From a virus: a stretch of 49,208 nucleotides of DNA. A program made the translations under genes and the position numbers. The stretch spans positions 1-49,208 of the IMG/VR virus record IMGVR_UViG_3300008050_000068. One strand, written 5' to 3'. Below, piece after piece: positions 1-49,208 of the stretch. Numbering within the stretch: the stretch's first letter is position 1; each line of letters starts with the position of its first letter. The notes beneath the pieces are model-generated. The model searched no databases. It had not been told where the DNA came from and saw only the letters and a program-made list of their open reading frames with translations.

Positions 1-626
1 ATCTCTCTTTTAATATTACTCTTCCTCACCTTTATAGTTTAACACCTGGGTATCTTAATATTAATTACCCTAATGTATCTAAAGGGGAGGATATGGAAGC
101 CATGTTGAACTTTAAAAAAGCTATCAGTACTGATCAGGATGGGGCACATAAATACGATGTACTTTATGATGACCTATTACCTGCGGAAGAAAGGGCTTTA
201 TATCAATTCCAAAGAATACAATCTCCTATGCAAAATCTAAATTCTCGGGCGAGAAAAGAACAAAGAAAGATTATAAACTTAATTACTGATTATATTGTAG
301 CTATTAGATCTACTGTACTTAATAATTCAGAGAAGCCTAGATATGGTCCACCACTTGTAAGACTATTTTTTGGGCAGATGTATGAAAATATTCCATGTAT
401 ATGTACTAATTACAGTATAGAGGCAGAGGTTGGAGCAGGATATGATAAGCGTACCCTACTCCCCAGGATTATAAAAATTAATATGTCTTTATTGGAAGCT
501 AGAACTATGGGTAAATGGTCTAGTGGAGGTACTGCCACTCAAGTTGAAAGAGATGCTCTAGCTGGGTGGGAGTATATTATTAATTCAAATACGGGGCTAA
601 CTACAGACCCTTGGAAGGCCCACTAA
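1..626 (+). CDS. Tail-tube initiator / baseplate hub-like protein, 5' truncated by window edge
   Basis: The reading frame is open from base 3 to the stop at 624-626, so the gene very probably begins upstream. The residues before the first ATG (for example LPHLYSLTPGYLNI) look like real protein. ATG codons at 93 and 102 follow a purine-rich AAAGGGGAGG at 81-90, so an internal start cannot be excluded. The C-terminal part (GPPLVRLFFGQMYENIP, then LPRIIKINMSLLEA) follows the pattern of small barrel domains in tube-cap or tube-initiator baseplate proteins such as T4 gp48/gp54: a glycine-proline entry, paired strands, then LP followed by a strand and a helix. Its place just before a gp53-like gene and a large hub-like gene supports a role at the tail-tube/baseplate junction. 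The family is inferred from pattern and context; the exact T4 counterpart is uncertain. Confidence 0.6.
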   Translation, partial: LSFNITLPHLYSLTPGYLNINYPNVSKGEDMEAMLNFKKAISTDQDGAHKYDVLYDDLLPAEERALYQFQRIQSPMQNLNSRARKEQRKIINLITDYIVAIRSTVLNNSEKPRYGPPLVRLFFGQMYENIPCICTNYSIEAEVGAGYDKRTLLPRIIKINMSLLEARTMGKWSSGGTATQVERDALAGWEYIINSNTGLTTDPWKAH

Positions 627-946
627 TGATTAAAATTGGCACATACCAATCTTATCCATCTAGATATGACTACGGTGGCAAAACTATAACACATAAAGGG
701 GTGCATGTCACTACTTCTATTAATACTGAAATAGAACAAGTTATAACTCAAATTCCTGGGGGTATCCCATACCAAAAGGCACACTGTATTCCTACAGTAG
801 AACATAGACCTGATAAAATATCTAATATCTTTTTTGATACTTCAGAATTTTGGTGGTATATTCAGTTATTTAATAATATATCAGATCCTTTTGAAGGATT
901 TAATTCTGGAGATAGAGTGCTAATACCTGTTGTGGAGGGTTTGTAG
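626..946 (+). CDS. gp53: Baseplate wedge protein, gp53-like (LysM-type fold)
   Basis: This protein of about 106 residues has the typical gp53/LysM-like second half: RPDKISNIFFDTSEFWWYI, then a short loop with NNISDPFEG and a closing GDRVLIPV. The pattern 'DxIsxxxy...WWxIxxxNnIxDPfxxxxxGxxLxIP' is characteristic of T4-type gp53 and of small LysM baseplate proteins that hold wedge components together. The ATG at 626 overlaps the upstream stop as TAATG and is preferred over the in-frame TTG at 611, which has no clear ribosome site. Its stop overlaps the next gene as TAGTG. Translational coupling within the baseplate operon is likely. Confidence 0.75.
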   Translation: MIKIGTYQSYPSRYDYGGKTITHKGVHVTTSINTEIEQVITQIPGGIPYQKAHCIPTVEHRPDKISNIFFDTSEFWWYIQLFNNISDPFEGFNSGDRVLIPVVEGL

Positions 947-3447
947 TGAGTAGACCTGAATTACGAAAGGGAGTTGCTACAGATCTAAGTCCTTTACCTC
1001 ATGAAACGGTTAGTATAGCCCTTTCTACGGATAGGACCGACTTACAAAGAGTACTTGTAAAAGATTTAGTAGTTAAAAAGAATTTAAAAAAGGGTACATT
1101 CTTATTTGACGGATCAAATACTGATTTTTTAGGATTGGAGCATTCTCTAGGGTCGGGTCAAAAAATGAAATTAGGTATTCGAATAGCTGACCCCCATGGG
1201 GAAGTAATAAATAAGTTATTTGAAAAAGATTATCTACAAACAACTAGGTTTGAGCTTGAAAGACAAAGAAAACTAAAAGAATTGGAGTCTAAGGATAAGC
1301 ATCTGAAGGCTGTAGAGGCTGAACGGGCAGCAGCGGCAGCAGCGGCAGCAGCGCAGGTCAGCGGTCCTAAGCCTGATAAAGGCAAAGAAGCCGCTGCTGA
1401 AGTTATTGATGAGTTTGTAGCTAAAGAACTAATTGCTACAGAGATAGATAAAGCTAAGTTTATTAATGAGAATCTTAAATTCTATGTAGCGTATGGTGTT
1501 GGTTCTGATACGAGCCTTTGGGCTGGACCTTTTATATGCATGTTACGCTATGCTGACTACATTTTTGAAGATCATGGAATTCCTATACTACAACTAACTT
1601 TTGTAGCTGATATTGTTTTTGATATAACTTTAGAAGCCGCTAACAACCAGATATTATTTAACAATCCAATTACATCTCCTCCTCCTAAGGTTAGGCACAT
1701 AACTCGTACTAGAATAGGGTCCATAAAAACAAAATCACAGGGTACTGATCCTCCTAGTATTAATATTTCTACGCGGGATATACAGGCTGCTATAGGAGAG
1801 ACTCACAGAAAGTGGGCTAAAGCTTTTGGTATAACTAATTTTATTCATATAGTACCAAAATTATTATTAGATATACCAGAGTATACATCTGGTGGATCAG
1901 CGCGTGTGAATCATGCTTTTATGTCAAATCTTGAAAAACATATGGCACTTTTAGGTTTTAATGTTACAAGGGAGATGGTACCTGTAGACAAAAAAGAAAC
2001 AATAAACAAAGGAAAAAAAACAGAAGAAGAAAAAGAAGAGAAAATAGAAAAAAGAAAAGAAGAACAGAAAAAGGCGCGGGAGGCACCCAAACCTGGAGCG
2101 AAAAAAGCCGCGAAACCAAAAGCTAGTAAGGTAGAAAAACCAGAGAAAGAAGAGGTTGTTTTTATTAATATTTCTGAGAAATATATGGAGATTACGCTCG
2201 GCGAAAATCAATATAATAATTTTATGAAACCTTTTGACGATTTTTATGCAGAAGTAGGTAAAAAGCATACAATGTCTTTAGACTACGGTTTGTACACAGA
2301 GTCTAATTATAAAATATTGCAAATGTTACAAAAAGATTCTTATACTAGGTATGGGTATGCAATAAAAACCCTTGATGCTCCTTTATATGTTTTAGCTGAA
2401 AGATCTATTATGCAGATGGAAATGTATGGTGGTGGACTAAAAGTTCTTTTACCAGCAGAGACCCCTACCACAGATAAATACAAAACAGCAATTAAAGAGT
2501 ATATAACTAATAAATTATTTCATACTAGACTTCCTAGTTCTTGGCAATTAAAAAATAAAAACGAACACCTCACTGATCCTTATTCCCAACTAACTCCAGG
2601 GAAGAAAGGGGCATTTAACCTGGGGGGTCTTGCCCAAAGTGTTATAACAGGAATACTGGGGGTTACCGAGTCAGCCATACCACTACCTGTATTTGAATCC
2701 AATACTCCTAATTCAAATATTTTATCTTATTCGTTGGATCAAGCTGCTCAAGCTACTGTTGCATTAAAATTTAATGCCCCCCTACTCGCTCCAACACCTG
2801 AGGATAAATTCTGGTTGGGGTTAGATATAAAAGAAGAATTAAAGAAATTAGCAGAATCTTACACAGGAGCAGATTTTTTAATTGCAACTGGCAGAGGGTT
2901 TGATTTAGATGAAATTACTAAAAATATAGTAGATATTATAGCTACCCCAAGTGAAGAAGGGTACACTCTCCCACGACTAAACAGTACTGACAACGAGGAT
3001 GGTAAAAAACTAGCTCTACGAACATATTTAAGATTTTTTTGGGAGACAGCTATAATGGGGGGCACAAGAGGAGTTATAAAAACAGTTCCTATGTTTCATC
3101 TCTCCGATCTATCATTGTTAGGGCAACAATGTGTAGTAAATATTTTTAAAAGTCCTATACTAACTAGTAGAGATACCAAAAAAGCACTCTATAATACTAC
3201 CTATAGTGGACTGTATAAAATTACGGGATGGAGACATGTTCTAAACGGTGGAGAAGCGTATTCTGAATTTTATATATTTAAAAATACCTTACCTAGGGGT
3301 AAAAAAGGAAGTAGTTATGATCGAGGATTTGATATAGCACCAGAAGAAGAAAGGGGTTCAACTGATATTAATCCTATACCAAAATGGGGTGTGGACCCTT
3401 CCCAGACATTTGAATTTGATATTGACGGAGACACAGGGTTAGCGTAA
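946..3447 (+). CDS. Large baseplate hub-like structural protein with Ala-repeat and Lys/Glu-rich linkers
   Basis: The 833-residue protein starts at a GTG that overlaps the previous stop (TAGTG). Residues 1-110 are strand-rich (GQKMKLGIRIADPHGEV) and resemble an entry domain of a hub protein. Residues 128-136 are nine alanines encoded by three perfect 9-bp repeats. About residues 345-405 form a highly charged Lys/Glu-rich linker with Pro/Ala/Lys segments. The C-terminal half is compact and has a gp27/VgrG-like look (beta-rich, with TYSGLYKITGWRHVLNGGEAYSEF near the end, the usual 'G.Y.I..V.H....g.y...f' closing strand of hub domains). It lies between a gp53-like gene and the gp5-like spike, where a hub protein is expected. 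The linkers suggest domains separated by flexible tethers. Assignment as the hub is an inference from the C-terminal motif and position. Confidence 0.55.
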   Translation: MSRPELRKGVATDLSPLPHETVSIALSTDRTDLQRVLVKDLVVKKNLKKGTFLFDGSNTDFLGLEHSLGSGQKMKLGIRIADPHGEVINKLFEKDYLQTTRFELERQRKLKELESKDKHLKAVEAERAAAAAAAAAQVSGPKPDKGKEAAAEVIDEFVAKELIATEIDKAKFINENLKFYVAYGVGSDTSLWAGPFICMLRYADYIFEDHGIPILQLTFVADIVFDITLEAANNQILFNNPITSPPPKVRHITRTRIGSIKTKSQGTDPPSINISTRDIQAAIGETHRKWAKAFGITNFIHIVPKLLLDIPEYTSGGSARVNHAFMSNLEKHMALLGFNVTREMVPVDKKETINKGKKTEEEKEEKIEKRKEEQKKAREAPKPGAKKAAKPKASKVEKPEKEEVVFINISEKYMEITLGENQYNNFMKPFDDFYAEVGKKHTMSLDYGLYTESNYKILQMLQKDSYTRYGYAIKTLDAPLYVLAERSIMQMEMYGGGLKVLLPAETPTTDKYKTAIKEYITNKLFHTRLPSSWQLKNKNEHLTDPYSQLTPGKKGAFNLGGLAQSVITGILGVTESAIPLPVFESNTPNSNILSYSLDQAAQATVALKFNAPLLAPTPEDKFWLGLDIKEELKKLAESYTGADFLIATGRGFDLDEITKNIVDIIATPSEEGYTLPRLNSTDNEDGKKLALRTYLRFFWETAIMGGTRGVIKTVPMFHLSDLSLLGQQCVVNIFKSPILTSRDTKKALYNTTYSGLYKITGWRHVLNGGEAYSEFYIFKNTLPRGKKGSSYDRGFDIAPEEERGSTDINPIPKWGVDPSQTFEFDIDGDTGLA
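1327..1353 (+). repeat. Three perfect 9-bp tandem repeats coding for nine alanines
   Basis: The unit gcagcagcg is present three times without a mismatch and codes for Ala9 (residues 128-136 of the hub-like protein). It is far more GC-rich than its surroundings and is a likely site of slipped-strand length variation. Confidence 0.9.
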
Positions 3448-3462
3448 AGAAGGAATAATATA

Positions 3463-4581
3463 ATGGCAGATGAATTTATAAAAGTAGCTATAGTGGATGA
3501 TATTTCTGATCCATATAAAGCAGGAACTATGTCATGCCATTGGCCTAATGATCCTGAGGAATTCCCAGTTCACTACACCACCCCTTTTTATAGCCCCCCT
3601 GAAGGAAATGAAAATTCTACTTTTGCTGGTATGTATGCTGTACCAACAGAAGGGTCTAATATTTTAGTAGCTAGAGCTTGGAATGCACACCAATGGTTTT
3701 ATCTTGGTTCTATTCCTGGAATAAATTTTGAAGAAGGTGCTGATAACGAAGCTAAGATTACTGGAGTAAGTAAACAGCCCTATACTAGTACTCTAGGATC
3801 AGAAGAACTTACTGAACTCTCTACTAGACCCTGGGGAGTAATGATGAAGTCTTCTGGTGGTGCTAAGTTGCAAATTAACGACTCAGCATCTGAAGATAAG
3901 TTAGGCTGGAGAACTACTTTACAGAGTATGACGAAGAAAATACTCTTAATGGCTGATAATGGAGATTTTCAGACATTTCAGAATGAGCATAACGATGGGT
4001 TAATTATAACTGGTGATGACTATACTGGTATAAATGGCCCTAGATCTTCTACACTAGAAACAGAAGGCAATCTTAATTTAGGATCTAGGACAGGAAATAT
4101 TTCTATAGCCACAGTAGGGGGTAGTGAGGTCTCAATAGAGAATAGCGCATCTAATTATGATCCATTCAATCCTAATGAGGGGCAGGTAAATATTACATCT
4201 TATTCTAATTCGGTGAATATTAGTACTAAGGGTGTAAGCGAAGTTATCCAGAACCCATTATTGCCTAAAGGAATTTTTATAGATGCCTCTAATTTTATGG
4301 GTGTAGTTCAGATTAGGGCTGGTAGTGGAGGATTACAAGTATTTTCAGCGGGAAACATAGACTTCAATTGCGGTGGAAATTTTAACATAAATGCTGCTGG
4401 GCATGTAAATATTTCAGGAGGTAGTATTTTATCTCAATCCTGGGCTGCCTCTTATCCTCCACCAACTCCTCCTCCAGGAGATTTAGGTCTTGTTGAACTT
4501 AATCCTGTTATCCCCATGGGTCTCCCCCCAGAACTAAAAACACTAAATAATGAAGAGCAGTGGCCTTCGGTCCCAATATAA
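3463..4581 (+). CDS. Central spike / gp5-like OB-fold baseplate protein without lysozyme
   Basis: This 372-residue protein starts at an ATG preceded by AGAAGGAATAATA. The first 90 residues contain a phage-spike OB-fold pattern (KVAIVDDISDPYKAGTMSC, then YAVPTEGSNILVA and WFYLGSIPG), as in gp5/gpV/VgrG spikes. About residues 200-325 are regular short strands rich in Asn, Gly and Ser (NLNLGSRTGNISIAT, GNIDFNCGGNFNINAAGHVNIS), which fits the trimeric beta-helix needle. No lysozyme domain separates the two parts, unlike T4 gp5. A proline-rich C-terminus follows. The membrane-piercing spike is presumably completed by the PAAR tip encoded about 24 kb downstream at 28635. Confidence 0.75.
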   Translation: MADEFIKVAIVDDISDPYKAGTMSCHWPNDPEEFPVHYTTPFYSPPEGNENSTFAGMYAVPTEGSNILVARAWNAHQWFYLGSIPGINFEEGADNEAKITGVSKQPYTSTLGSEELTELSTRPWGVMMKSSGGAKLQINDSASEDKLGWRTTLQSMTKKILLMADNGDFQTFQNEHNDGLIITGDDYTGINGPRSSTLETEGNLNLGSRTGNISIATVGGSEVSIENSASNYDPFNPNEGQVNITSYSNSVNISTKGVSEVIQNPLLPKGIFIDASNFMGVVQIRAGSGGLQVFSAGNIDFNCGGNFNINAAGHVNISGGSILSQSWAASYPPPTPPPGDLGLVELNPVIPMGLPPELKTLNNEEQWPSVPI

Positions 4582-4587
4582 ACTACT

Positions 4588-7500
4588 ATGTCTATAAATT
4601 ATAATCCAAATCTATTATCTAACCCTATGACTGGTATAGCAACCCAGTTTGGGATGCCTACATGTATTCTCGGTTTAGGTGCTGATCTTTTAGCTTTACT
4701 TCCTGGGCCTGTACTTCTAGCCTTTGATAGTGCCCTTGCGGAGGGTATGCAAGCCTCAAGGAGCGCAATTGCTAATGTTAGTAAAGCTATATTTCAAAAA
4801 TTTGGTATTCTTGAGTATGATTCCGAAACAGGAGAATTAAAATTTATATCAGATAGCTCTAGGAATGGTGTAGATGGAGTCGCGTCCACTTTAGCTGCTG
4901 GTGTTGGTACAGTCATGGGTGTGCTTGCTGTGGGAGGTGCGCTTGCTCAGTCTTTTGGTGACCAATTAGATGCTATTAATAATTGTGTAGGATCTTTTGA
5001 GGATTGGATGAAGGGAGGGGTGAATAGATCAGTAGTCGATGGTCCAGAGGATTTAGCGGTTTCCCCTGGGCAATTGGCTATGTACGAGATGCAGGTAAAA
5101 GTAGCGAACGATTTTTTGGATGATTGTACGACTACACAAAAGTATATTAATAAGATTTTAATGGATCGTGCAGCAGACCCTTCATTAGAGCCTTTGTTTG
5201 AGTCTGAGATTGATGAAGGTCCTATTTTCAGACTTGATTTCGGCCCCCCTCAATCCAAGCAAGGTCAGTTCTTGTTATCTGTTGATGGTCTTTATTATGA
5301 CTCACAAACTAGAACTTATGCTGACGGAGAGGAGGTTCCCACCACCGCAGACCTACAGTTTGTTCCTGCGGCTGAGAAATGGACCTTAGATCACTCTCCC
5401 AACCTTGGTGGAAGAGGAGGTAGTTACTCTTTAGAGGATTTAGGAAGGTATGTTGACACTATCTTTGATATAAACAACATAGATGAGTCGGATTTTATCA
5501 AAGTTTACTATACTGCTGACCATTTTCTTCAAGTTTTAATTTCTCAGAAGAATAAACGCTTAGATGACATTCATAGTAACCTAAAAGATCTTAGATTAAG
5601 CGGTTATGGGCCTGATTCTGCGATGTATCTTAATTATGAGCAGCAAATAATTTCAGAAGGGGCTTCTTTTACTAGAAAAATCAATAAAAGGAAGAAGCAG
5701 ATTGAAGTAGCAGTTAAAACACCTGATTTATACGGATCTACAGTGGTTTATCAACCAGGGGAAGTCCCTATTAACAACTTTTCCTTCCTTAGTTCTATAA
5801 ATCTCAACATAGAGATGGCTAAACAGAAGAATTTATCCTTTGATCATGGGGAAGTGAGTGGGGTTGTACTACCAATAGTACCTAAATTTGTTAGAGCTAA
5901 TGAAAGTACACAAAATGTAGTCATAACTCCTTTGATGGTTGCCCCCATAGGAGCAGGGAGTACTATAGACGGAGAAGAATTAGAAACACAAGCCCCAGTA
6001 CTTTCGTTAGTAACGGGAATTACTACAGAAGGTCTTATAGCAGTCTACAATTTTACAGATGTTAACATTCAAACACCAGAATCCACAACATTTAATACTA
6101 TAAATTGTAATGCATTAGGTGTAGAGAACAGAGCGCAGACAGTTAGCACTTCCCCCCCACTACTTTTCCAAAAAGGATTGGGTATTCCGTATTTAAACGG
6201 TATGGTTAGTTTGGATAAACCCGATATTAACTATAGTTTAGCGGGGGAGACATTTAATAACTCTAATTTTGAAATAGCAGACGCAGGAAATTATGTTAGG
6301 CTTCCTGATTCCAATGAGTATAGAGACTTATTGTACTCAACTAGTGGTGCAACTATTAATTTTTGGACTTATATGCCTGGGTTACATCAACAAGAAGGAG
6401 GATTTTGGGAGCATCCTTACGAAACTAGTGCTTTTGATTTCAATTTAAGTTCTTCTTCTGGTAAATGGGCAAACGCTCATTACTATAGGGTACTCTTAGG
6501 GTGCGAAAATACAGGGGGTATAACTGCTGCTGATGCTGCTTCTTCCATAACTCTAACAGATTCTTCGGAGTTTGTTAAAGGAGTTCTTATGGGGTGGTCT
6601 AGAGACCCTAGAATGTATTATGATGGAAGTGCGGTAGTACCTGGATCTAATGATTTTAACCCTAGAGAAAATTTTGGGGCTATTGTGGATAGTATAGCCC
6701 CAGTTTCTGCTACTCCACTAGCTCATGGATACACAACAGGGGATACTGGTACATGGCATGTTTCTTCTAATGGTACTTATAGCTTTGGGGAGCCTATCGC
6801 ATTTCAACAAGCTAGTGGAACCTTCTCCGTAGGGGCAGGTAGTTCAATAAACTTTTCACTGAAATATCCTGGGGATGGATATACAGCTTCTTCCCACGAT
6901 GCTAATGTTTGGTTATATACCTCTGGTCTTACTACTTCGGGTCCAGCATTCGGGGGTGCCTCTGGAGTGAGCGGTACTTTAGGAATTTCTTACTACGATA
7001 CAGGTAGTGATAGAACTTTAAATATAGGTACACCATCTACAGTATTCTTTATAGCCCCCACCCGTTCATATAATGGAAGTGCTGTTGGGTTTGCAAAGGG
7101 TTTTGGGTGTGAGACTACCGACTCGGAAATTCTTAAATTTGTGGTATCGGATAAGACTACAGTAGATGGAAATAGTTTAGAGGACTGTATTGATAAATTT
7201 ATTAATATAAGTATTGTTTGTGATCCTAAGACAGATAAGATTTTGTTATATGTTAATGGGTCTTTAATTAAGACGGGAGTTTTATCTACTTTGTTTGGAA
7301 AAGACTCAGGGGGCTCTCCACAAGTACCTACCTTTGTATCTCCAAGAACTAGCACTACAAGTAGCTTTGAGTATAAAGAAAGTACTGTAAACCAAAAAGC
7401 TGGAGTAGACTTGTTTGATACAGGACCTCTAAACAATACTTTCTTTACTCCGTGGATAGTGGGAGGAGGTTGGACGGACGGAAGACCAGTTAATCTAGAT

Positions 7501-7659
7501 ACTTCGTCTGGAGGATTCCTCGATCCTGGCGCAGGACTAATAAGTTCGTATAATGGGTATGTAGGAAGTTTAAAGATTTATTCAAAAGCTCTAGATAATA
7601 ATGAGGTTCTAACTAATTACACTCATCAGAAAACCTTCTTCGAAAATATAGATTTATAA
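4588..7659 (+). CDS. Large virion protein with hydrophobic N-terminus and C-terminal LamG-like domain
   Basis: The protein has 1023 residues. The N-terminal 130 residues contain two hydrophobic, helix-compatible stretches (CILGLGADLLALLPGPVLLA and AAGVGTVMGVLAVGGALA), unusual for a soluble fibre. The middle (about 180-400) is charged and partly coiled. From about residue 587 (ATINFWTYMPG) to the C-terminus (VGSLKIYSKALDNNEVLTNY) the sequence matches a LamG/concanavalin-like jelly-roll, which in other virions binds glycans. It sits between the spike gene and gp25. The role could be a glycan-binding baseplate appendage or a membrane-interacting hub component; I do not recognise a specific family for the N-terminal part. 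The stop overlaps the start of gp25 (TAATG). Confidence 0.6.
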   Translation: MSINYNPNLLSNPMTGIATQFGMPTCILGLGADLLALLPGPVLLAFDSALAEGMQASRSAIANVSKAIFQKFGILEYDSETGELKFISDSSRNGVDGVASTLAAGVGTVMGVLAVGGALAQSFGDQLDAINNCVGSFEDWMKGGVNRSVVDGPEDLAVSPGQLAMYEMQVKVANDFLDDCTTTQKYINKILMDRAADPSLEPLFESEIDEGPIFRLDFGPPQSKQGQFLLSVDGLYYDSQTRTYADGEEVPTTADLQFVPAAEKWTLDHSPNLGGRGGSYSLEDLGRYVDTIFDINNIDESDFIKVYYTADHFLQVLISQKNKRLDDIHSNLKDLRLSGYGPDSAMYLNYEQQIISEGASFTRKINKRKKQIEVAVKTPDLYGSTVVYQPGEVPINNFSFLSSINLNIEMAKQKNLSFDHGEVSGVVLPIVPKFVRANESTQNVVITPLMVAPIGAGSTIDGEELETQAPVLSLVTGITTEGLIAVYNFTDVNIQTPESTTFNTINCNALGVENRAQTVSTSPPLLFQKGLGIPYLNGMVSLDKPDINYSLAGETFNNSNFEIADAGNYVRLPDSNEYRDLLYSTSGATINFWTYMPGLHQQEGGFWEHPYETSAFDFNLSSSSGKWANAHYYRVLLGCENTGGITAADAASSITLTDSSEFVKGVLMGWSRDPRMYYDGSAVVPGSNDFNPRENFGAIVDSIAPVSATPLAHGYTTGDTGTWHVSSNGTYSFGEPIAFQQASGTFSVGAGSSINFSLKYPGDGYTASSHDANVWLYTSGLTTSGPAFGGASGVSGTLGISYYDTGSDRTLNIGTPSTVFFIAPTRSYNGSAVGFAKGFGCETTDSEILKFVVSDKTTVDGNSLEDCIDKFINISIVCDPKTDKILLYVNGSLIKTGVLSTLFGKDSGGSPQVPTFVSPRTSTTSSFEYKESTVNQKAGVDLFDTGPLNNTFFTPWIVGGGWTDGRPVNLDTSSGGFLDPGAGLISSYNGYVGSLKIYSKALDNNEVLTNYTHQKTFFENIDL

Positions 7660-8102
7660 TGGCTTTATACGGAAAACTCCCCTCTCCCCAGGTACAAAGA
7701 GATGTTATTGAAACTTCGGTTAAGAATATTACTGGATTATCTTGGCCTCCTGGTGGGGTTGCAGGACAGCCCTATTTTAATAAGGCAACCAATAACTTTT
7801 TAATAAAAGGCCAATTAACGCAACTACTTCTTACTGATCTAGGAGAGAGGGTAATGTTACCTGATTATGGAGTTGGATTAAAACAATATTTATTCGAACC
7901 TTTAACCGAGGATTTAGCATCTGATCTTGCAGATGAGGTAATTACTGCTATTAATACTTACGCTTCTAATATTAAAGTTATGAGTATAAGGTTTTTTCAA
8001 GATGAGAACTTAACTGGTTTTGGTATGCCAGGGATGAAAATACAGTTAACTGTAATGCCTAAAAATGGAGACCAACTATTAGATGTTGATATAGTAATAT
8101 GA
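7659..8102 (+). CDS. gp25: Baseplate wedge protein gp25-like (GPW/gp25 family)
   Basis: The 147-residue protein has the gp25 signature: LLTDLGERVMLPDYGVGLKQYLF followed by an EDLA..LADEVITAIN helix and a strand series ending in VDIVI. The pattern 'l.T..GeR.m.p.yG..l...lFep' is diagnostic of the gp25/W family, which links the wedge to the sheath-initiating layer and is shared with type VI secretion TssE. The ATG overlaps the previous stop (TAATG) and the stop overlaps the gp6 start (ATGA), so the gene is tightly coupled in the operon. Length is close to T4 gp25 (132 residues). Confidence 0.92.
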   Translation: MALYGKLPSPQVQRDVIETSVKNITGLSWPPGGVAGQPYFNKATNNFLIKGQLTQLLLTDLGERVMLPDYGVGLKQYLFEPLTEDLASDLADEVITAINTYASNIKVMSIRFFQDENLTGFGMPGMKIQLTVMPKNGDQLLDVDIVI

Positions 8103-9718
8103 TTGATAAAACTTCTAGCCAAACTGTACCGTTTACAGATGTAGGTTCTGATTTCATGAAATTGGTAACTTTTGTGGATAATGAAAAATCAACATTAGTA
8201 GATTTCACAGCTACCGATTTCGCATCCTTGCGTACTGCTCTTCTTAATTATATTAAACTTGTTTATCCTTTAGATTATAATAACTTCGTTGAGTCTGATT
8301 TGGGGCTAATGTTAGCTGAGTTAGTTGCGTACATGGGAACCGTTATGTCTATGAAGGCAGACATGCTTGCTCATGAAAACTTTTTACAAACAGCTAAGGA
8401 TAGAGATAGTGTAAGAAAATTATTTCAGTTAGTGGGGGTCTCGATGAAAGGGCCTACTTCGGCGCAAGCTACTGCTAACTTATCTATAGAGGGGGAAACA
8501 GGTACTCTTGATGAGGATCTCGTAATCCCTACTGCTAACCGTGTGATTACTGTTACTTCTCCTCAGGACCAACAACCTTTAAACTTTACTTTATATAAGG
8601 CTACTAATGGTATAGTACCTAACCTAACTAATACTAACGCAGACATTGTATTTGATCAAACTAATTGGGTAGGAGATAGTAGTAGTACCTGGGAAGCAGT
8701 TATGTTGGAGGGCGCGTTTGCTACCCAAACAGGAACCTTTTCTAATGTAGGAGTAGCCCAATCTATAATTTTAAATGAAGCACCTGTTATACAAAACAGT
8801 GTTCAAGTATTTGTGAGTGGGGTGAATAGCACTACTTCAGGAGCTTATAGGCAGGTTGAGAACATCTATCAAGCTTCTTCTACTAATGATAAAATATTTC
8901 AAGTAGTTTATTTAGATAACTACAAAGCTAAATTAGTTTTCGGAGATGGTAGTAATGGAAAGTCCCCAACACCCAATTCTTCCTATATAGTTACTTATAG
9001 AGTAGGGGGTGGGACTAGAGGAAATGTACCTAATGCATTTATTAATTCTATTCTTGAAGGAGCTACTTATAATGCTAGTCCTAGTAGCCTAAGGGTTACA
9101 CAATCCCAAATGTCTACAGGGGGGTCTGAAGCTGAGACCGTAGCTCATGCTAAGAAGTATGGACCCTTATCCTTTAAGCAACAGGATAGATTAGTCTCCT
9201 TAGAGGATTACACTTCTTTTGCTAGTAATTATGTGGGTCCTGCTGGGTCTGTTGCTAAGGCTGTAGCCTCTACTAGAAAAGCTTTTAGCTCCGCTAACAT
9301 AATTGATATATTTGTTCTGGAGAAAGCTACAGATACTCAATTACAAAAAGCATCTATTTCTTTTAAGAATGGTCTGCTTACAGCCATTGAACCTAAAAAA
9401 ATGGTAACAGACGATGTAGTTATTTCTGATGGTCTTATAAGAACTTTAGATTTAATAATAACGGCTCATGTGGATAGGTCTTTGCAAGGATTAGAGAAGA
9501 GTATAGTAGCAAATGTATCTCAAAGTGTTAGGGAGTATTTTATGTCTGATGCGTTAGATTTCGGGGATTCAATAATTTTCGCAGATTTAATGAAAACTGT
9601 TTTTGGTATCCCTGAAGTTAGATTTGCAGAGATTAATAATTTTGACGAGAATATTACTGTAGGGTTTAATGAAGTTATACAATTGAATAACTTAGTTGTA
9701 AATATTAATTATGTCTAA
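8099..9718 (+). CDS. gp6: Baseplate wedge protein gp6-like (baseplate J family)
   Basis: This 539-residue protein directly follows gp25, the standard gp25-gp6 pairing. The N-terminus has the gp6/J pattern: DFTATDFASLRTALLNYIK, then DLGLMLAELVAYMGTVMS and AHENFLQTAKDRDSVRKL. Further on, YRVGGGTRGNVP is the conserved glycine-rich turn of baseplate J proteins, and the segment after it (STGGSEAETVAHAKKYGP) matches the family's 'GG.d.Et...ar..ap'. Gp6 dimers form the inner ring that joins the wedges around the hub. It overlaps gp25 by 4 bp and the next gene by 8 bp. Confidence 0.92.
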   Translation: MIDKTSSQTVPFTDVGSDFMKLVTFVDNEKSTLVDFTATDFASLRTALLNYIKLVYPLDYNNFVESDLGLMLAELVAYMGTVMSMKADMLAHENFLQTAKDRDSVRKLFQLVGVSMKGPTSAQATANLSIEGETGTLDEDLVIPTANRVITVTSPQDQQPLNFTLYKATNGIVPNLTNTNADIVFDQTNWVGDSSSTWEAVMLEGAFATQTGTFSNVGVAQSIILNEAPVIQNSVQVFVSGVNSTTSGAYRQVENIYQASSTNDKIFQVVYLDNYKAKLVFGDGSNGKSPTPNSSYIVTYRVGGGTRGNVPNAFINSILEGATYNASPSSLRVTQSQMSTGGSEAETVAHAKKYGPLSFKQQDRLVSLEDYTSFASNYVGPAGSVAKAVASTRKAFSSANIIDIFVLEKATDTQLQKASISFKNGLLTAIEPKKMVTDDVVISDGLIRTLDLIITAHVDRSLQGLEKSIVANVSQSVREYFMSDALDFGDSIIFADLMKTVFGIPEVRFAEINNFDENITVGFNEVIQLNNLVVNINYV

Positions 9719-12700
9719 ACAAAAGTTATATAAAAGAACATACTCTGATAATATATCACAAGTAATCCCCAAGGTATACTTTGAAAAAGATTTCGCTCTG
9801 AGCGGTAATCAAAGGACTTTATATGATGAGCTAATCAATAGCCACATTAAGTTTTGTTTGTATACTAGGAACCTTCTTGATATATCTGCTACTAATAACT
9901 TTTCGGATATTGATAGTATCGCTGGCCTATCTCGCTGGTTTATTAAGCAGAATAATTTAACAGAGATAACTGCTAGAAAATTAGAGTTAAGTTTTTTTCA
10001 ACCATTAGGATACGACACTACAAATTATACCACCTCTGCATCCTTTAAATCTTTTTTAGAAGACACAGTATTACCCAAAATTAAATTAAACTCTTCTAAT
10101 TTAGCGGTGGATACTTCTAGTGCGTTCTCTACTACTGCTTCAGGAACCCATGAGTACTTAATAAACTTATTGGGGTGGGGATACTTCTTAAATACCTCTG
10201 GATCCACTACTAGCTCTTATTCTCCATCTTCCTATGTATCTGAGGCACTAACAGATTTATATTTTAATAACGGTACTTTTGATACAGTAAAGGGGGTAAA
10301 GGGGGCATCCCATTATATATGGAATGATTGGGCAGACCTGTCAGGCTTAGGAGCGGGAGCCTTTACATCTTTACTCCCCTCTCTTCTTCGCCCCGCTGGA
10401 GGCACATATACTAGCGGAACACAGACTAGGGATATGCTTGAGACTTTAGTAGATATAGTCTATAGTAATCAGTATGCAGATGAGGGAGATACTTATGTAG
10501 AAGATGCCTTTGTTGATTATATGGATAATGGGACGCTTCTAACTGGGGAAGAACAGGCTGGAGCCTTCTCTAAACTTATTAAAGCATTTTCTTATTCTTT
10601 TTATGACACAAATAATAGTGTTACTAAGTTAGCCTCAATATTTGATATAGAGAAATGTCCAGATAACCTATTACCTTATCTGGGTGATTTAATTGGATGG
10701 AGATTATATGGCTCTAGCCCAGATGCCTGGAGAAGACAGCTACGAAATGCAGTAAATTTATATAAACAAAAAGGAACTAAGGAAGGAATTTATAATGCGA
10801 TGACTACGGTATTGCCTAATACCCCTTTTCAGTCCTCTAGTATATCAGAGTTCTATGAATCCTATGTGCCTAACCTTATTTATTATCTATTAAAAACTGA
10901 AACTACTGTATTCGATAGTTTTACCTCCTGGACTCAATCCGAGGGGGATATGTATGCTGGTGGGAATTATAACCCTTCTTACATGGATATTAATATAAGA
11001 TATGTCATGGATAATATGTTGCTTAGGGCAGTGCAGCTATTCCCAGAATTATTTTATGTAAAGAATTTTAAGTTTGATACAAACAATCCTGACTTCATGT
11101 TTAGTTATAGAGGAAGATGGATTCCTATACCTCCTTGGGAAGAAGAGAAGTTCTATAAAGATTGTGATATGTCTGAAGAGTTGGCCGCTTTCTTTGAACA
11201 TGAGTTGGTATGCTTAGGTGTTTCTCAGCCTGTGGCAGCCTCTTTTAGAAGTTTCATAGAGGATAATACCATTAGAGGTAGTATAGATCCTAAGTTTTAT
11301 AACAATGGGTTTTTCTTTTTAACAAGTTCTATACATCAACCACCTAACAGAGATTCCATAATAAATAACTTTGAAGTTGATAAGTATGATTACTTCCCTT
11401 TATGGAATGGTAAATCTTCTCATTTTGATGTAGATGTATCCAGTGGTCCTTTTTCAGGAACATTCTTATTATCAGATGAGTTTTTAAAAGAAGATTTCTT
11501 TCAATCCTTAGCTGTAATTGATGAGTTTTCCCCTGCTAAATCTATACCTAGAATTAGGATAAACTTAGATGCCTCTGATTCAGCGGTGGTTTCTGAATAC
11601 CGATGCCCTTCGGTAAGGTATTGGATGTATGATTTACCTGTATCAGGAACTTTAGGGGGATCCTTTGTATCGGGTGTAGATATTAGAAGGGTGCCAGGAA
11701 CTATGGGGAGCAGTTACACACCCCCCGCCAACTCAGGAAGAGCTACAGTAAATCATACAGGTAAGCCAGTGTTCACTAGAAGCTTCATAGATAAACCTAA
11801 TGATAAAATTAATTTAATTGGGTCGGGCACAGAATCCCCTCCTGTTGGAGACCTATTTAGAAATAATTTACGACGAAGAAATTTTTCTAAAACTCTTGAA
11901 AAGGGTGGGCTTTATAACAGAACAGGGTTTAATATGCCCTCCTATTTTAATACTAGTGGAGAGGGTACTGATGTGGAGTATCAACCTTTAGGTCTATTAA
12001 ATCTTATATTTAATTACCACAAGGTTATTAATCCTTACGATTTATATGAGGTGTCTTCTTTTCCATATAACCTGGATGTGTGGTCAGAGTGTTGGGGACT
12101 AGACTCGGTGAGAACAATGAGTGGTATAGCTGCATCCTCTACCTTTCCTATTAGAGGACTTACCGATATAACTTCTGGGACTTGTAATGATTATGTAGCT
12201 AGGGAGAGGACCCCAGAGTTTTCCAGAGCCCTTCATTCATTTATAGATAGTAAGATTGATTATGAAGCAAATTATATAGCAAAGAAAAATAAATTTATGT
12301 TAGACACCTCTTCTTATTTGGACGGGTCTGCTGCTATTAAAAATATACTCTGGGATAAATACGATTTTACTTTAGATGATATTTATGATGTAGCTTTAGG
12401 CAAAAGAGTTATGAGCAGGGGATCTAAAGACGGTATACATAAATTATTTTTAGATTACTTACAGTACTTTGCTGGTCATGGAGTGGGAAACTCTACCATA
12501 GACACTATTGATAATGGTGGCTTAAATATCCTTTCCCATACTTTTGGACCTCTTTTATATAATGGAAAATTTACAGTTGATGGCTCTGGCACTGTAGATA
12601 TTGGAGTTAGTTCCCAATTACTTAATAAGAATTTGATTGATTTACAGTCTTTCTCTGTAAAGGATCTAGTATCCTTAGCCAATATCACCGCAACTGCCCC

Positions 12701-14612
12701 TAGTGCCCTTCCTGCCCAAGTATCAGAATATAGGAACCCTTATATTTTGTCAGGTGTAGAGTTTGTGGACTCTATTACAGGAACCTCCAAGTTTACTATA
12801 GTAGATTTAGATCCTAGCACTGCTGTACGAGGGGATGATAACTATTTAATAAACAACAATATTATTCTTACGGAGCCTGACGGGGGTTTATCTAGGTTGA
12901 GATTCAGCGTAAAGGATTATGGGGGGGCAACCAACCTGTTAATCCCAGAACATACATTTAGAGTAGATGTAAACGCTGCGATTGGGACTAAAGATTCACC
13001 CCTGCTGGGGGGAGGATCGTTTGGGGTGTGGTTGCATACTGCTCCAGAGCTTGATGAGCAGGGTAAGAGCGGATTTTGGAATTATATGCCTAATGGTAAA
13101 TGGAAATATATACCCTCTTCTTCTGTAGTATCAGGTACTACAGCTATTCAGTATGTCAGACAAAACTTAGTACATAATTTAGATTATTCAGAGACCTATG
13201 AAGTTTCTGGTGCTGCTTGTTTAGCTTCCACTACAGACAAAGATGTTTTATTAAATATGGAAGAAAGAGACTTTAGAAAAACTACTTTCCATTTTAATAC
13301 TCTAAATCAACCTATTAAAACTCATCTTTCTTATTACCAAGAGCATAATCAAGTTCATAGATCTGATCAGAATTATGTAGTGGAGCTTATAGATTTGGGT
13401 AGCACAAATACTAAGTTTGGTATTATAGATTATATTTCAATTGTAGATACGAGAGAAGAAGATAGAGCTAAACTAAAGCATTCTTTTAACTATAATAATT
13501 ATGCTATGGCAAAAGAAACTACTCTAGATGCTTTTATATTTATGGATTCAGAGGGTAATATTATTCCTTCTGGAACTACTTTATTAGCTGATTCTTCAGG
13601 GAATATAGAAACTGTAGGAGGTAGCAAAGTTACCTTTGTGGAAGCTCAAGCATATGGATTTGCAAAATCTAAAATTGTTCTGTACTCGCAAGTAGATTTA
13701 ATAGCTCCCTGGAGGTGGTCTGTGGACGCTAACGGAACACAAATATTCTTCCCAGACTCAGTTCACACAGGACCTTTTGGTGTTGATGCAAAAAAGATTT
13801 ATCCTACTGTATCTTATAGTCATACTACAGGAGATACTAGTCCTGGAAAAATTATTGGCAATTGGGAGTACCAGCTATGGTTCGCTGGTGTTGCGCCAGA
13901 AGAAGGCGATTGTAAGCCTATAGGAGCAACCGTAGCTGGTGATTTCCAGGTGGGAACCGTATGTAGACCTGTGGCATTGAATGGAACAGGGCCGTATAAA
14001 CAGGCTCTTGCTTGGGAGACTGAGGATGGGTACGATATATCAGAAATTTGTGAAGTGTGGCATGGTGCGACTGATTGTACCCCCCCTAGTGACTGTTGTG
14101 CTGGTACTACATATCCCTCTTGGTCCACTGATGACCCTGATATGGTAACAGAGATGCCTATTGACGGGAACTCTAATAGCGCATTTTCTTTAGATATGTC
14201 CGTTGGGTGTGATTCCAGTAATACATTTAAGTTAATTGCTCACTCTGCGGATAAAATGAAGACTTTAGAAGGTACTATTTCTTTAGAGGCTTCCACTACT
14301 GGGGGAGAAGGTTTTACTTTATTTCCTAGTCCTCTAACTATAAAGGGAAAAACAAAAGGTTCTAACATACAACAGTATCATGAGGTTTATATTCCCTATA
14401 CTAAAGAACAGGTAATGGAAGTACTAAGAGAGTTTAATAGATTACAGAAAGATCTAGCATCTAGACAATATTCTATTAGTGCCCCAAAGTTTGGACCTTT
14501 GGGTGGAAGTAGGTTAAATTATAAGGTAGCTCCTATGTGGGTACAGACGGGTGGTTATAGTGAGTATAAAGATAACAATAATCAATATACAGAATTGCGG
14601 GTGGAGAACTAA
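9711..14612 (+). CDS. Giant baseplate wedge protein, gp7 / tail-protein-I-like with long extension
   Basis: The 1633-residue protein overlaps gp6 by 8 bp and occupies the position of gp7 in T4. Around residues 305-360 it carries a tail-protein-I-type segment: CPDNLLPYLGDLIGWRLYG followed by WRRQLRNAVNLYKQKGTKEG, which in P2 gpI and T4 gp7 anchors the wedge to gp6. The N-terminus (residues 1-160) also contains a divergent copy of this kind of helix-rich region. The remaining 1200 residues are beta-rich and have no family I can name; about residues 1395-1500 hold seven cysteines in a short span (for example DCTPPSDCCAG). The C-terminus has a helix (KEQVMEVLREFNRLQKDLA). T4 gp7 is 1032 residues, so this version is much larger and probably carries surface or fibre-anchoring domains. 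Confidence 0.7.
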   Translation: MSKQKLYKRTYSDNISQVIPKVYFEKDFALSGNQRTLYDELINSHIKFCLYTRNLLDISATNNFSDIDSIAGLSRWFIKQNNLTEITARKLELSFFQPLGYDTTNYTTSASFKSFLEDTVLPKIKLNSSNLAVDTSSAFSTTASGTHEYLINLLGWGYFLNTSGSTTSSYSPSSYVSEALTDLYFNNGTFDTVKGVKGASHYIWNDWADLSGLGAGAFTSLLPSLLRPAGGTYTSGTQTRDMLETLVDIVYSNQYADEGDTYVEDAFVDYMDNGTLLTGEEQAGAFSKLIKAFSYSFYDTNNSVTKLASIFDIEKCPDNLLPYLGDLIGWRLYGSSPDAWRRQLRNAVNLYKQKGTKEGIYNAMTTVLPNTPFQSSSISEFYESYVPNLIYYLLKTETTVFDSFTSWTQSEGDMYAGGNYNPSYMDINIRYVMDNMLLRAVQLFPELFYVKNFKFDTNNPDFMFSYRGRWIPIPPWEEEKFYKDCDMSEELAAFFEHELVCLGVSQPVAASFRSFIEDNTIRGSIDPKFYNNGFFFLTSSIHQPPNRDSIINNFEVDKYDYFPLWNGKSSHFDVDVSSGPFSGTFLLSDEFLKEDFFQSLAVIDEFSPAKSIPRIRINLDASDSAVVSEYRCPSVRYWMYDLPVSGTLGGSFVSGVDIRRVPGTMGSSYTPPANSGRATVNHTGKPVFTRSFIDKPNDKINLIGSGTESPPVGDLFRNNLRRRNFSKTLEKGGLYNRTGFNMPSYFNTSGEGTDVEYQPLGLLNLIFNYHKVINPYDLYEVSSFPYNLDVWSECWGLDSVRTMSGIAASSTFPIRGLTDITSGTCNDYVARERTPEFSRALHSFIDSKIDYEANYIAKKNKFMLDTSSYLDGSAAIKNILWDKYDFTLDDIYDVALGKRVMSRGSKDGIHKLFLDYLQYFAGHGVGNSTIDTIDNGGLNILSHTFGPLLYNGKFTVDGSGTVDIGVSSQLLNKNLIDLQSFSVKDLVSLANITATAPSALPAQVSEYRNPYILSGVEFVDSITGTSKFTIVDLDPSTAVRGDDNYLINNNIILTEPDGGLSRLRFSVKDYGGATNLLIPEHTFRVDVNAAIGTKDSPLLGGGSFGVWLHTAPELDEQGKSGFWNYMPNGKWKYIPSSSVVSGTTAIQYVRQNLVHNLDYSETYEVSGAACLASTTDKDVLLNMEERDFRKTTFHFNTLNQPIKTHLSYYQEHNQVHRSDQNYVVELIDLGSTNTKFGIIDYISIVDTREEDRAKLKHSFNYNNYAMAKETTLDAFIFMDSEGNIIPSGTTLLADSSGNIETVGGSKVTFVEAQAYGFAKSKIVLYSQVDLIAPWRWSVDANGTQIFFPDSVHTGPFGVDAKKIYPTVSYSHTTGDTSPGKIIGNWEYQLWFAGVAPEEGDCKPIGATVAGDFQVGTVCRPVALNGTGPYKQALAWETEDGYDISEICEVWHGATDCTPPSDCCAGTTYPSWSTDDPDMVTEMPIDGNSNSAFSLDMSVGCDSSNTFKLIAHSADKMKTLEGTISLEASTTGGEGFTLFPSPLTIKGKTKGSNIQQYHEVYIPYTKEQVMEVLREFNRLQKDLASRQYSISAPKFGPLGGSRLNYKVAPMWVQTGGYSEYKDNNNQYTELRVEN

Positions 14613-16516
14613 TGAAAGGTTCAGTTGAAATATATGGAATAACTCATGAGGGGGAGAAAGAGTTACTTGTAGAGCAGGATAACCTTACCACCATAGGTTT
14701 TTCTGAGCAAATAACTGATTTGTTAACTACCCCATCCTCTATTAAATTTCCTACTACTGAAAATACGGCTATGCTTGATGCCTCTAACTATGAGATTCAA
14801 GGGTTTTCTATGTCTAAAAACAAAGACGCTTTTAGAAAAAATCAGCATAGCTATACTACTGTAAATTTATTACATAACTCTGATCTTAAGGACACTTCTG
14901 GGTGGGAATTATCTGAGGTAAGCTCATATTCTAATGTAATTTTAGGGGGTGTTAGTGGAGCTAGTGGAACTTTATTAACTGCTAATACTTCTGGTGCTTA
15001 TTTTAAGCAGGACATAAAGTATGATGATACCTTAGGTAACTTTTCTGTTTCTGGTATATTTAGTGGTACTTCTTTTGTTGGGTCCGTGGATGTTAAGTTT
15101 AATAAAAAGAACCCCCCAGTAGAGCTATCAGGAACTTCATCGTTTCCTTATGTAGGTCAGTCAGCGTTTGAGGTTAGCTCAGGAGGATACACTAGTAGGA
15201 CATTAATCCTGTGGGATATTAGTGGGAATGCAACATTACTAGATGATAAAACTAGTGCGAATTGGTTTGGTGGTATAAAAGATCTGGGGGGAGGTTGGAA
15301 TAGAATCTTTTTAAATGCTTCAGGACCAACAGATGGAACTATGACCTCTTTTATTGTATATCCCTCTGTGGGTATCTCCCCATCTGCATACGGATCTACC
15401 TCTTCGGTTGATGGTTCCGCAGGATCTATTTATATAAGTCGTCCACAATTAGAACTTGGGAGAGTGCCTACTAATTATGTTGAGACCTCTTCTTTCATTA
15501 ATCCTAGAGATGATACTTTAGCTTTCTCTTTACTTAATGCTACCCTGCCTTATGCCAGAAATATACTAGTACCAGCTTGGCAGGAGTTTAAGTATTATAT
15601 CTTAAGTGGTGCTGGGGGCGAGTCTTTAAGTGCTATTTATGAGGATCAAGAAGGTAATAAAGGACTATCAGCGTATATACCCTTTACTTCTTCTATAACC
15701 CCTTCTCCTAACCCCCTTGATAGAGTATTAACAGAAGGAGCTATAACTCCAGTTGAAGATGCTTTAGATATAAAGTATACTCAAGGGCAATTACCTAATG
15801 CTTTAGGGTATGGAGTTAGCGGATACTTACAGTTAAGCACCTATAACACTAAATGGTCTTATACTTCTGGGTATGACTCGGGTCTAGGGAGGCATGTAGG
15901 CTATTTGGGAGCTTATGGAGTTAGAGCGGGAAATGGACAAATGGTTTCCTTAAATTTTGTATCAGCATTAAATTTTGCTGGATATTCTACCCCCTTATCT
16001 AGTATGAAATTTAGTACTGGGGCGGCTGATCAGTGTTTAGATCGGTTTGGGTATTGGGAGTTATCGGGAGATGGTACGGCTAATCCAGTAATACCAGCAA
16101 ACGCATATTCTGAGTTTGTAAAAACTGTTGTCTCTGATTTTTCTTCTACTGGAGAAATAACTTATCATATAAAAATGGATAATGTGTCTGCTGATACAGG
16201 GTCACAAAGAGACCGTCCGGTTCTAAATGCTTTCGGTGGAGTAGATACTTTGGGGTTGTGGGGGCTTGATCTTAAGAAGATAAGAGAGGATAACATCACT
16301 GCAAATCCCCCATACAGTCGCCATTGTCACGGGCCTGCACCTCCTCTAGGTACTTGTGTTGTAGAGGATCCAGTAAGAAGGTATAAACTTTTTAATAAAC
16401 TAGTTTTCACGGATAATATAACAAAGATGGCTGGAGGAACTAGGACTAGAACTGCACCTGGAGTATTTGGTTTTTATAAAAGATTCGATATATATTGGAA
16501 GGTGAAGTTCCTATGA
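14612..16516 (+). CDS. Fibre/baseplate appendage protein with carbohydrate-binding-like domain (paralogue 1 of 3)
   Basis: This 634-residue protein starts at an ATG overlapping the previous stop (TAATG). Its N-terminus (MKGSVEIYGIT, then VEQDNLTTIGFSEQITDLL) is the same kind of entry motif as in the next two genes: a short strand pair, an E/D-x-N, then a helix. About residues 84-290 look like a carbohydrate-binding jelly-roll inserted after the entry domain: NLLHNSDLKDTSGWELSE at its start and SRPQLELGRVPTNYVETSS at its end, a closing motif common in phage adhesion modules. The rest is beta-rich without a recognised family. It ends in an ATGA overlap with the second paralogue. A role as a host-recognition or wedge-attached appendage is inferred. 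Confidence 0.6.
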   Translation: MKGSVEIYGITHEGEKELLVEQDNLTTIGFSEQITDLLTTPSSIKFPTTENTAMLDASNYEIQGFSMSKNKDAFRKNQHSYTTVNLLHNSDLKDTSGWELSEVSSYSNVILGGVSGASGTLLTANTSGAYFKQDIKYDDTLGNFSVSGIFSGTSFVGSVDVKFNKKNPPVELSGTSSFPYVGQSAFEVSSGGYTSRTLILWDISGNATLLDDKTSANWFGGIKDLGGGWNRIFLNASGPTDGTMTSFIVYPSVGISPSAYGSTSSVDGSAGSIYISRPQLELGRVPTNYVETSSFINPRDDTLAFSLLNATLPYARNILVPAWQEFKYYILSGAGGESLSAIYEDQEGNKGLSAYIPFTSSITPSPNPLDRVLTEGAITPVEDALDIKYTQGQLPNALGYGVSGYLQLSTYNTKWSYTSGYDSGLGRHVGYLGAYGVRAGNGQMVSLNFVSALNFAGYSTPLSSMKFSTGAADQCLDRFGYWELSGDGTANPVIPANAYSEFVKTVVSDFSSTGEITYHIKMDNVSADTGSQRDRPVLNAFGGVDTLGLWGLDLKKIREDNITANPPYSRHCHGPAPPLGTCVVEDPVRRYKLFNKLVFTDNITKMAGGTRTRTAPGVFGFYKRFDIYWKVKFL

Positions 16517-18213
16517 GAGGTAAGTTTAAAATAAGGCAGCTTAATAAAAGAACTGGTGAGTCTACGGTTATACTAGAGGAGTCTAACCAAGTCTCCCAAG
16601 GAATGAAACATGCTTTAGTAAATATTTTATGTGGTAGAGGATCTAGAGAAGTAGAAGATTATCAGTTTAAGTATTTTCAATTAGGGGATCAAAACTACAA
16701 TCTCAGTACCTTTGATGTCTCAGCAGATGTACCCGCATCTTCTTTACTAAGTAATTTTTGGACTATTAAGAGTCCTTTAGATCCCTCCGCTTACGGCACA
16801 GATAGTGCTGTTACTGTAGTTAAAAGAGATATTTATGGTCTTGGGTCTATAATCCCAAGTACAAGAGGTAAAGTTTTTGATAATTTTGTAGATCCTCCTG
16901 ATACCACTAAATTGTCTTGTAGTTATACAAATAATTTTGAATCTAATCCTAGACCTATTCCCCCTGGGCCACGAAAAACTACCTGGATTCCTGGGTGTGC
17001 TAATACTTGGGAGAAAAAAGCAGAAAACTATTTTCTTCATCCCCTTGAGTTAAGTGCTGATTATACTGTTTCAGGTCCAACTTTTACTTCCCCAACATGG
17101 AGTATAGAATATAATTCCAGTAGTAATGTAGCAGGTATTACATCTTGTCTTAGAGGAAGTACAGAGTATATTTATAATGATGGGAGAAAACCCAGTTACT
17201 GGAATCAGGGTAAGAAAAATCAAACATTATCCGTCTACTATATGCCAGAATACTACGCTTCTAGTTTATCAACTTCTGGTAGCACCCCCACAGTGGGAAA
17301 ATTAATGTTATATAATAGGACCGCAGCAGTACTAGGGGGCGATAGCGTTGCGGGGTACAACCAAGTACGGTTTGAGTACAGATACGACCTAAAGTACTCC
17401 TCCTCCAGCACCCCTGGGGCTGCGTGGTATCCACCAGAGATCACACAGGCTATAGATGGGTACTCTCAATGCACGGGTGACTGTAGGGACAAGTGGGAGG
17501 GCTCCTACGGGTCTGGTGTGACTGGGGGGGATGTGTCTGCAAATGTGTATTGTAGGGATGGAGCTATATACACTCCAGCAGACGCAGAGGCCGACTATGC
17601 CACTAGAAATGGTCCAGGGAAAGACTGCTTTGACACTCCCAACTCTGGATTCGGGCCTAGTGGAAATTTTTATAGAATATCTGTGTCCTGGAATAATGTT
17701 CCTGATGAAGTTATAGATGTGGATACTGGGCTTGTATCTGGGATAGCATTACAGGCATTTAATTATCCCCTTTTCTCAAGAGCGTTAAGTATCAACCCTA
17801 CGACAGGAGCTATTACTTCTACAAACGATCATGAGGTTACTCCGAGAGAACAACTTTATATAGCTAATCTTCAGTTTGAATATACCCCTTCAGCTACCCC
17901 ATACCAGTATATACATGCAGAGAAGTCGTATTATATAACCTCTTCTCAAGACTTCTTGGTAATACCTAAGGGGTATACTACTTCGTTAAATGATAATACA
18001 GCTAATGTAAGATTATTAATAGATGAAGAATTGGCAAATAATCAGACTATAAAAGAAGTAGGGTTATTCTTAAAGAATCCTAATGGTACTGCTGGGATTG
18101 ATAACCCCTTTCTTACTGCTTATAAAGTTATTAGTCCACCCCTTGCTAAAAATAATGAATTTTCCTATATAATTGATTGGGAGTTGAGCCTGATAGATTC
18201 GACTACTACTTAA
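16513..18213 (+). CDS. Fibre/baseplate appendage protein (paralogue 2 of 3)
   Basis: I place the start at the ATG at 16513, which overlaps the previous stop (ATGA) and follows GGAAGGTGAAG; an upstream in-frame TTG at 16495 is less likely. The product has 566 residues. The N-terminus (KIRQLNKRTGESTVILEESN, helix, then YQFKYFQLGDQN) and the C-terminus (LANNQTIKEVGLFLKNP, then FSYIIDWELSL) match the compact third paralogue at 18234 end to end, so this protein looks like the same fold with a central insertion of about 300 residues. That insertion includes a GC-rich segment at about 17330-17640 with clustered cysteines. The C-terminal 'EvGLFl.np....l.aY' pattern recurs in phage fibre-end domains. 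Function as a variable appendage is inferred. Confidence 0.6.
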   Translation: MRGKFKIRQLNKRTGESTVILEESNQVSQGMKHALVNILCGRGSREVEDYQFKYFQLGDQNYNLSTFDVSADVPASSLLSNFWTIKSPLDPSAYGTDSAVTVVKRDIYGLGSIIPSTRGKVFDNFVDPPDTTKLSCSYTNNFESNPRPIPPGPRKTTWIPGCANTWEKKAENYFLHPLELSADYTVSGPTFTSPTWSIEYNSSSNVAGITSCLRGSTEYIYNDGRKPSYWNQGKKNQTLSVYYMPEYYASSLSTSGSTPTVGKLMLYNRTAAVLGGDSVAGYNQVRFEYRYDLKYSSSSTPGAAWYPPEITQAIDGYSQCTGDCRDKWEGSYGSGVTGGDVSANVYCRDGAIYTPADAEADYATRNGPGKDCFDTPNSGFGPSGNFYRISVSWNNVPDEVIDVDTGLVSGIALQAFNYPLFSRALSINPTTGAITSTNDHEVTPREQLYIANLQFEYTPSATPYQYIHAEKSYYITSSQDFLVIPKGYTTSLNDNTANVRLLIDEELANNQTIKEVGLFLKNPNGTAGIDNPFLTAYKVISPPLAKNNEFSYIIDWELSLIDSTTT

Positions 18214-18233
18214 GACTATCCTATATAAATATA

Positions 18234-18815
18234 ATGAGTAATAATACTGCACTAACACCTACGGGGCATTTACAAATTTCTAAACTCTATGAGAATGGAG
18301 AGGAAGAGATAGTATTTGATGATCACAATATAATCACTTCTGGTATGGGGGTGGGGTTTTCTCACCTTTTCGCTGCTTCGGGGGGGACTCAGATAACTGA
18401 TTACCAAATACTTAATTTCTTGATAGGGTCTGCTGGAAACTTTAATGATTACGGAGCGTCTACATATCAGCTTCAAGCCCCTATAACTGCCGAAGCGAGG
18501 TGGGGGGCAGACACTACATTATTTTTAGAAACTTTATATACTATAGAAAACGGGTCTCCATTGGGGGGTCCTCATCCTTTCGCTAGAATACGCTTTAGCA
18601 ATATTCATAAGGTTACAGATACTTCAGTAAGATATACTTTAGTTTTAGATAGAGCTACTTTAAATAATACAGCCCTTAGTGAGATAGGGTTATTTATGAG
18701 GAATCCTAGGGGACAAACTCCCGTAATTCCAATCTTAGTAGCCTACAGACCCTTTACCGAAATAACAAAGACTAGTGATTTTAGTCTCATCTTCCGCTGG
18801 ACACTACAGTTCTAA
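18234..18815 (+). CDS. Compact baseplate appendage protein (paralogue 3 of 3)
   Basis: I choose the ATG at 18234, giving 193 residues, over the TTG at 18177, because the ATG product aligns at its N-terminus with the upstream paralogues (GHLQISKLYENGEEEIVFDD, then a helix and YQILNFLIGSAGN). Its C-terminus (LNNTALSEIGLFMRNPRG, then FSLIFRWTLQF) matches paralogue 2. It has the shared N- and C-terminal modules with almost nothing between them and may represent the ancestral or core fold. It sits 20 nt after the previous stop and its own stop overlaps the next start (TAATG). The role is unknown beyond virion structure. Confidence 0.6.
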   Translation: MSNNTALTPTGHLQISKLYENGEEEIVFDDHNIITSGMGVGFSHLFAASGGTQITDYQILNFLIGSAGNFNDYGASTYQLQAPITAEARWGADTTLFLETLYTIENGSPLGGPHPFARIRFSNIHKVTDTSVRYTLVLDRATLNNTALSEIGLFMRNPRGQTPVIPILVAYRPFTEITKTSDFSLIFRWTLQF

Positions 18816-21800
18816 TGTTTAATAAAAATGATTTATATAGCGCATCTGGGGGAGTAACAATATTCAATTATTGGAACCCCTTCGTAACAAAGCACGACAC
18901 TTCTTCTTTCTATAATTGGGAACAAGATAACCTTCCTTTATATGATCTAGAGGAACGAACCTATTATCTATGGGAGAAGCTGGGATACCCACTGTCTAGT
19001 ATTCCTGGAATGGCTTTGGTAGTATCTGCTACCATTGATAATAGTATAGCTGCAAGTGCCAATATGTTTACTACAGTGTCTGCTGCCATAGAAGCTCTTC
19101 CAGAGATAATTAGAATGCCTACTCTTATCGAAGTAGCTGTCGCAGGGAATATGGGCGAACTAAACCTTAATAATATTAAGTGTGAAGGTGATGGTATTCT
19201 TGAGATCGTTAACAGGGCAGGGGCTCCTTTAGCATCTAATGCCGATACAACTACTATAACTGCTAATAACTATGGTAATGGAGACCAAGCACCCTGGTAT
19301 TTACCATGGGGACTGTCTGCTCTTCAAGTGTTTGGGACCTTATCAAGCATGAGTGCTATATCTCTTTCTGCTAATACCTCAAGTGTATTCTATAACGATA
19401 AGACTACAGATGTACGAAACATTATTTTGCCAGGGAGACGAGGGGTGAGCATAGGAGATACCTACGCTCCCCCAGCCTATGCCTATCCAGGAATAGCTGA
19501 TAATACTGTTGATTGGAGAACTGGAAGTACTGGCGTAATGTATGCCAATACTATAACCCTTAACACAGGGGCTCCTGCTCAATCTCTAGTGCAGGATGAT
19601 ACTATAGCGACTTTAGATGTGTCTTGTATTAGTGAATTAGATGATGCTCATATGTATGGACCACAGTACGCATTCGGCGATCCAGTGGGGTATCAACTAG
19701 CTAATGGTCTTGTAGCGGGAAACTGGTTCACTTCGGTAAAGGCTCAAAATTGTGATGGGCCTATTTATGTAAGAGGGTTTATAGTAGATGGTGCAAATAC
19801 ATCTACTACTGGGTTTAAAGTAGATAATTGTGTCAACTTTACCTTAGAGAACTGTGGTTCTATGAGATGTACTACCGCAGGGTTTGATATAAATAACTCT
19901 ACTGTTAACCTACGAAGACAAGCTTTTGCTACTAGAAACTATAACGCTACTGATAGAGGTACTATTAAAACTTATGGATTCAAGATTACTAATAGTGAAG
20001 TCGATTTTGTAACGGATACTTATACTAGTGGAGTATTTGCTAAGTTAGCTAGTCACTTCCATGATTACGGAATTTACTTAGATAATTCTGTGCTTCGTGG
20101 TGGAGATGCTATAACTGAAGGAGCTATGCTAGGTAGCAAAACTTTTTCTACAGAGATTGGAGTAAACCAAACCAACTTGTATTTAGTTAATTCAAAATAT
20201 GAAATGAACGGTATCACTAGCGTATATCAAAGTTACAATAATATAGAAGCTTATGACTCTGCTGTACGAGTAGAGCAGTTACATAGTAAGTATGCTCAGA
20301 ATGCTGGTCTTTTAATGTTCAATAGCTCCTTTAAGTATAATAAGAATCTAAACATTAATGCTGTGGGACAGTACACTTATACTGGGAATATTAAGGAAAG
20401 CGGAAATTACCCTATCTTATTTCTAAATAATGGTCAGCATGTAGTTCTTAAAGCAGGGTCCTCTTACGGACCTACCTATCCTAATACGACATTAAGTGCT
20501 ACAGAATCTGTTACAGATATTACTACTCTTTATAATATGGAAATGTATGCTGAGCATATAGGAGCTATTTCGGAAAATAAAAATGCTACGCAGAGATTAT
20601 CTAAACCTGCTATTGTGGTAGATAATTCTACTGCCCAGTTTACTTGTAGTAAGATTTTATGTTCCTCCTCTTTGTCTCAAAGAGCTTCTGTATATCATTC
20701 TCCTGCTGCCCTACATAGTACTAATAATGCATCTGTAAATATGGTAGGGTTAGCTAATAAAGCTACTCTTCAGAATACTATTTGTTACGCTACAGGAAAT
20801 GCATCTCGCGCTTCTTTAGGTTACTTAGCAGATAAAGGATCTTCTATACACTTTACAGGGCCTAATGTTATTTACAATTTTGGGATAGATGCAGCCGCAT
20901 TAGATGGGTCTAGGATTAGTGCAGGAATTCCATTAACAGAAAATGGTACACCAGACTGTACTCTTAGTGGATGGGGCAGAGGTCTTTATCCAGCGACCCC
21001 AGTTATTGAAGCTCATAGTGGGAGAGCCTGTTTTGTGGCAGATAATAACTCAGAATTATCATTTGAAGATGTAGGAAATTCTCAGAGGTATTGGAGTAGG
21101 ATTAATAATGATATAAATTTATCTGCTAATACAGATTATGATTTATCAGGATCTTATAAAAATACTTTATGTGCTAGTGGTGGCTTGCAATTCTATCCTA
21201 ATTCCTTCGAAGTTACAGGCAATGACTGGAAAAATATTATTACTAATAATATGACTGGATTTAGGGATGCTTACGAACTTTCTACATTTGCTCAAGGGGG
21301 ATATACCCAAACCTTAAAGAATGATACTGCAACAAGTGCCTTCAGAATATTATATAATGATACCTATAGTACATTAGGTCCACAAATGGCAAAAATTAGT
21401 CAGGGTGGAATGTGTGTTAGGGCTGCTGGTGGTAGTAATGTTAAAGTTAGGAATGTTCACTTCCCAACAGGGTGGTATAACACTGATGGAAGTTATTATG
21501 ATGCGTCCTCTTCTCCTGCTGGGTGTGATAATTTAATGATTTGGAACATAGCTGACACCTCCAGATTGCATGCTGCTTATATTGCAGTTAGTGGGGCTTA
21601 TCCATCTGATGCTGGGTATACAGGTCCTAGATCTTTCTACCATAGTGGAACCATAGGTATAGGATTTGCTAAGGACTCTAGTTCTGCACAGTATAATATG
21701 CCTTCAGGAACTCTACATACTGGAAAATTATCAGTACTAGATCATTTTGGGAGTGGTACTTTTGTGTCGAGCAATCTTACTTATGAAGATCGCTCTCCTT

Positions 21801-22399
21801 CTACATTTAAGGCAAGTGCTGTGTGGGCGAACACATCATCTACTTATAGATTTATGGAATCCATACAGGAATCTAGGTCAGGGATAACTACATCTTCTAC
21901 TTATGGGGAATTAACAGCAGAAAACCAAGGAGCATTTAGATTGTATTTCTCTGTTTCTCCTGCTGCTAAGGTACTCTCTTATGTTAGTGGGTGGGACGAT
22001 CCAAGAGTTAATCCAGCTAGTAACCTCCCCTATCAACATTTATCTCAGGGATACCTATTGTCTGGGGATTGTTCTGGCCCATCAGACTTTAGCGGTCTCT
22101 ACCCACAACTATTAAATAAGAGATTATTTGAATTAAGTGGCATATTACAAACTAGTGGTTATTATTATCCTTCAGAATTAATGCCTAAAGAAAGGGCTGA
22201 TGTATGGTTAGATGAATCAGCAGCAAACTTATTCTCTAACGCTAAACATTGTAATACAGACTACAGTAATAGAATAAAACTAGTTAATATTTATAGGGCT
22301 AGGACAGATGACTTTGGGGAGGCTCAATCTCCAAATACCGCTGGGCACGGCTTAGGATTTAGGTCTGCTAACATTTTTGATATAGATAGAGAAATATAA
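18815..22399 (+). CDS. Tail fibre / tailspike with predicted parallel beta-helix
   Basis: The 1194-residue protein starts at an ATG overlapping the previous stop. Residues about 15-65 carry a docking-type motif (FYNWEQDNLPLYDLEERT, then LWEKLGYP) shared with the next gene. The middle has repeating short strands with Asn and Gly turns, such as YVRGFIVDGAN, FKVDNCVNFTLENCG, FDINNSTVNL and YGIYLDNSVLRG, the typical look of a right-handed beta-helix in tailspikes and fibre shafts. No catalytic residues could be assigned, so an enzymatic depolymerase role is not claimed. The C-terminal part includes DCSGPSDFSGLYPQLLN. The probable role is receptor contact. Confidence 0.65.
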   Translation: MFNKNDLYSASGGVTIFNYWNPFVTKHDTSSFYNWEQDNLPLYDLEERTYYLWEKLGYPLSSIPGMALVVSATIDNSIAASANMFTTVSAAIEALPEIIRMPTLIEVAVAGNMGELNLNNIKCEGDGILEIVNRAGAPLASNADTTTITANNYGNGDQAPWYLPWGLSALQVFGTLSSMSAISLSANTSSVFYNDKTTDVRNIILPGRRGVSIGDTYAPPAYAYPGIADNTVDWRTGSTGVMYANTITLNTGAPAQSLVQDDTIATLDVSCISELDDAHMYGPQYAFGDPVGYQLANGLVAGNWFTSVKAQNCDGPIYVRGFIVDGANTSTTGFKVDNCVNFTLENCGSMRCTTAGFDINNSTVNLRRQAFATRNYNATDRGTIKTYGFKITNSEVDFVTDTYTSGVFAKLASHFHDYGIYLDNSVLRGGDAITEGAMLGSKTFSTEIGVNQTNLYLVNSKYEMNGITSVYQSYNNIEAYDSAVRVEQLHSKYAQNAGLLMFNSSFKYNKNLNINAVGQYTYTGNIKESGNYPILFLNNGQHVVLKAGSSYGPTYPNTTLSATESVTDITTLYNMEMYAEHIGAISENKNATQRLSKPAIVVDNSTAQFTCSKILCSSSLSQRASVYHSPAALHSTNNASVNMVGLANKATLQNTICYATGNASRASLGYLADKGSSIHFTGPNVIYNFGIDAAALDGSRISAGIPLTENGTPDCTLSGWGRGLYPATPVIEAHSGRACFVADNNSELSFEDVGNSQRYWSRINNDINLSANTDYDLSGSYKNTLCASGGLQFYPNSFEVTGNDWKNIITNNMTGFRDAYELSTFAQGGYTQTLKNDTATSAFRILYNDTYSTLGPQMAKISQGGMCVRAAGGSNVKVRNVHFPTGWYNTDGSYYDASSSPAGCDNLMIWNIADTSRLHAAYIAVSGAYPSDAGYTGPRSFYHSGTIGIGFAKDSSSAQYNMPSGTLHTGKLSVLDHFGSGTFVSSNLTYEDRSPSTFKASAVWANTSSTYRFMESIQESRSGITTSSTYGELTAENQGAFRLYFSVSPAAKVLSYVSGWDDPRVNPASNLPYQHLSQGYLLSGDCSGPSDFSGLYPQLLNKRLFELSGILQTSGYYYPSELMPKERADVWLDESAANLFSNAKHCNTDYSNRIKLVNIYRARTDDFGEAQSPNTAGHGLGFRSANIFDIDREI

Positions 22400-24345
22400 T
22401 GGCCGATTTTTTTGCAGATGGACAAGACTCGTCTCAAGTAACATACAAACCTAGTAATCATTTATTTACTGAACCTATTAGATACTTTAAAGCTAATGAT
22501 CCTTATTATTGGGAGGTGGATAATATACCACTTAAACAGGTCCAACAGAATATTTTGTGGCTTAGGGATCAAGTTGGTTGGCAGGTTGGGTCTGATGAGG
22601 GTGCTGTAAAAAGATCGGATTTTGCAGAGCTTAGACCTCGCGCTGGTGGGGATACTCATCTAGTTACGGTTGATCCTGGTCGTTTTATGGGGAGGGTTAA
22701 TGACGCTTATGGAACTGGAATAGGTAAACTTGTAACTCAAGCGAGAGCAGACTATAGTATAATCCCACCAGATTTTGATAGTGACAAAGAGGTTACTTTT
22801 GATACTATGCTTTTCAGGAGGATCATAGGGGAAGCTGTTACTGGTATCGTAGGTAATAATGGATTATACGATTTTTTACAAACTCATACATCCACCCCTA
22901 TAACAGCTAATGTTAATACAGTAGGGTGGCAAAATACTTATGGATCGTTTCAACAGAACGATAATAGTGAGAATGGTATTATAGATATACCTAAGATTAA
23001 ATTAGCATTATGGAAAGCCGATACTACTGCTAAAAACTATGGTCCTGATGCTGAAGATCTTCAGCAATTAGCTGTTGATTTTACAAGAGCATGGGGTGCC
23101 CCATTTAGAACTGCTTTAGTTAATGTAGAAAATCAGCTTTCCATTGAGGTTCCTCCTTTTAATGATGCAGACTATGTAAATAATGATCCAACTTTTGTTC
23201 CTGCCACTAGAGTTGATTTATTATTTGTATATACTAAACCAATAGATGCCTCGTCTACGGCAATAGCTAGAAGTAATGGAACATCTGCTGTTGAATTAAC
23301 CTCCCCTCAGTTGGGGATAGTTAAGGGTGCTGGAGTAATATCCTTAAACGCTGTTGGGCCTGATTGGACTGATGTTACTGTGGACCCAGCGTTTTTGGGT
23401 GGAGCCGCTTTTGATACGGAGAAAAATAATCCTAATAATCGCTTCCAAGCTCTTGGTGCATTAGATGCTAATAATAATAATCAAATATCATCTCCTACTG
23501 TAGATCAAAGACAGACTTCCATAGGAACGAGTGGAGTTTATGGAAACTTCCCAAGTCCAGATGATCTAATGAACTTAGCTCCTTATTTAGCAGATGAATT
23601 ACAAAGTGGAAGTAAGCACCCAGCGTTAATAGGACAATCTATTCTTCCTCTAGCTTATATTTTTGTTAGAAAAGGGCAACTCTCAATTACTAATAATGAT
23701 ATTTTAGATATTAGACCTTTCTTTAGAACTGCTGAACTCACTTACAATGAAAGGGCTGGTCTTGCAGCAGCTAATCCCCCAGCATCCTTAGCTAACCCAG
23801 TTGTTACTAATAGTGATTTAGCTAATAGGTTAGCTCACATAGGGGATTTGATACCCAAACTTTCTGTAAGTGCCATTAATGTAGAAAGAACAGAATTTTT
23901 TCCAGATGATTATACTGTGTTTTGGGGTAAAACACCAAACCAGATGAATGCTAACTGGGAGATACCAGGAATACCAGACGAGGATAAAGATAAGATAGTG
24001 TCTGTACAATTTAGATTATTTCCTATACATAGCAAAGAAGATACAATAACTACTTCACTAGTCTGGTTTAGTACTATGACTAAAAATAAATCGGAAGTGG
24101 GCCGTTTTAATTTAGGGGTTACGGATGCTGATTCCAGGGACGCAGACGGGTTTCCTGGACCTATATTTAATTTCCCTGTAGATACTGTCACGGACCCTTA
24201 CACTGGAGTTAAGAAGGTAACAATAACTGTTACAGCCCAGGGGGATAATCAGGATGTGAATAAACAACCTCTGATTAAGTGGTATTGTAGAGTGTTAGGG
24301 TATACCGCTAGAGATTCCATTATCCCCGTCACAGTTACCTACTAA
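22399..24345 (+). CDS. Baseplate/fibre structural protein with WExDNxPL docking motif
   Basis: The 648-residue protein starts at an ATG overlapping the previous stop (TAATG). Residues 24-65 contain IRYFKANDPYYWEVDNIPLK followed by a helix and LRDQVGW, clearly related to the N-terminus of the preceding fibre. The rest is mixed, with DILDIRPFFRTAELTYNERA late in the protein; 'DIRPf.r.aELTynEr' is a pattern I associate with structural proteins of marine T4-type phages, though I cannot name a characterised member. The C-terminal about 130 residues are strand-rich (VSVQFRLFPIHS and others). It probably attaches to the baseplate through the shared N-terminal motif and carries or connects an appendage. 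Confidence 0.55.
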   Translation: MADFFADGQDSSQVTYKPSNHLFTEPIRYFKANDPYYWEVDNIPLKQVQQNILWLRDQVGWQVGSDEGAVKRSDFAELRPRAGGDTHLVTVDPGRFMGRVNDAYGTGIGKLVTQARADYSIIPPDFDSDKEVTFDTMLFRRIIGEAVTGIVGNNGLYDFLQTHTSTPITANVNTVGWQNTYGSFQQNDNSENGIIDIPKIKLALWKADTTAKNYGPDAEDLQQLAVDFTRAWGAPFRTALVNVENQLSIEVPPFNDADYVNNDPTFVPATRVDLLFVYTKPIDASSTAIARSNGTSAVELTSPQLGIVKGAGVISLNAVGPDWTDVTVDPAFLGGAAFDTEKNNPNNRFQALGALDANNNNQISSPTVDQRQTSIGTSGVYGNFPSPDDLMNLAPYLADELQSGSKHPALIGQSILPLAYIFVRKGQLSITNNDILDIRPFFRTAELTYNERAGLAAANPPASLANPVVTNSDLANRLAHIGDLIPKLSVSAINVERTEFFPDDYTVFWGKTPNQMNANWEIPGIPDEDKDKIVSVQFRLFPIHSKEDTITTSLVWFSTMTKNKSEVGRFNLGVTDADSRDADGFPGPIFNFPVDTVTDPYTGVKKVTITVTAQGDNQDVNKQPLIKWYCRVLGYTARDSIIPVTVTY

Positions 24346-24348
24346 ATA

Positions 24349-27300
24349 ATGTCAGTATGTAAGGGTAAAACAGTATATTGTGATTCTGGGGATGAGATTT
24401 GTAAATCCTATGATATGGGCGACGAGCATGAGTGTTTTAGCACCTTATTCGATACAGACTGTATTAATAATCCTGATGGGGGTGGTATATGTGAAGACGA
24501 TACTGGAATAACATATTATAATTCAGACTCATCTTCTCAGTGTGCTAATGATTGTTTCCAGACAGTAGGGGATGATCTATGGCTAAATTGCACTCTAAAG
24601 TTCCCTGGAACCTATCCTCCTGGAGGTGACGGTCCTGGAGGTGGTGGGGAAGGTGGACCCCCTCCTGATGACGATGATGGAATTCCTTGTGATAAGACTC
24701 ATAAATACTGGGTATGTGTTGAGAAGCGGGGGGAAAGCAAAGATAATAAATACTGGACAAATTATACTTGCGAACAATTATACACTTTTAATGTAACTGG
24801 GGAGAACTCTACGGATTGTGAACCCCCAGATGAATTGCAGACCCCATGGGGACAGACCGCATATTTCGATAAGGACGAATGTGAAAAATTGTGTGATGCG
24901 GGGACTGCACATGGAGGGGGAGGGGGAGCAGGAGGAGGTTTAGACGACGATTTTAATTCTGGCTGCAAGGGCATTGCATGGAAATGTAATAGCAATACGG
25001 GATACTGTACTTCTAGTGAAATGGGTAAGGGCCACCCATGTTTTCAGACTTTATTTAAACTAAATTGTTCTCCTAGACCCTTTCCTGTAGGTGGGGGTTG
25101 TACACTAGATGGTACTTATAAGTGGTACAATAATAAAACTGTCTGTGATACTTGGTGCGATAAGGACGGTGGAGGTGGGGATTGTTCAGGAGATGCTCTG
25201 AGGTGTAACACGGACGATAAGTATGACCCTTCTTGTCAATCTTATAGTATGAATATAGGTGAGCCTTGTTTCCAACCTTTGTTTAAGCCAAATAATTGTA
25301 AACCTAAAGAAGGTGCGGGTGTGTGTATACAGGATGGAATAAAGTATTTTAATAAACATAGTACCTCTACTAATTGTGGTGATCCTGGTGCTTGTGAACC
25401 TGCGTGTAAAGGTAAAACAGTATATTGTGATCCCGCTGATACCGATGATCCGACTTGTAAACCTTATGATATGGTCCCCGAGGATTTTTGTTTTATTAGA
25501 TTATTTAATGAAGATTGTACCAATAAACCCGCTGGGGGAAATGAATGTACCGATCCGGATGGTAAAAAATATTACAATTCAGATGGATCTTCTTTGTGTG
25601 CTGGGTATTGTGCCCCTCTGGCTACTTGTACTAGATGGACTTGTGATAATGAGGGTTTTCCCCAACAATGTTACGCTGATGGCACGGAGGGAGGATTGAT
25701 TGATTATTCGGGGAGTGGATTCTGTATAACTTCTTCTCTTGTAAATTGTGCCCCAAATGGGACTTACGAATACGATACTTGTTGTGCGTGTGGTGGTACT
25801 TATACTAGTGACCCAGACCTAGGGCAATACGCTACTGCTATGGAAGCACTATTAGATGGTAAGTGTGTTACTTGTGGGGCCTGTGGGTATGGATGCCCCC
25901 ATTCAACCCCTGGTGCCACAGATTGTACGAAGAATTGTTGGGATCAACAGCAAAATAAGCTTTGCCATCCCGACAATAAGGATTTAGTATATGATGCAAC
26001 TATAAAAGATGCTAAATGTGTATTTGATAAGAATAATTGGCCTACTTGTTGGGAGAATTATTTGGGTTGTACGGATCCCAATACTGGTTGCGGGTCAGAT
26101 GAGATATTCACCGATTATGTAATCTGCGCTGAAACAGTTTGCCCCGCTCTGACTTGGCTTCCACACTCAAATCATGTTAATTGTGGTGTTGCAGCCCCTG
26201 CTTTTAATATATGCGCCCAAGGTACATACGGGCAAGGTGACTATTCTAATGACCCTGGAGTATTTAGCTGTACTGATTCGGCCCTTGTGACCAAAACTAC
26301 TTGTTTCGAGGCTTATGATATAGCAAACCCTAAAGGATCTATAAAGGATTTGTATTATGACACTGATTTTCCTTTTGAGGGACCACCTGAAATGGGGATC
26401 TATCAATGTGATAATAGAATAACTGATCCTTTAAACCAACTTGGTTGTATTTGGGTAAAAGCTAATAAGTGTCCAAATGATGAGAATACTCCATGTGGTC
26501 AAGGGTCTGGGAAAGGGTTTGGCGATAACTGCTGGGAGTGTTCTCCGTCTACCGATGCTTGCTGTTCTCAAACTGCGAGGGGGAAAAGAAGTAATGGAGG
26601 GACTTTAATATGCCCTAAAGGAAGTTGGCCCACCGAGCAGTCTTGTAAAGAAACTTGTATGCATGATTGCTATAAGTGTGATACTTTTAATACTGCTAAG
26701 ACAATTAGTATACCTTGCTCTACTCCTTGTTCAGAGAAGGGTAGGTATGATACTTTAGCGGAAGCTCTTGAGAACTGTTCTATAGAGCAACCAGAATACC
26801 CCTTCCCTTTCTTTACTGATGTGGCATTAAATAAAGTTTATCGTCCTGATATTATTGATACTGTATTCCAAAGAAACTATAGCAATCAAAAGTATGGAGT
26901 AAAATCTACTTTTACCCCAATAGTTAATAGTACTTTCATCAACAAGACTCTATTCAGAGATAATATTCATATGGGTATTAGAGCTACTCATGACATTAAT
27001 AAGAGGTACTTAGAAGAGTTTAGTGATTTTCCCTATAGTAATATGTCTAATTCTAATATAGAGAGAAGTTTACGGAAGGACTTACCTCCTCTATTAGATA
27101 AGATTAAGTTAGCTACAGGGGAATCTATTAAACCTCATATCTTAAATACTATACGAGGACTTATCATATCTGATAGAGTAGATGTTATAGATGGAGATGA
27201 GTTGGTGGAGTCTTTACAAAGTATTTTAGATCAGCAAGATAATTACCCAGACACTAGAGGAACAGTAGTTACTGTGAGGGGGACACATGCCTCCGAAGCA

Positions 27301-28638
27301 AAAGCTCTCAGATTAGCCACAGAAAATTCGTACTATCTTAGGGATGATAGTTATGGTGAACTAGCAAAACAGCGTCTTAAGTTGTGGAAAACTTTAGCTC
27401 CCGATCTTAATAAGTATCTTCCTGTTAGAGGATCTAATGGGGAGGTAACACCTTTCTACTTCGCTACTGATGATACTATTGTATTAGATGGTAGTGGTAC
27501 TCTTACTATGAGTGATGGGGAGTTAGTTAAGATTACTGTTGGTAATGGTGTAAAAGAGATTCCCGTGCAGGGAGATTATGATAGAGCAAAAATTATACAA
27601 ATAGAAGACCTACAAAAAATAATGTTTATTTTGGGCGAGAGGTATGATTTTAAAATGGAAGTTACTACTGATCCTACTTTAAGAGTGGATGAGAGGTATG
27701 GGGTAGCAGACGCAAGAAAAAATTTCTACCTCCTCAAAGCAGAGGTTAGCGGTGTAACCGACTTACCCAGAAAGAATGCTTTTGTAGCTAAGACAGAAGT
27801 TGAGTATACCTATATGGACTCTGTAGACGCTAGAAGGGATTGGGTGAAGTTTAAGCCTTGGCCTTATATGGTATTTTATGTTGATTGGGCAGACCCTATT
27901 ATCAGCTACATAATTAATGGAGGTACTATTAAAATAACTTCTAAAGATTTTGTATTTGATATGTTTGATAATGAGGAGTTAGTACAATTCCCCAGGAGAA
28001 TACCCTTTACAGTTGCTATCATTCCTACTAATAAGGTAGGTAATTTAACATACCCCAGTATTTCTAAGCAGTCCTCTTATGGAGTACGAGAAATTACTTT
28101 TAATATTAATCCTGATCCTAAAAAGAACGACACCTGGGAGCCAGTATATTTAAAGGAATCAAGATCTTGGCCTAATCCAGGGGTTGAGGTAACTAAGAAG
28201 AATGATTTCTTTGCTTTAGATTATTCTATGGCACCTAAGCAAGTGAAGGATTCTCTGCGTTATCAAAATGATAATGTTCAGCCCACAGGAGAGCGTCCAA
28301 TGTTTGGGATGAGACAAATACTTAAAACTTTAAAGGAGTTTAAGGACAATTGGGTTCTTCGTAATAATAGAGATGTAATGTGGTATGATGTCTATGATAA
28401 GATGGATAGAAGTAAAATGAAATTCTTATTTACAGAATGTGTAAACTGGGAAAATCAAAAATCTCTATTCTTAATGGGGAAAATCTCATCAGATGATACA
28501 GTAAATGCTAACTATCCTAGAGTAAGAGATGTTAAGAGTGATGGGCTTCCTATTACCGATAATTTCTTTAAGACTCACACAGTCCTTGAGCAAAAGCCCC
28601 TTATAGACCAAATACCCGAACCCGAGCCATTACCATGA
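24349..28638 (+). CDS. Giant cysteine-rich virion protein with eight-cysteine repeats
   Basis: The product has 1429 residues and I do not recognise a named family. By hand count about 80 cysteines lie in the first 815 residues and almost none afterwards. Residues 4-69, 206-270, 279-349 and 353-421 are four copies of one module with eight cysteines each; residues 114-182 look like a divergent six-cysteine copy. A shared CFxxLF motif marks the fourth cysteine. Glycine- and aspartate-rich linkers separate copies 1-3. Residues 422-815 stay cysteine-rich but irregular. From about 816 the protein changes to an ordinary charged structural domain (YPFPFFTDVALNKVYRP onward), which may be the virion-anchored part. 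It ends in an ATGA overlap with the PAAR gene. Dense cysteines suggest a disulphide-stabilised or metal-binding exterior rod or adhesin formed after lysis; this is inference. Confidence 0.6.
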   Translation: MSVCKGKTVYCDSGDEICKSYDMGDEHECFSTLFDTDCINNPDGGGICEDDTGITYYNSDSSSQCANDCFQTVGDDLWLNCTLKFPGTYPPGGDGPGGGGEGGPPPDDDDGIPCDKTHKYWVCVEKRGESKDNKYWTNYTCEQLYTFNVTGENSTDCEPPDELQTPWGQTAYFDKDECEKLCDAGTAHGGGGGAGGGLDDDFNSGCKGIAWKCNSNTGYCTSSEMGKGHPCFQTLFKLNCSPRPFPVGGGCTLDGTYKWYNNKTVCDTWCDKDGGGGDCSGDALRCNTDDKYDPSCQSYSMNIGEPCFQPLFKPNNCKPKEGAGVCIQDGIKYFNKHSTSTNCGDPGACEPACKGKTVYCDPADTDDPTCKPYDMVPEDFCFIRLFNEDCTNKPAGGNECTDPDGKKYYNSDGSSLCAGYCAPLATCTRWTCDNEGFPQQCYADGTEGGLIDYSGSGFCITSSLVNCAPNGTYEYDTCCACGGTYTSDPDLGQYATAMEALLDGKCVTCGACGYGCPHSTPGATDCTKNCWDQQQNKLCHPDNKDLVYDATIKDAKCVFDKNNWPTCWENYLGCTDPNTGCGSDEIFTDYVICAETVCPALTWLPHSNHVNCGVAAPAFNICAQGTYGQGDYSNDPGVFSCTDSALVTKTTCFEAYDIANPKGSIKDLYYDTDFPFEGPPEMGIYQCDNRITDPLNQLGCIWVKANKCPNDENTPCGQGSGKGFGDNCWECSPSTDACCSQTARGKRSNGGTLICPKGSWPTEQSCKETCMHDCYKCDTFNTAKTISIPCSTPCSEKGRYDTLAEALENCSIEQPEYPFPFFTDVALNKVYRPDIIDTVFQRNYSNQKYGVKSTFTPIVNSTFINKTLFRDNIHMGIRATHDINKRYLEEFSDFPYSNMSNSNIERSLRKDLPPLLDKIKLATGESIKPHILNTIRGLIISDRVDVIDGDELVESLQSILDQQDNYPDTRGTVVTVRGTHASEAKALRLATENSYYLRDDSYGELAKQRLKLWKTLAPDLNKYLPVRGSNGEVTPFYFATDDTIVLDGSGTLTMSDGELVKITVGNGVKEIPVQGDYDRAKIIQIEDLQKIMFILGERYDFKMEVTTDPTLRVDERYGVADARKNFYLLKAEVSGVTDLPRKNAFVAKTEVEYTYMDSVDARRDWVKFKPWPYMVFYVDWADPIISYIINGGTIKITSKDFVFDMFDNEELVQFPRRIPFTVAIIPTNKVGNLTYPSISKQSSYGVREITFNINPDPKKNDTWEPVYLKESRSWPNPGVEVTKKNDFFALDYSMAPKQVKDSLRYQNDNVQPTGERPMFGMRQILKTLKEFKDNWVLRNNRDVMWYDVYDKMDRSKMKFLFTECVNWENQKSLFLMGKISSDDTVNANYPRVRDVKSDGLPITDNFFKTHTVLEQKPLIDQIPEPEPLP
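24358..25611 (+). repeat. Eight-cysteine protein module array (4 regular copies, 1 divergent)
   Basis: The copies lie at 24358-24555, 24964-25158, 25183-25395 and 25405-25611, with a divergent copy at 24688-24894. The spacing is C-x6-C-x(6-9)-C-x10-C-x(8-9)-C-x(8-10)-C-x(14-16)-C-x(3-5)-C. Copies 1 and 5 share the opening CKGKTVYCD and a closing YYNSDxSSxC, so at least part of the array arose by duplication. Confidence 0.85.
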
Positions 28639-28967
28639 AATTAGTAGCTGTAGTAGGAGATATGTCTAGTCACGGAAACGGAAGTATAACTGCTGTTGGT
28701 GGCGTTCCTTCTGTAACGGTTAATGGGTTACCCATAGCTATTAATACTGGGTTGGGCTCTGGGGCAGATAGTGATGCCGATTGTGATCCTGACTCTCCAG
28801 ATGCACATTGTTCGTATTCTTCGGACCCAGCGGGGATGTCTGGACCCGTTGCAGGGTCTTTGAATGTTCTCGTTAGGGGTGTACCAGTGCATGGAGTTGG
28901 GGACCTTAGAGGATGTGGGGCAACAACTATCTTAGGTCCTACTATTAGAACAGTTACTATGAACTAG
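28635..28967 (+). CDS. PAAR-type spike-tip protein
   Basis: This 110-residue protein has the PAAR layout: an early His (SSHGNGSITAVG), VNGLPIA, a central Asp/Cys/His patch (DCDPDSPDAHC), and the closing PVAGSLNVLVRGVPVHGVGD with GCGATTILG. PAAR proteins form the small metal-binding cone that caps the central spike (T4 gp5.4 and VgrG tips), so it should sit on the gp5-like spike encoded at 3463. It overlaps the cysteine-rich gene by 4 bp (ATGA) and closes the baseplate operon. The number of His and Cys residues is compatible with metal binding at the tip. Confidence 0.85.
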   Translation: MKLVAVVGDMSSHGNGSITAVGGVPSVTVNGLPIAINTGLGSGADSDADCDPDSPDAHCSYSSDPAGMSGPVAGSLNVLVRGVPVHGVGDLRGCGATTILGPTIRTVTMN

Positions 28968-28975
28968 GAATTTTT

Positions 28976-28984
28976 TATAAAATA
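28976..28984 (+). promoter_or_regulatory. Candidate late promoter element TATAAAATA
   Basis: TATAAAATA lies in the gap before the head operon. T4-type late promoters consist of a single TATAAATA-like -10 element recognised by gp55, and a gp55 homologue is encoded in this window. The identical 9-mer precedes the neck operon at 33512. In AT-rich DNA such a motif also occurs by chance (one copy lies inside the gene at about 2309), so support is moderate. Confidence 0.4.
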
Positions 28985-29059
28985 TACCCCATTAAATTTA
29001 ATGAGGTCTACATATTAACAGACGGGTATCTCCCCGCATACTTTTTTTTGGAGAAAAAA
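28985..29059 (+). promoter_or_regulatory. Leader of the head operon with small hairpin
   Basis: The leader contains the perfect palindrome ATTAAATTTAAT at 28991-29002, then a short CGGG/CCCG hairpin (29023-29026 with 29033-29036), a run of eight T at 29042-29049 and the GGAG ribosome site at 29050-29053. The hairpin plus T-run could be a weak terminator for the baseplate operon or a leader structure; the stem is only 4 bp and 5 nt from the T-run. Confidence 0.3.
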
Positions 29060-29458
29060 ATGAATAAAATAGTTACTGATGATTTTGTAAGCCAGTTACT
29101 TGAGTCCAATGGTTGGGACAAGGCTGGTATTACTATTAATGAGAAAGTGAAAGGTACTGGTCCTGAAGTGGAAGGTGCTAAGGAAGTCGGTAAGAGTGCT
29201 TACGACAATGATAAAAACGACCCTAAAGGTATCACTGAGGAGCATGTTTGTCCCCTTTGTGAAACTTCTTTAGAGGAAGCTATATCAAATGAGGCTCTTG
29301 AAGAGCATACTGCCGCTATGATGCAAACTTTCAAAGAGAATGGTCTCATTAATGAGCAAGTTGAAGAGTCTTTTATTATTGAGAACGCTGAAGAAATTCT
29401 TAGTGTTCTTTCTGAGGCTGGTCTTATTGTCGAGGCTGTTGACGAAGACGACGAGTAA
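29060..29458 (+). CDS. Acidic protein with CPLC motif; possible prohead core component
   Basis: The ATG at 29060 follows GGAG at 29050-29053 and is preferred over the TTG at 29048. The product has 132 residues, is acidic, and contains EEHVCPLCETSLEEAI followed by EEHT, a C-x2-C ... H arrangement that could bind zinc. The C-terminus is an acidic helix pair ending VEAVDEDDE. It is the first gene of the head operon. In T4 the small prohead core protein gp67 lies just before gp68-gp21-gp22-gp23, so by position this may be a core protein, but I see no sequence evidence for that identity. Confidence 0.55.
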   Translation: MNKIVTDDFVSQLLESNGWDKAGITINEKVKGTGPEVEGAKEVGKSAYDNDKNDPKGITEEHVCPLCETSLEEAISNEALEEHTAAMMQTFKENGLINEQVEESFIIENAEEILSVLSEAGLIVEAVDEDDE

Positions 29459-29886
29459 TGGGTATGTTAGAAGAGTCGGGAATGAGTATTGGGGACTTTG
29501 CTATGTCTCTAATAGACTCTGGACAGGTATCAAAAAAGGGCACTACTTCTGAAGTAGCTCGTCCTAAAGAATTACCTGCCACAGATGTCGATATATCTGA
29601 TGTTGCTATTCCTGGCTCGATGGTTGAACAAGTTCTCCAAGAATCGTTTGGTATGAGTAATGAGGCTCCTAAACGGGAAACCGTTAGGGAGCCCTTACTA
29701 ACCGAACAAGAACTTCTTCAAGAAAAAATTAGTAGTCTGAAGTCTGAATTAGTCGAGACTATTAATAAGTTAACATCCTTGGTTTCTGAGGCTGCTAAAA
29801 TGGTAGAGAATTATACGGGAGTTACTAGTCTAAGTGTTAGTATGGAACCCCCTAAGAGAATTAAAAGAAAGAAAAGAACGAAATAA
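29458..29886 (+). CDS. Hypothetical head-operon protein with coiled coil and basic tail
   Basis: This 142-residue protein starts at an ATG overlapping the previous stop (TAATG). It has a short N-terminal helix, a proline-containing middle, a predicted coiled coil at about residues 78-120 (LTEQELLQEKISSLKSELVE and onward) and a strongly basic end (PPKRIKRKKRTK). The charge switch suggests contact with DNA or with the acidic scaffold. No family recognised. Position suggests a prohead assembly role. Confidence 0.5.
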   Translation: MGMLEESGMSIGDFAMSLIDSGQVSKKGTTSEVARPKELPATDVDISDVAIPGSMVEQVLQESFGMSNEAPKRETVREPLLTEQELLQEKISSLKSELVETINKLTSLVSEAAKMVENYTGVTSLSVSMEPPKRIKRKKRTK

Positions 29887-29888
29887 AA

Positions 29889-30332
29889 ATGGATATGGAA
29901 AACCTTCTTAAACTACTTAATGAGAAAAAAAGTAGCCGTTACCCCTCTGGTAGGGGTAAGTACAAAACTAAGAAGAAGGGGGGTAATCTAGCTATTAAAT
30001 CTAGAGTTAAGATATACCCTACTATAAAAGCTGCTTTAAAATCTCATGGCCCAGGGCATATTTTCTCCACTAAAGGATCTAGAAGACTTTATGTTATTTC
30101 AAAAAGAACTCATGGTGGGACAGATTCAGAGTCGGTAGTAAGTGGAAGGATAGCAAAAGGATTTACCCCAGGAAGTGCAACTCCTAGTGCTGAATGGGGT
30201 TCAGTAAAAGACCACGCTGCAAGGGTTGGTCATAAGTACACTGGTAGAAAGGCTAAGAAGCTTTCTGCCAAAGCTAGAAGAGAGAAATTAGCTAAGAAAG
30301 GTAAGAAATATCGTAGAAAAACTAAAGGATAA
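29889..30332 (+). CDS. Highly basic Lys/Arg-rich protein in head operon
   Basis: The 147-residue protein is very rich in Lys, Arg, Gly and Ser, with basic clusters at both ends (GRGKYKTKKKGGN near the N-terminus and KAKKLSAKARREKLAKKGKK at the C-terminus). The composition is like a nucleic-acid-binding or DNA-condensing protein. It lies between the two small head genes and the protease, the position of T4 gp68. It could be a core protein or an internal DNA-binding protein packaged in the head; the sequence alone does not decide. A central part (about 36-75) looks more ordered (IYPTIKAALKSHGPGHIFS). Confidence 0.5.
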   Translation: MDMENLLKLLNEKKSSRYPSGRGKYKTKKKGGNLAIKSRVKIYPTIKAALKSHGPGHIFSTKGSRRLYVISKRTHGGTDSESVVSGRIAKGFTPGSATPSAEWGSVKDHAARVGHKYTGRKAKKLSAKARREKLAKKGKKYRRKTKG

Positions 30333-30335
30333 ACT

Positions 30336-31226
30336 ATGCAACTATTAGAAGACACATTTATTATTGAGAACCTACAAGTTATAAACGAGGGCGCAGGTTC
30401 TGGTCCTATGAGGATTAGGGGATGCTTTCAAAGAGCAGATGAAGCTAACAATAATAAGAGAATTTACAGCAAGCCCTTGTTAGAAAGAGAGATCAATAAG
30501 CTTGTAGAGTCCATCCAAGAGAGAAGATTGATGGGAGAATTAGATCACCCTCAACATGACTCAGTTAAGCTTTCTAATGTATCTCACCTTATTACTGGTC
30601 TCAAGATGAAAGGTAAAGAGGTTATAGGTGAGGCTGAGATCCTTAATACTCCTTCTGGTAAAGTTGCTCAAGCTCTTATTGAGGGGGGTGTTAAGGTTGG
30701 TATCTCCTCTAGAGGTATGGGCACCGTGAGTGAAGATTTAGATGGAAGCAGACATGTCAATGAAGACTTTAGATTAATCACTTGGGACTTGGTTGCTGAT
30801 CCCTCAACTAGGGGAGCTTACCCTGGACTTACAGAGTCTACCCAGATCCAAGAGATTATTGATAGAGTCTACCCAGAAGCCCAAAAAGTTAAGAACTTTA
30901 CTACTCTTCTTAAGGAGGAGCTTAGTGGTAAAAAAAAAGATTTGATTATTGAGAAGAAAAATAATTTCCGTCCTTCTGCTGAAATACTTAAAAGTATCAG
31001 AGATAGCTTGATGGAGAAGAGAAATCCACATCAGCGGAGACCCCACAAGAGGAGGACTTCTCCGACTACTCCTCCGACTACTCCTCCGACTACTCCTCAG
31101 GGAACACAAATAACCCCAGAGAATGCACCAGCATTTAGTACAGCTATCGAGAAAGCGAAAGAATCAGGAGAGCCAGTAAAATTTAAACTAGGCCCAAATA
31201 AAGCAGGACAGGGAAACAAAAAATAA
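30336..31226 (+). CDS. gp21: Prohead core serine protease, gp21-like
   Basis: The 296-residue protein has the gp21/U9 protease signature: MRIRGCFQRADEANNNKRIY early, GELDHP with the catalytic His at residue 71, and GISSRGMG with the catalytic Ser at 124-125. The family cleaves scaffold and capsid proteins after L/I-x-E motifs during head maturation. The C-terminus is unusual: after a basic stretch (HQRRPHKRRT) it carries three PTTP repeats at residues 243-254, then a short Gly/Lys-rich tail. The downstream scaffold and capsid genes contain the expected cleavage motifs. T4 gp21 is 212 residues, so this one has an added C-terminal tail. Confidence 0.9.
   Translation: MQLLEDTFIIENLQVINEGAGSGPMRIRGCFQRADEANNNKRIYSKPLLEREINKLVESIQERRLMGELDHPQHDSVKLSNVSHLITGLKMKGKEVIGEAEILNTPSGKVAQALIEGGVKVGISSRGMGTVSEDLDGSRHVNEDFRLITWDLVADPSTRGAYPGLTESTQIQEIIDRVYPEAQKVKNFTTLLKEELSGKKKDLIIEKKNNFRPSAEILKSIRDSLMEKRNPHQRRPHKRRTSPTTPPTTPPTTPQGTQITPENAPAFSTAIEKAKESGEPVKFKLGPNKAGQGNKK
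31062..31097 (+). repeat. Three perfect 12-bp tandem repeats coding for PTTP
   Basis: The unit ccgactactcct is repeated three times exactly, in frame, giving (PTTP)3 in the C-terminal tail of the prohead protease. It is a flexible linker and a probable site of copy-number variation. Confidence 0.9.
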
Positions 31227-31284
31227 TAAAAAACACCTCTAGTAATATAGGGTGCATACATATAAACAGATAGGAGACTTAATT

Positions 31285-31917
31285 ATGTCAGACAAAGTAA
31301 AAGATATTGCAGACTTACTTCCCGAAGGGATGAGCCAAGAGCTTATTTCAGAGGTTGCAAAGGTTATGCAGGATGTTATTTCCGAAAGGATTGATGAAGA
31401 GATGAATGTTCTTTCTACTAAAGTTCATGGTTTCCTTCGTCATCAAATGGATACTATCCAAGAGGCTGCTCTTGATGAGCTTTCTGAGTCCCATGAGATT
31501 TATCGTGACGCTCAAGCCCTTAAGGATATTAAGACTGTTCTTTCGTATGAAATCGAAAGAGATGATCTTGATCCTATAGTTAACAAAGTTAATGAAGATG
31601 TCCAAAAAGTGGAGAGCGATAATGAAGTTCTTGTTCAAGAATTAGCCTCCTCTATCAAAGAAAATTCTCGTTTAGAAAGAGTTATTACTAATCTTGAAGA
31701 TAAAGTAGTGACTTTAAACGAAGGAGTTGTACAACTTCAAGAGTCCAACGAGGCTCTTGAGGAAGAGTTAAATAGTGATTTCGAGTCCACCGAGAAAGCT
31801 ATTGTTATTTCCGAAAATGTGGACGCACCTGTGGAGGACGACCAGCCCAACTTAACTTTAGGGAATCCGTTCTTAACTGAAGATGTTATGGCTTATATGC
31901 CTGACACTAAAAACTGA
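31285..31917 (+). CDS. gp22: Prohead scaffold (core) protein, gp22-like
   Basis: The ATG at 31285 follows TAGGAGACTTAATT; an upstream in-frame GTG at 31252 has no such site. The 210-residue product is acidic and almost entirely helical, with a predicted coiled coil at about residues 90-170. It is packed with L/I-x-E motifs (LPE, ISE twice, IDE, IQE, LDE, LSE, LNE, LQE, LEE, LTE), which is what a scaffold degraded by a gp21-type protease should show. Its position between protease and capsid gene is that of gp22. It should form the inner core of the prohead and be digested before DNA packaging. Confidence 0.82.
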   Translation: MSDKVKDIADLLPEGMSQELISEVAKVMQDVISERIDEEMNVLSTKVHGFLRHQMDTIQEAALDELSESHEIYRDAQALKDIKTVLSYEIERDDLDPIVNKVNEDVQKVESDNEVLVQELASSIKENSRLERVITNLEDKVVTLNEGVVQLQESNEALEEELNSDFESTEKAIVISENVDAPVEDDQPNLTLGNPFLTEDVMAYMPDTKN

Positions 31918-31931
31918 TAAGGAATATTCCT

Positions 31932-33440
31932 ATGATTGATACTGAAATTATGGAACCTGGGGCTGATAGTGCCACGCTGGCAAAGTGGGCTCCCGTTCTT
32001 GAAGGCATCGAGGATTCCTACACTCAGAGAGTGACTGCTCAACTTCTTGAGAACCAAGCTAAAGCTATCGTGTCTGAAAAGCTCGATGAGGCCCAAACAG
32101 GTACTCAGGATCTTGGTACTTTCCAGAAGTTCGCATTCCCTCTCGTCCGTAGAGTCTTCCCTGAACTGATTGCTAATAAGATATGTGGCGTTCAACCCAT
32201 GAGCGGCCCCGTCTCACAAATTTTCTACCTTGGTTCTGATAGAACTGGTGCTGGAACTACTAGAAATATTTACAGTAAGTACGACCTGACTTGGGGTGGT
32301 ATGCAAACCTCCGCTATTGGTGGTCTGGCAGATACTATTGATGAGAATACTTATGACCTTTCTAATATGAGTCTGGCTGGTAGTGGGGCTGGTGGTCCTT
32401 CTAGCACCTATGGTGGTCAGATAGCTAACTTCCCCCCTGCTGCCTCTGGTAGCACTTGGGGATTCACGATGAGTGCTGGTGAGGTCCTGACTGGAACTGG
32501 TATTCCCGACATGACCTTCCACATCGAGCAACAGCCTGTTGTTGCTCGTACTCGTAAGATGAGAGCCCTTTGGACTCTTGAGGCTTCTCAAGACCTTAAG
32601 GCTTATCACAACATGGACCTTGAGCGTGAGCTTACTGAGCTTCTTAGCTCTGAGCTTCGTCTTGAGATCGACCGTGAACTCATTGAAGATCTTCGTATGC
32701 TTGCTTACGATGTGACTGGGGCTAATAACACTCCTTTTAACAGAACTAACCTTGATTGGGGCAACAGCAACAACTTTGCTGGTCAGACTGCTGGTACTAA
32801 CGACTCTAACTTTGGCGATTTCCAAAGTGGGTTCACTGCTACTGGTAACCCTGCTGGAAATTCTACGGAGAATATCTTCCTTATGGATTGGGGTAGCTCT
32901 GCTCTGAACTTTGCTCCTCGTCATGTTGGCGATACTTATGCTAACTTGCTTGCTCTTTTAAACATTGCTTCTCAAAGCATTTACAAGAGTACTCAGCGTG
33001 GTCCTGGTAACTGGATTCTTTGCGCTCCTGTTGTTGCTTCTATGCTTGAGTCTTCGGCCAAGCTTCAAGGTGGCATTGATCGTGCAGACGCTCCTACTAA
33101 CATGAGTAAGAACGGTGTTTCTTATGTTGGTAAGTTCATGGGTCGTTACGACATGTATGTTGATCCTCTGTATCCTGAGGACGAAATCCTCATGGGTTAC
33201 AAAGGTTCTAGTCCTATGGACGCTGGTTATGTGTACGCTCCGTACATTCCTCTCCAGGGCCTGCCGAAAGTCGTTGATCCCAACACTTTCCAACCTCGTA
33301 AGGGTCTGATCACTCGTTATGGCAAAGCTGCTATTACCCCGTCATCTAGATTCTATCGCGTTATTCGTTTTGCTGGTCCTTCGGGTCTGCTTGGTGGATG
33401 GACTAAGACTGCTAGTTCTAATAGTGGTGCTACTGCTTAA
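31932..33440 (+). CDS. gp23: Major capsid protein, gp23-like
   Basis: The 502-residue protein carries clear gp23 motifs: FPLVRRVFPELIANKICGVQ and PMSGPVSQIFYL near the N-terminus, RKMRALWTLEASQDLKAYHN in the middle, and the C-terminal YVYAPYIPLQGLPKVVD with GLITRYGKAA. It builds the hexameric HK97-fold shell. A likely maturation site is LDE|A after residue 53, matching the L/I-x-E rule of gp21-type proteases. Arginine is mostly CGT here, while most tail genes use AGA/AGG, and G+C is higher, consistent with selection for very high expression. The gene is followed by a strong terminator. Confidence 0.95.
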   Translation: MIDTEIMEPGADSATLAKWAPVLEGIEDSYTQRVTAQLLENQAKAIVSEKLDEAQTGTQDLGTFQKFAFPLVRRVFPELIANKICGVQPMSGPVSQIFYLGSDRTGAGTTRNIYSKYDLTWGGMQTSAIGGLADTIDENTYDLSNMSLAGSGAGGPSSTYGGQIANFPPAASGSTWGFTMSAGEVLTGTGIPDMTFHIEQQPVVARTRKMRALWTLEASQDLKAYHNMDLERELTELLSSELRLEIDRELIEDLRMLAYDVTGANNTPFNRTNLDWGNSNNFAGQTAGTNDSNFGDFQSGFTATGNPAGNSTENIFLMDWGSSALNFAPRHVGDTYANLLALLNIASQSIYKSTQRGPGNWILCAPVVASMLESSAKLQGGIDRADAPTNMSKNGVSYVGKFMGRYDMYVDPLYPEDEILMGYKGSSPMDAGYVYAPYIPLQGLPKVVDPNTFQPRKGLITRYGKAAITPSSRFYRVIRFAGPSGLLGGWTKTASSNSGATA

Positions 33441-33462
33441 TTAGATACTAATTTATAGTAAC

Positions 33463-33499
33463 AATAGAGCGGAGATGAAAAACTCTCCGCTCTATTTTT
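33463..33499 (+). terminator. Rho-independent terminator after the capsid gene
   Basis: A perfect 13-bp stem (33463-33475 with 33484-33496; arms aatagagcggaga and tctccgctctatt) encloses an 8-nt loop and runs directly into a T-run ending at 33499. It lies 22 bp after the capsid stop and ends the head operon. Confidence 0.92.
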
Positions 33500-33511
33500 G
33501 TTTTAGGGCTA

Positions 33512-33520
33512 TATAAAATA
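33512..33520 (+). promoter_or_regulatory. Candidate late promoter element TATAAAATA
   Basis: This is identical to the element before the head operon and lies between the capsid terminator and the neck/tail operon, where a new promoter is needed. It is only about 8 nt before the ATG at 33529, so a transcript starting at the usual distance would be nearly leaderless for that small gene, while the gp13-like gene at 33725 would have a normal leader. Confidence 0.4.
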
Positions 33521-33528
33521 GAAGTATT

Positions 33529-33741
33529 ATGTATAAGTATAAAAGTACCTGTAGATTTAAGATGCTCGTCTACTCTGGATCAGAAATAATTGAAGTTAGA
33601 CCTCAAGAGATTATTTCTTCCAAGGTGGAATTAAATAATAGCTATCTTAAATTAATTCCAAAGGTAAAAAAAGTAAAGAAGGCTAAAGCAACTTCAAAAC
33701 CTAAACCAAAAAAGGATATAGACAATGGCTACGATAGGTAA
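33529..33741 (+). CDS. Small basic hypothetical protein before the neck genes
   Basis: This 70-residue protein has a short beta-type N-terminal half (RFKMLVYSGSEIIEVRPQEI) and a Lys/Pro-rich tail (KVKKVKKAKATSKPKPKKD). The first half resembles small phage proteins with an 'r.....g....l.P.e.i.....' pattern found near neck or sheath genes. There is no clear ribosome site, and it overlaps the gp13-like gene by 17 bp. Function unknown; a minor head or neck component is possible. Confidence 0.5.
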   Translation: MYKYKSTCRFKMLVYSGSEIIEVRPQEIISSKVELNNSYLKLIPKVKKVKKAKATSKPKPKKDIDNGYDR

Positions 33742-34597
33742 TCCAATAATGCGGGGGTGGGGAGATTCAGGAGCTAGAGTTCCTATTTCTAATAATATGC
33801 TAGAGAATGAGCCTCTAGGATATATAAATCCAGACACTCTTAATACAGCTACTGAAGCATCTTTAGTAGAGTTTAATGCTTTCGAAGAGACTATCAATAG
33901 TTTTGTGTTAGCTAGGATGGGTCATCCTATTGTACGAGTAGAACTTACACCCTACCAAATAAAGACTTGTATAGATGAGGCAGTTACCAAGCTAGATTAT
34001 CATGCACCCAAATGGGCTACACAGATGGCTGTATTTGATGCTTCTGCGGGGGTTAATCTTTATGCTCTTCCCACTTGGGTTGTACATAATTTAGAGAATG
34101 TAGTTTATAAAAAATCTTTATTAAGTATTCAGGCTCAGGCAGGAACCTTAGAATTTGACTTTTTTCTTAAGTATTTCCAGGATAATTATCTGTTTAATAA
34201 CTTTAGTATAGGTGATTACTATCTCCTACAATCTACTATGGAGATGACTAGGAAGATTCTTGGGCAGGATGGTACTTGGGATATAATTAATGGTCAGTAT
34301 TTACAGCTATATCCACCCCCAACAACTACCCCAGAACCTGTTGTAGTACAGTATAGGGCTATAGATACTAATGTTATAGCTCCTGCGTGGAGAAATTGGC
34401 TTCAAAAATATGCTTTGGCTTGTGCTAAGGTGGTACTTGGAGAGATCAGAAGTAAGTATGCGGTAATTCCTGGTCCAGCAGGAGGCGCACAGATGAATGG
34501 GGCAGCCCTTATACAAGAGGGCAATCAAGACAAAGAAAAACTTCAACAAGAATTGGTGTCTGAGATTGAACAGCCACCTAGATTCTCTACTTACTAA
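33725..34597 (+). CDS. gp13: Neck protein, gp13-like
   Basis: The 290-residue protein includes FVLARMGHPIVRVELTPYQI and a following helix TCIDEAVTKLDYHA, matching the gp13 family pattern 'fvl.rLG.PvvrvEl...ql...ideAl...'. The middle is YYLLQSTMEMTRKILGQD and the C-terminus ends with a charged helix and PPRFSTY. In T4, gp13 and gp14 form the neck that seals the filled head and receives the tail. It overlaps the small upstream gene by 17 bp and the next gene by 1 bp (TAATG). The downstream order (gp14-, gp15-, sheath- and tube-like) supports it. Confidence 0.8.
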   Translation: MATIGNPIMRGWGDSGARVPISNNMLENEPLGYINPDTLNTATEASLVEFNAFEETINSFVLARMGHPIVRVELTPYQIKTCIDEAVTKLDYHAPKWATQMAVFDASAGVNLYALPTWVVHNLENVVYKKSLLSIQAQAGTLEFDFFLKYFQDNYLFNNFSIGDYYLLQSTMEMTRKILGQDGTWDIINGQYLQLYPPPTTTPEPVVVQYRAIDTNVIAPAWRNWLQKYALACAKVVLGEIRSKYAVIPGPAGGAQMNGAALIQEGNQDKEKLQQELVSEIEQPPRFSTY

Positions 34598-35172
34598 TGG
34601 CTAATAAGAAAAAATATAGGGTAACCACACCCATGCCCCCACTCCCTGAGCTTTTGGGGGGAACCGAACTTAGTCTATTTGATCAGACTAATAACGATAT
34701 TAATTTATTTAACTTAGTTGATGATGAGATCATTAGATTAGGGGGTTCTGAATTACTTTACTATAAGTTTAGAATGGGGGATGAGGATTACGATCAGACT
34801 TACTTAGAAGCTAGAAGTAAGGTATTGGATTCAAAACCTATGCTTGTGTATGGTCATTACAACCCTACTCTTTTGGAAGAAACTTTGTCTGAGTTTGGGT
34901 TGGAGATTGAAAACGAGCAGATATTTATATTTAATAAATCTTATATAGAACAAAAACTACATGAAGAGCCTAAAGCAGGGGATGTAATTAAACCTAGATT
35001 CCAGAACCAAAAATATGAAATCTATGAGGTTCAGGAAGATAGCTTTGAGATATATGGTGTTTACCATATGGCTTGCTCTGCTAAACTCCTTCGTGATACT
35101 GAAGCTGTCTTGGATGAGGACTTGGATGAAAGAACTGACGATCTTGGGGGGTATCTGAACCTTGAAAACTAG
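34597..35172 (+). CDS. gp14: Neck protein, gp14-like
   Basis: This 191-residue protein overlaps gp13 (TAATG). It has KAGDVIKPRFQNQKYEIYEV followed by a strand-rich stretch ending in CSAKLLRDTE, resembling the gp14 pattern of neck proteins in which a 'GD.I' strand is followed by 'fEI..V'. It is shorter than T4 gp14 (256 residues). Position directly after the gp13-like gene and before the gp15-like gene gives much of the support. The C-terminus is acidic. Confidence 0.65.
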   Translation: MANKKKYRVTTPMPPLPELLGGTELSLFDQTNNDINLFNLVDDEIIRLGGSELLYYKFRMGDEDYDQTYLEARSKVLDSKPMLVYGHYNPTLLEETLSEFGLEIENEQIFIFNKSYIEQKLHEEPKAGDVIKPRFQNQKYEIYEVQEDSFEIYGVYHMACSAKLLRDTEAVLDEDLDERTDDLGGYLNLEN

Positions 35173-35917
35173 AGAGAATGTATATCTAGGGAAGACCATC
35201 CCAGAGATTATAGAAGCTACTACAGAATATGATGGTACTTCTACTAGTGCTGTAGGTAGAACTTCTTCTGCTACATGGAGGGCATTTATATTAAATGCAA
35301 TTAATAACTCTACAGTTTCCCCTTTTGTGTATAAGGAAGTTTTAAGATCTTTAATAGTGGCTTTTGGAAATGTACACTATGTAACAGGAGATAATAAGCT
35401 AACTAGAATAAAGTCTATGCATGCAGCGGGGGAGAGAGCAGTAGCTAAAAAGTTCCAAGAGAATAATATAATCCTCCCCATCATTACTATACATCAACTC
35501 ACTGCTAAAAGTGACGAAACTAAAAGAAGGTATGATAATATACTAATTCAAAACAGTGTATGGGATGAGGATAAACAGAGAGCAGAGAGGGTGATAGGTT
35601 TGGCAGATGTACCCGTAACAATTAGCTTTTCAGTAAATCTATGGACTAGGTATATGGAAGATCTAGACCAAATATCTCAAAGTATTAGATTGAGATTCAA
35701 TCCTAGCTTAAATCTAAAGACTGAATTTACGGACAGTTTAAAGGTTTTCCTAGAGGATGAGACTAATAACACCGCTATAGACGCAGGGGATAGGGAGATG
35801 AGATTGATTAGAAAATCGTTCACGATTTCTACAGAATTGTTTATTCCAAGCCCTAAATTTACCGTCACCTCTACTGGAAGAGTGGAAAAGATTGTGTCTG
35901 ATTTATGGGTTTCGTAA
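35162..35917 (+). CDS. gp15: Tail terminator / sheath stabiliser, gp15-like
   Basis: The 251-residue protein probably starts at TTG (35162), overlapping the previous gene by 11 bp, since no usable ATG is found nearby; GGGGGG at about 35145-35150 could serve as ribosome site. The middle has PVTISFSVNLWTRYMEDLDQ then ISQSIRLRFNPSLNL, the gp15-type 'P..i.f.l.l.tr...d..qi..qI...F.P.l.l' pattern. Gp15 caps the tail and joins it to the neck. The final domain (FTISTELFIPSPKFTVTS) is a strand series. The context of neck genes upstream and sheath downstream is consistent. Confidence 0.72.
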   Translation: MKTRENVYLGKTIPEIIEATTEYDGTSTSAVGRTSSATWRAFILNAINNSTVSPFVYKEVLRSLIVAFGNVHYVTGDNKLTRIKSMHAAGERAVAKKFQENNIILPIITIHQLTAKSDETKRRYDNILIQNSVWDEDKQRAERVIGLADVPVTISFSVNLWTRYMEDLDQISQSIRLRFNPSLNLKTEFTDSLKVFLEDETNNTAIDAGDREMRLIRKSFTISTELFIPSPKFTVTSTGRVEKIVSDLWVS

Positions 35918-35970
35918 AAAATAAACTAGGTTGTGGGGCCAACAAAGATAAATAAGTATAGGAGAGATTT

Positions 35971-36147
35971 ATGAAAGTAATAAAAAATGATTCTTATATC
36001 GGTAGGCAAATTATACTGTCCACACCCAAGGGTCCTCACTCTAGGTGGTTAGCACCAAGAGAATTTATCGCTGTTCCAGAGGCAGCAATAACCAACACTA
36101 TTAAAAACTTAGCAAAAAGAAGAGTTTTAAAAATTACTAACGCATAA
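35971..36147 (+). CDS. 58-residue hypothetical protein between gp15 and sheath
   Basis: An ATG at 35971 follows a good GGAGAG site at 35961-35966. The short product (MKVIKNDSYIGRQIILSTP to KRRVLKITNA) is basic, with a WLAPREFIAVPEAAI central part. The gap would otherwise be more than 200 bp in an operon where genes nearly touch, and the ribosome site makes translation likely. It resembles the small beta-type protein at 33529 in overall pattern (strand, P-x-E-x-I, strand). Function unknown. Confidence 0.7.
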   Translation: MKVIKNDSYIGRQIILSTPKGPHSRWLAPREFIAVPEAAITNTIKNLAKRRVLKITNA

Positions 36148-36158
36148 AGGTATTAAAA

Positions 36159-38243
36159 ATGGCTAATTTCGTCAGTCCAGGTGTATATGTTATAGAAAAG
36201 GATATGAGTGATTATTCCACTTCTATTAATCCGTCTGTTGTAGGTGTGGTTGGGTTTGCTGATCAAGGTCCTACCAATAATGCTACTTTAATTACTTCTC
36301 AAGAACAATTAGTACAAACTTTTGGAAACCCCGTTGAGGATATCCCAGGACAAGGCTTGGAAGGTTCCTTGGAAATGTTGGAAACCACTAACTCCCTTTA
36401 CTTTGTTCGGGCTGCTGGTTCAGGAGCTAAGGAGGCTTCTGCTACTGTACAGCTTGGTGGATGTCCCTCATTCTTAGTCTCTGCCGTTAACGGTGGTGTT
36501 ACTCTTGACGATGCGGTTACAGGGTCTTCAATATATATTTCTCTTCAGGTAGCTATTGATGGGGTTAATTTGTTTAATACTCCAAAACAATTTGACATTC
36601 CTAGTGGTACTGTTGCTGGGACTGGGTCTAATAATGCTCAAGGCGCAGCCCTTAAAAAGATTATAGGGGGCTCTTTGGATGGGGCTAATGTTGGAGCTTA
36701 CTTTAATGCCACTAGTTTAAATAGCGGTTATATTACTGCGGGATTTGCGGGATCTAGTGTGGTTCTTACTGCTTCTGCATGGTCAGATCCTGATAGGACG
36801 GCTCCATGGCAGATTCTTCAGCCTATTGGGGCAAGTGGGGAGGTACAAGGGTCTGGTGCTACCGTATCGGTTACTGGTGTAAGTATTCTTCAAACTGGTA
36901 CTTCTAGTCTAGCTTATTCTGTGCAAAGTCTTTACCCTGGAAGAGGGTATAACGAAGGATCTAAGTCTGATGGAACTACTAGTGGGTACTCTGCACAAGT
37001 TCTTAGAACAGGGGGAGAGAATGTTAATTTTCAGATTAGTAAAGATGGGGCTGCTACCGAATCGTTTAAAATTTCTCTCTTAGCTTCTGGTGCTTTTGCT
37101 GAAGATGTTATTAACACTGGGTCTACTGATCTTAAATCACAATATATTAAAGGATATTTTGTAGCTGAAGATGCTGATGTTGGGGTCACAGCCCTTACTG
37201 ATTTTATAAGTACTTTAAATACATCATTTACAGCTAACGAATTCGATGGAACTCCATCAGGGGGGGCTCTAATCCCAGTTAACCCAAGATTTGTTAAGCC
37301 TATAGAGGGTACTTATGCTTTAGCTGGTGGAACAAACGGTACTCAGGACGACACTGCTGTAATAGGAAATGTGGCAGAGAAAACTGGTATTTATGCTTTG
37401 GATGATGACACTCTTAATATTTCTCTAGGTATTGTTCCTGGGAATAATGACCAAAATGTTCAAAATAATCTTATAACCTTAGCTGAGAATACTCAGGGCT
37501 TCCTTGCTGTAGTGTCCCCACCTGAAGGGTTAAATACTGTTCAACAGGCTATTGATTGGACCAATGGGCAGTCCGATGAGAGGACTGGGGCTATCACTAG
37601 CAATTATGCTGCCATCTACTGGCCCTGGGTGCAGACCTACGACACTTTTGCGGCTAGGGATAGGTATTATGACCCTGCTATCTATGCAGTCCGTCAGATG
37701 GCTTACACGGACGAGGTAGGCGACCCCTGGTTTGCCCCTGCTGGCGTTGTTAGGGGCAGACTTACCAAGCCAACCAATGTTGAGGTTAGCGTTAACCAAG
37801 GGGATAGGGACTCAATGTACAGTGGGGGGAATGTTGTGAACCCAATTGTTAACTTCCCACAAAATGGTATTATTATATTTGGACAGAGAACTGCCCAAAG
37901 AACTCCTACTGCTCTGGATAGAGTTAATGTTAGAAGGCTTATGATTCAAGTAAGAAAGATACTACTTGCCTCTACTAGACGATTTGTGTTTGAGCCTAAC
38001 GACTCTACTACTTGGGAAAAGATTACTAATGTTGTTAATCCTATGTTAGATGATATTCGTAGAAGAAGGGGTCTTGTAGATTTCAAAGTTGTCTGCGATG
38101 AAACTACCAATACCGCTGTAAGAGTAGATAGAAATGAACTGTGGTGCAAAGTTCTTATGAAGCCCACGAAAACTGCTGAGATAATTGTTTTCGAACTTAA
38201 CCTCACTAATCAAGCAGCATCATTAACAGGAACAAATACCTAA
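36159..38243 (+). CDS. gp18: Contractile tail sheath protein, gp18-like
   Basis: This 694-residue protein begins with the family's N-terminus (FVSPGVYVIEKDMSDYS, then VVGVVGFADQGP) and has the conserved C-terminal sheath domain (AIYWPWVQTYDTF, AARDRYYDPAIYAVRQM, PAGVVRGRL and FVFEPNDSTTWEKI). The length is close to T4 gp18 (659). The sheath contracts to drive the tube through the cell envelope. A patch at about 37561-37800, coding for the conserved domain, is about 54% G+C by hand count against a much lower surrounding value, and the excess is also at third codon positions. Confidence 0.96.
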   Translation: MANFVSPGVYVIEKDMSDYSTSINPSVVGVVGFADQGPTNNATLITSQEQLVQTFGNPVEDIPGQGLEGSLEMLETTNSLYFVRAAGSGAKEASATVQLGGCPSFLVSAVNGGVTLDDAVTGSSIYISLQVAIDGVNLFNTPKQFDIPSGTVAGTGSNNAQGAALKKIIGGSLDGANVGAYFNATSLNSGYITAGFAGSSVVLTASAWSDPDRTAPWQILQPIGASGEVQGSGATVSVTGVSILQTGTSSLAYSVQSLYPGRGYNEGSKSDGTTSGYSAQVLRTGGENVNFQISKDGAATESFKISLLASGAFAEDVINTGSTDLKSQYIKGYFVAEDADVGVTALTDFISTLNTSFTANEFDGTPSGGALIPVNPRFVKPIEGTYALAGGTNGTQDDTAVIGNVAEKTGIYALDDDTLNISLGIVPGNNDQNVQNNLITLAENTQGFLAVVSPPEGLNTVQQAIDWTNGQSDERTGAITSNYAAIYWPWVQTYDTFAARDRYYDPAIYAVRQMAYTDEVGDPWFAPAGVVRGRLTKPTNVEVSVNQGDRDSMYSGGNVVNPIVNFPQNGIIIFGQRTAQRTPTALDRVNVRRLMIQVRKILLASTRRFVFEPNDSTTWEKITNVVNPMLDDIRRRRGLVDFKVVCDETTNTAVRVDRNELWCKVLMKPTKTAEIIVFELNLTNQAASLTGTNT

Positions 38244-38262
38244 ACCTTTAAAGGATTAAATT

Positions 38263-38853
38263 ATGGCAAGAAATTCTTATTACGCAAATAACTTACAGAG
38301 AAACCTAAACGACAGTGAAGGGTTACCTGTAATCTCACAGGACTTAGACTCTATCAGAGCGTATCAATGGGAGATTACATTCTTCCCTCCTGCTGAAGTA
38401 GAGATTCCGTTAGGATTTTCCAAGCCTCTTACCTTAGCTGCTAAACAAGTTAATGGTATGACGGTATCAGTTGAGGATATTCCTGTTAATAGGGTGAATG
38501 ATGTTACTTATTATCCTGGTCGCCCTTCTATGGGTGAGCTTGAAGTGACCTTCGATAACCTGCTAAAGACTAAGACGGGCTGGCAACTTTATAAGTACTT
38601 CCAGTCTGTATATGATCCCGCTACAGGTGAGTTTACTTCTACATTCCTTAACTCTCCAGGAAACTTTAAGACTACCGCTGAAGTGCTGGAACTTAATGGT
38701 CAGATGGAGCCTGTTTCTTTGGTTAAATTAGTTGGTCTTTACCCGAAAGCTTTTAACAAAGCTGAAAAGAACTATTCCACTAACGAGTTTGACACTGTCT
38801 CAGTTACTTTCCGTTACGATTTCTTATTCCAGATGGGAGATACGATAGGCTAG
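38263..38853 (+). CDS. gp19: Tail tube protein, gp19-like
   Basis: The 196-residue protein directly follows the sheath. It has the tube pattern: YQWEITFFPPAEVEIP, a long loop, VNRVNDVTYYPGRPSMGELE, then VTFDNLLKTKTGWQLYKYF and a closing VSVTFRYDFLF strand. Its size matches T4 gp19 (163) with a modest extension. Hexamers stack to form the tube inside the sheath. The ribosome site AAAGGA precedes the ATG. A strong terminator follows. Confidence 0.93.
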   Translation: MARNSYYANNLQRNLNDSEGLPVISQDLDSIRAYQWEITFFPPAEVEIPLGFSKPLTLAAKQVNGMTVSVEDIPVNRVNDVTYYPGRPSMGELEVTFDNLLKTKTGWQLYKYFQSVYDPATGEFTSTFLNSPGNFKTTAEVLELNGQMEPVSLVKLVGLYPKAFNKAEKNYSTNEFDTVSVTFRYDFLFQMGDTIG

Positions 38854-38874
38854 TACACTATAATATATAAACTG

Positions 38875-38917
38875 AAAACCCAACTCAGCCTGTGTCTTTG
38901 GTTGGGTTGGGTTTTTT
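38875..38917 (+). terminator. Strong terminator after the tail tube gene
   Basis: A 16-bp stem (38875-38890 with 38900-38915, arms starting aaaacccaac and ending gggtttt, two G-T pairs) encloses a 9-nt loop and merges into six T at 38912-38917. It ends the neck/tail operon. The next gene begins only 9 nt later, so it depends on readthrough or on a start site within the hairpin region. Confidence 0.9.
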
Positions 38918-38926
38918 AATTTAATC

Positions 38927-41758
38927 ATGGATTTTTTCAATCAATTACTAAGTAGCTATGCTCTTCTTAAGAAGAGGAAGTTTCGTGTACGCTTGGAGGA
39001 GGCTGATGCTAGGGAGAAAGGCTACTCTGATCTTGTTACCGCAGCAGAGGCTGGCGATAGCGTAGCCGCAAGTGTTATCTCTCAAGTGGATGGTCAGGTG
39101 GGCCAAAGCTATGAGGGTTTTGATCCTCTTGCACATGGGGGTGTTGAAGATAAAAGTACTAGTTGTATTACGATTCAGTCTCCCATAGGTGGAGAACCTC
39201 TAGAGTTTTGTCCTGGGGCTGGTGGTCGGGCAACTTCGGTTTGGGAGAGGTATAGAAATGAGTTAGCTCAAACCATGTATCCTACAGAGCTAAACACTCG
39301 ATATGAAGATGGTTCTGCGGAAGATGGGATAGGAGCTACAGTTCCAGCATCTGATCCTATAACCCAGGAGCTAATGCAACATCAGGAATTTTTAGATATA
39401 CTAACAATGACCTCTGATGAGCCTGGAGAAGAACACATAGGTCCTGAACTTGCCGCATCTATAACTGATCTTTATGGGGTAGCTCAAGAGAACGGTTTAG
39501 AAGCGATGGTAATGATGCCTCGTCCTCAAGAGCCTGAGTACGAAAGTATAGAGGGGTTAAGTGGTAAGGCGCGAATAGATGCACATAGGAGAAATGAGGC
39601 TCTTAAGAAACAGTACGGAACAGAGCTAAAGGTATGGAATGGATCTAAAAGCTCTTCCCTGTTTAGTAAAATACATGCTAGTGTTGAGGGAGAAGGTGTA
39701 AGGACTAGGACGGAAGAGGAAGCTGTGCTTGGGGAGGAAGACGGAGCAGCCTATGTTCGACCTAGCTTGGCAGATATTTTAGGGTCCGTACAGAATCTAC
39801 GAGGTACTGTGGAATTAGCAAATAAATTAAGGGGTGAGTCTGGTGATTTTACAGAAATAGATTTTGAAGAGTTACAAAGAAACATAACTGGCGTAGAGTG
39901 GAGACAAAAAGGAGCTAGTAAGTTTAGAGTATTCATTAAATCTAATGATCTAGATGATTTAGGATTATGTTTTGATTGGGACTTAAGGAAAAGGACAAAA
40001 GATGGGAAGTCTTCAGGATTTTCAGACAATAGAACAGCATTTCAAACATTCTTTAAAGAAACTCAGAAGGCTTTAGATGCATGGGGGGTAGATAGAGATG
40101 AGAGAGCTAAATTAAAATTAGTTGATAGGGATAAGATTAAATATCAAGGGGGGGAAGCTACTCCTACTAAGGTTATAACAGATGTCTCTGAAGATTTAGA
40201 TACTATCGTAACTTTAATGACCATATCTGCCGCAGGGGGTTCAGGTTCTTTACACGCTACCGCAGAAGCTACTAAAATGTTTGCAGACCTTTATGAAAAG
40301 TTTGGAAATAGCTTATTAACAGCATTACAAATTGTAAAGGGTGTTAGTGAAGGTGAATTAGTTGGTACGAAGCAAACAGAATCTTTAGAGGAGTCTGTTT
40401 CAGATGTAATGAGTATAATTCTGGATAAGGACGAAGAAATTCAAGAGATAATGGCATCTGATGTGGATGGGGAAAGAATTCCTGTTAGAGAATTATTCAA
40501 AGTTTATATGCGGAAAATGATGAAGTGGCGAAAGAGAGATATGGACAGAATGAAACCTGATTTTGTTGCGAGGGTTGGTTCTTCTGTCGCTGGGGTCGGT
40601 GGAGCTAAAGTTGATCAAAGATTATTTTATAATACTAAAGAGTCTGCTAATGACGCAGCAAAAAGAGGGGAAGTTAGATCTCCTGTTAGATCGGGTGTTC
40701 TAAGAGATATATTAGATGAAGATGAACTTAAACTTTCTGTACAAAGATTCGGTGTTGACCCAGACCAAGAAGTTCATTACATTAATGATTCTTTAAAATG
40801 GACTAATGATTCTGGTAGAACTAATATAGGGTCTACTGGATCTGTTTTGAATATGTCTAAAGCTTTTCATGGTAGCCAGTCTGGTGAAGTACTTACCCCA
40901 GAAGAAGAACAAGATAGGGATTACCATGAGGGTTTAGTGGATACTTTATTACCTCCTACAGACATACAAGGGATGAGTAAAAGCAAAGCTAAAGAGGCGC
41001 AAGCACAAGATGCAGAATCTAGGCAGCAGGTAAGAGAAAACTTTAAAACTATGCAGGACGATATTAAGGGTTTAAATAGGATATTTGCAGGGGAAGATAG
41101 TAGTACTAATCTGTCCCCATCACAGACTCTTAAAATGCTGGGTGATTCTTTTGATGATGATACACTTACTCAACTAGGAATATCTCCCCAAGCTATGGAA
41201 AGTTTTAAGCAGGAGTTGCGAGAGCATGATAATCAGGATGTTCCTTTAGGTAGTTCTTTTATGAACGATTTTAAAGGTAGAATAGAGTATGCTATGGTGA
41301 CTGGTAGAATACAGCAAGGAAGTACTACACTAAATAAGAAGGGAGAAAGAGTTCCAGCAGAAGGAGGAGTAGCTAGGTCCTGGAGACAAGTAGCTGCTCT
41401 TTATACTATGAGAGGGTGTTACGATACTACTGACTCTGAAATGGTGGTACAAAATTATAAGAGCGGTGATTCTTATAGGTATCAAGGTAATCCCTACCTA
41501 ATGGATGGGTTAAACTCTTATATAGATACTGGTGAAGGGTTTAGGGCCAGTGGAAGGAGTATGAGTATAGGAGGATATACTTCATCCTTTAATACAAGTA
41601 AGACAAGTGGGAGAACTTATTTAAAGTGTACTGCACCAGTACACAAAGAAGGTAACTTAATACCTTTTAAAGAAGGTATAGAATATTCATCTACAGAACT
41701 CATGCATAAGTTGTTAGAAGTTCAAGAGTTAATGTTTAGTCACTTAATTAAAGAATAA
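38927..41758 (+). CDS. Large hypothetical virion-type protein (943 residues)
   Basis: I do not recognise this protein. It begins 9 nt after the tube terminator with no obvious ribosome site. The sequence is hydrophilic and mostly helical, with many acidic and Lys/Arg segments and no hydrophobic helices, so it does not look like a usual tape measure. Residues about 195-240 are charged helix; 315-365 contain VEWRQKGASKFRVFIKSNDL; about 435-560 are helical with KVYMRKMMKWRKRDMDRMK-type basic patches; the C-terminal 150 residues include AYLTMRG-like and cysteine-containing strands. T4 has the portal gene gp20 after gp19, but I find no portal motifs here. It could be an internal head protein, a chaperone-like assembly factor or an injected protein. 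Its tail overlaps the convergent nuclease gene by 15 bp. Confidence 0.5.
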   Translation: MDFFNQLLSSYALLKKRKFRVRLEEADAREKGYSDLVTAAEAGDSVAASVISQVDGQVGQSYEGFDPLAHGGVEDKSTSCITIQSPIGGEPLEFCPGAGGRATSVWERYRNELAQTMYPTELNTRYEDGSAEDGIGATVPASDPITQELMQHQEFLDILTMTSDEPGEEHIGPELAASITDLYGVAQENGLEAMVMMPRPQEPEYESIEGLSGKARIDAHRRNEALKKQYGTELKVWNGSKSSSLFSKIHASVEGEGVRTRTEEEAVLGEEDGAAYVRPSLADILGSVQNLRGTVELANKLRGESGDFTEIDFEELQRNITGVEWRQKGASKFRVFIKSNDLDDLGLCFDWDLRKRTKDGKSSGFSDNRTAFQTFFKETQKALDAWGVDRDERAKLKLVDRDKIKYQGGEATPTKVITDVSEDLDTIVTLMTISAAGGSGSLHATAEATKMFADLYEKFGNSLLTALQIVKGVSEGELVGTKQTESLEESVSDVMSIILDKDEEIQEIMASDVDGERIPVRELFKVYMRKMMKWRKRDMDRMKPDFVARVGSSVAGVGGAKVDQRLFYNTKESANDAAKRGEVRSPVRSGVLRDILDEDELKLSVQRFGVDPDQEVHYINDSLKWTNDSGRTNIGSTGSVLNMSKAFHGSQSGEVLTPEEEQDRDYHEGLVDTLLPPTDIQGMSKSKAKEAQAQDAESRQQVRENFKTMQDDIKGLNRIFAGEDSSTNLSPSQTLKMLGDSFDDDTLTQLGISPQAMESFKQELREHDNQDVPLGSSFMNDFKGRIEYAMVTGRIQQGSTTLNKKGERVPAEGGVARSWRQVAALYTMRGCYDTTDSEMVVQNYKSGDSYRYQGNPYLMDGLNSYIDTGEGFRASGRSMSIGGYTSSFNTSKTSGRTYLKCTAPVHKEGNLIPFKEGIEYSSTELMHKLLEVQELMFSHLIKE

Positions 41759-42268
41759 AGACCTATCTATACTTAGTAGATCTTTAAATGCTGTTAAGGC
41801 ATAGTCCTTCAGTATGTATATCACTCTTTTATTGTTAAGCTTTAGTTGATTACATATATGGCTATCTTGCTTAATTAAAACTATAATATCACGACGATCC
41901 TGAGCCATCAACACTAATCCTGATTTATTTGCTTCTTCAGCATCTTTTTCTGTCTGTTTGATGAACTCATAGATCTTAGATTTTGGATTGAGTAGGGAGT
42001 ATAGGTCCAGATCGTTGTAACCCTTCTTACATTCGATGGTATAGATGAAATTCTTAGGAGTTATCAAATCCCCATGGATCTTTAGGTGGTCTGGTAGCTT
42101 ATGCGTGGTAGCAAATGCTCCTGACCCAGGGGTTCTTTGGAAGTCTGTAGTTTCAAAGTGTTCATTAAGAAGCTTTGCTACCTTCCTTTCAAATGCTGAC
42201 CCCTTAGCCTTACTATTCTTACGCTTGGGTTTCTTACGCATGTTATCTAAATTGTATAAATCTTCCAT
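41744..42268 (-). CDS. PD-(D/E)XK nuclease, Holliday-junction-resolvase/RecB-like
   Basis: The 174-residue minus-strand product starts after a good AAGGAGA site (spacing 6). It shows the nuclease core: GSAFERKVAKLLNEHF with Glu27, RTPGSGAF, then HGDLIT with Asp67 and IECKKG with Glu79 and Lys81. The order E...GS...D...ExK fits Hjc-type resolvases and related small restriction-like nucleases. Possible roles are processing of branched replication intermediates or host-DNA degradation. It lies opposite the surrounding late genes and diverges from the small gene at 42298, so it is separately transcribed. A basic N-terminal tail (RKKPKRKNSK) may help DNA binding. Confidence 0.75.
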   Translation of the reverse strand: MEDLYNLDNMRKKPKRKNSKAKGSAFERKVAKLLNEHFETTDFQRTPGSGAFATTHKLPDHLKIHGDLITPKNFIYTIECKKGYNDLDLYSLLNPKSKIYEFIKQTEKDAEEANKSGLVLMAQDRRDIIVLIKQDSHICNQLKLNNKRVIYILKDYALTAFKDLLSIDRSLFFN

Positions 42269-42297
42269 GTTTGTCTCCTTCTGTACTATTATAGATC

Positions 42298-42633
42298 ATG
42301 AACAAGAGTGTATCAGATGCTTTGGATGTGGTCGCAGATTCATTTGATGTTTCTGAGTGGAGTGTTAAAGTTTTAAATAGGACAAAAGATAGAATGAAAA
42401 TTACATTTAAGTTAAGTAAGGATGAGGCAGAAGCCTTCCAGAGTTTCCAAAATCAGACTAGACCTGATGAGATTTCAGAAGATAAGTTTGTTAAATCTAT
42501 CTTCTTTCTAGGGTTAACTACCTTAGAAACTAATCTTAAGCATAAGATAGCGGAAGAAATGGCTAAACATGTTGAAGATGAAGATATTATTTTCCCTGAC
42601 GAAGAATCCGAAGAAACTCCTACTGAAGAGTAA
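42298..42633 (+). CDS. Small acidic hypothetical protein
   Basis: This 111-residue protein starts 29 nt from the divergent nuclease gene and lacks a clear ribosome site. It contains FKLSKDEAEAFQSF and DKFVKSIFFLGLTTLETNL, a layout of strand then two helices that loosely resembles small ribbon-helix-helix type proteins, and it ends with an acidic tail (DEESEETPTEE). Function unknown. The neighbouring gp55-like sigma and the size invite comparison with the T4 late co-activator gp33, but I see no sequence likeness and do not claim it. Confidence 0.45.
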   Translation: MNKSVSDALDVVADSFDVSEWSVKVLNRTKDRMKITFKLSKDEAEAFQSFQNQTRPDEISEDKFVKSIFFLGLTTLETNLKHKIAEEMAKHVEDEDIIFPDEESEETPTEE

Positions 42634-42638
42634 CTAGA

Positions 42639-42953
42639 TTGAGAACTTTATTAAAAGAGAACGAGCTAAATAAATTAATTAAAGATCAGAGAGCGCGAGG
42701 TAACAGGGAGTTTATTCTCTTTACCTCTCTGTGGGACACAGTTTCCGATAATGTATTGGAAGCTATTAAAAACAAACCACCTAAAGTTTCTCTATCAGTT
42801 ATCAATTCCTTCGACACCCCACATAGTTTTGTGATTTGGGGTGTGAAAAAGACACCGTGCTTGGTAGTATTAGAGGGCAGAGGCAGGGAGAAGAGATTAA
42901 CCGTCACTGACCATGTAACTGACATCTATAGACGACTACGCTTGGAGAAATAA
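42639..42953 (+). CDS. Thioredoxin-fold-like protein lacking the CxxC pair
   Basis: The 104-residue protein appears to start at TTG 42639, after GAAGAG. The pattern FILFTSLWDTVSDNV, SLSVINSF and VKKTPCLVVLEG follows a thioredoxin fold (strand with active-site position, helix, strand, then a 'V.tTP..v' cis-proline turn). At the active-site position there is no C-x2-C, so a redox role is unlikely unless the Cys at the cis-proline strand acts alone. It may be a protein-protein adaptor, or the resemblance may be superficial. Its stop overlaps the next start (TAATG). Confidence 0.45.
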   Translation: MRTLLKENELNKLIKDQRARGNREFILFTSLWDTVSDNVLEAIKNKPPKVSLSVINSFDTPHSFVIWGVKKTPCLVVLEGRGREKRLTVTDHVTDIYRRLRLEK

Positions 42954-43252
42954 TGGAAGGAGAGTATACGAAGAAGGCTTCTGAAAGAACCTACTCAGAT
43001 ATAGGGTCTATGGTGGGGAAGCTTGTTGAGGATAAGCAGAAGGCTTATGGGGATTCTTTTGGTAGGAGTGGTAGGTGCTTGAAGGAAATGTTTCCTAATG
43101 GTATCGAGGTAGACCAGTATGGGGACCTCCTTACAATTGCCAGGATACTGGATAAGCTATTTCGCATAGCTAATGACCCAGACGCATTTGATGAGAACCC
43201 TTATCAAGATATAGTTGGGTATGCGTTGTTAGCTATGCGAAGATACGGTTAG
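42953..43252 (+). CDS. MazG/DUF1599-like nucleotide metabolism protein
   Basis: The 99-residue helical protein has VEDKQKAYGDSFGRSGRCL, then LTIARILDKLFRIANDPDAF and NPYQDIVGYALLAMRRYG. The 'K...YGdsf...', 'l.RI.DKl.RI' and 'E.P..DivGYalL' series is typical of small all-alpha proteins of the MazG-like/DUF1599 group that occur widely in phages and are linked to nucleotide pools. The start overlaps the previous stop (TAATG). The gene converges on the gp55-like gene and their stops overlap. Confidence 0.6.
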   Translation: MEGEYTKKASERTYSDIGSMVGKLVEDKQKAYGDSFGRSGRCLKEMFPNGIEVDQYGDLLTIARILDKLFRIANDPDAFDENPYQDIVGYALLAMRRYG

Positions 43253-43590
43253 CTAGACTTATTTTTCATCAGTTCTTCGTAAGCATCCAGCTTCTCTTTA
43301 TATTTCTTATTCTTTGTGTAGATTAGCCTGAGATTATTCATTATAATTGTAGTGAAGTAATTAAAAGCTTTTCCATTTTCTGGTTTGAACTTTCCTATGG
43401 TCTTAAGAATAAGTACAAAGCATTCTTGTTTGGCATCATCTAGATCTACTGTGAATCCGTAAGAATTAACAATGTTATGGATTAGCAGATCAAACATAGA
43501 AAATAGCTCTTCCTCATGTTTTCTTGGATCTTCTTGGTATAATAAGATCAGTTCCTCAAACCTTTTGTTGTCTATGTAGTGTTTCGCCAT
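43249..43590 (-). CDS. gp55: Late-transcription sigma factor, gp55-like
   Basis: The minus-strand protein of 113 residues starting at 43590 (MAKHYIDNKRF) carries the gp55 core: DLDDAKQECFVLILKTIGKF and GKAFNYFTTIIMNNLRLIY, matching the sigma-region-2-like motif of T4-type gp55 ('DDAkQEc...l.k..kF.p..GKAFNYFTT...n.lr..y'). Gp55 directs host RNA polymerase to late promoters of the TATAAATA kind. A longer form starting at 43671 would lie inside the polymerase gene and is unlikely. A weak TAAGG precedes the start. The start codon overlaps that of the divergent polymerase gene through the palindrome CATG at 43588-43591. T4 gp55 is longer (185 residues). Confidence 0.85.
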   Translation of the reverse strand: MAKHYIDNKRFEELILLYQEDPRKHEEELFSMFDLLIHNIVNSYGFTVDLDDAKQECFVLILKTIGKFKPENGKAFNYFTTIIMNNLRLIYTKNKKYKEKLDAYEELMKNKSS

Positions 43591-43591
43591 G
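43588..43591. promoter_or_regulatory. Shared CATG: overlapping divergent start codons
   Basis: CATG supplies the ATG of the polymerase fragment on the plus strand (43589) and the ATG of the gp55-like gene on the minus strand (43590). Any promoter and ribosome site of each gene must lie within the other gene. No good ribosome site is seen on the plus side, so a downstream GTG at 43622 is an alternative start for the polymerase fragment. Confidence 0.6.
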
Positions 43592-44599
43592 AACCTTAAT
43601 AATTTATATGCTGAGAGCGGAGTGGGTATCAATCCTCTATGTGAGGGTTGCTCCATTCTTAAGATCAACAAGTCTGAACATTGTATTGTTGATTATGAGA
43701 GTGTTAAGCCCGTAGATGTATTGTTCGTTACTGAGTCCTATGCCTGTAAAAATAATGGGAAGTGTATCCCCTTACCTAAGCAAGCAAAAGACCTCATCGA
43801 AGATATTATAGTCCCACTTAAAGTTTCTTATGCATTCTCTCCATCTGTAAAGTGTCCTAGCGTCAAAGATGCTGACATGACCCCATCAGATAGGGAGATT
43901 TGTAGAGAGCATTTGTTTCGTACTATAGATAGCTACAAACCTAAGCTAGTGTTCGTTTGTGGTAACCTAGCCATGAAGATGCTTATTAAAAAGTCTGGGA
44001 TTACTAATAAGAGGGGCTCCCTGTACAAGTACGAAGAGTATAATGTGGTTCCTTTGTATCACCCCTATCAGGTAGTGGTTGAACCTAAGAATAAGTTTCT
44101 CTTTGAGAGGGACATTAAGAACTCTGTTGACAAGTATGTGTTTGGGAATACAACCAAGGCAGACTTTGATTACACTCTCCTCTCTACTATGGAGGATGTT
44201 GAGAAGGTCTGTGATGAATTATCCCAAACTAGCGATGACCTAGCGTGTGACATTGAGACAACGGGGCTTAACTTTTTAACAGACACCATTATGACCATAG
44301 CCTTTAGTACGTCTAAAGGAAATTGGGTTATCCCGATATTTCATAGAGAAAGTCCTTTTACTGAGGATGAGGGTGCTAGTATACTGGGTACTCATGTGAA
44401 GTGGGTACTGGAGAATCAATCCAATAAGAAGATCCTCCAGAACTGTAAGTTTGATATTAAGTTCCTCCTCAAGTATGGCATTTCTCCTGTGAATGTATAC
44501 GATACAAAAATCATGGCACACCTGTATAACGAAGTCCTCCCTAAGAGTCTCATGGATCTAGTGAAACTCTTCTTCCCTGAAGAATTGGAGAACTTCTAG
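43589..44599 (+). CDS. Split family A DNA polymerase, part 1: Fe-S UDG-like domain plus first part of 3'-5' exonuclease
   Basis: The 336-residue protein has two domains. Residues 1-185 resemble family 4 uracil-DNA glycosylases: C18-x2-C21, then C89-x15-C105 (four candidate Fe-S cysteines), VFVCGNLAMKML and YHPYQV with His158. The usual GEAPG motif is changed to TESYA, so glycosylase activity is doubtful. Residues about 190-336 are the start of a DEDD exonuclease: CDIETTGL with Asp221/Glu223 (Exo I) and NCKFDIKFL with Asp289 (Exo II). The frame stops at TAG 44597-44599, before the Exo III motif, which lies in the next gene. The start at 43589 has no clear ribosome site. Confidence 0.85.
   Translation: MNLNNLYAESGVGINPLCEGCSILKINKSEHCIVDYESVKPVDVLFVTESYACKNNGKCIPLPKQAKDLIEDIIVPLKVSYAFSPSVKCPSVKDADMTPSDREICREHLFRTIDSYKPKLVFVCGNLAMKMLIKKSGITNKRGSLYKYEEYNVVPLYHPYQVVVEPKNKFLFERDIKNSVDKYVFGNTTKADFDYTLLSTMEDVEKVCDELSQTSDDLACDIETTGLNFLTDTIMTIAFSTSKGNWVIPIFHRESPFTEDEGASILGTHVKWVLENQSNKKILQNCKFDIKFLLKYGISPVNVYDTKIMAHLYNEVLPKSLMDLVKLFFPEELENF
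44587..44590 (+). promoter_or_regulatory. GGAG ribosome site for polymerase part 2
   Basis: GGAG lies 8 nt before the GTG at 44599, inside the end of part 1. This spacing is ideal and argues that part 2 is a genuine separate translation unit, in contrast to a sequencing error. Confidence 0.75.
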
Positions 44600-45084
44600 T
44601 GCTTACAGTAAAAGAGGGAAAGAAGTTTGATTGGGCCGCACTTACCCTGGAAGAGTGTGCAACGGGTAATGCCTTAGATGCCTCATATACTTTGAGGATA
44701 TATGATGAACTAAGGGACAAACTGGTGGCGAACGGGACATTACCTGTGCTAGACAAACTTCTTTCTCCTCTTTTCCCTGTATTCGCAGACATTGAGTATA
44801 AAGGATTGGATGTTAGCTTAGACGAGTTGGGTGTGGTGGGCCAAACCCTGAATCAGTTGTTGATGGATATTGAAGATGGATTGTATGTGTCAGACAAGGT
44901 AGCGAAGACTGCAAACTTGTTGTCTACAAAAAATCTTATTGATATTCTCTACTCTGATTCGGGGTTTGGTTTTTACCCCCCTGTAATGACAAGTAAAGGA
45001 AATCCTTCTACTAACAAACAATCCCTAGATACACTTTTAACCCAAATTGAAGCGGAGTTAGAAAAGCGTGGCAAGAAGAAATAA
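44599..45084 (+). CDS. Split family A DNA polymerase, part 2: end of exonuclease domain and first thumb segment
   Basis: The 161-residue protein starts at GTG overlapping the previous stop (TAGTG), in the -1 frame relative to part 1. It begins with the final exonuclease helix, TGNALDASYTLRIYDELR, where Asp27 corresponds to Exo III (E. coli Pol I Asp501): the distance from Exo II Asp in part 1 to this residue is 75 positions when the chains are joined, against 77 in E. coli. The tyrosine usually four residues earlier is absent (Gly). Next comes the pol-type segment LLSPLFPVFADIEYKGLDVS, then NLLSTKNLIDILY and GNPSTNKQSLDTLL, matching the E. coli 'R IE..GV.id', 'nlsStkQL..iLf' and 'g.pST....L..L' blocks before the palm. 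It probably assembles with parts 1 and 3. Confidence 0.85.
   Translation: MLTVKEGKKFDWAALTLEECATGNALDASYTLRIYDELRDKLVANGTLPVLDKLLSPLFPVFADIEYKGLDVSLDELGVVGQTLNQLLMDIEDGLYVSDKVAKTANLLSTKNLIDILYSDSGFGFYPPVMTSKGNPSTNKQSLDTLLTQIEAELEKRGKKK
45054..45057 (+). promoter_or_regulatory. GGAG ribosome site for polymerase part 3
   Basis: GGAG is 10 nt before the GTG at 45068, within the coding sequence of part 2. It supports independent initiation of the polymerase palm/fingers gene. Confidence 0.7.
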
Positions 45085-46141
45085 AAACCTAGACAAGCAG
45101 ATCAGCGCAGACTATATTAGCAAGAAGTCTACAGAAGATTTGCGCGAAGCTAAGGGTTGGTTAGATTCCTTATTAGAGCTACGCAAAGTACAAAAGCTGT
45201 ATAATACTTATGTGAATGGTATTAAGAGAGCAGTAGATATTAATGATGTTAATAAGGTGTATGTAGATTACCGAATGGACGGGACTCTAACTGGTCGTCT
45301 TAGTTGTGCTTCTTATAGTAATATGGGTGTATCGTTCCACACACTCCCCAGAGAGGACAAGCACAATATAAGAAGTATGTTCACTGCTCCCGAAGGATAC
45401 TCTTTTATTACTGTAGACTATGCTGCGATGGAGTTGAGGGTTCTAGCACACATTGCTAAAGAAACTAAGATGCAGGAGGCATTTACTGCTGGAGTAGATC
45501 TACATACTTATACGGCAAGTTTGTTGTTCCAAAAGAAAGAAGAGAAGATTAAGAAGCAGGAACGGCAGATTGCTAAAGCGGTATCGTTCCTTATTGCTTA
45601 TGGAGGTGGGGCGTACCGTCTTTCGGAAACTACAGGCATCTCACAAAGAAGAGCAGAAAAGATAATTGAAAAGTACGCAGAAGTTTATCCTGGCATTTTC
45701 CGCTACATGGATTTCGTCCATGATTTTATTAGGCAAAACCAATATGCATATACTATATTTGGGAGGCGTAGGCATCTCCCTGATGTTACTTCACGCGATA
45801 ATCAAGTTTCTAAAGGTGCGCTCCGACAAGGACTCAACTTTACAATCCAAAGCGCAGCGTCTGACATACTGCTCTGTGCGATCAAAGGTATCACGCAATC
45901 GTTTAAGGGACTCAATGCCCGTATCGTAGCAACCGTACATGACTCTGTAGAGATTATCGCTCCTCACGATGAGGTGGAGGAGGTGCTAGAGATTGTGTAC
46001 GATGAGATGGTAAACTATAAGACAGTTAAGAAGGACTTCGGTATTCAGTTTAACCTTCCTTTAAAGATTGATGCTGAAGTAGGCACTTCCTTTGGGGATG
46101 GTAAAGAGGTAGAGTTTAAAGATGGGAGACCTGTTCTATGA
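45068..46141 (+). CDS. Split family A DNA polymerase, part 3: palm and fingers (catalytic)
   Basis: The 357-residue protein starts at GTG 45068 and overlaps part 2 by 17 bp, returning to the frame of part 1. It holds all polymerase motifs: WLDSLLELRKVQKLYNTYV (thumb helix), GRLSCASYSNMGV, motif A DYAAMELRVLAHIAKE, motif B QIAKAVSFLIAYGGGAYRL, and motif C VHDSVE. The order and spacing match Pol I. Motif A has DYAAME for the usual DYSQIE, keeping the catalytic Asp and Glu. The stop overlaps the gp47 start (ATGA). With parts 1 and 2 it makes about 854 residues, close to a normal Pol I with an N-terminal UDG domain. It is the likely replicative polymerase. Confidence 0.92.
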   Translation: MARRNKNLDKQISADYISKKSTEDLREAKGWLDSLLELRKVQKLYNTYVNGIKRAVDINDVNKVYVDYRMDGTLTGRLSCASYSNMGVSFHTLPREDKHNIRSMFTAPEGYSFITVDYAAMELRVLAHIAKETKMQEAFTAGVDLHTYTASLLFQKKEEKIKKQERQIAKAVSFLIAYGGGAYRLSETTGISQRRAEKIIEKYAEVYPGIFRYMDFVHDFIRQNQYAYTIFGRRRHLPDVTSRDNQVSKGALRQGLNFTIQSAASDILLCAIKGITQSFKGLNARIVATVHDSVEIIAPHDEVEEVLEIVYDEMVNYKTVKKDFGIQFNLPLKIDAEVGTSFGDGKEVEFKDGRPVL

Positions 46142-47148
46142 GAACTGTAGTTATAGGAGACATTCATTTAGATAGTAAAAGTAGGGGGCATCTTAATGCT
46201 CAACTAGCTACTATAGAATCTATTATTGCTGAAGAGAATCCTGGAGAGATTATTTTTCTAGGGGACATATTCATGCATAGAAATCCCACTCCAAAAGTAT
46301 TGGTTGGGTTTAAAGAGTTGCTAGACATTTGGACAGATGCTAGTATAACCGTACACCTTTTGAGAGGCAATCACGATTCTGCTGATAAATCAGATAATGG
46401 TCTGACAGCATTAGAAGTGTATAGATCTCAGTATGTCCATGTTTGGAACCGATTTGGAGTTTATAATGATAAATATTTCATCCCTCATTACGAAAATGAG
46501 GACACTATTAGAGCGTATCTGTCACGGTGCCCTCAAAACGCTCAAGCTTTTGGGCACTTTGGTTATCTCGGTAGTCTCAATTCTGTTGGTGATGCCGATT
46601 CTACTCTTAGCATCTCTGACTTTAAGTGTAAAACTTACCTTGGACATATTCATAACTTTAAACAAAATGGATTGGTTACAATTCTTGGCACTCCGTACAG
46701 CACAAACTATGGTGAAGCAGGAGCCCAAGGATATTATCTTGTCCTTCATGAAGAAGTCCTCGGACCTGTCAGGGAAGAATTCAAAGAAATACGATTCGGA
46801 CCCAGACATGTGGTAACTTCTTTAGAGGATGCTAATGATCGTGCTAAGGAATTAAGTGACGCTAGTTGGTATACTATGTTACGAGTAGCATTACGATCAG
46901 ATGAGTCTGCCTCTGAACTATCTGAGAACTTGCGTGTGGAGGAATTAGATATTAAAGTAGCTCCTGCGTTTGGAGATGATGATGAAATATCTAAGTATAA
47001 ACCTAATAGAGATCTGTTTACGATTAACGAGCAGATTATTACTGATTATGTCGAGAACTGCGATGTATCTCCTACCTTAACTAAAGAAAATTTAATGGAA
47101 GGATACTCTCTGCTAAAGAAAGGAGACCCACTACCAGATGAAGATTAG
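46138..47148 (+). CDS. gp47: Recombination nuclease subunit gp47-like (Mre11/SbcD)
   Basis: The 336-residue protein has the metallophosphoesterase motifs of Mre11/SbcD: GDIHLD (residues 7-12), LGDIF (41-45), GNHD (77-80), then AFGHFGYLG and TYLGHIHNF. These bind two metal ions at the nuclease centre. With gp46 it forms the end-resection complex used in recombination-dependent replication. It overlaps the polymerase by 4 bp and gp46 by 11 bp, so the three are co-translated. Size matches T4 gp47 (339). Confidence 0.93.
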   Translation: MRTVVIGDIHLDSKSRGHLNAQLATIESIIAEENPGEIIFLGDIFMHRNPTPKVLVGFKELLDIWTDASITVHLLRGNHDSADKSDNGLTALEVYRSQYVHVWNRFGVYNDKYFIPHYENEDTIRAYLSRCPQNAQAFGHFGYLGSLNSVGDADSTLSISDFKCKTYLGHIHNFKQNGLVTILGTPYSTNYGEAGAQGYYLVLHEEVLGPVREEFKEIRFGPRHVVTSLEDANDRAKELSDASWYTMLRVALRSDESASELSENLRVEELDIKVAPAFGDDDEISKYKPNRDLFTINEQIITDYVENCDVSPTLTKENLMEGYSLLKKGDPLPDED

Positions 47149-48670
47149 AGATATAACAATACAAAACTTCTTGTCCATTAAGAAAGCCCGTATAAACTTG
47201 AAGAAGTTTGATGGGCTAACCATTATTAAGGGGAAGAACTTAGACACAGGTGGAAGTAATGGGTCAGGTAAAAGCTCTATCGTAGAAGCTATTTACTTTG
47301 CTCTAACTGGTAAGACTCTACGCAAAAGTACTGAAGCTTCTCTTGTTAATTCCCAGGCAGGTAAAGGACTTGTGGTTAGCTGTAACATATCGCTTGATAA
47401 CACTAAGATCTTAAGCATTGAAAGGTGTAAGAAGCCAACTAAGATGACACTTACTTTAGATGGTGAGGATATTACAGCTAAACATGCTAATGATTCTCAA
47501 GCTATCATTGACGAGTTACTTGGTACAAACCATAAGGTTCTATTAGCATCTATGTTCTTCGGTCAGGCTAATGATGTAAACTTCTTAGACTGTACCCCTG
47601 CTGTTAAGAGAGACATTATCAGAAACTTCCTTAACCTTGATGAGATCTTTGATATGCGTGAGCATATTAGAGAGTATAAGTCTGAGTACTCACAGAGGAT
47701 TAAGGTAGCAGACGCAGTTATACATACCATTAAGTTAGATGTGGAAGACTTGGATAGAAAGATATCAAATATTCAGACAGATATTAATATAGATCTGAAT
47801 GAGCTAGAGAAGAAGTGGGATATTTACAATAAGAATACTCGCCTATGGGAGAAGCTTGAGAGGGAAGAGGAGTCTTTAGAGTATGCTATATCACATTATA
47901 AAAATAAGATGGCAGACAAGCACCCTAAATGCCTTACTTGTGGGCAGACTGTCCCCAAAGATGATTTTGTTGAGAAAATGGCAGAAAAACAGTTTGAATT
48001 GGATGGAGTGCGTGATAGAATGGAGAGCATGGAATATCCTGTGTGTCATGCTGCCCCACTATACACAGTAGAGTATGCTAGACTGGCTCAGGGTAATGCT
48101 GAAGTGTTAGATGGTCTAAGGAAGGAGAAGGAAGAGAAGATTAAGGAGTTAGAGGATAGGAAAGCTATTTCCCACACAGGATCTCAGGTAATGAGGTTCT
48201 GGGAGAGAGCATTATCAGAGAAAGGAATTATTAAGTATATTATTCGTAATGTTTTGGAGTATTTTAATGACCGTACTAACTATTACTTATCATATTTAAC
48301 AGATCCTAACTTTTCTTTAGAATTTGATGAAGAATTATCCGAGTACATAAAAATTGGGGACCAAGAAATACACTATATATCATTGTCTGGAGGCGAAAAG
48401 AGAAAACTAAACCTTGCCATCATGATGGCTCTTAAAGACCTTTTACTACTCACAGACACAAACCACTCTAATCTACTATTTTTCGATGAAGTAGCTGAGA
48501 ATATAGATGAGGATGGTATACAGGGACTCTATAATCTATTGCTGGAGTTGAAGAAGACAAGACAAATATTCGTTATCACACACAACAAACACCTTAAGAC
48601 ATTATTAGACTCGTCCAAGAGGTTAACCGTAGAGAAAAAGAAAGGTATATCTAAAATATGGCACAAGTAA
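47138..48670 (+). CDS. gp46: Recombination ATPase subunit gp46-like (Rad50/SbcC)
   Basis: The 510-residue protein has Walker A GSNGSGKSS (39-47), coiled-coil arms flanking a zinc hook CLTCGQ (Cys265/Cys268), the ABC signature SLSGGEKRKLNL and Walker B NLLFFDEVAENID near the C-terminus. This is the complete Rad50/SbcC/gp46 layout with short coils. It partners gp47 in processing DNA ends. It overlaps gp47 by 11 bp and the next gene by 13 bp. T4 gp46 is 560 residues. Confidence 0.93.
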   Translation: MKIRDITIQNFLSIKKARINLKKFDGLTIIKGKNLDTGGSNGSGKSSIVEAIYFALTGKTLRKSTEASLVNSQAGKGLVVSCNISLDNTKILSIERCKKPTKMTLTLDGEDITAKHANDSQAIIDELLGTNHKVLLASMFFGQANDVNFLDCTPAVKRDIIRNFLNLDEIFDMREHIREYKSEYSQRIKVADAVIHTIKLDVEDLDRKISNIQTDINIDLNELEKKWDIYNKNTRLWEKLEREEESLEYAISHYKNKMADKHPKCLTCGQTVPKDDFVEKMAEKQFELDGVRDRMESMEYPVCHAAPLYTVEYARLAQGNAEVLDGLRKEKEEKIKELEDRKAISHTGSQVMRFWERALSEKGIIKYIIRNVLEYFNDRTNYYLSYLTDPNFSLEFDEELSEYIKIGDQEIHYISLSGGEKRKLNLAIMMALKDLLLLTDTNHSNLLFFDEVAENIDEDGIQGLYNLLLELKKTRQIFVITHNKHLKTLLDSSKRLTVEKKKGISKIWHK

Positions 48671-49208
48671 AATTATCCGAACTGGGGCAAGAGATCTTTG
48701 ATACGAGATACGCATACCCAGGAGAAACCAAGTGGGCTGAGAGAGCTAAAGTTATTGCTAGGTCTGTAGCTACTGCTGAGAAGGATGCGGATAAGGAGAA
48801 GATAGAGAAATTATTTTATGATATCGTAGGTAGTGGTGACTTCATTCCTGGGGGTAGAATTATCTATGGGGCAGGTAGGAATAGTGGTAGTTACAATATG
48901 CTCAACTGCTATGTCATTGTACCTGAAGATACTGTACAAAGTATTGGTAAGACCGTAGATGATATGTACCAGATCTCTTGTGCTGGAGGGGGCATTGGAT
49001 TTAATGTCTCTAAGATTAGACCTAAGGGGGATGACATTGGTAATGTTGCTAACTCTGCCCCAGGGTCTGTGTCTGTGCTTAAAATGATCAATGAGATTGG
49101 AGACCATGTTAGAGCAGGTAAGAACCGTCGAACTGCACTCATGGGTATACTTAATGTAACACATCCTGATTTAATGGATTTTCTTCATGTGAAACTGGAC
49201 AAAGGTGA
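48658..49208 (+). CDS. nrdJ: Ribonucleotide reductase large subunit, probable class II (NrdJ), 3' truncated by window edge
   Basis: The ATG at 48658 begins a frame open to the end of the window (183 complete codons). FIPGGRIIYGAGRNSG, then MLNCYVIVPEDTV, SCAGGGIGFNVSKIRPKG and NRRTALMGILNVTHPDLMDF follow the RNR catalytic-subunit order. The Cys in MLNCYVIV is the first of the redox pair. The short N-terminus without an ATP cone and the 'GGR...AG' opening fit B12-dependent class II enzymes, but the C-terminus is not visible, so class is probable. It supplies deoxynucleotides beside the replication genes and overlaps gp46 by 13 bp. Confidence 0.85.
   Translation, partial: MAQVKLSELGQEIFDTRYAYPGETKWAERAKVIARSVATAEKDADKEKIEKLFYDIVGSGDFIPGGRIIYGAGRNSGSYNMLNCYVIVPEDTVQSIGKTVDDMYQISCAGGGIGFNVSKIRPKGDDIGNVANSAPGSVSVLKMINEIGDHVRAGKNRRTALMGILNVTHPDLMDFLHVKLDKG

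Follow-up and report, generated by a model that had tools for sequence, protein, structure and literature searches.

Tandem copies of a putative baseplate adaptor domain with exchangeable, probably glycan-directed modules in an uncultured marine T4-like phage

The contig IMGVR_UViG_3300008050_000068 (49,208 bases, analysed at its full length and referred to here as the window) derives from an uncultured marine T4-like myovirus whose tail and head genes follow the T4-like order. It carries three consecutive genes, A, B and C, which on the evidence of pairwise and profile comparisons are tandem paralogs of one core domain of around 195 residues. The three proteins are probably a duplicated adaptor, similar to baseplate wedge 3 or the arm segment, that displays exchangeable modules for binding or modifying glycans. 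We propose more tentatively, and with somewhat less than even confidence, that the duplicated adaptor serves this uncultured marine T4-like clade as a general plug-in site that places active sulfatases, hydrolases and glycan-binding jellyrolls at the rim of the baseplate, and would be the first virion-borne sulfatase system, desulfating the polysaccharide coat of the host at adsorption. Receptor-binding proteins cannot be identified in most environmental phages; a core that is conserved and has a recognisable plug-in site would help to locate the variable modules with which an abundant group of marine phages contacts its hosts, and sulfatase plug-ins would bring sulfated marine polysaccharides into phage adsorption.

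Genes A, B and C lie directly 3′ of the gp25, gp6 and Tail_P2_I genes, with short overlaps or short gaps between them; an alternative TTG start at 16495 is possible for B.

611 (start position only): gp53-like gene
7659: gp25 (Pfam E = 1.9e-12)
8099..9718, plus strand: gp6-like baseplate wedge subunit (PHROG 219, baseplate wedge subunit, E = 1.3e-37)
9711..14612, plus strand: gp7/P2-gpI-like large baseplate protein of 1633 aa, directly 5′ of gene A (Pfam Tail_P2_I, E = 7.4e-5, above the gathering score)
14612..16516, plus strand: gene A, 634 aa, with core-N half, jellyroll insert, A-specific middle and probable core-C half (A-family profile match to the core; AlphaFold2 pLDDT 79.5, pTM 0.85)
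16513..18213, plus strand: gene B, 566 aa, in which an insert splits the core (ATG at 16513; C-core HMM matches at the two ends only)
18234..18815, plus strand: gene C, 193 aa, the bare core domain (ATG at 18234; AlphaFold2 pLDDT 88.4, pTM 0.85; full-length match to PHROG 5417)

The first-pass annotation had described three tandem paralogous genes with a common N-terminal entry motif, the third consisting of the shared ends alone as a compact core form, and our comparisons bear this out. B and C are clearly related pairwise: blastp aligns B residues 3-89 with C 11-110 (E = 2e-7) and B 492-560 with C 127-193 (E = 7e-10), and alignments of their ends reach scores of 108 and 85, where shuffled sequences gave at most 43 and 46. 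Scanned with an HMM built from C homologs, C contains the whole core, whereas in B the two halves lie at opposite ends of the protein, around 400 residues apart. A and C as single sequences are related at about the level of chance (score 47 against a shuffle maximum of 42; blastp E = 0.016), and A is joined to the others through family profiles, with hhalign matching the A family to the core family over the N-terminal half at 95% probability (p = 5.5e-8) and over the C-terminal half weakly, though collinearly (p = 6.8e-4). The AlphaFold2 model of C is a confident mixed-beta domain; the model of A starts with the same E-E-H-h-E succession, and its five end strands match the order in C. Family profiles and predicted strand order together indicate that the shared ends make up a single predicted domain, one half each, and that C is that domain alone. 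The 'GLF...NP' and 'W.L' end had been reported for B and C only. It is present in both, and corresponding strands close A as well (LGLW...W.V.F); given the weak profile match and these predicted strands, the C-terminal core half is probably common to all three proteins. The parts of A and B are as follows.

14612..14851, plus strand: core-N half of A, aa 1-80, E-E-helix-h-E (matches the core family in hhalign at p = 5.5e-8; its predicted strands follow the order seen in C)
14861..15493, plus strand: insert of A, aa 84-294, a jellyroll resembling the GTA head-spike-fibre domain (NF048003, E = 1.2e-7)
16112..16513, plus strand: probable core-C half of A, aa 501-634, with the end LGLW...W.V.F (hhalign p = 6.8e-4, collinear; AlphaFold2 strands 501-506, 515-522, 546-552, 591-598 and 624-632)
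16513..16722, plus strand: core-N half of B, about aa 1-70 (core HMM 8-82; blastp E = 2e-7 to C)
16792..17931, plus strand: insert of B, around 400 aa, with a conserved GFGPSGNFYR motif, found with 14 C sequences of the window's clade
17932..18192, plus strand: core-C half of B, with GLF..NP and W.L (core HMM 109-193, E = 5e-14)

Residues 8-193 of C align with positions 9-156 of PHROG 5417 (156 positions, annotated as unknown function; E = 2.7e-6). The same family is matched by proteins of Vibrio phages D69/GR11A and by gp28 of halovirus HGTV-1, which are located in baseplate regions: in HGTV-1 the gene for gp28 has the equivalent place, immediately behind baseplate J and a further baseplate protein, and the GR11A homolog, which aligns across the whole core (hhalign p = 2e-11), follows a wedge-like gene. 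These positions favour a baseplate-rim adaptor. C matches the family over its full length, whereas the known members of PHROG 5417 are single bare cores and insert-bearing paralogs were not seen among them. With gene C of the window as query, tblastn against deposited phages gave no match, and the family consensus of C was needed to reach the Vibrio phages.

The wedge 3/arm segment proteins of Herelleviridae (A511 gp105, the phi812 arm segment, Deep-Blue Gp177 and Vp4 Gp119) are likewise the third element after two wedge proteins, as A is in directly following gp6 (8099) and the Tail_P2_I protein (9711), and they act as the proximal anchor for receptor-binding proteins, the role that we propose here. 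They differ from the present proteins in sharing no sequence similarity with them, in that there are three tandem copies here, one of them always bare, and in the sulfatase and hydrolase modules found in relatives of the window. The Vp4 Gp119 core carries CBMs and has homologs without them (PMC11406892), so that insertion of a CBM into such a protein is already known; the triplication and the sulfatase plug-ins appear to be new. The A511 protein (6hhk) and the phi812 arm segment (9fko) are also the top plausible, though weak, matches of the C model among PDB folds (E = 0.08, probability 0.69, TM 0.37), and an Eldridge baseplate protein matches among predicted viral proteins (E = 0.008). Searching PDB chains with the C profile at E ≤ 1 gave no sequence match; since sequence homology was looked for and not found, we do not place C in the A511 gp105 family.

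An unlikely but not negligible alternative would make the core an N-terminal tail-fibre anchor like that of P2 gpH or tail-collar proteins, and all three proteins short tail fibres or spikes. P2 has the gene order J-I-H, which the succession of J-like, I-like and core genes resembles, and the stronger fold matches of the C model among predicted viral proteins include tail fibre and tail collar proteins, some annotated as tail fiber and tail collar fiber protein, as well as proteins of HGTV-1 and archaeal filamentous viruses. Against this, a Pfam search of A, B and C at E ≤ 1 returned no family, the tail-collar family included, C is a bare core without a fibre, and the predicted A is globular. 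As an observation in its own right, the C model matches proteins of archaeal filamentous viruses (Betalipothrixvirus, AFV1 and SIFV) confidently, at E of about 1e-9 to 1e-5, which suggests from predicted structures that the adaptor fold spans virus realms, these viruses belonging to a different realm.

Under the preferred reading, as a wedge-3-like adaptor, the three proteins would link the gp6/gp7-like wedge to the appendages that touch the host. The core is expected to dock on the wedge, so that extra domains would be displayed at the baseplate rim with docking undisturbed. The large modules of A and B lie in the linker that joins the core halves; some relatives have them C-terminally or in a different loop.

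One of the inserts had been credited with a carbohydrate-binding look, and the insert of A does resemble the GTA head-spike-fibre domain. It aligns with positions 7-175 of the 182 of NCBIfam NF048003 (GTA_spike_fiber), and its 32.5 bits lie under the curated cut-off of 36, so we note the likeness and do not file the insert as a family member. NF048003 matches in 17 of 47 A proteins, and the insert is missing from 44 compact A proteins (290-427 aa). Searching solved structures with a profile of A inserts brought up, at marginal E, two phage baseplate/triplex proteins and the RcGTA head spike fibre, and Foldseek with the A model found matches mainly to its jellyroll; chance was assumed for NCBIfam matches of a single member at E > 0.002 (Shiga toxin and others). 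In RcGTA the fibre (Rcc01080) binds capsular polysaccharide (PMC10218006) and is a capsid spike, whereas in A the domain is an internal module of a baseplate protein. By analogy, the jellyroll of the window's A may bind a surface polysaccharide. The insert of B, which would be a second host-contact module, is conserved throughout the window's own clade in alignment and gave no match in a sequence search of the PDB. The inserts had been described as large and different, and a profile comparison agrees (p = 0.17), leaving the idea that the B insert is the jellyroll of A unsupported; against a broad jellyroll set, the B insert shows only a 35-column end signature (p = 5e-4).

To follow these modules, around 90 relatives were gathered from viral contigs with C and gp6 as queries and with the C family profile; the C profile found zero relatives among genome contigs, and there is thus no host link. 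C is bare in all 88 distinct C proteins (191-231 aa). The A proteins fall into a compact form of 290-427 aa and a large form of 532-1146 aa, and modules enter compact A at three sites, HMM positions of about 90-106 (the window and most others), 174-187 (L023) and 311-315 (L050), the last falling inside its C-terminal half. The B slot is missing in 42 of 88; where present it is bare (206-224 aa), split by the insert of about 400 aa (the window's clade) or extended C-terminally, and insert and extension occur together with two C sequences (L006 and L007; also L008 and L009).

The B extensions sort into five families, one of which holds 15 extensions and includes the jellyroll (p = 1e-8). Seven of 35 sampled B proteins carry sulfatase extensions, all with intact C-x-P-T-R, GKWH and DNG motifs; they belong to the type I sulfatases (PF00884) with Pfam scores of up to 103 bits (L144; cut-off 25), a membership found in relatives and not in the window, and their nearest solved structure is kappa-carrageenan sulfatase. 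The two sulfatase domains used as queries against 50,697 deposited phage records gave weak, partial matches at most, and no description of a phage sulfatase was found among the papers of the one library searched. Five further extensions have an alpha/beta-hydrolase-like G-x-S-x-G elbow, followed in one of them by a head-spike-fibre-like domain. Their assignment as hydrolases is tentative, being based on the nucleophile elbow and, in L129, on a weak match to a PHA depolymerase; phmmer with the L130 hydrolase region found no match in the PDB. In L078 (17492-20260), the B extension is alpha/beta-hydrolase-like with GFGVGG in place of the elbow, and may be an inactive binder. Separately, a 1753-aa protein encoded upstream of gp6 in L100 (390-5651) has a sulfatase domain (E = 1.4e-29) around 35% identical to those of the B slot.

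Across relatives, the core is therefore found bare or with sugar-binding domains, sulfatases or hydrolases, which suggests a site into which tools acting on the sugar coat of the host can be plugged. A, B and C would be part of the virion and their modules would bind receptors; the sulfatases, and the hydrolases in the same slot, would be active during adsorption, stripping sulfate or ester groups from the host surface glycan before irreversible binding. Modular receptor-binding proteins of Klebsiella phages have an N-terminal anchor followed by a C-terminal specificity module, with depolymerases joined to the anchor (PMC8262889). Both systems combine a conserved structural module with an exchangeable glycan-active one, whereas here modules also lie inside the anchor domain and relatives carry sulfatases.

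Faster divergence of the inserts than of the ends had been proposed as a check on modularity, and is observed for both genes. In the window's clade, mean identity of the B insert is 43%, compared with 58% and 65% for the core halves, and it is less conserved than these in 63/66 and 66/66 pairs; for A, conservation of the jellyroll falls below that of core-N in 54/55 pairs and below that of core-C in 49/55, all of these being descriptive counts, as the pairs share ancestry. Modules also appear to have moved. The clearest case, judged from sequence identity, is the 233-aa jellyroll of gene A in L080, which shares 70% identity with one that L105 carries in its gp7-like gene. This jellyroll recurs in A, in the gp7-like gene and in B extensions. 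The gp7-like genes are otherwise collinear and show a clean presence or absence of this block of about 240 aa; it is absent from L089, in which the flanks are 83% and 74% identical to those of L081.

L081, 11578-17526: gp7-like gene
L089, 11569-16800: gp7-like gene
L105, 11581-16810: gp7-like gene

Mapped on the C tree, the B architectures require about 10 changes (9-10) against a shuffled mean of 43, indicating slow, clade-wise turnover of the B slot and ruling out free, rapid exchange of B modules between close relatives. The B genes of L037 and L078 cluster with the C proteins of their own clade, and the B duplication therefore arose at least twice. The proposal of a scaffold with exchangeable receptor-binding inserts is supported, with corrections: the core does occur bare, split or fused to different modules, but modules enter at several sites, architectures at B are mostly clade-specific, so that exchange there is slow, and several of the plug-ins are enzymes.

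This clade-specific distribution of B architectures, with few changes on the C tree, and the B insert, which has no recognisable function and no PDB sequence match, would also suit a reading in which A and B are ordinary lineage-specific structural proteins with decorative or stabilising inserts, host contact not being determined by these genes. We regard this as improbable in view of the intact catalytic motifs in seven B sulfatases, the nucleophile elbows of the hydrolase-like group, the recurrence of one jellyroll in three gene contexts and the faster divergence of inserts than cores. It is very improbable, and already largely refuted, that the ends resemble each other through convergence of edge motifs in unrelated folds, since the near-chance likeness of A and C as single sequences is bridged by family profiles and matching predicted secondary structure, and B and C match clearly even pairwise.

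The two genes that follow the adaptor genes, at 18815-22399 and 22399-24345, have an N-terminal motif in common (...Y.WE.DN.PL...; alignment score 66, highest shuffled score 42) and are possibly a second paralog pair with a docking motif of its own. The next gene (24349-28638), in the baseplate region, encodes a 1429-aa protein whose N-terminal part is very cysteine-rich, with diverged repeats (CKGKTVYC...), and the PAAR-motif protein at 28635-28967 (E = 3.9e-6) is a likely spike tip.
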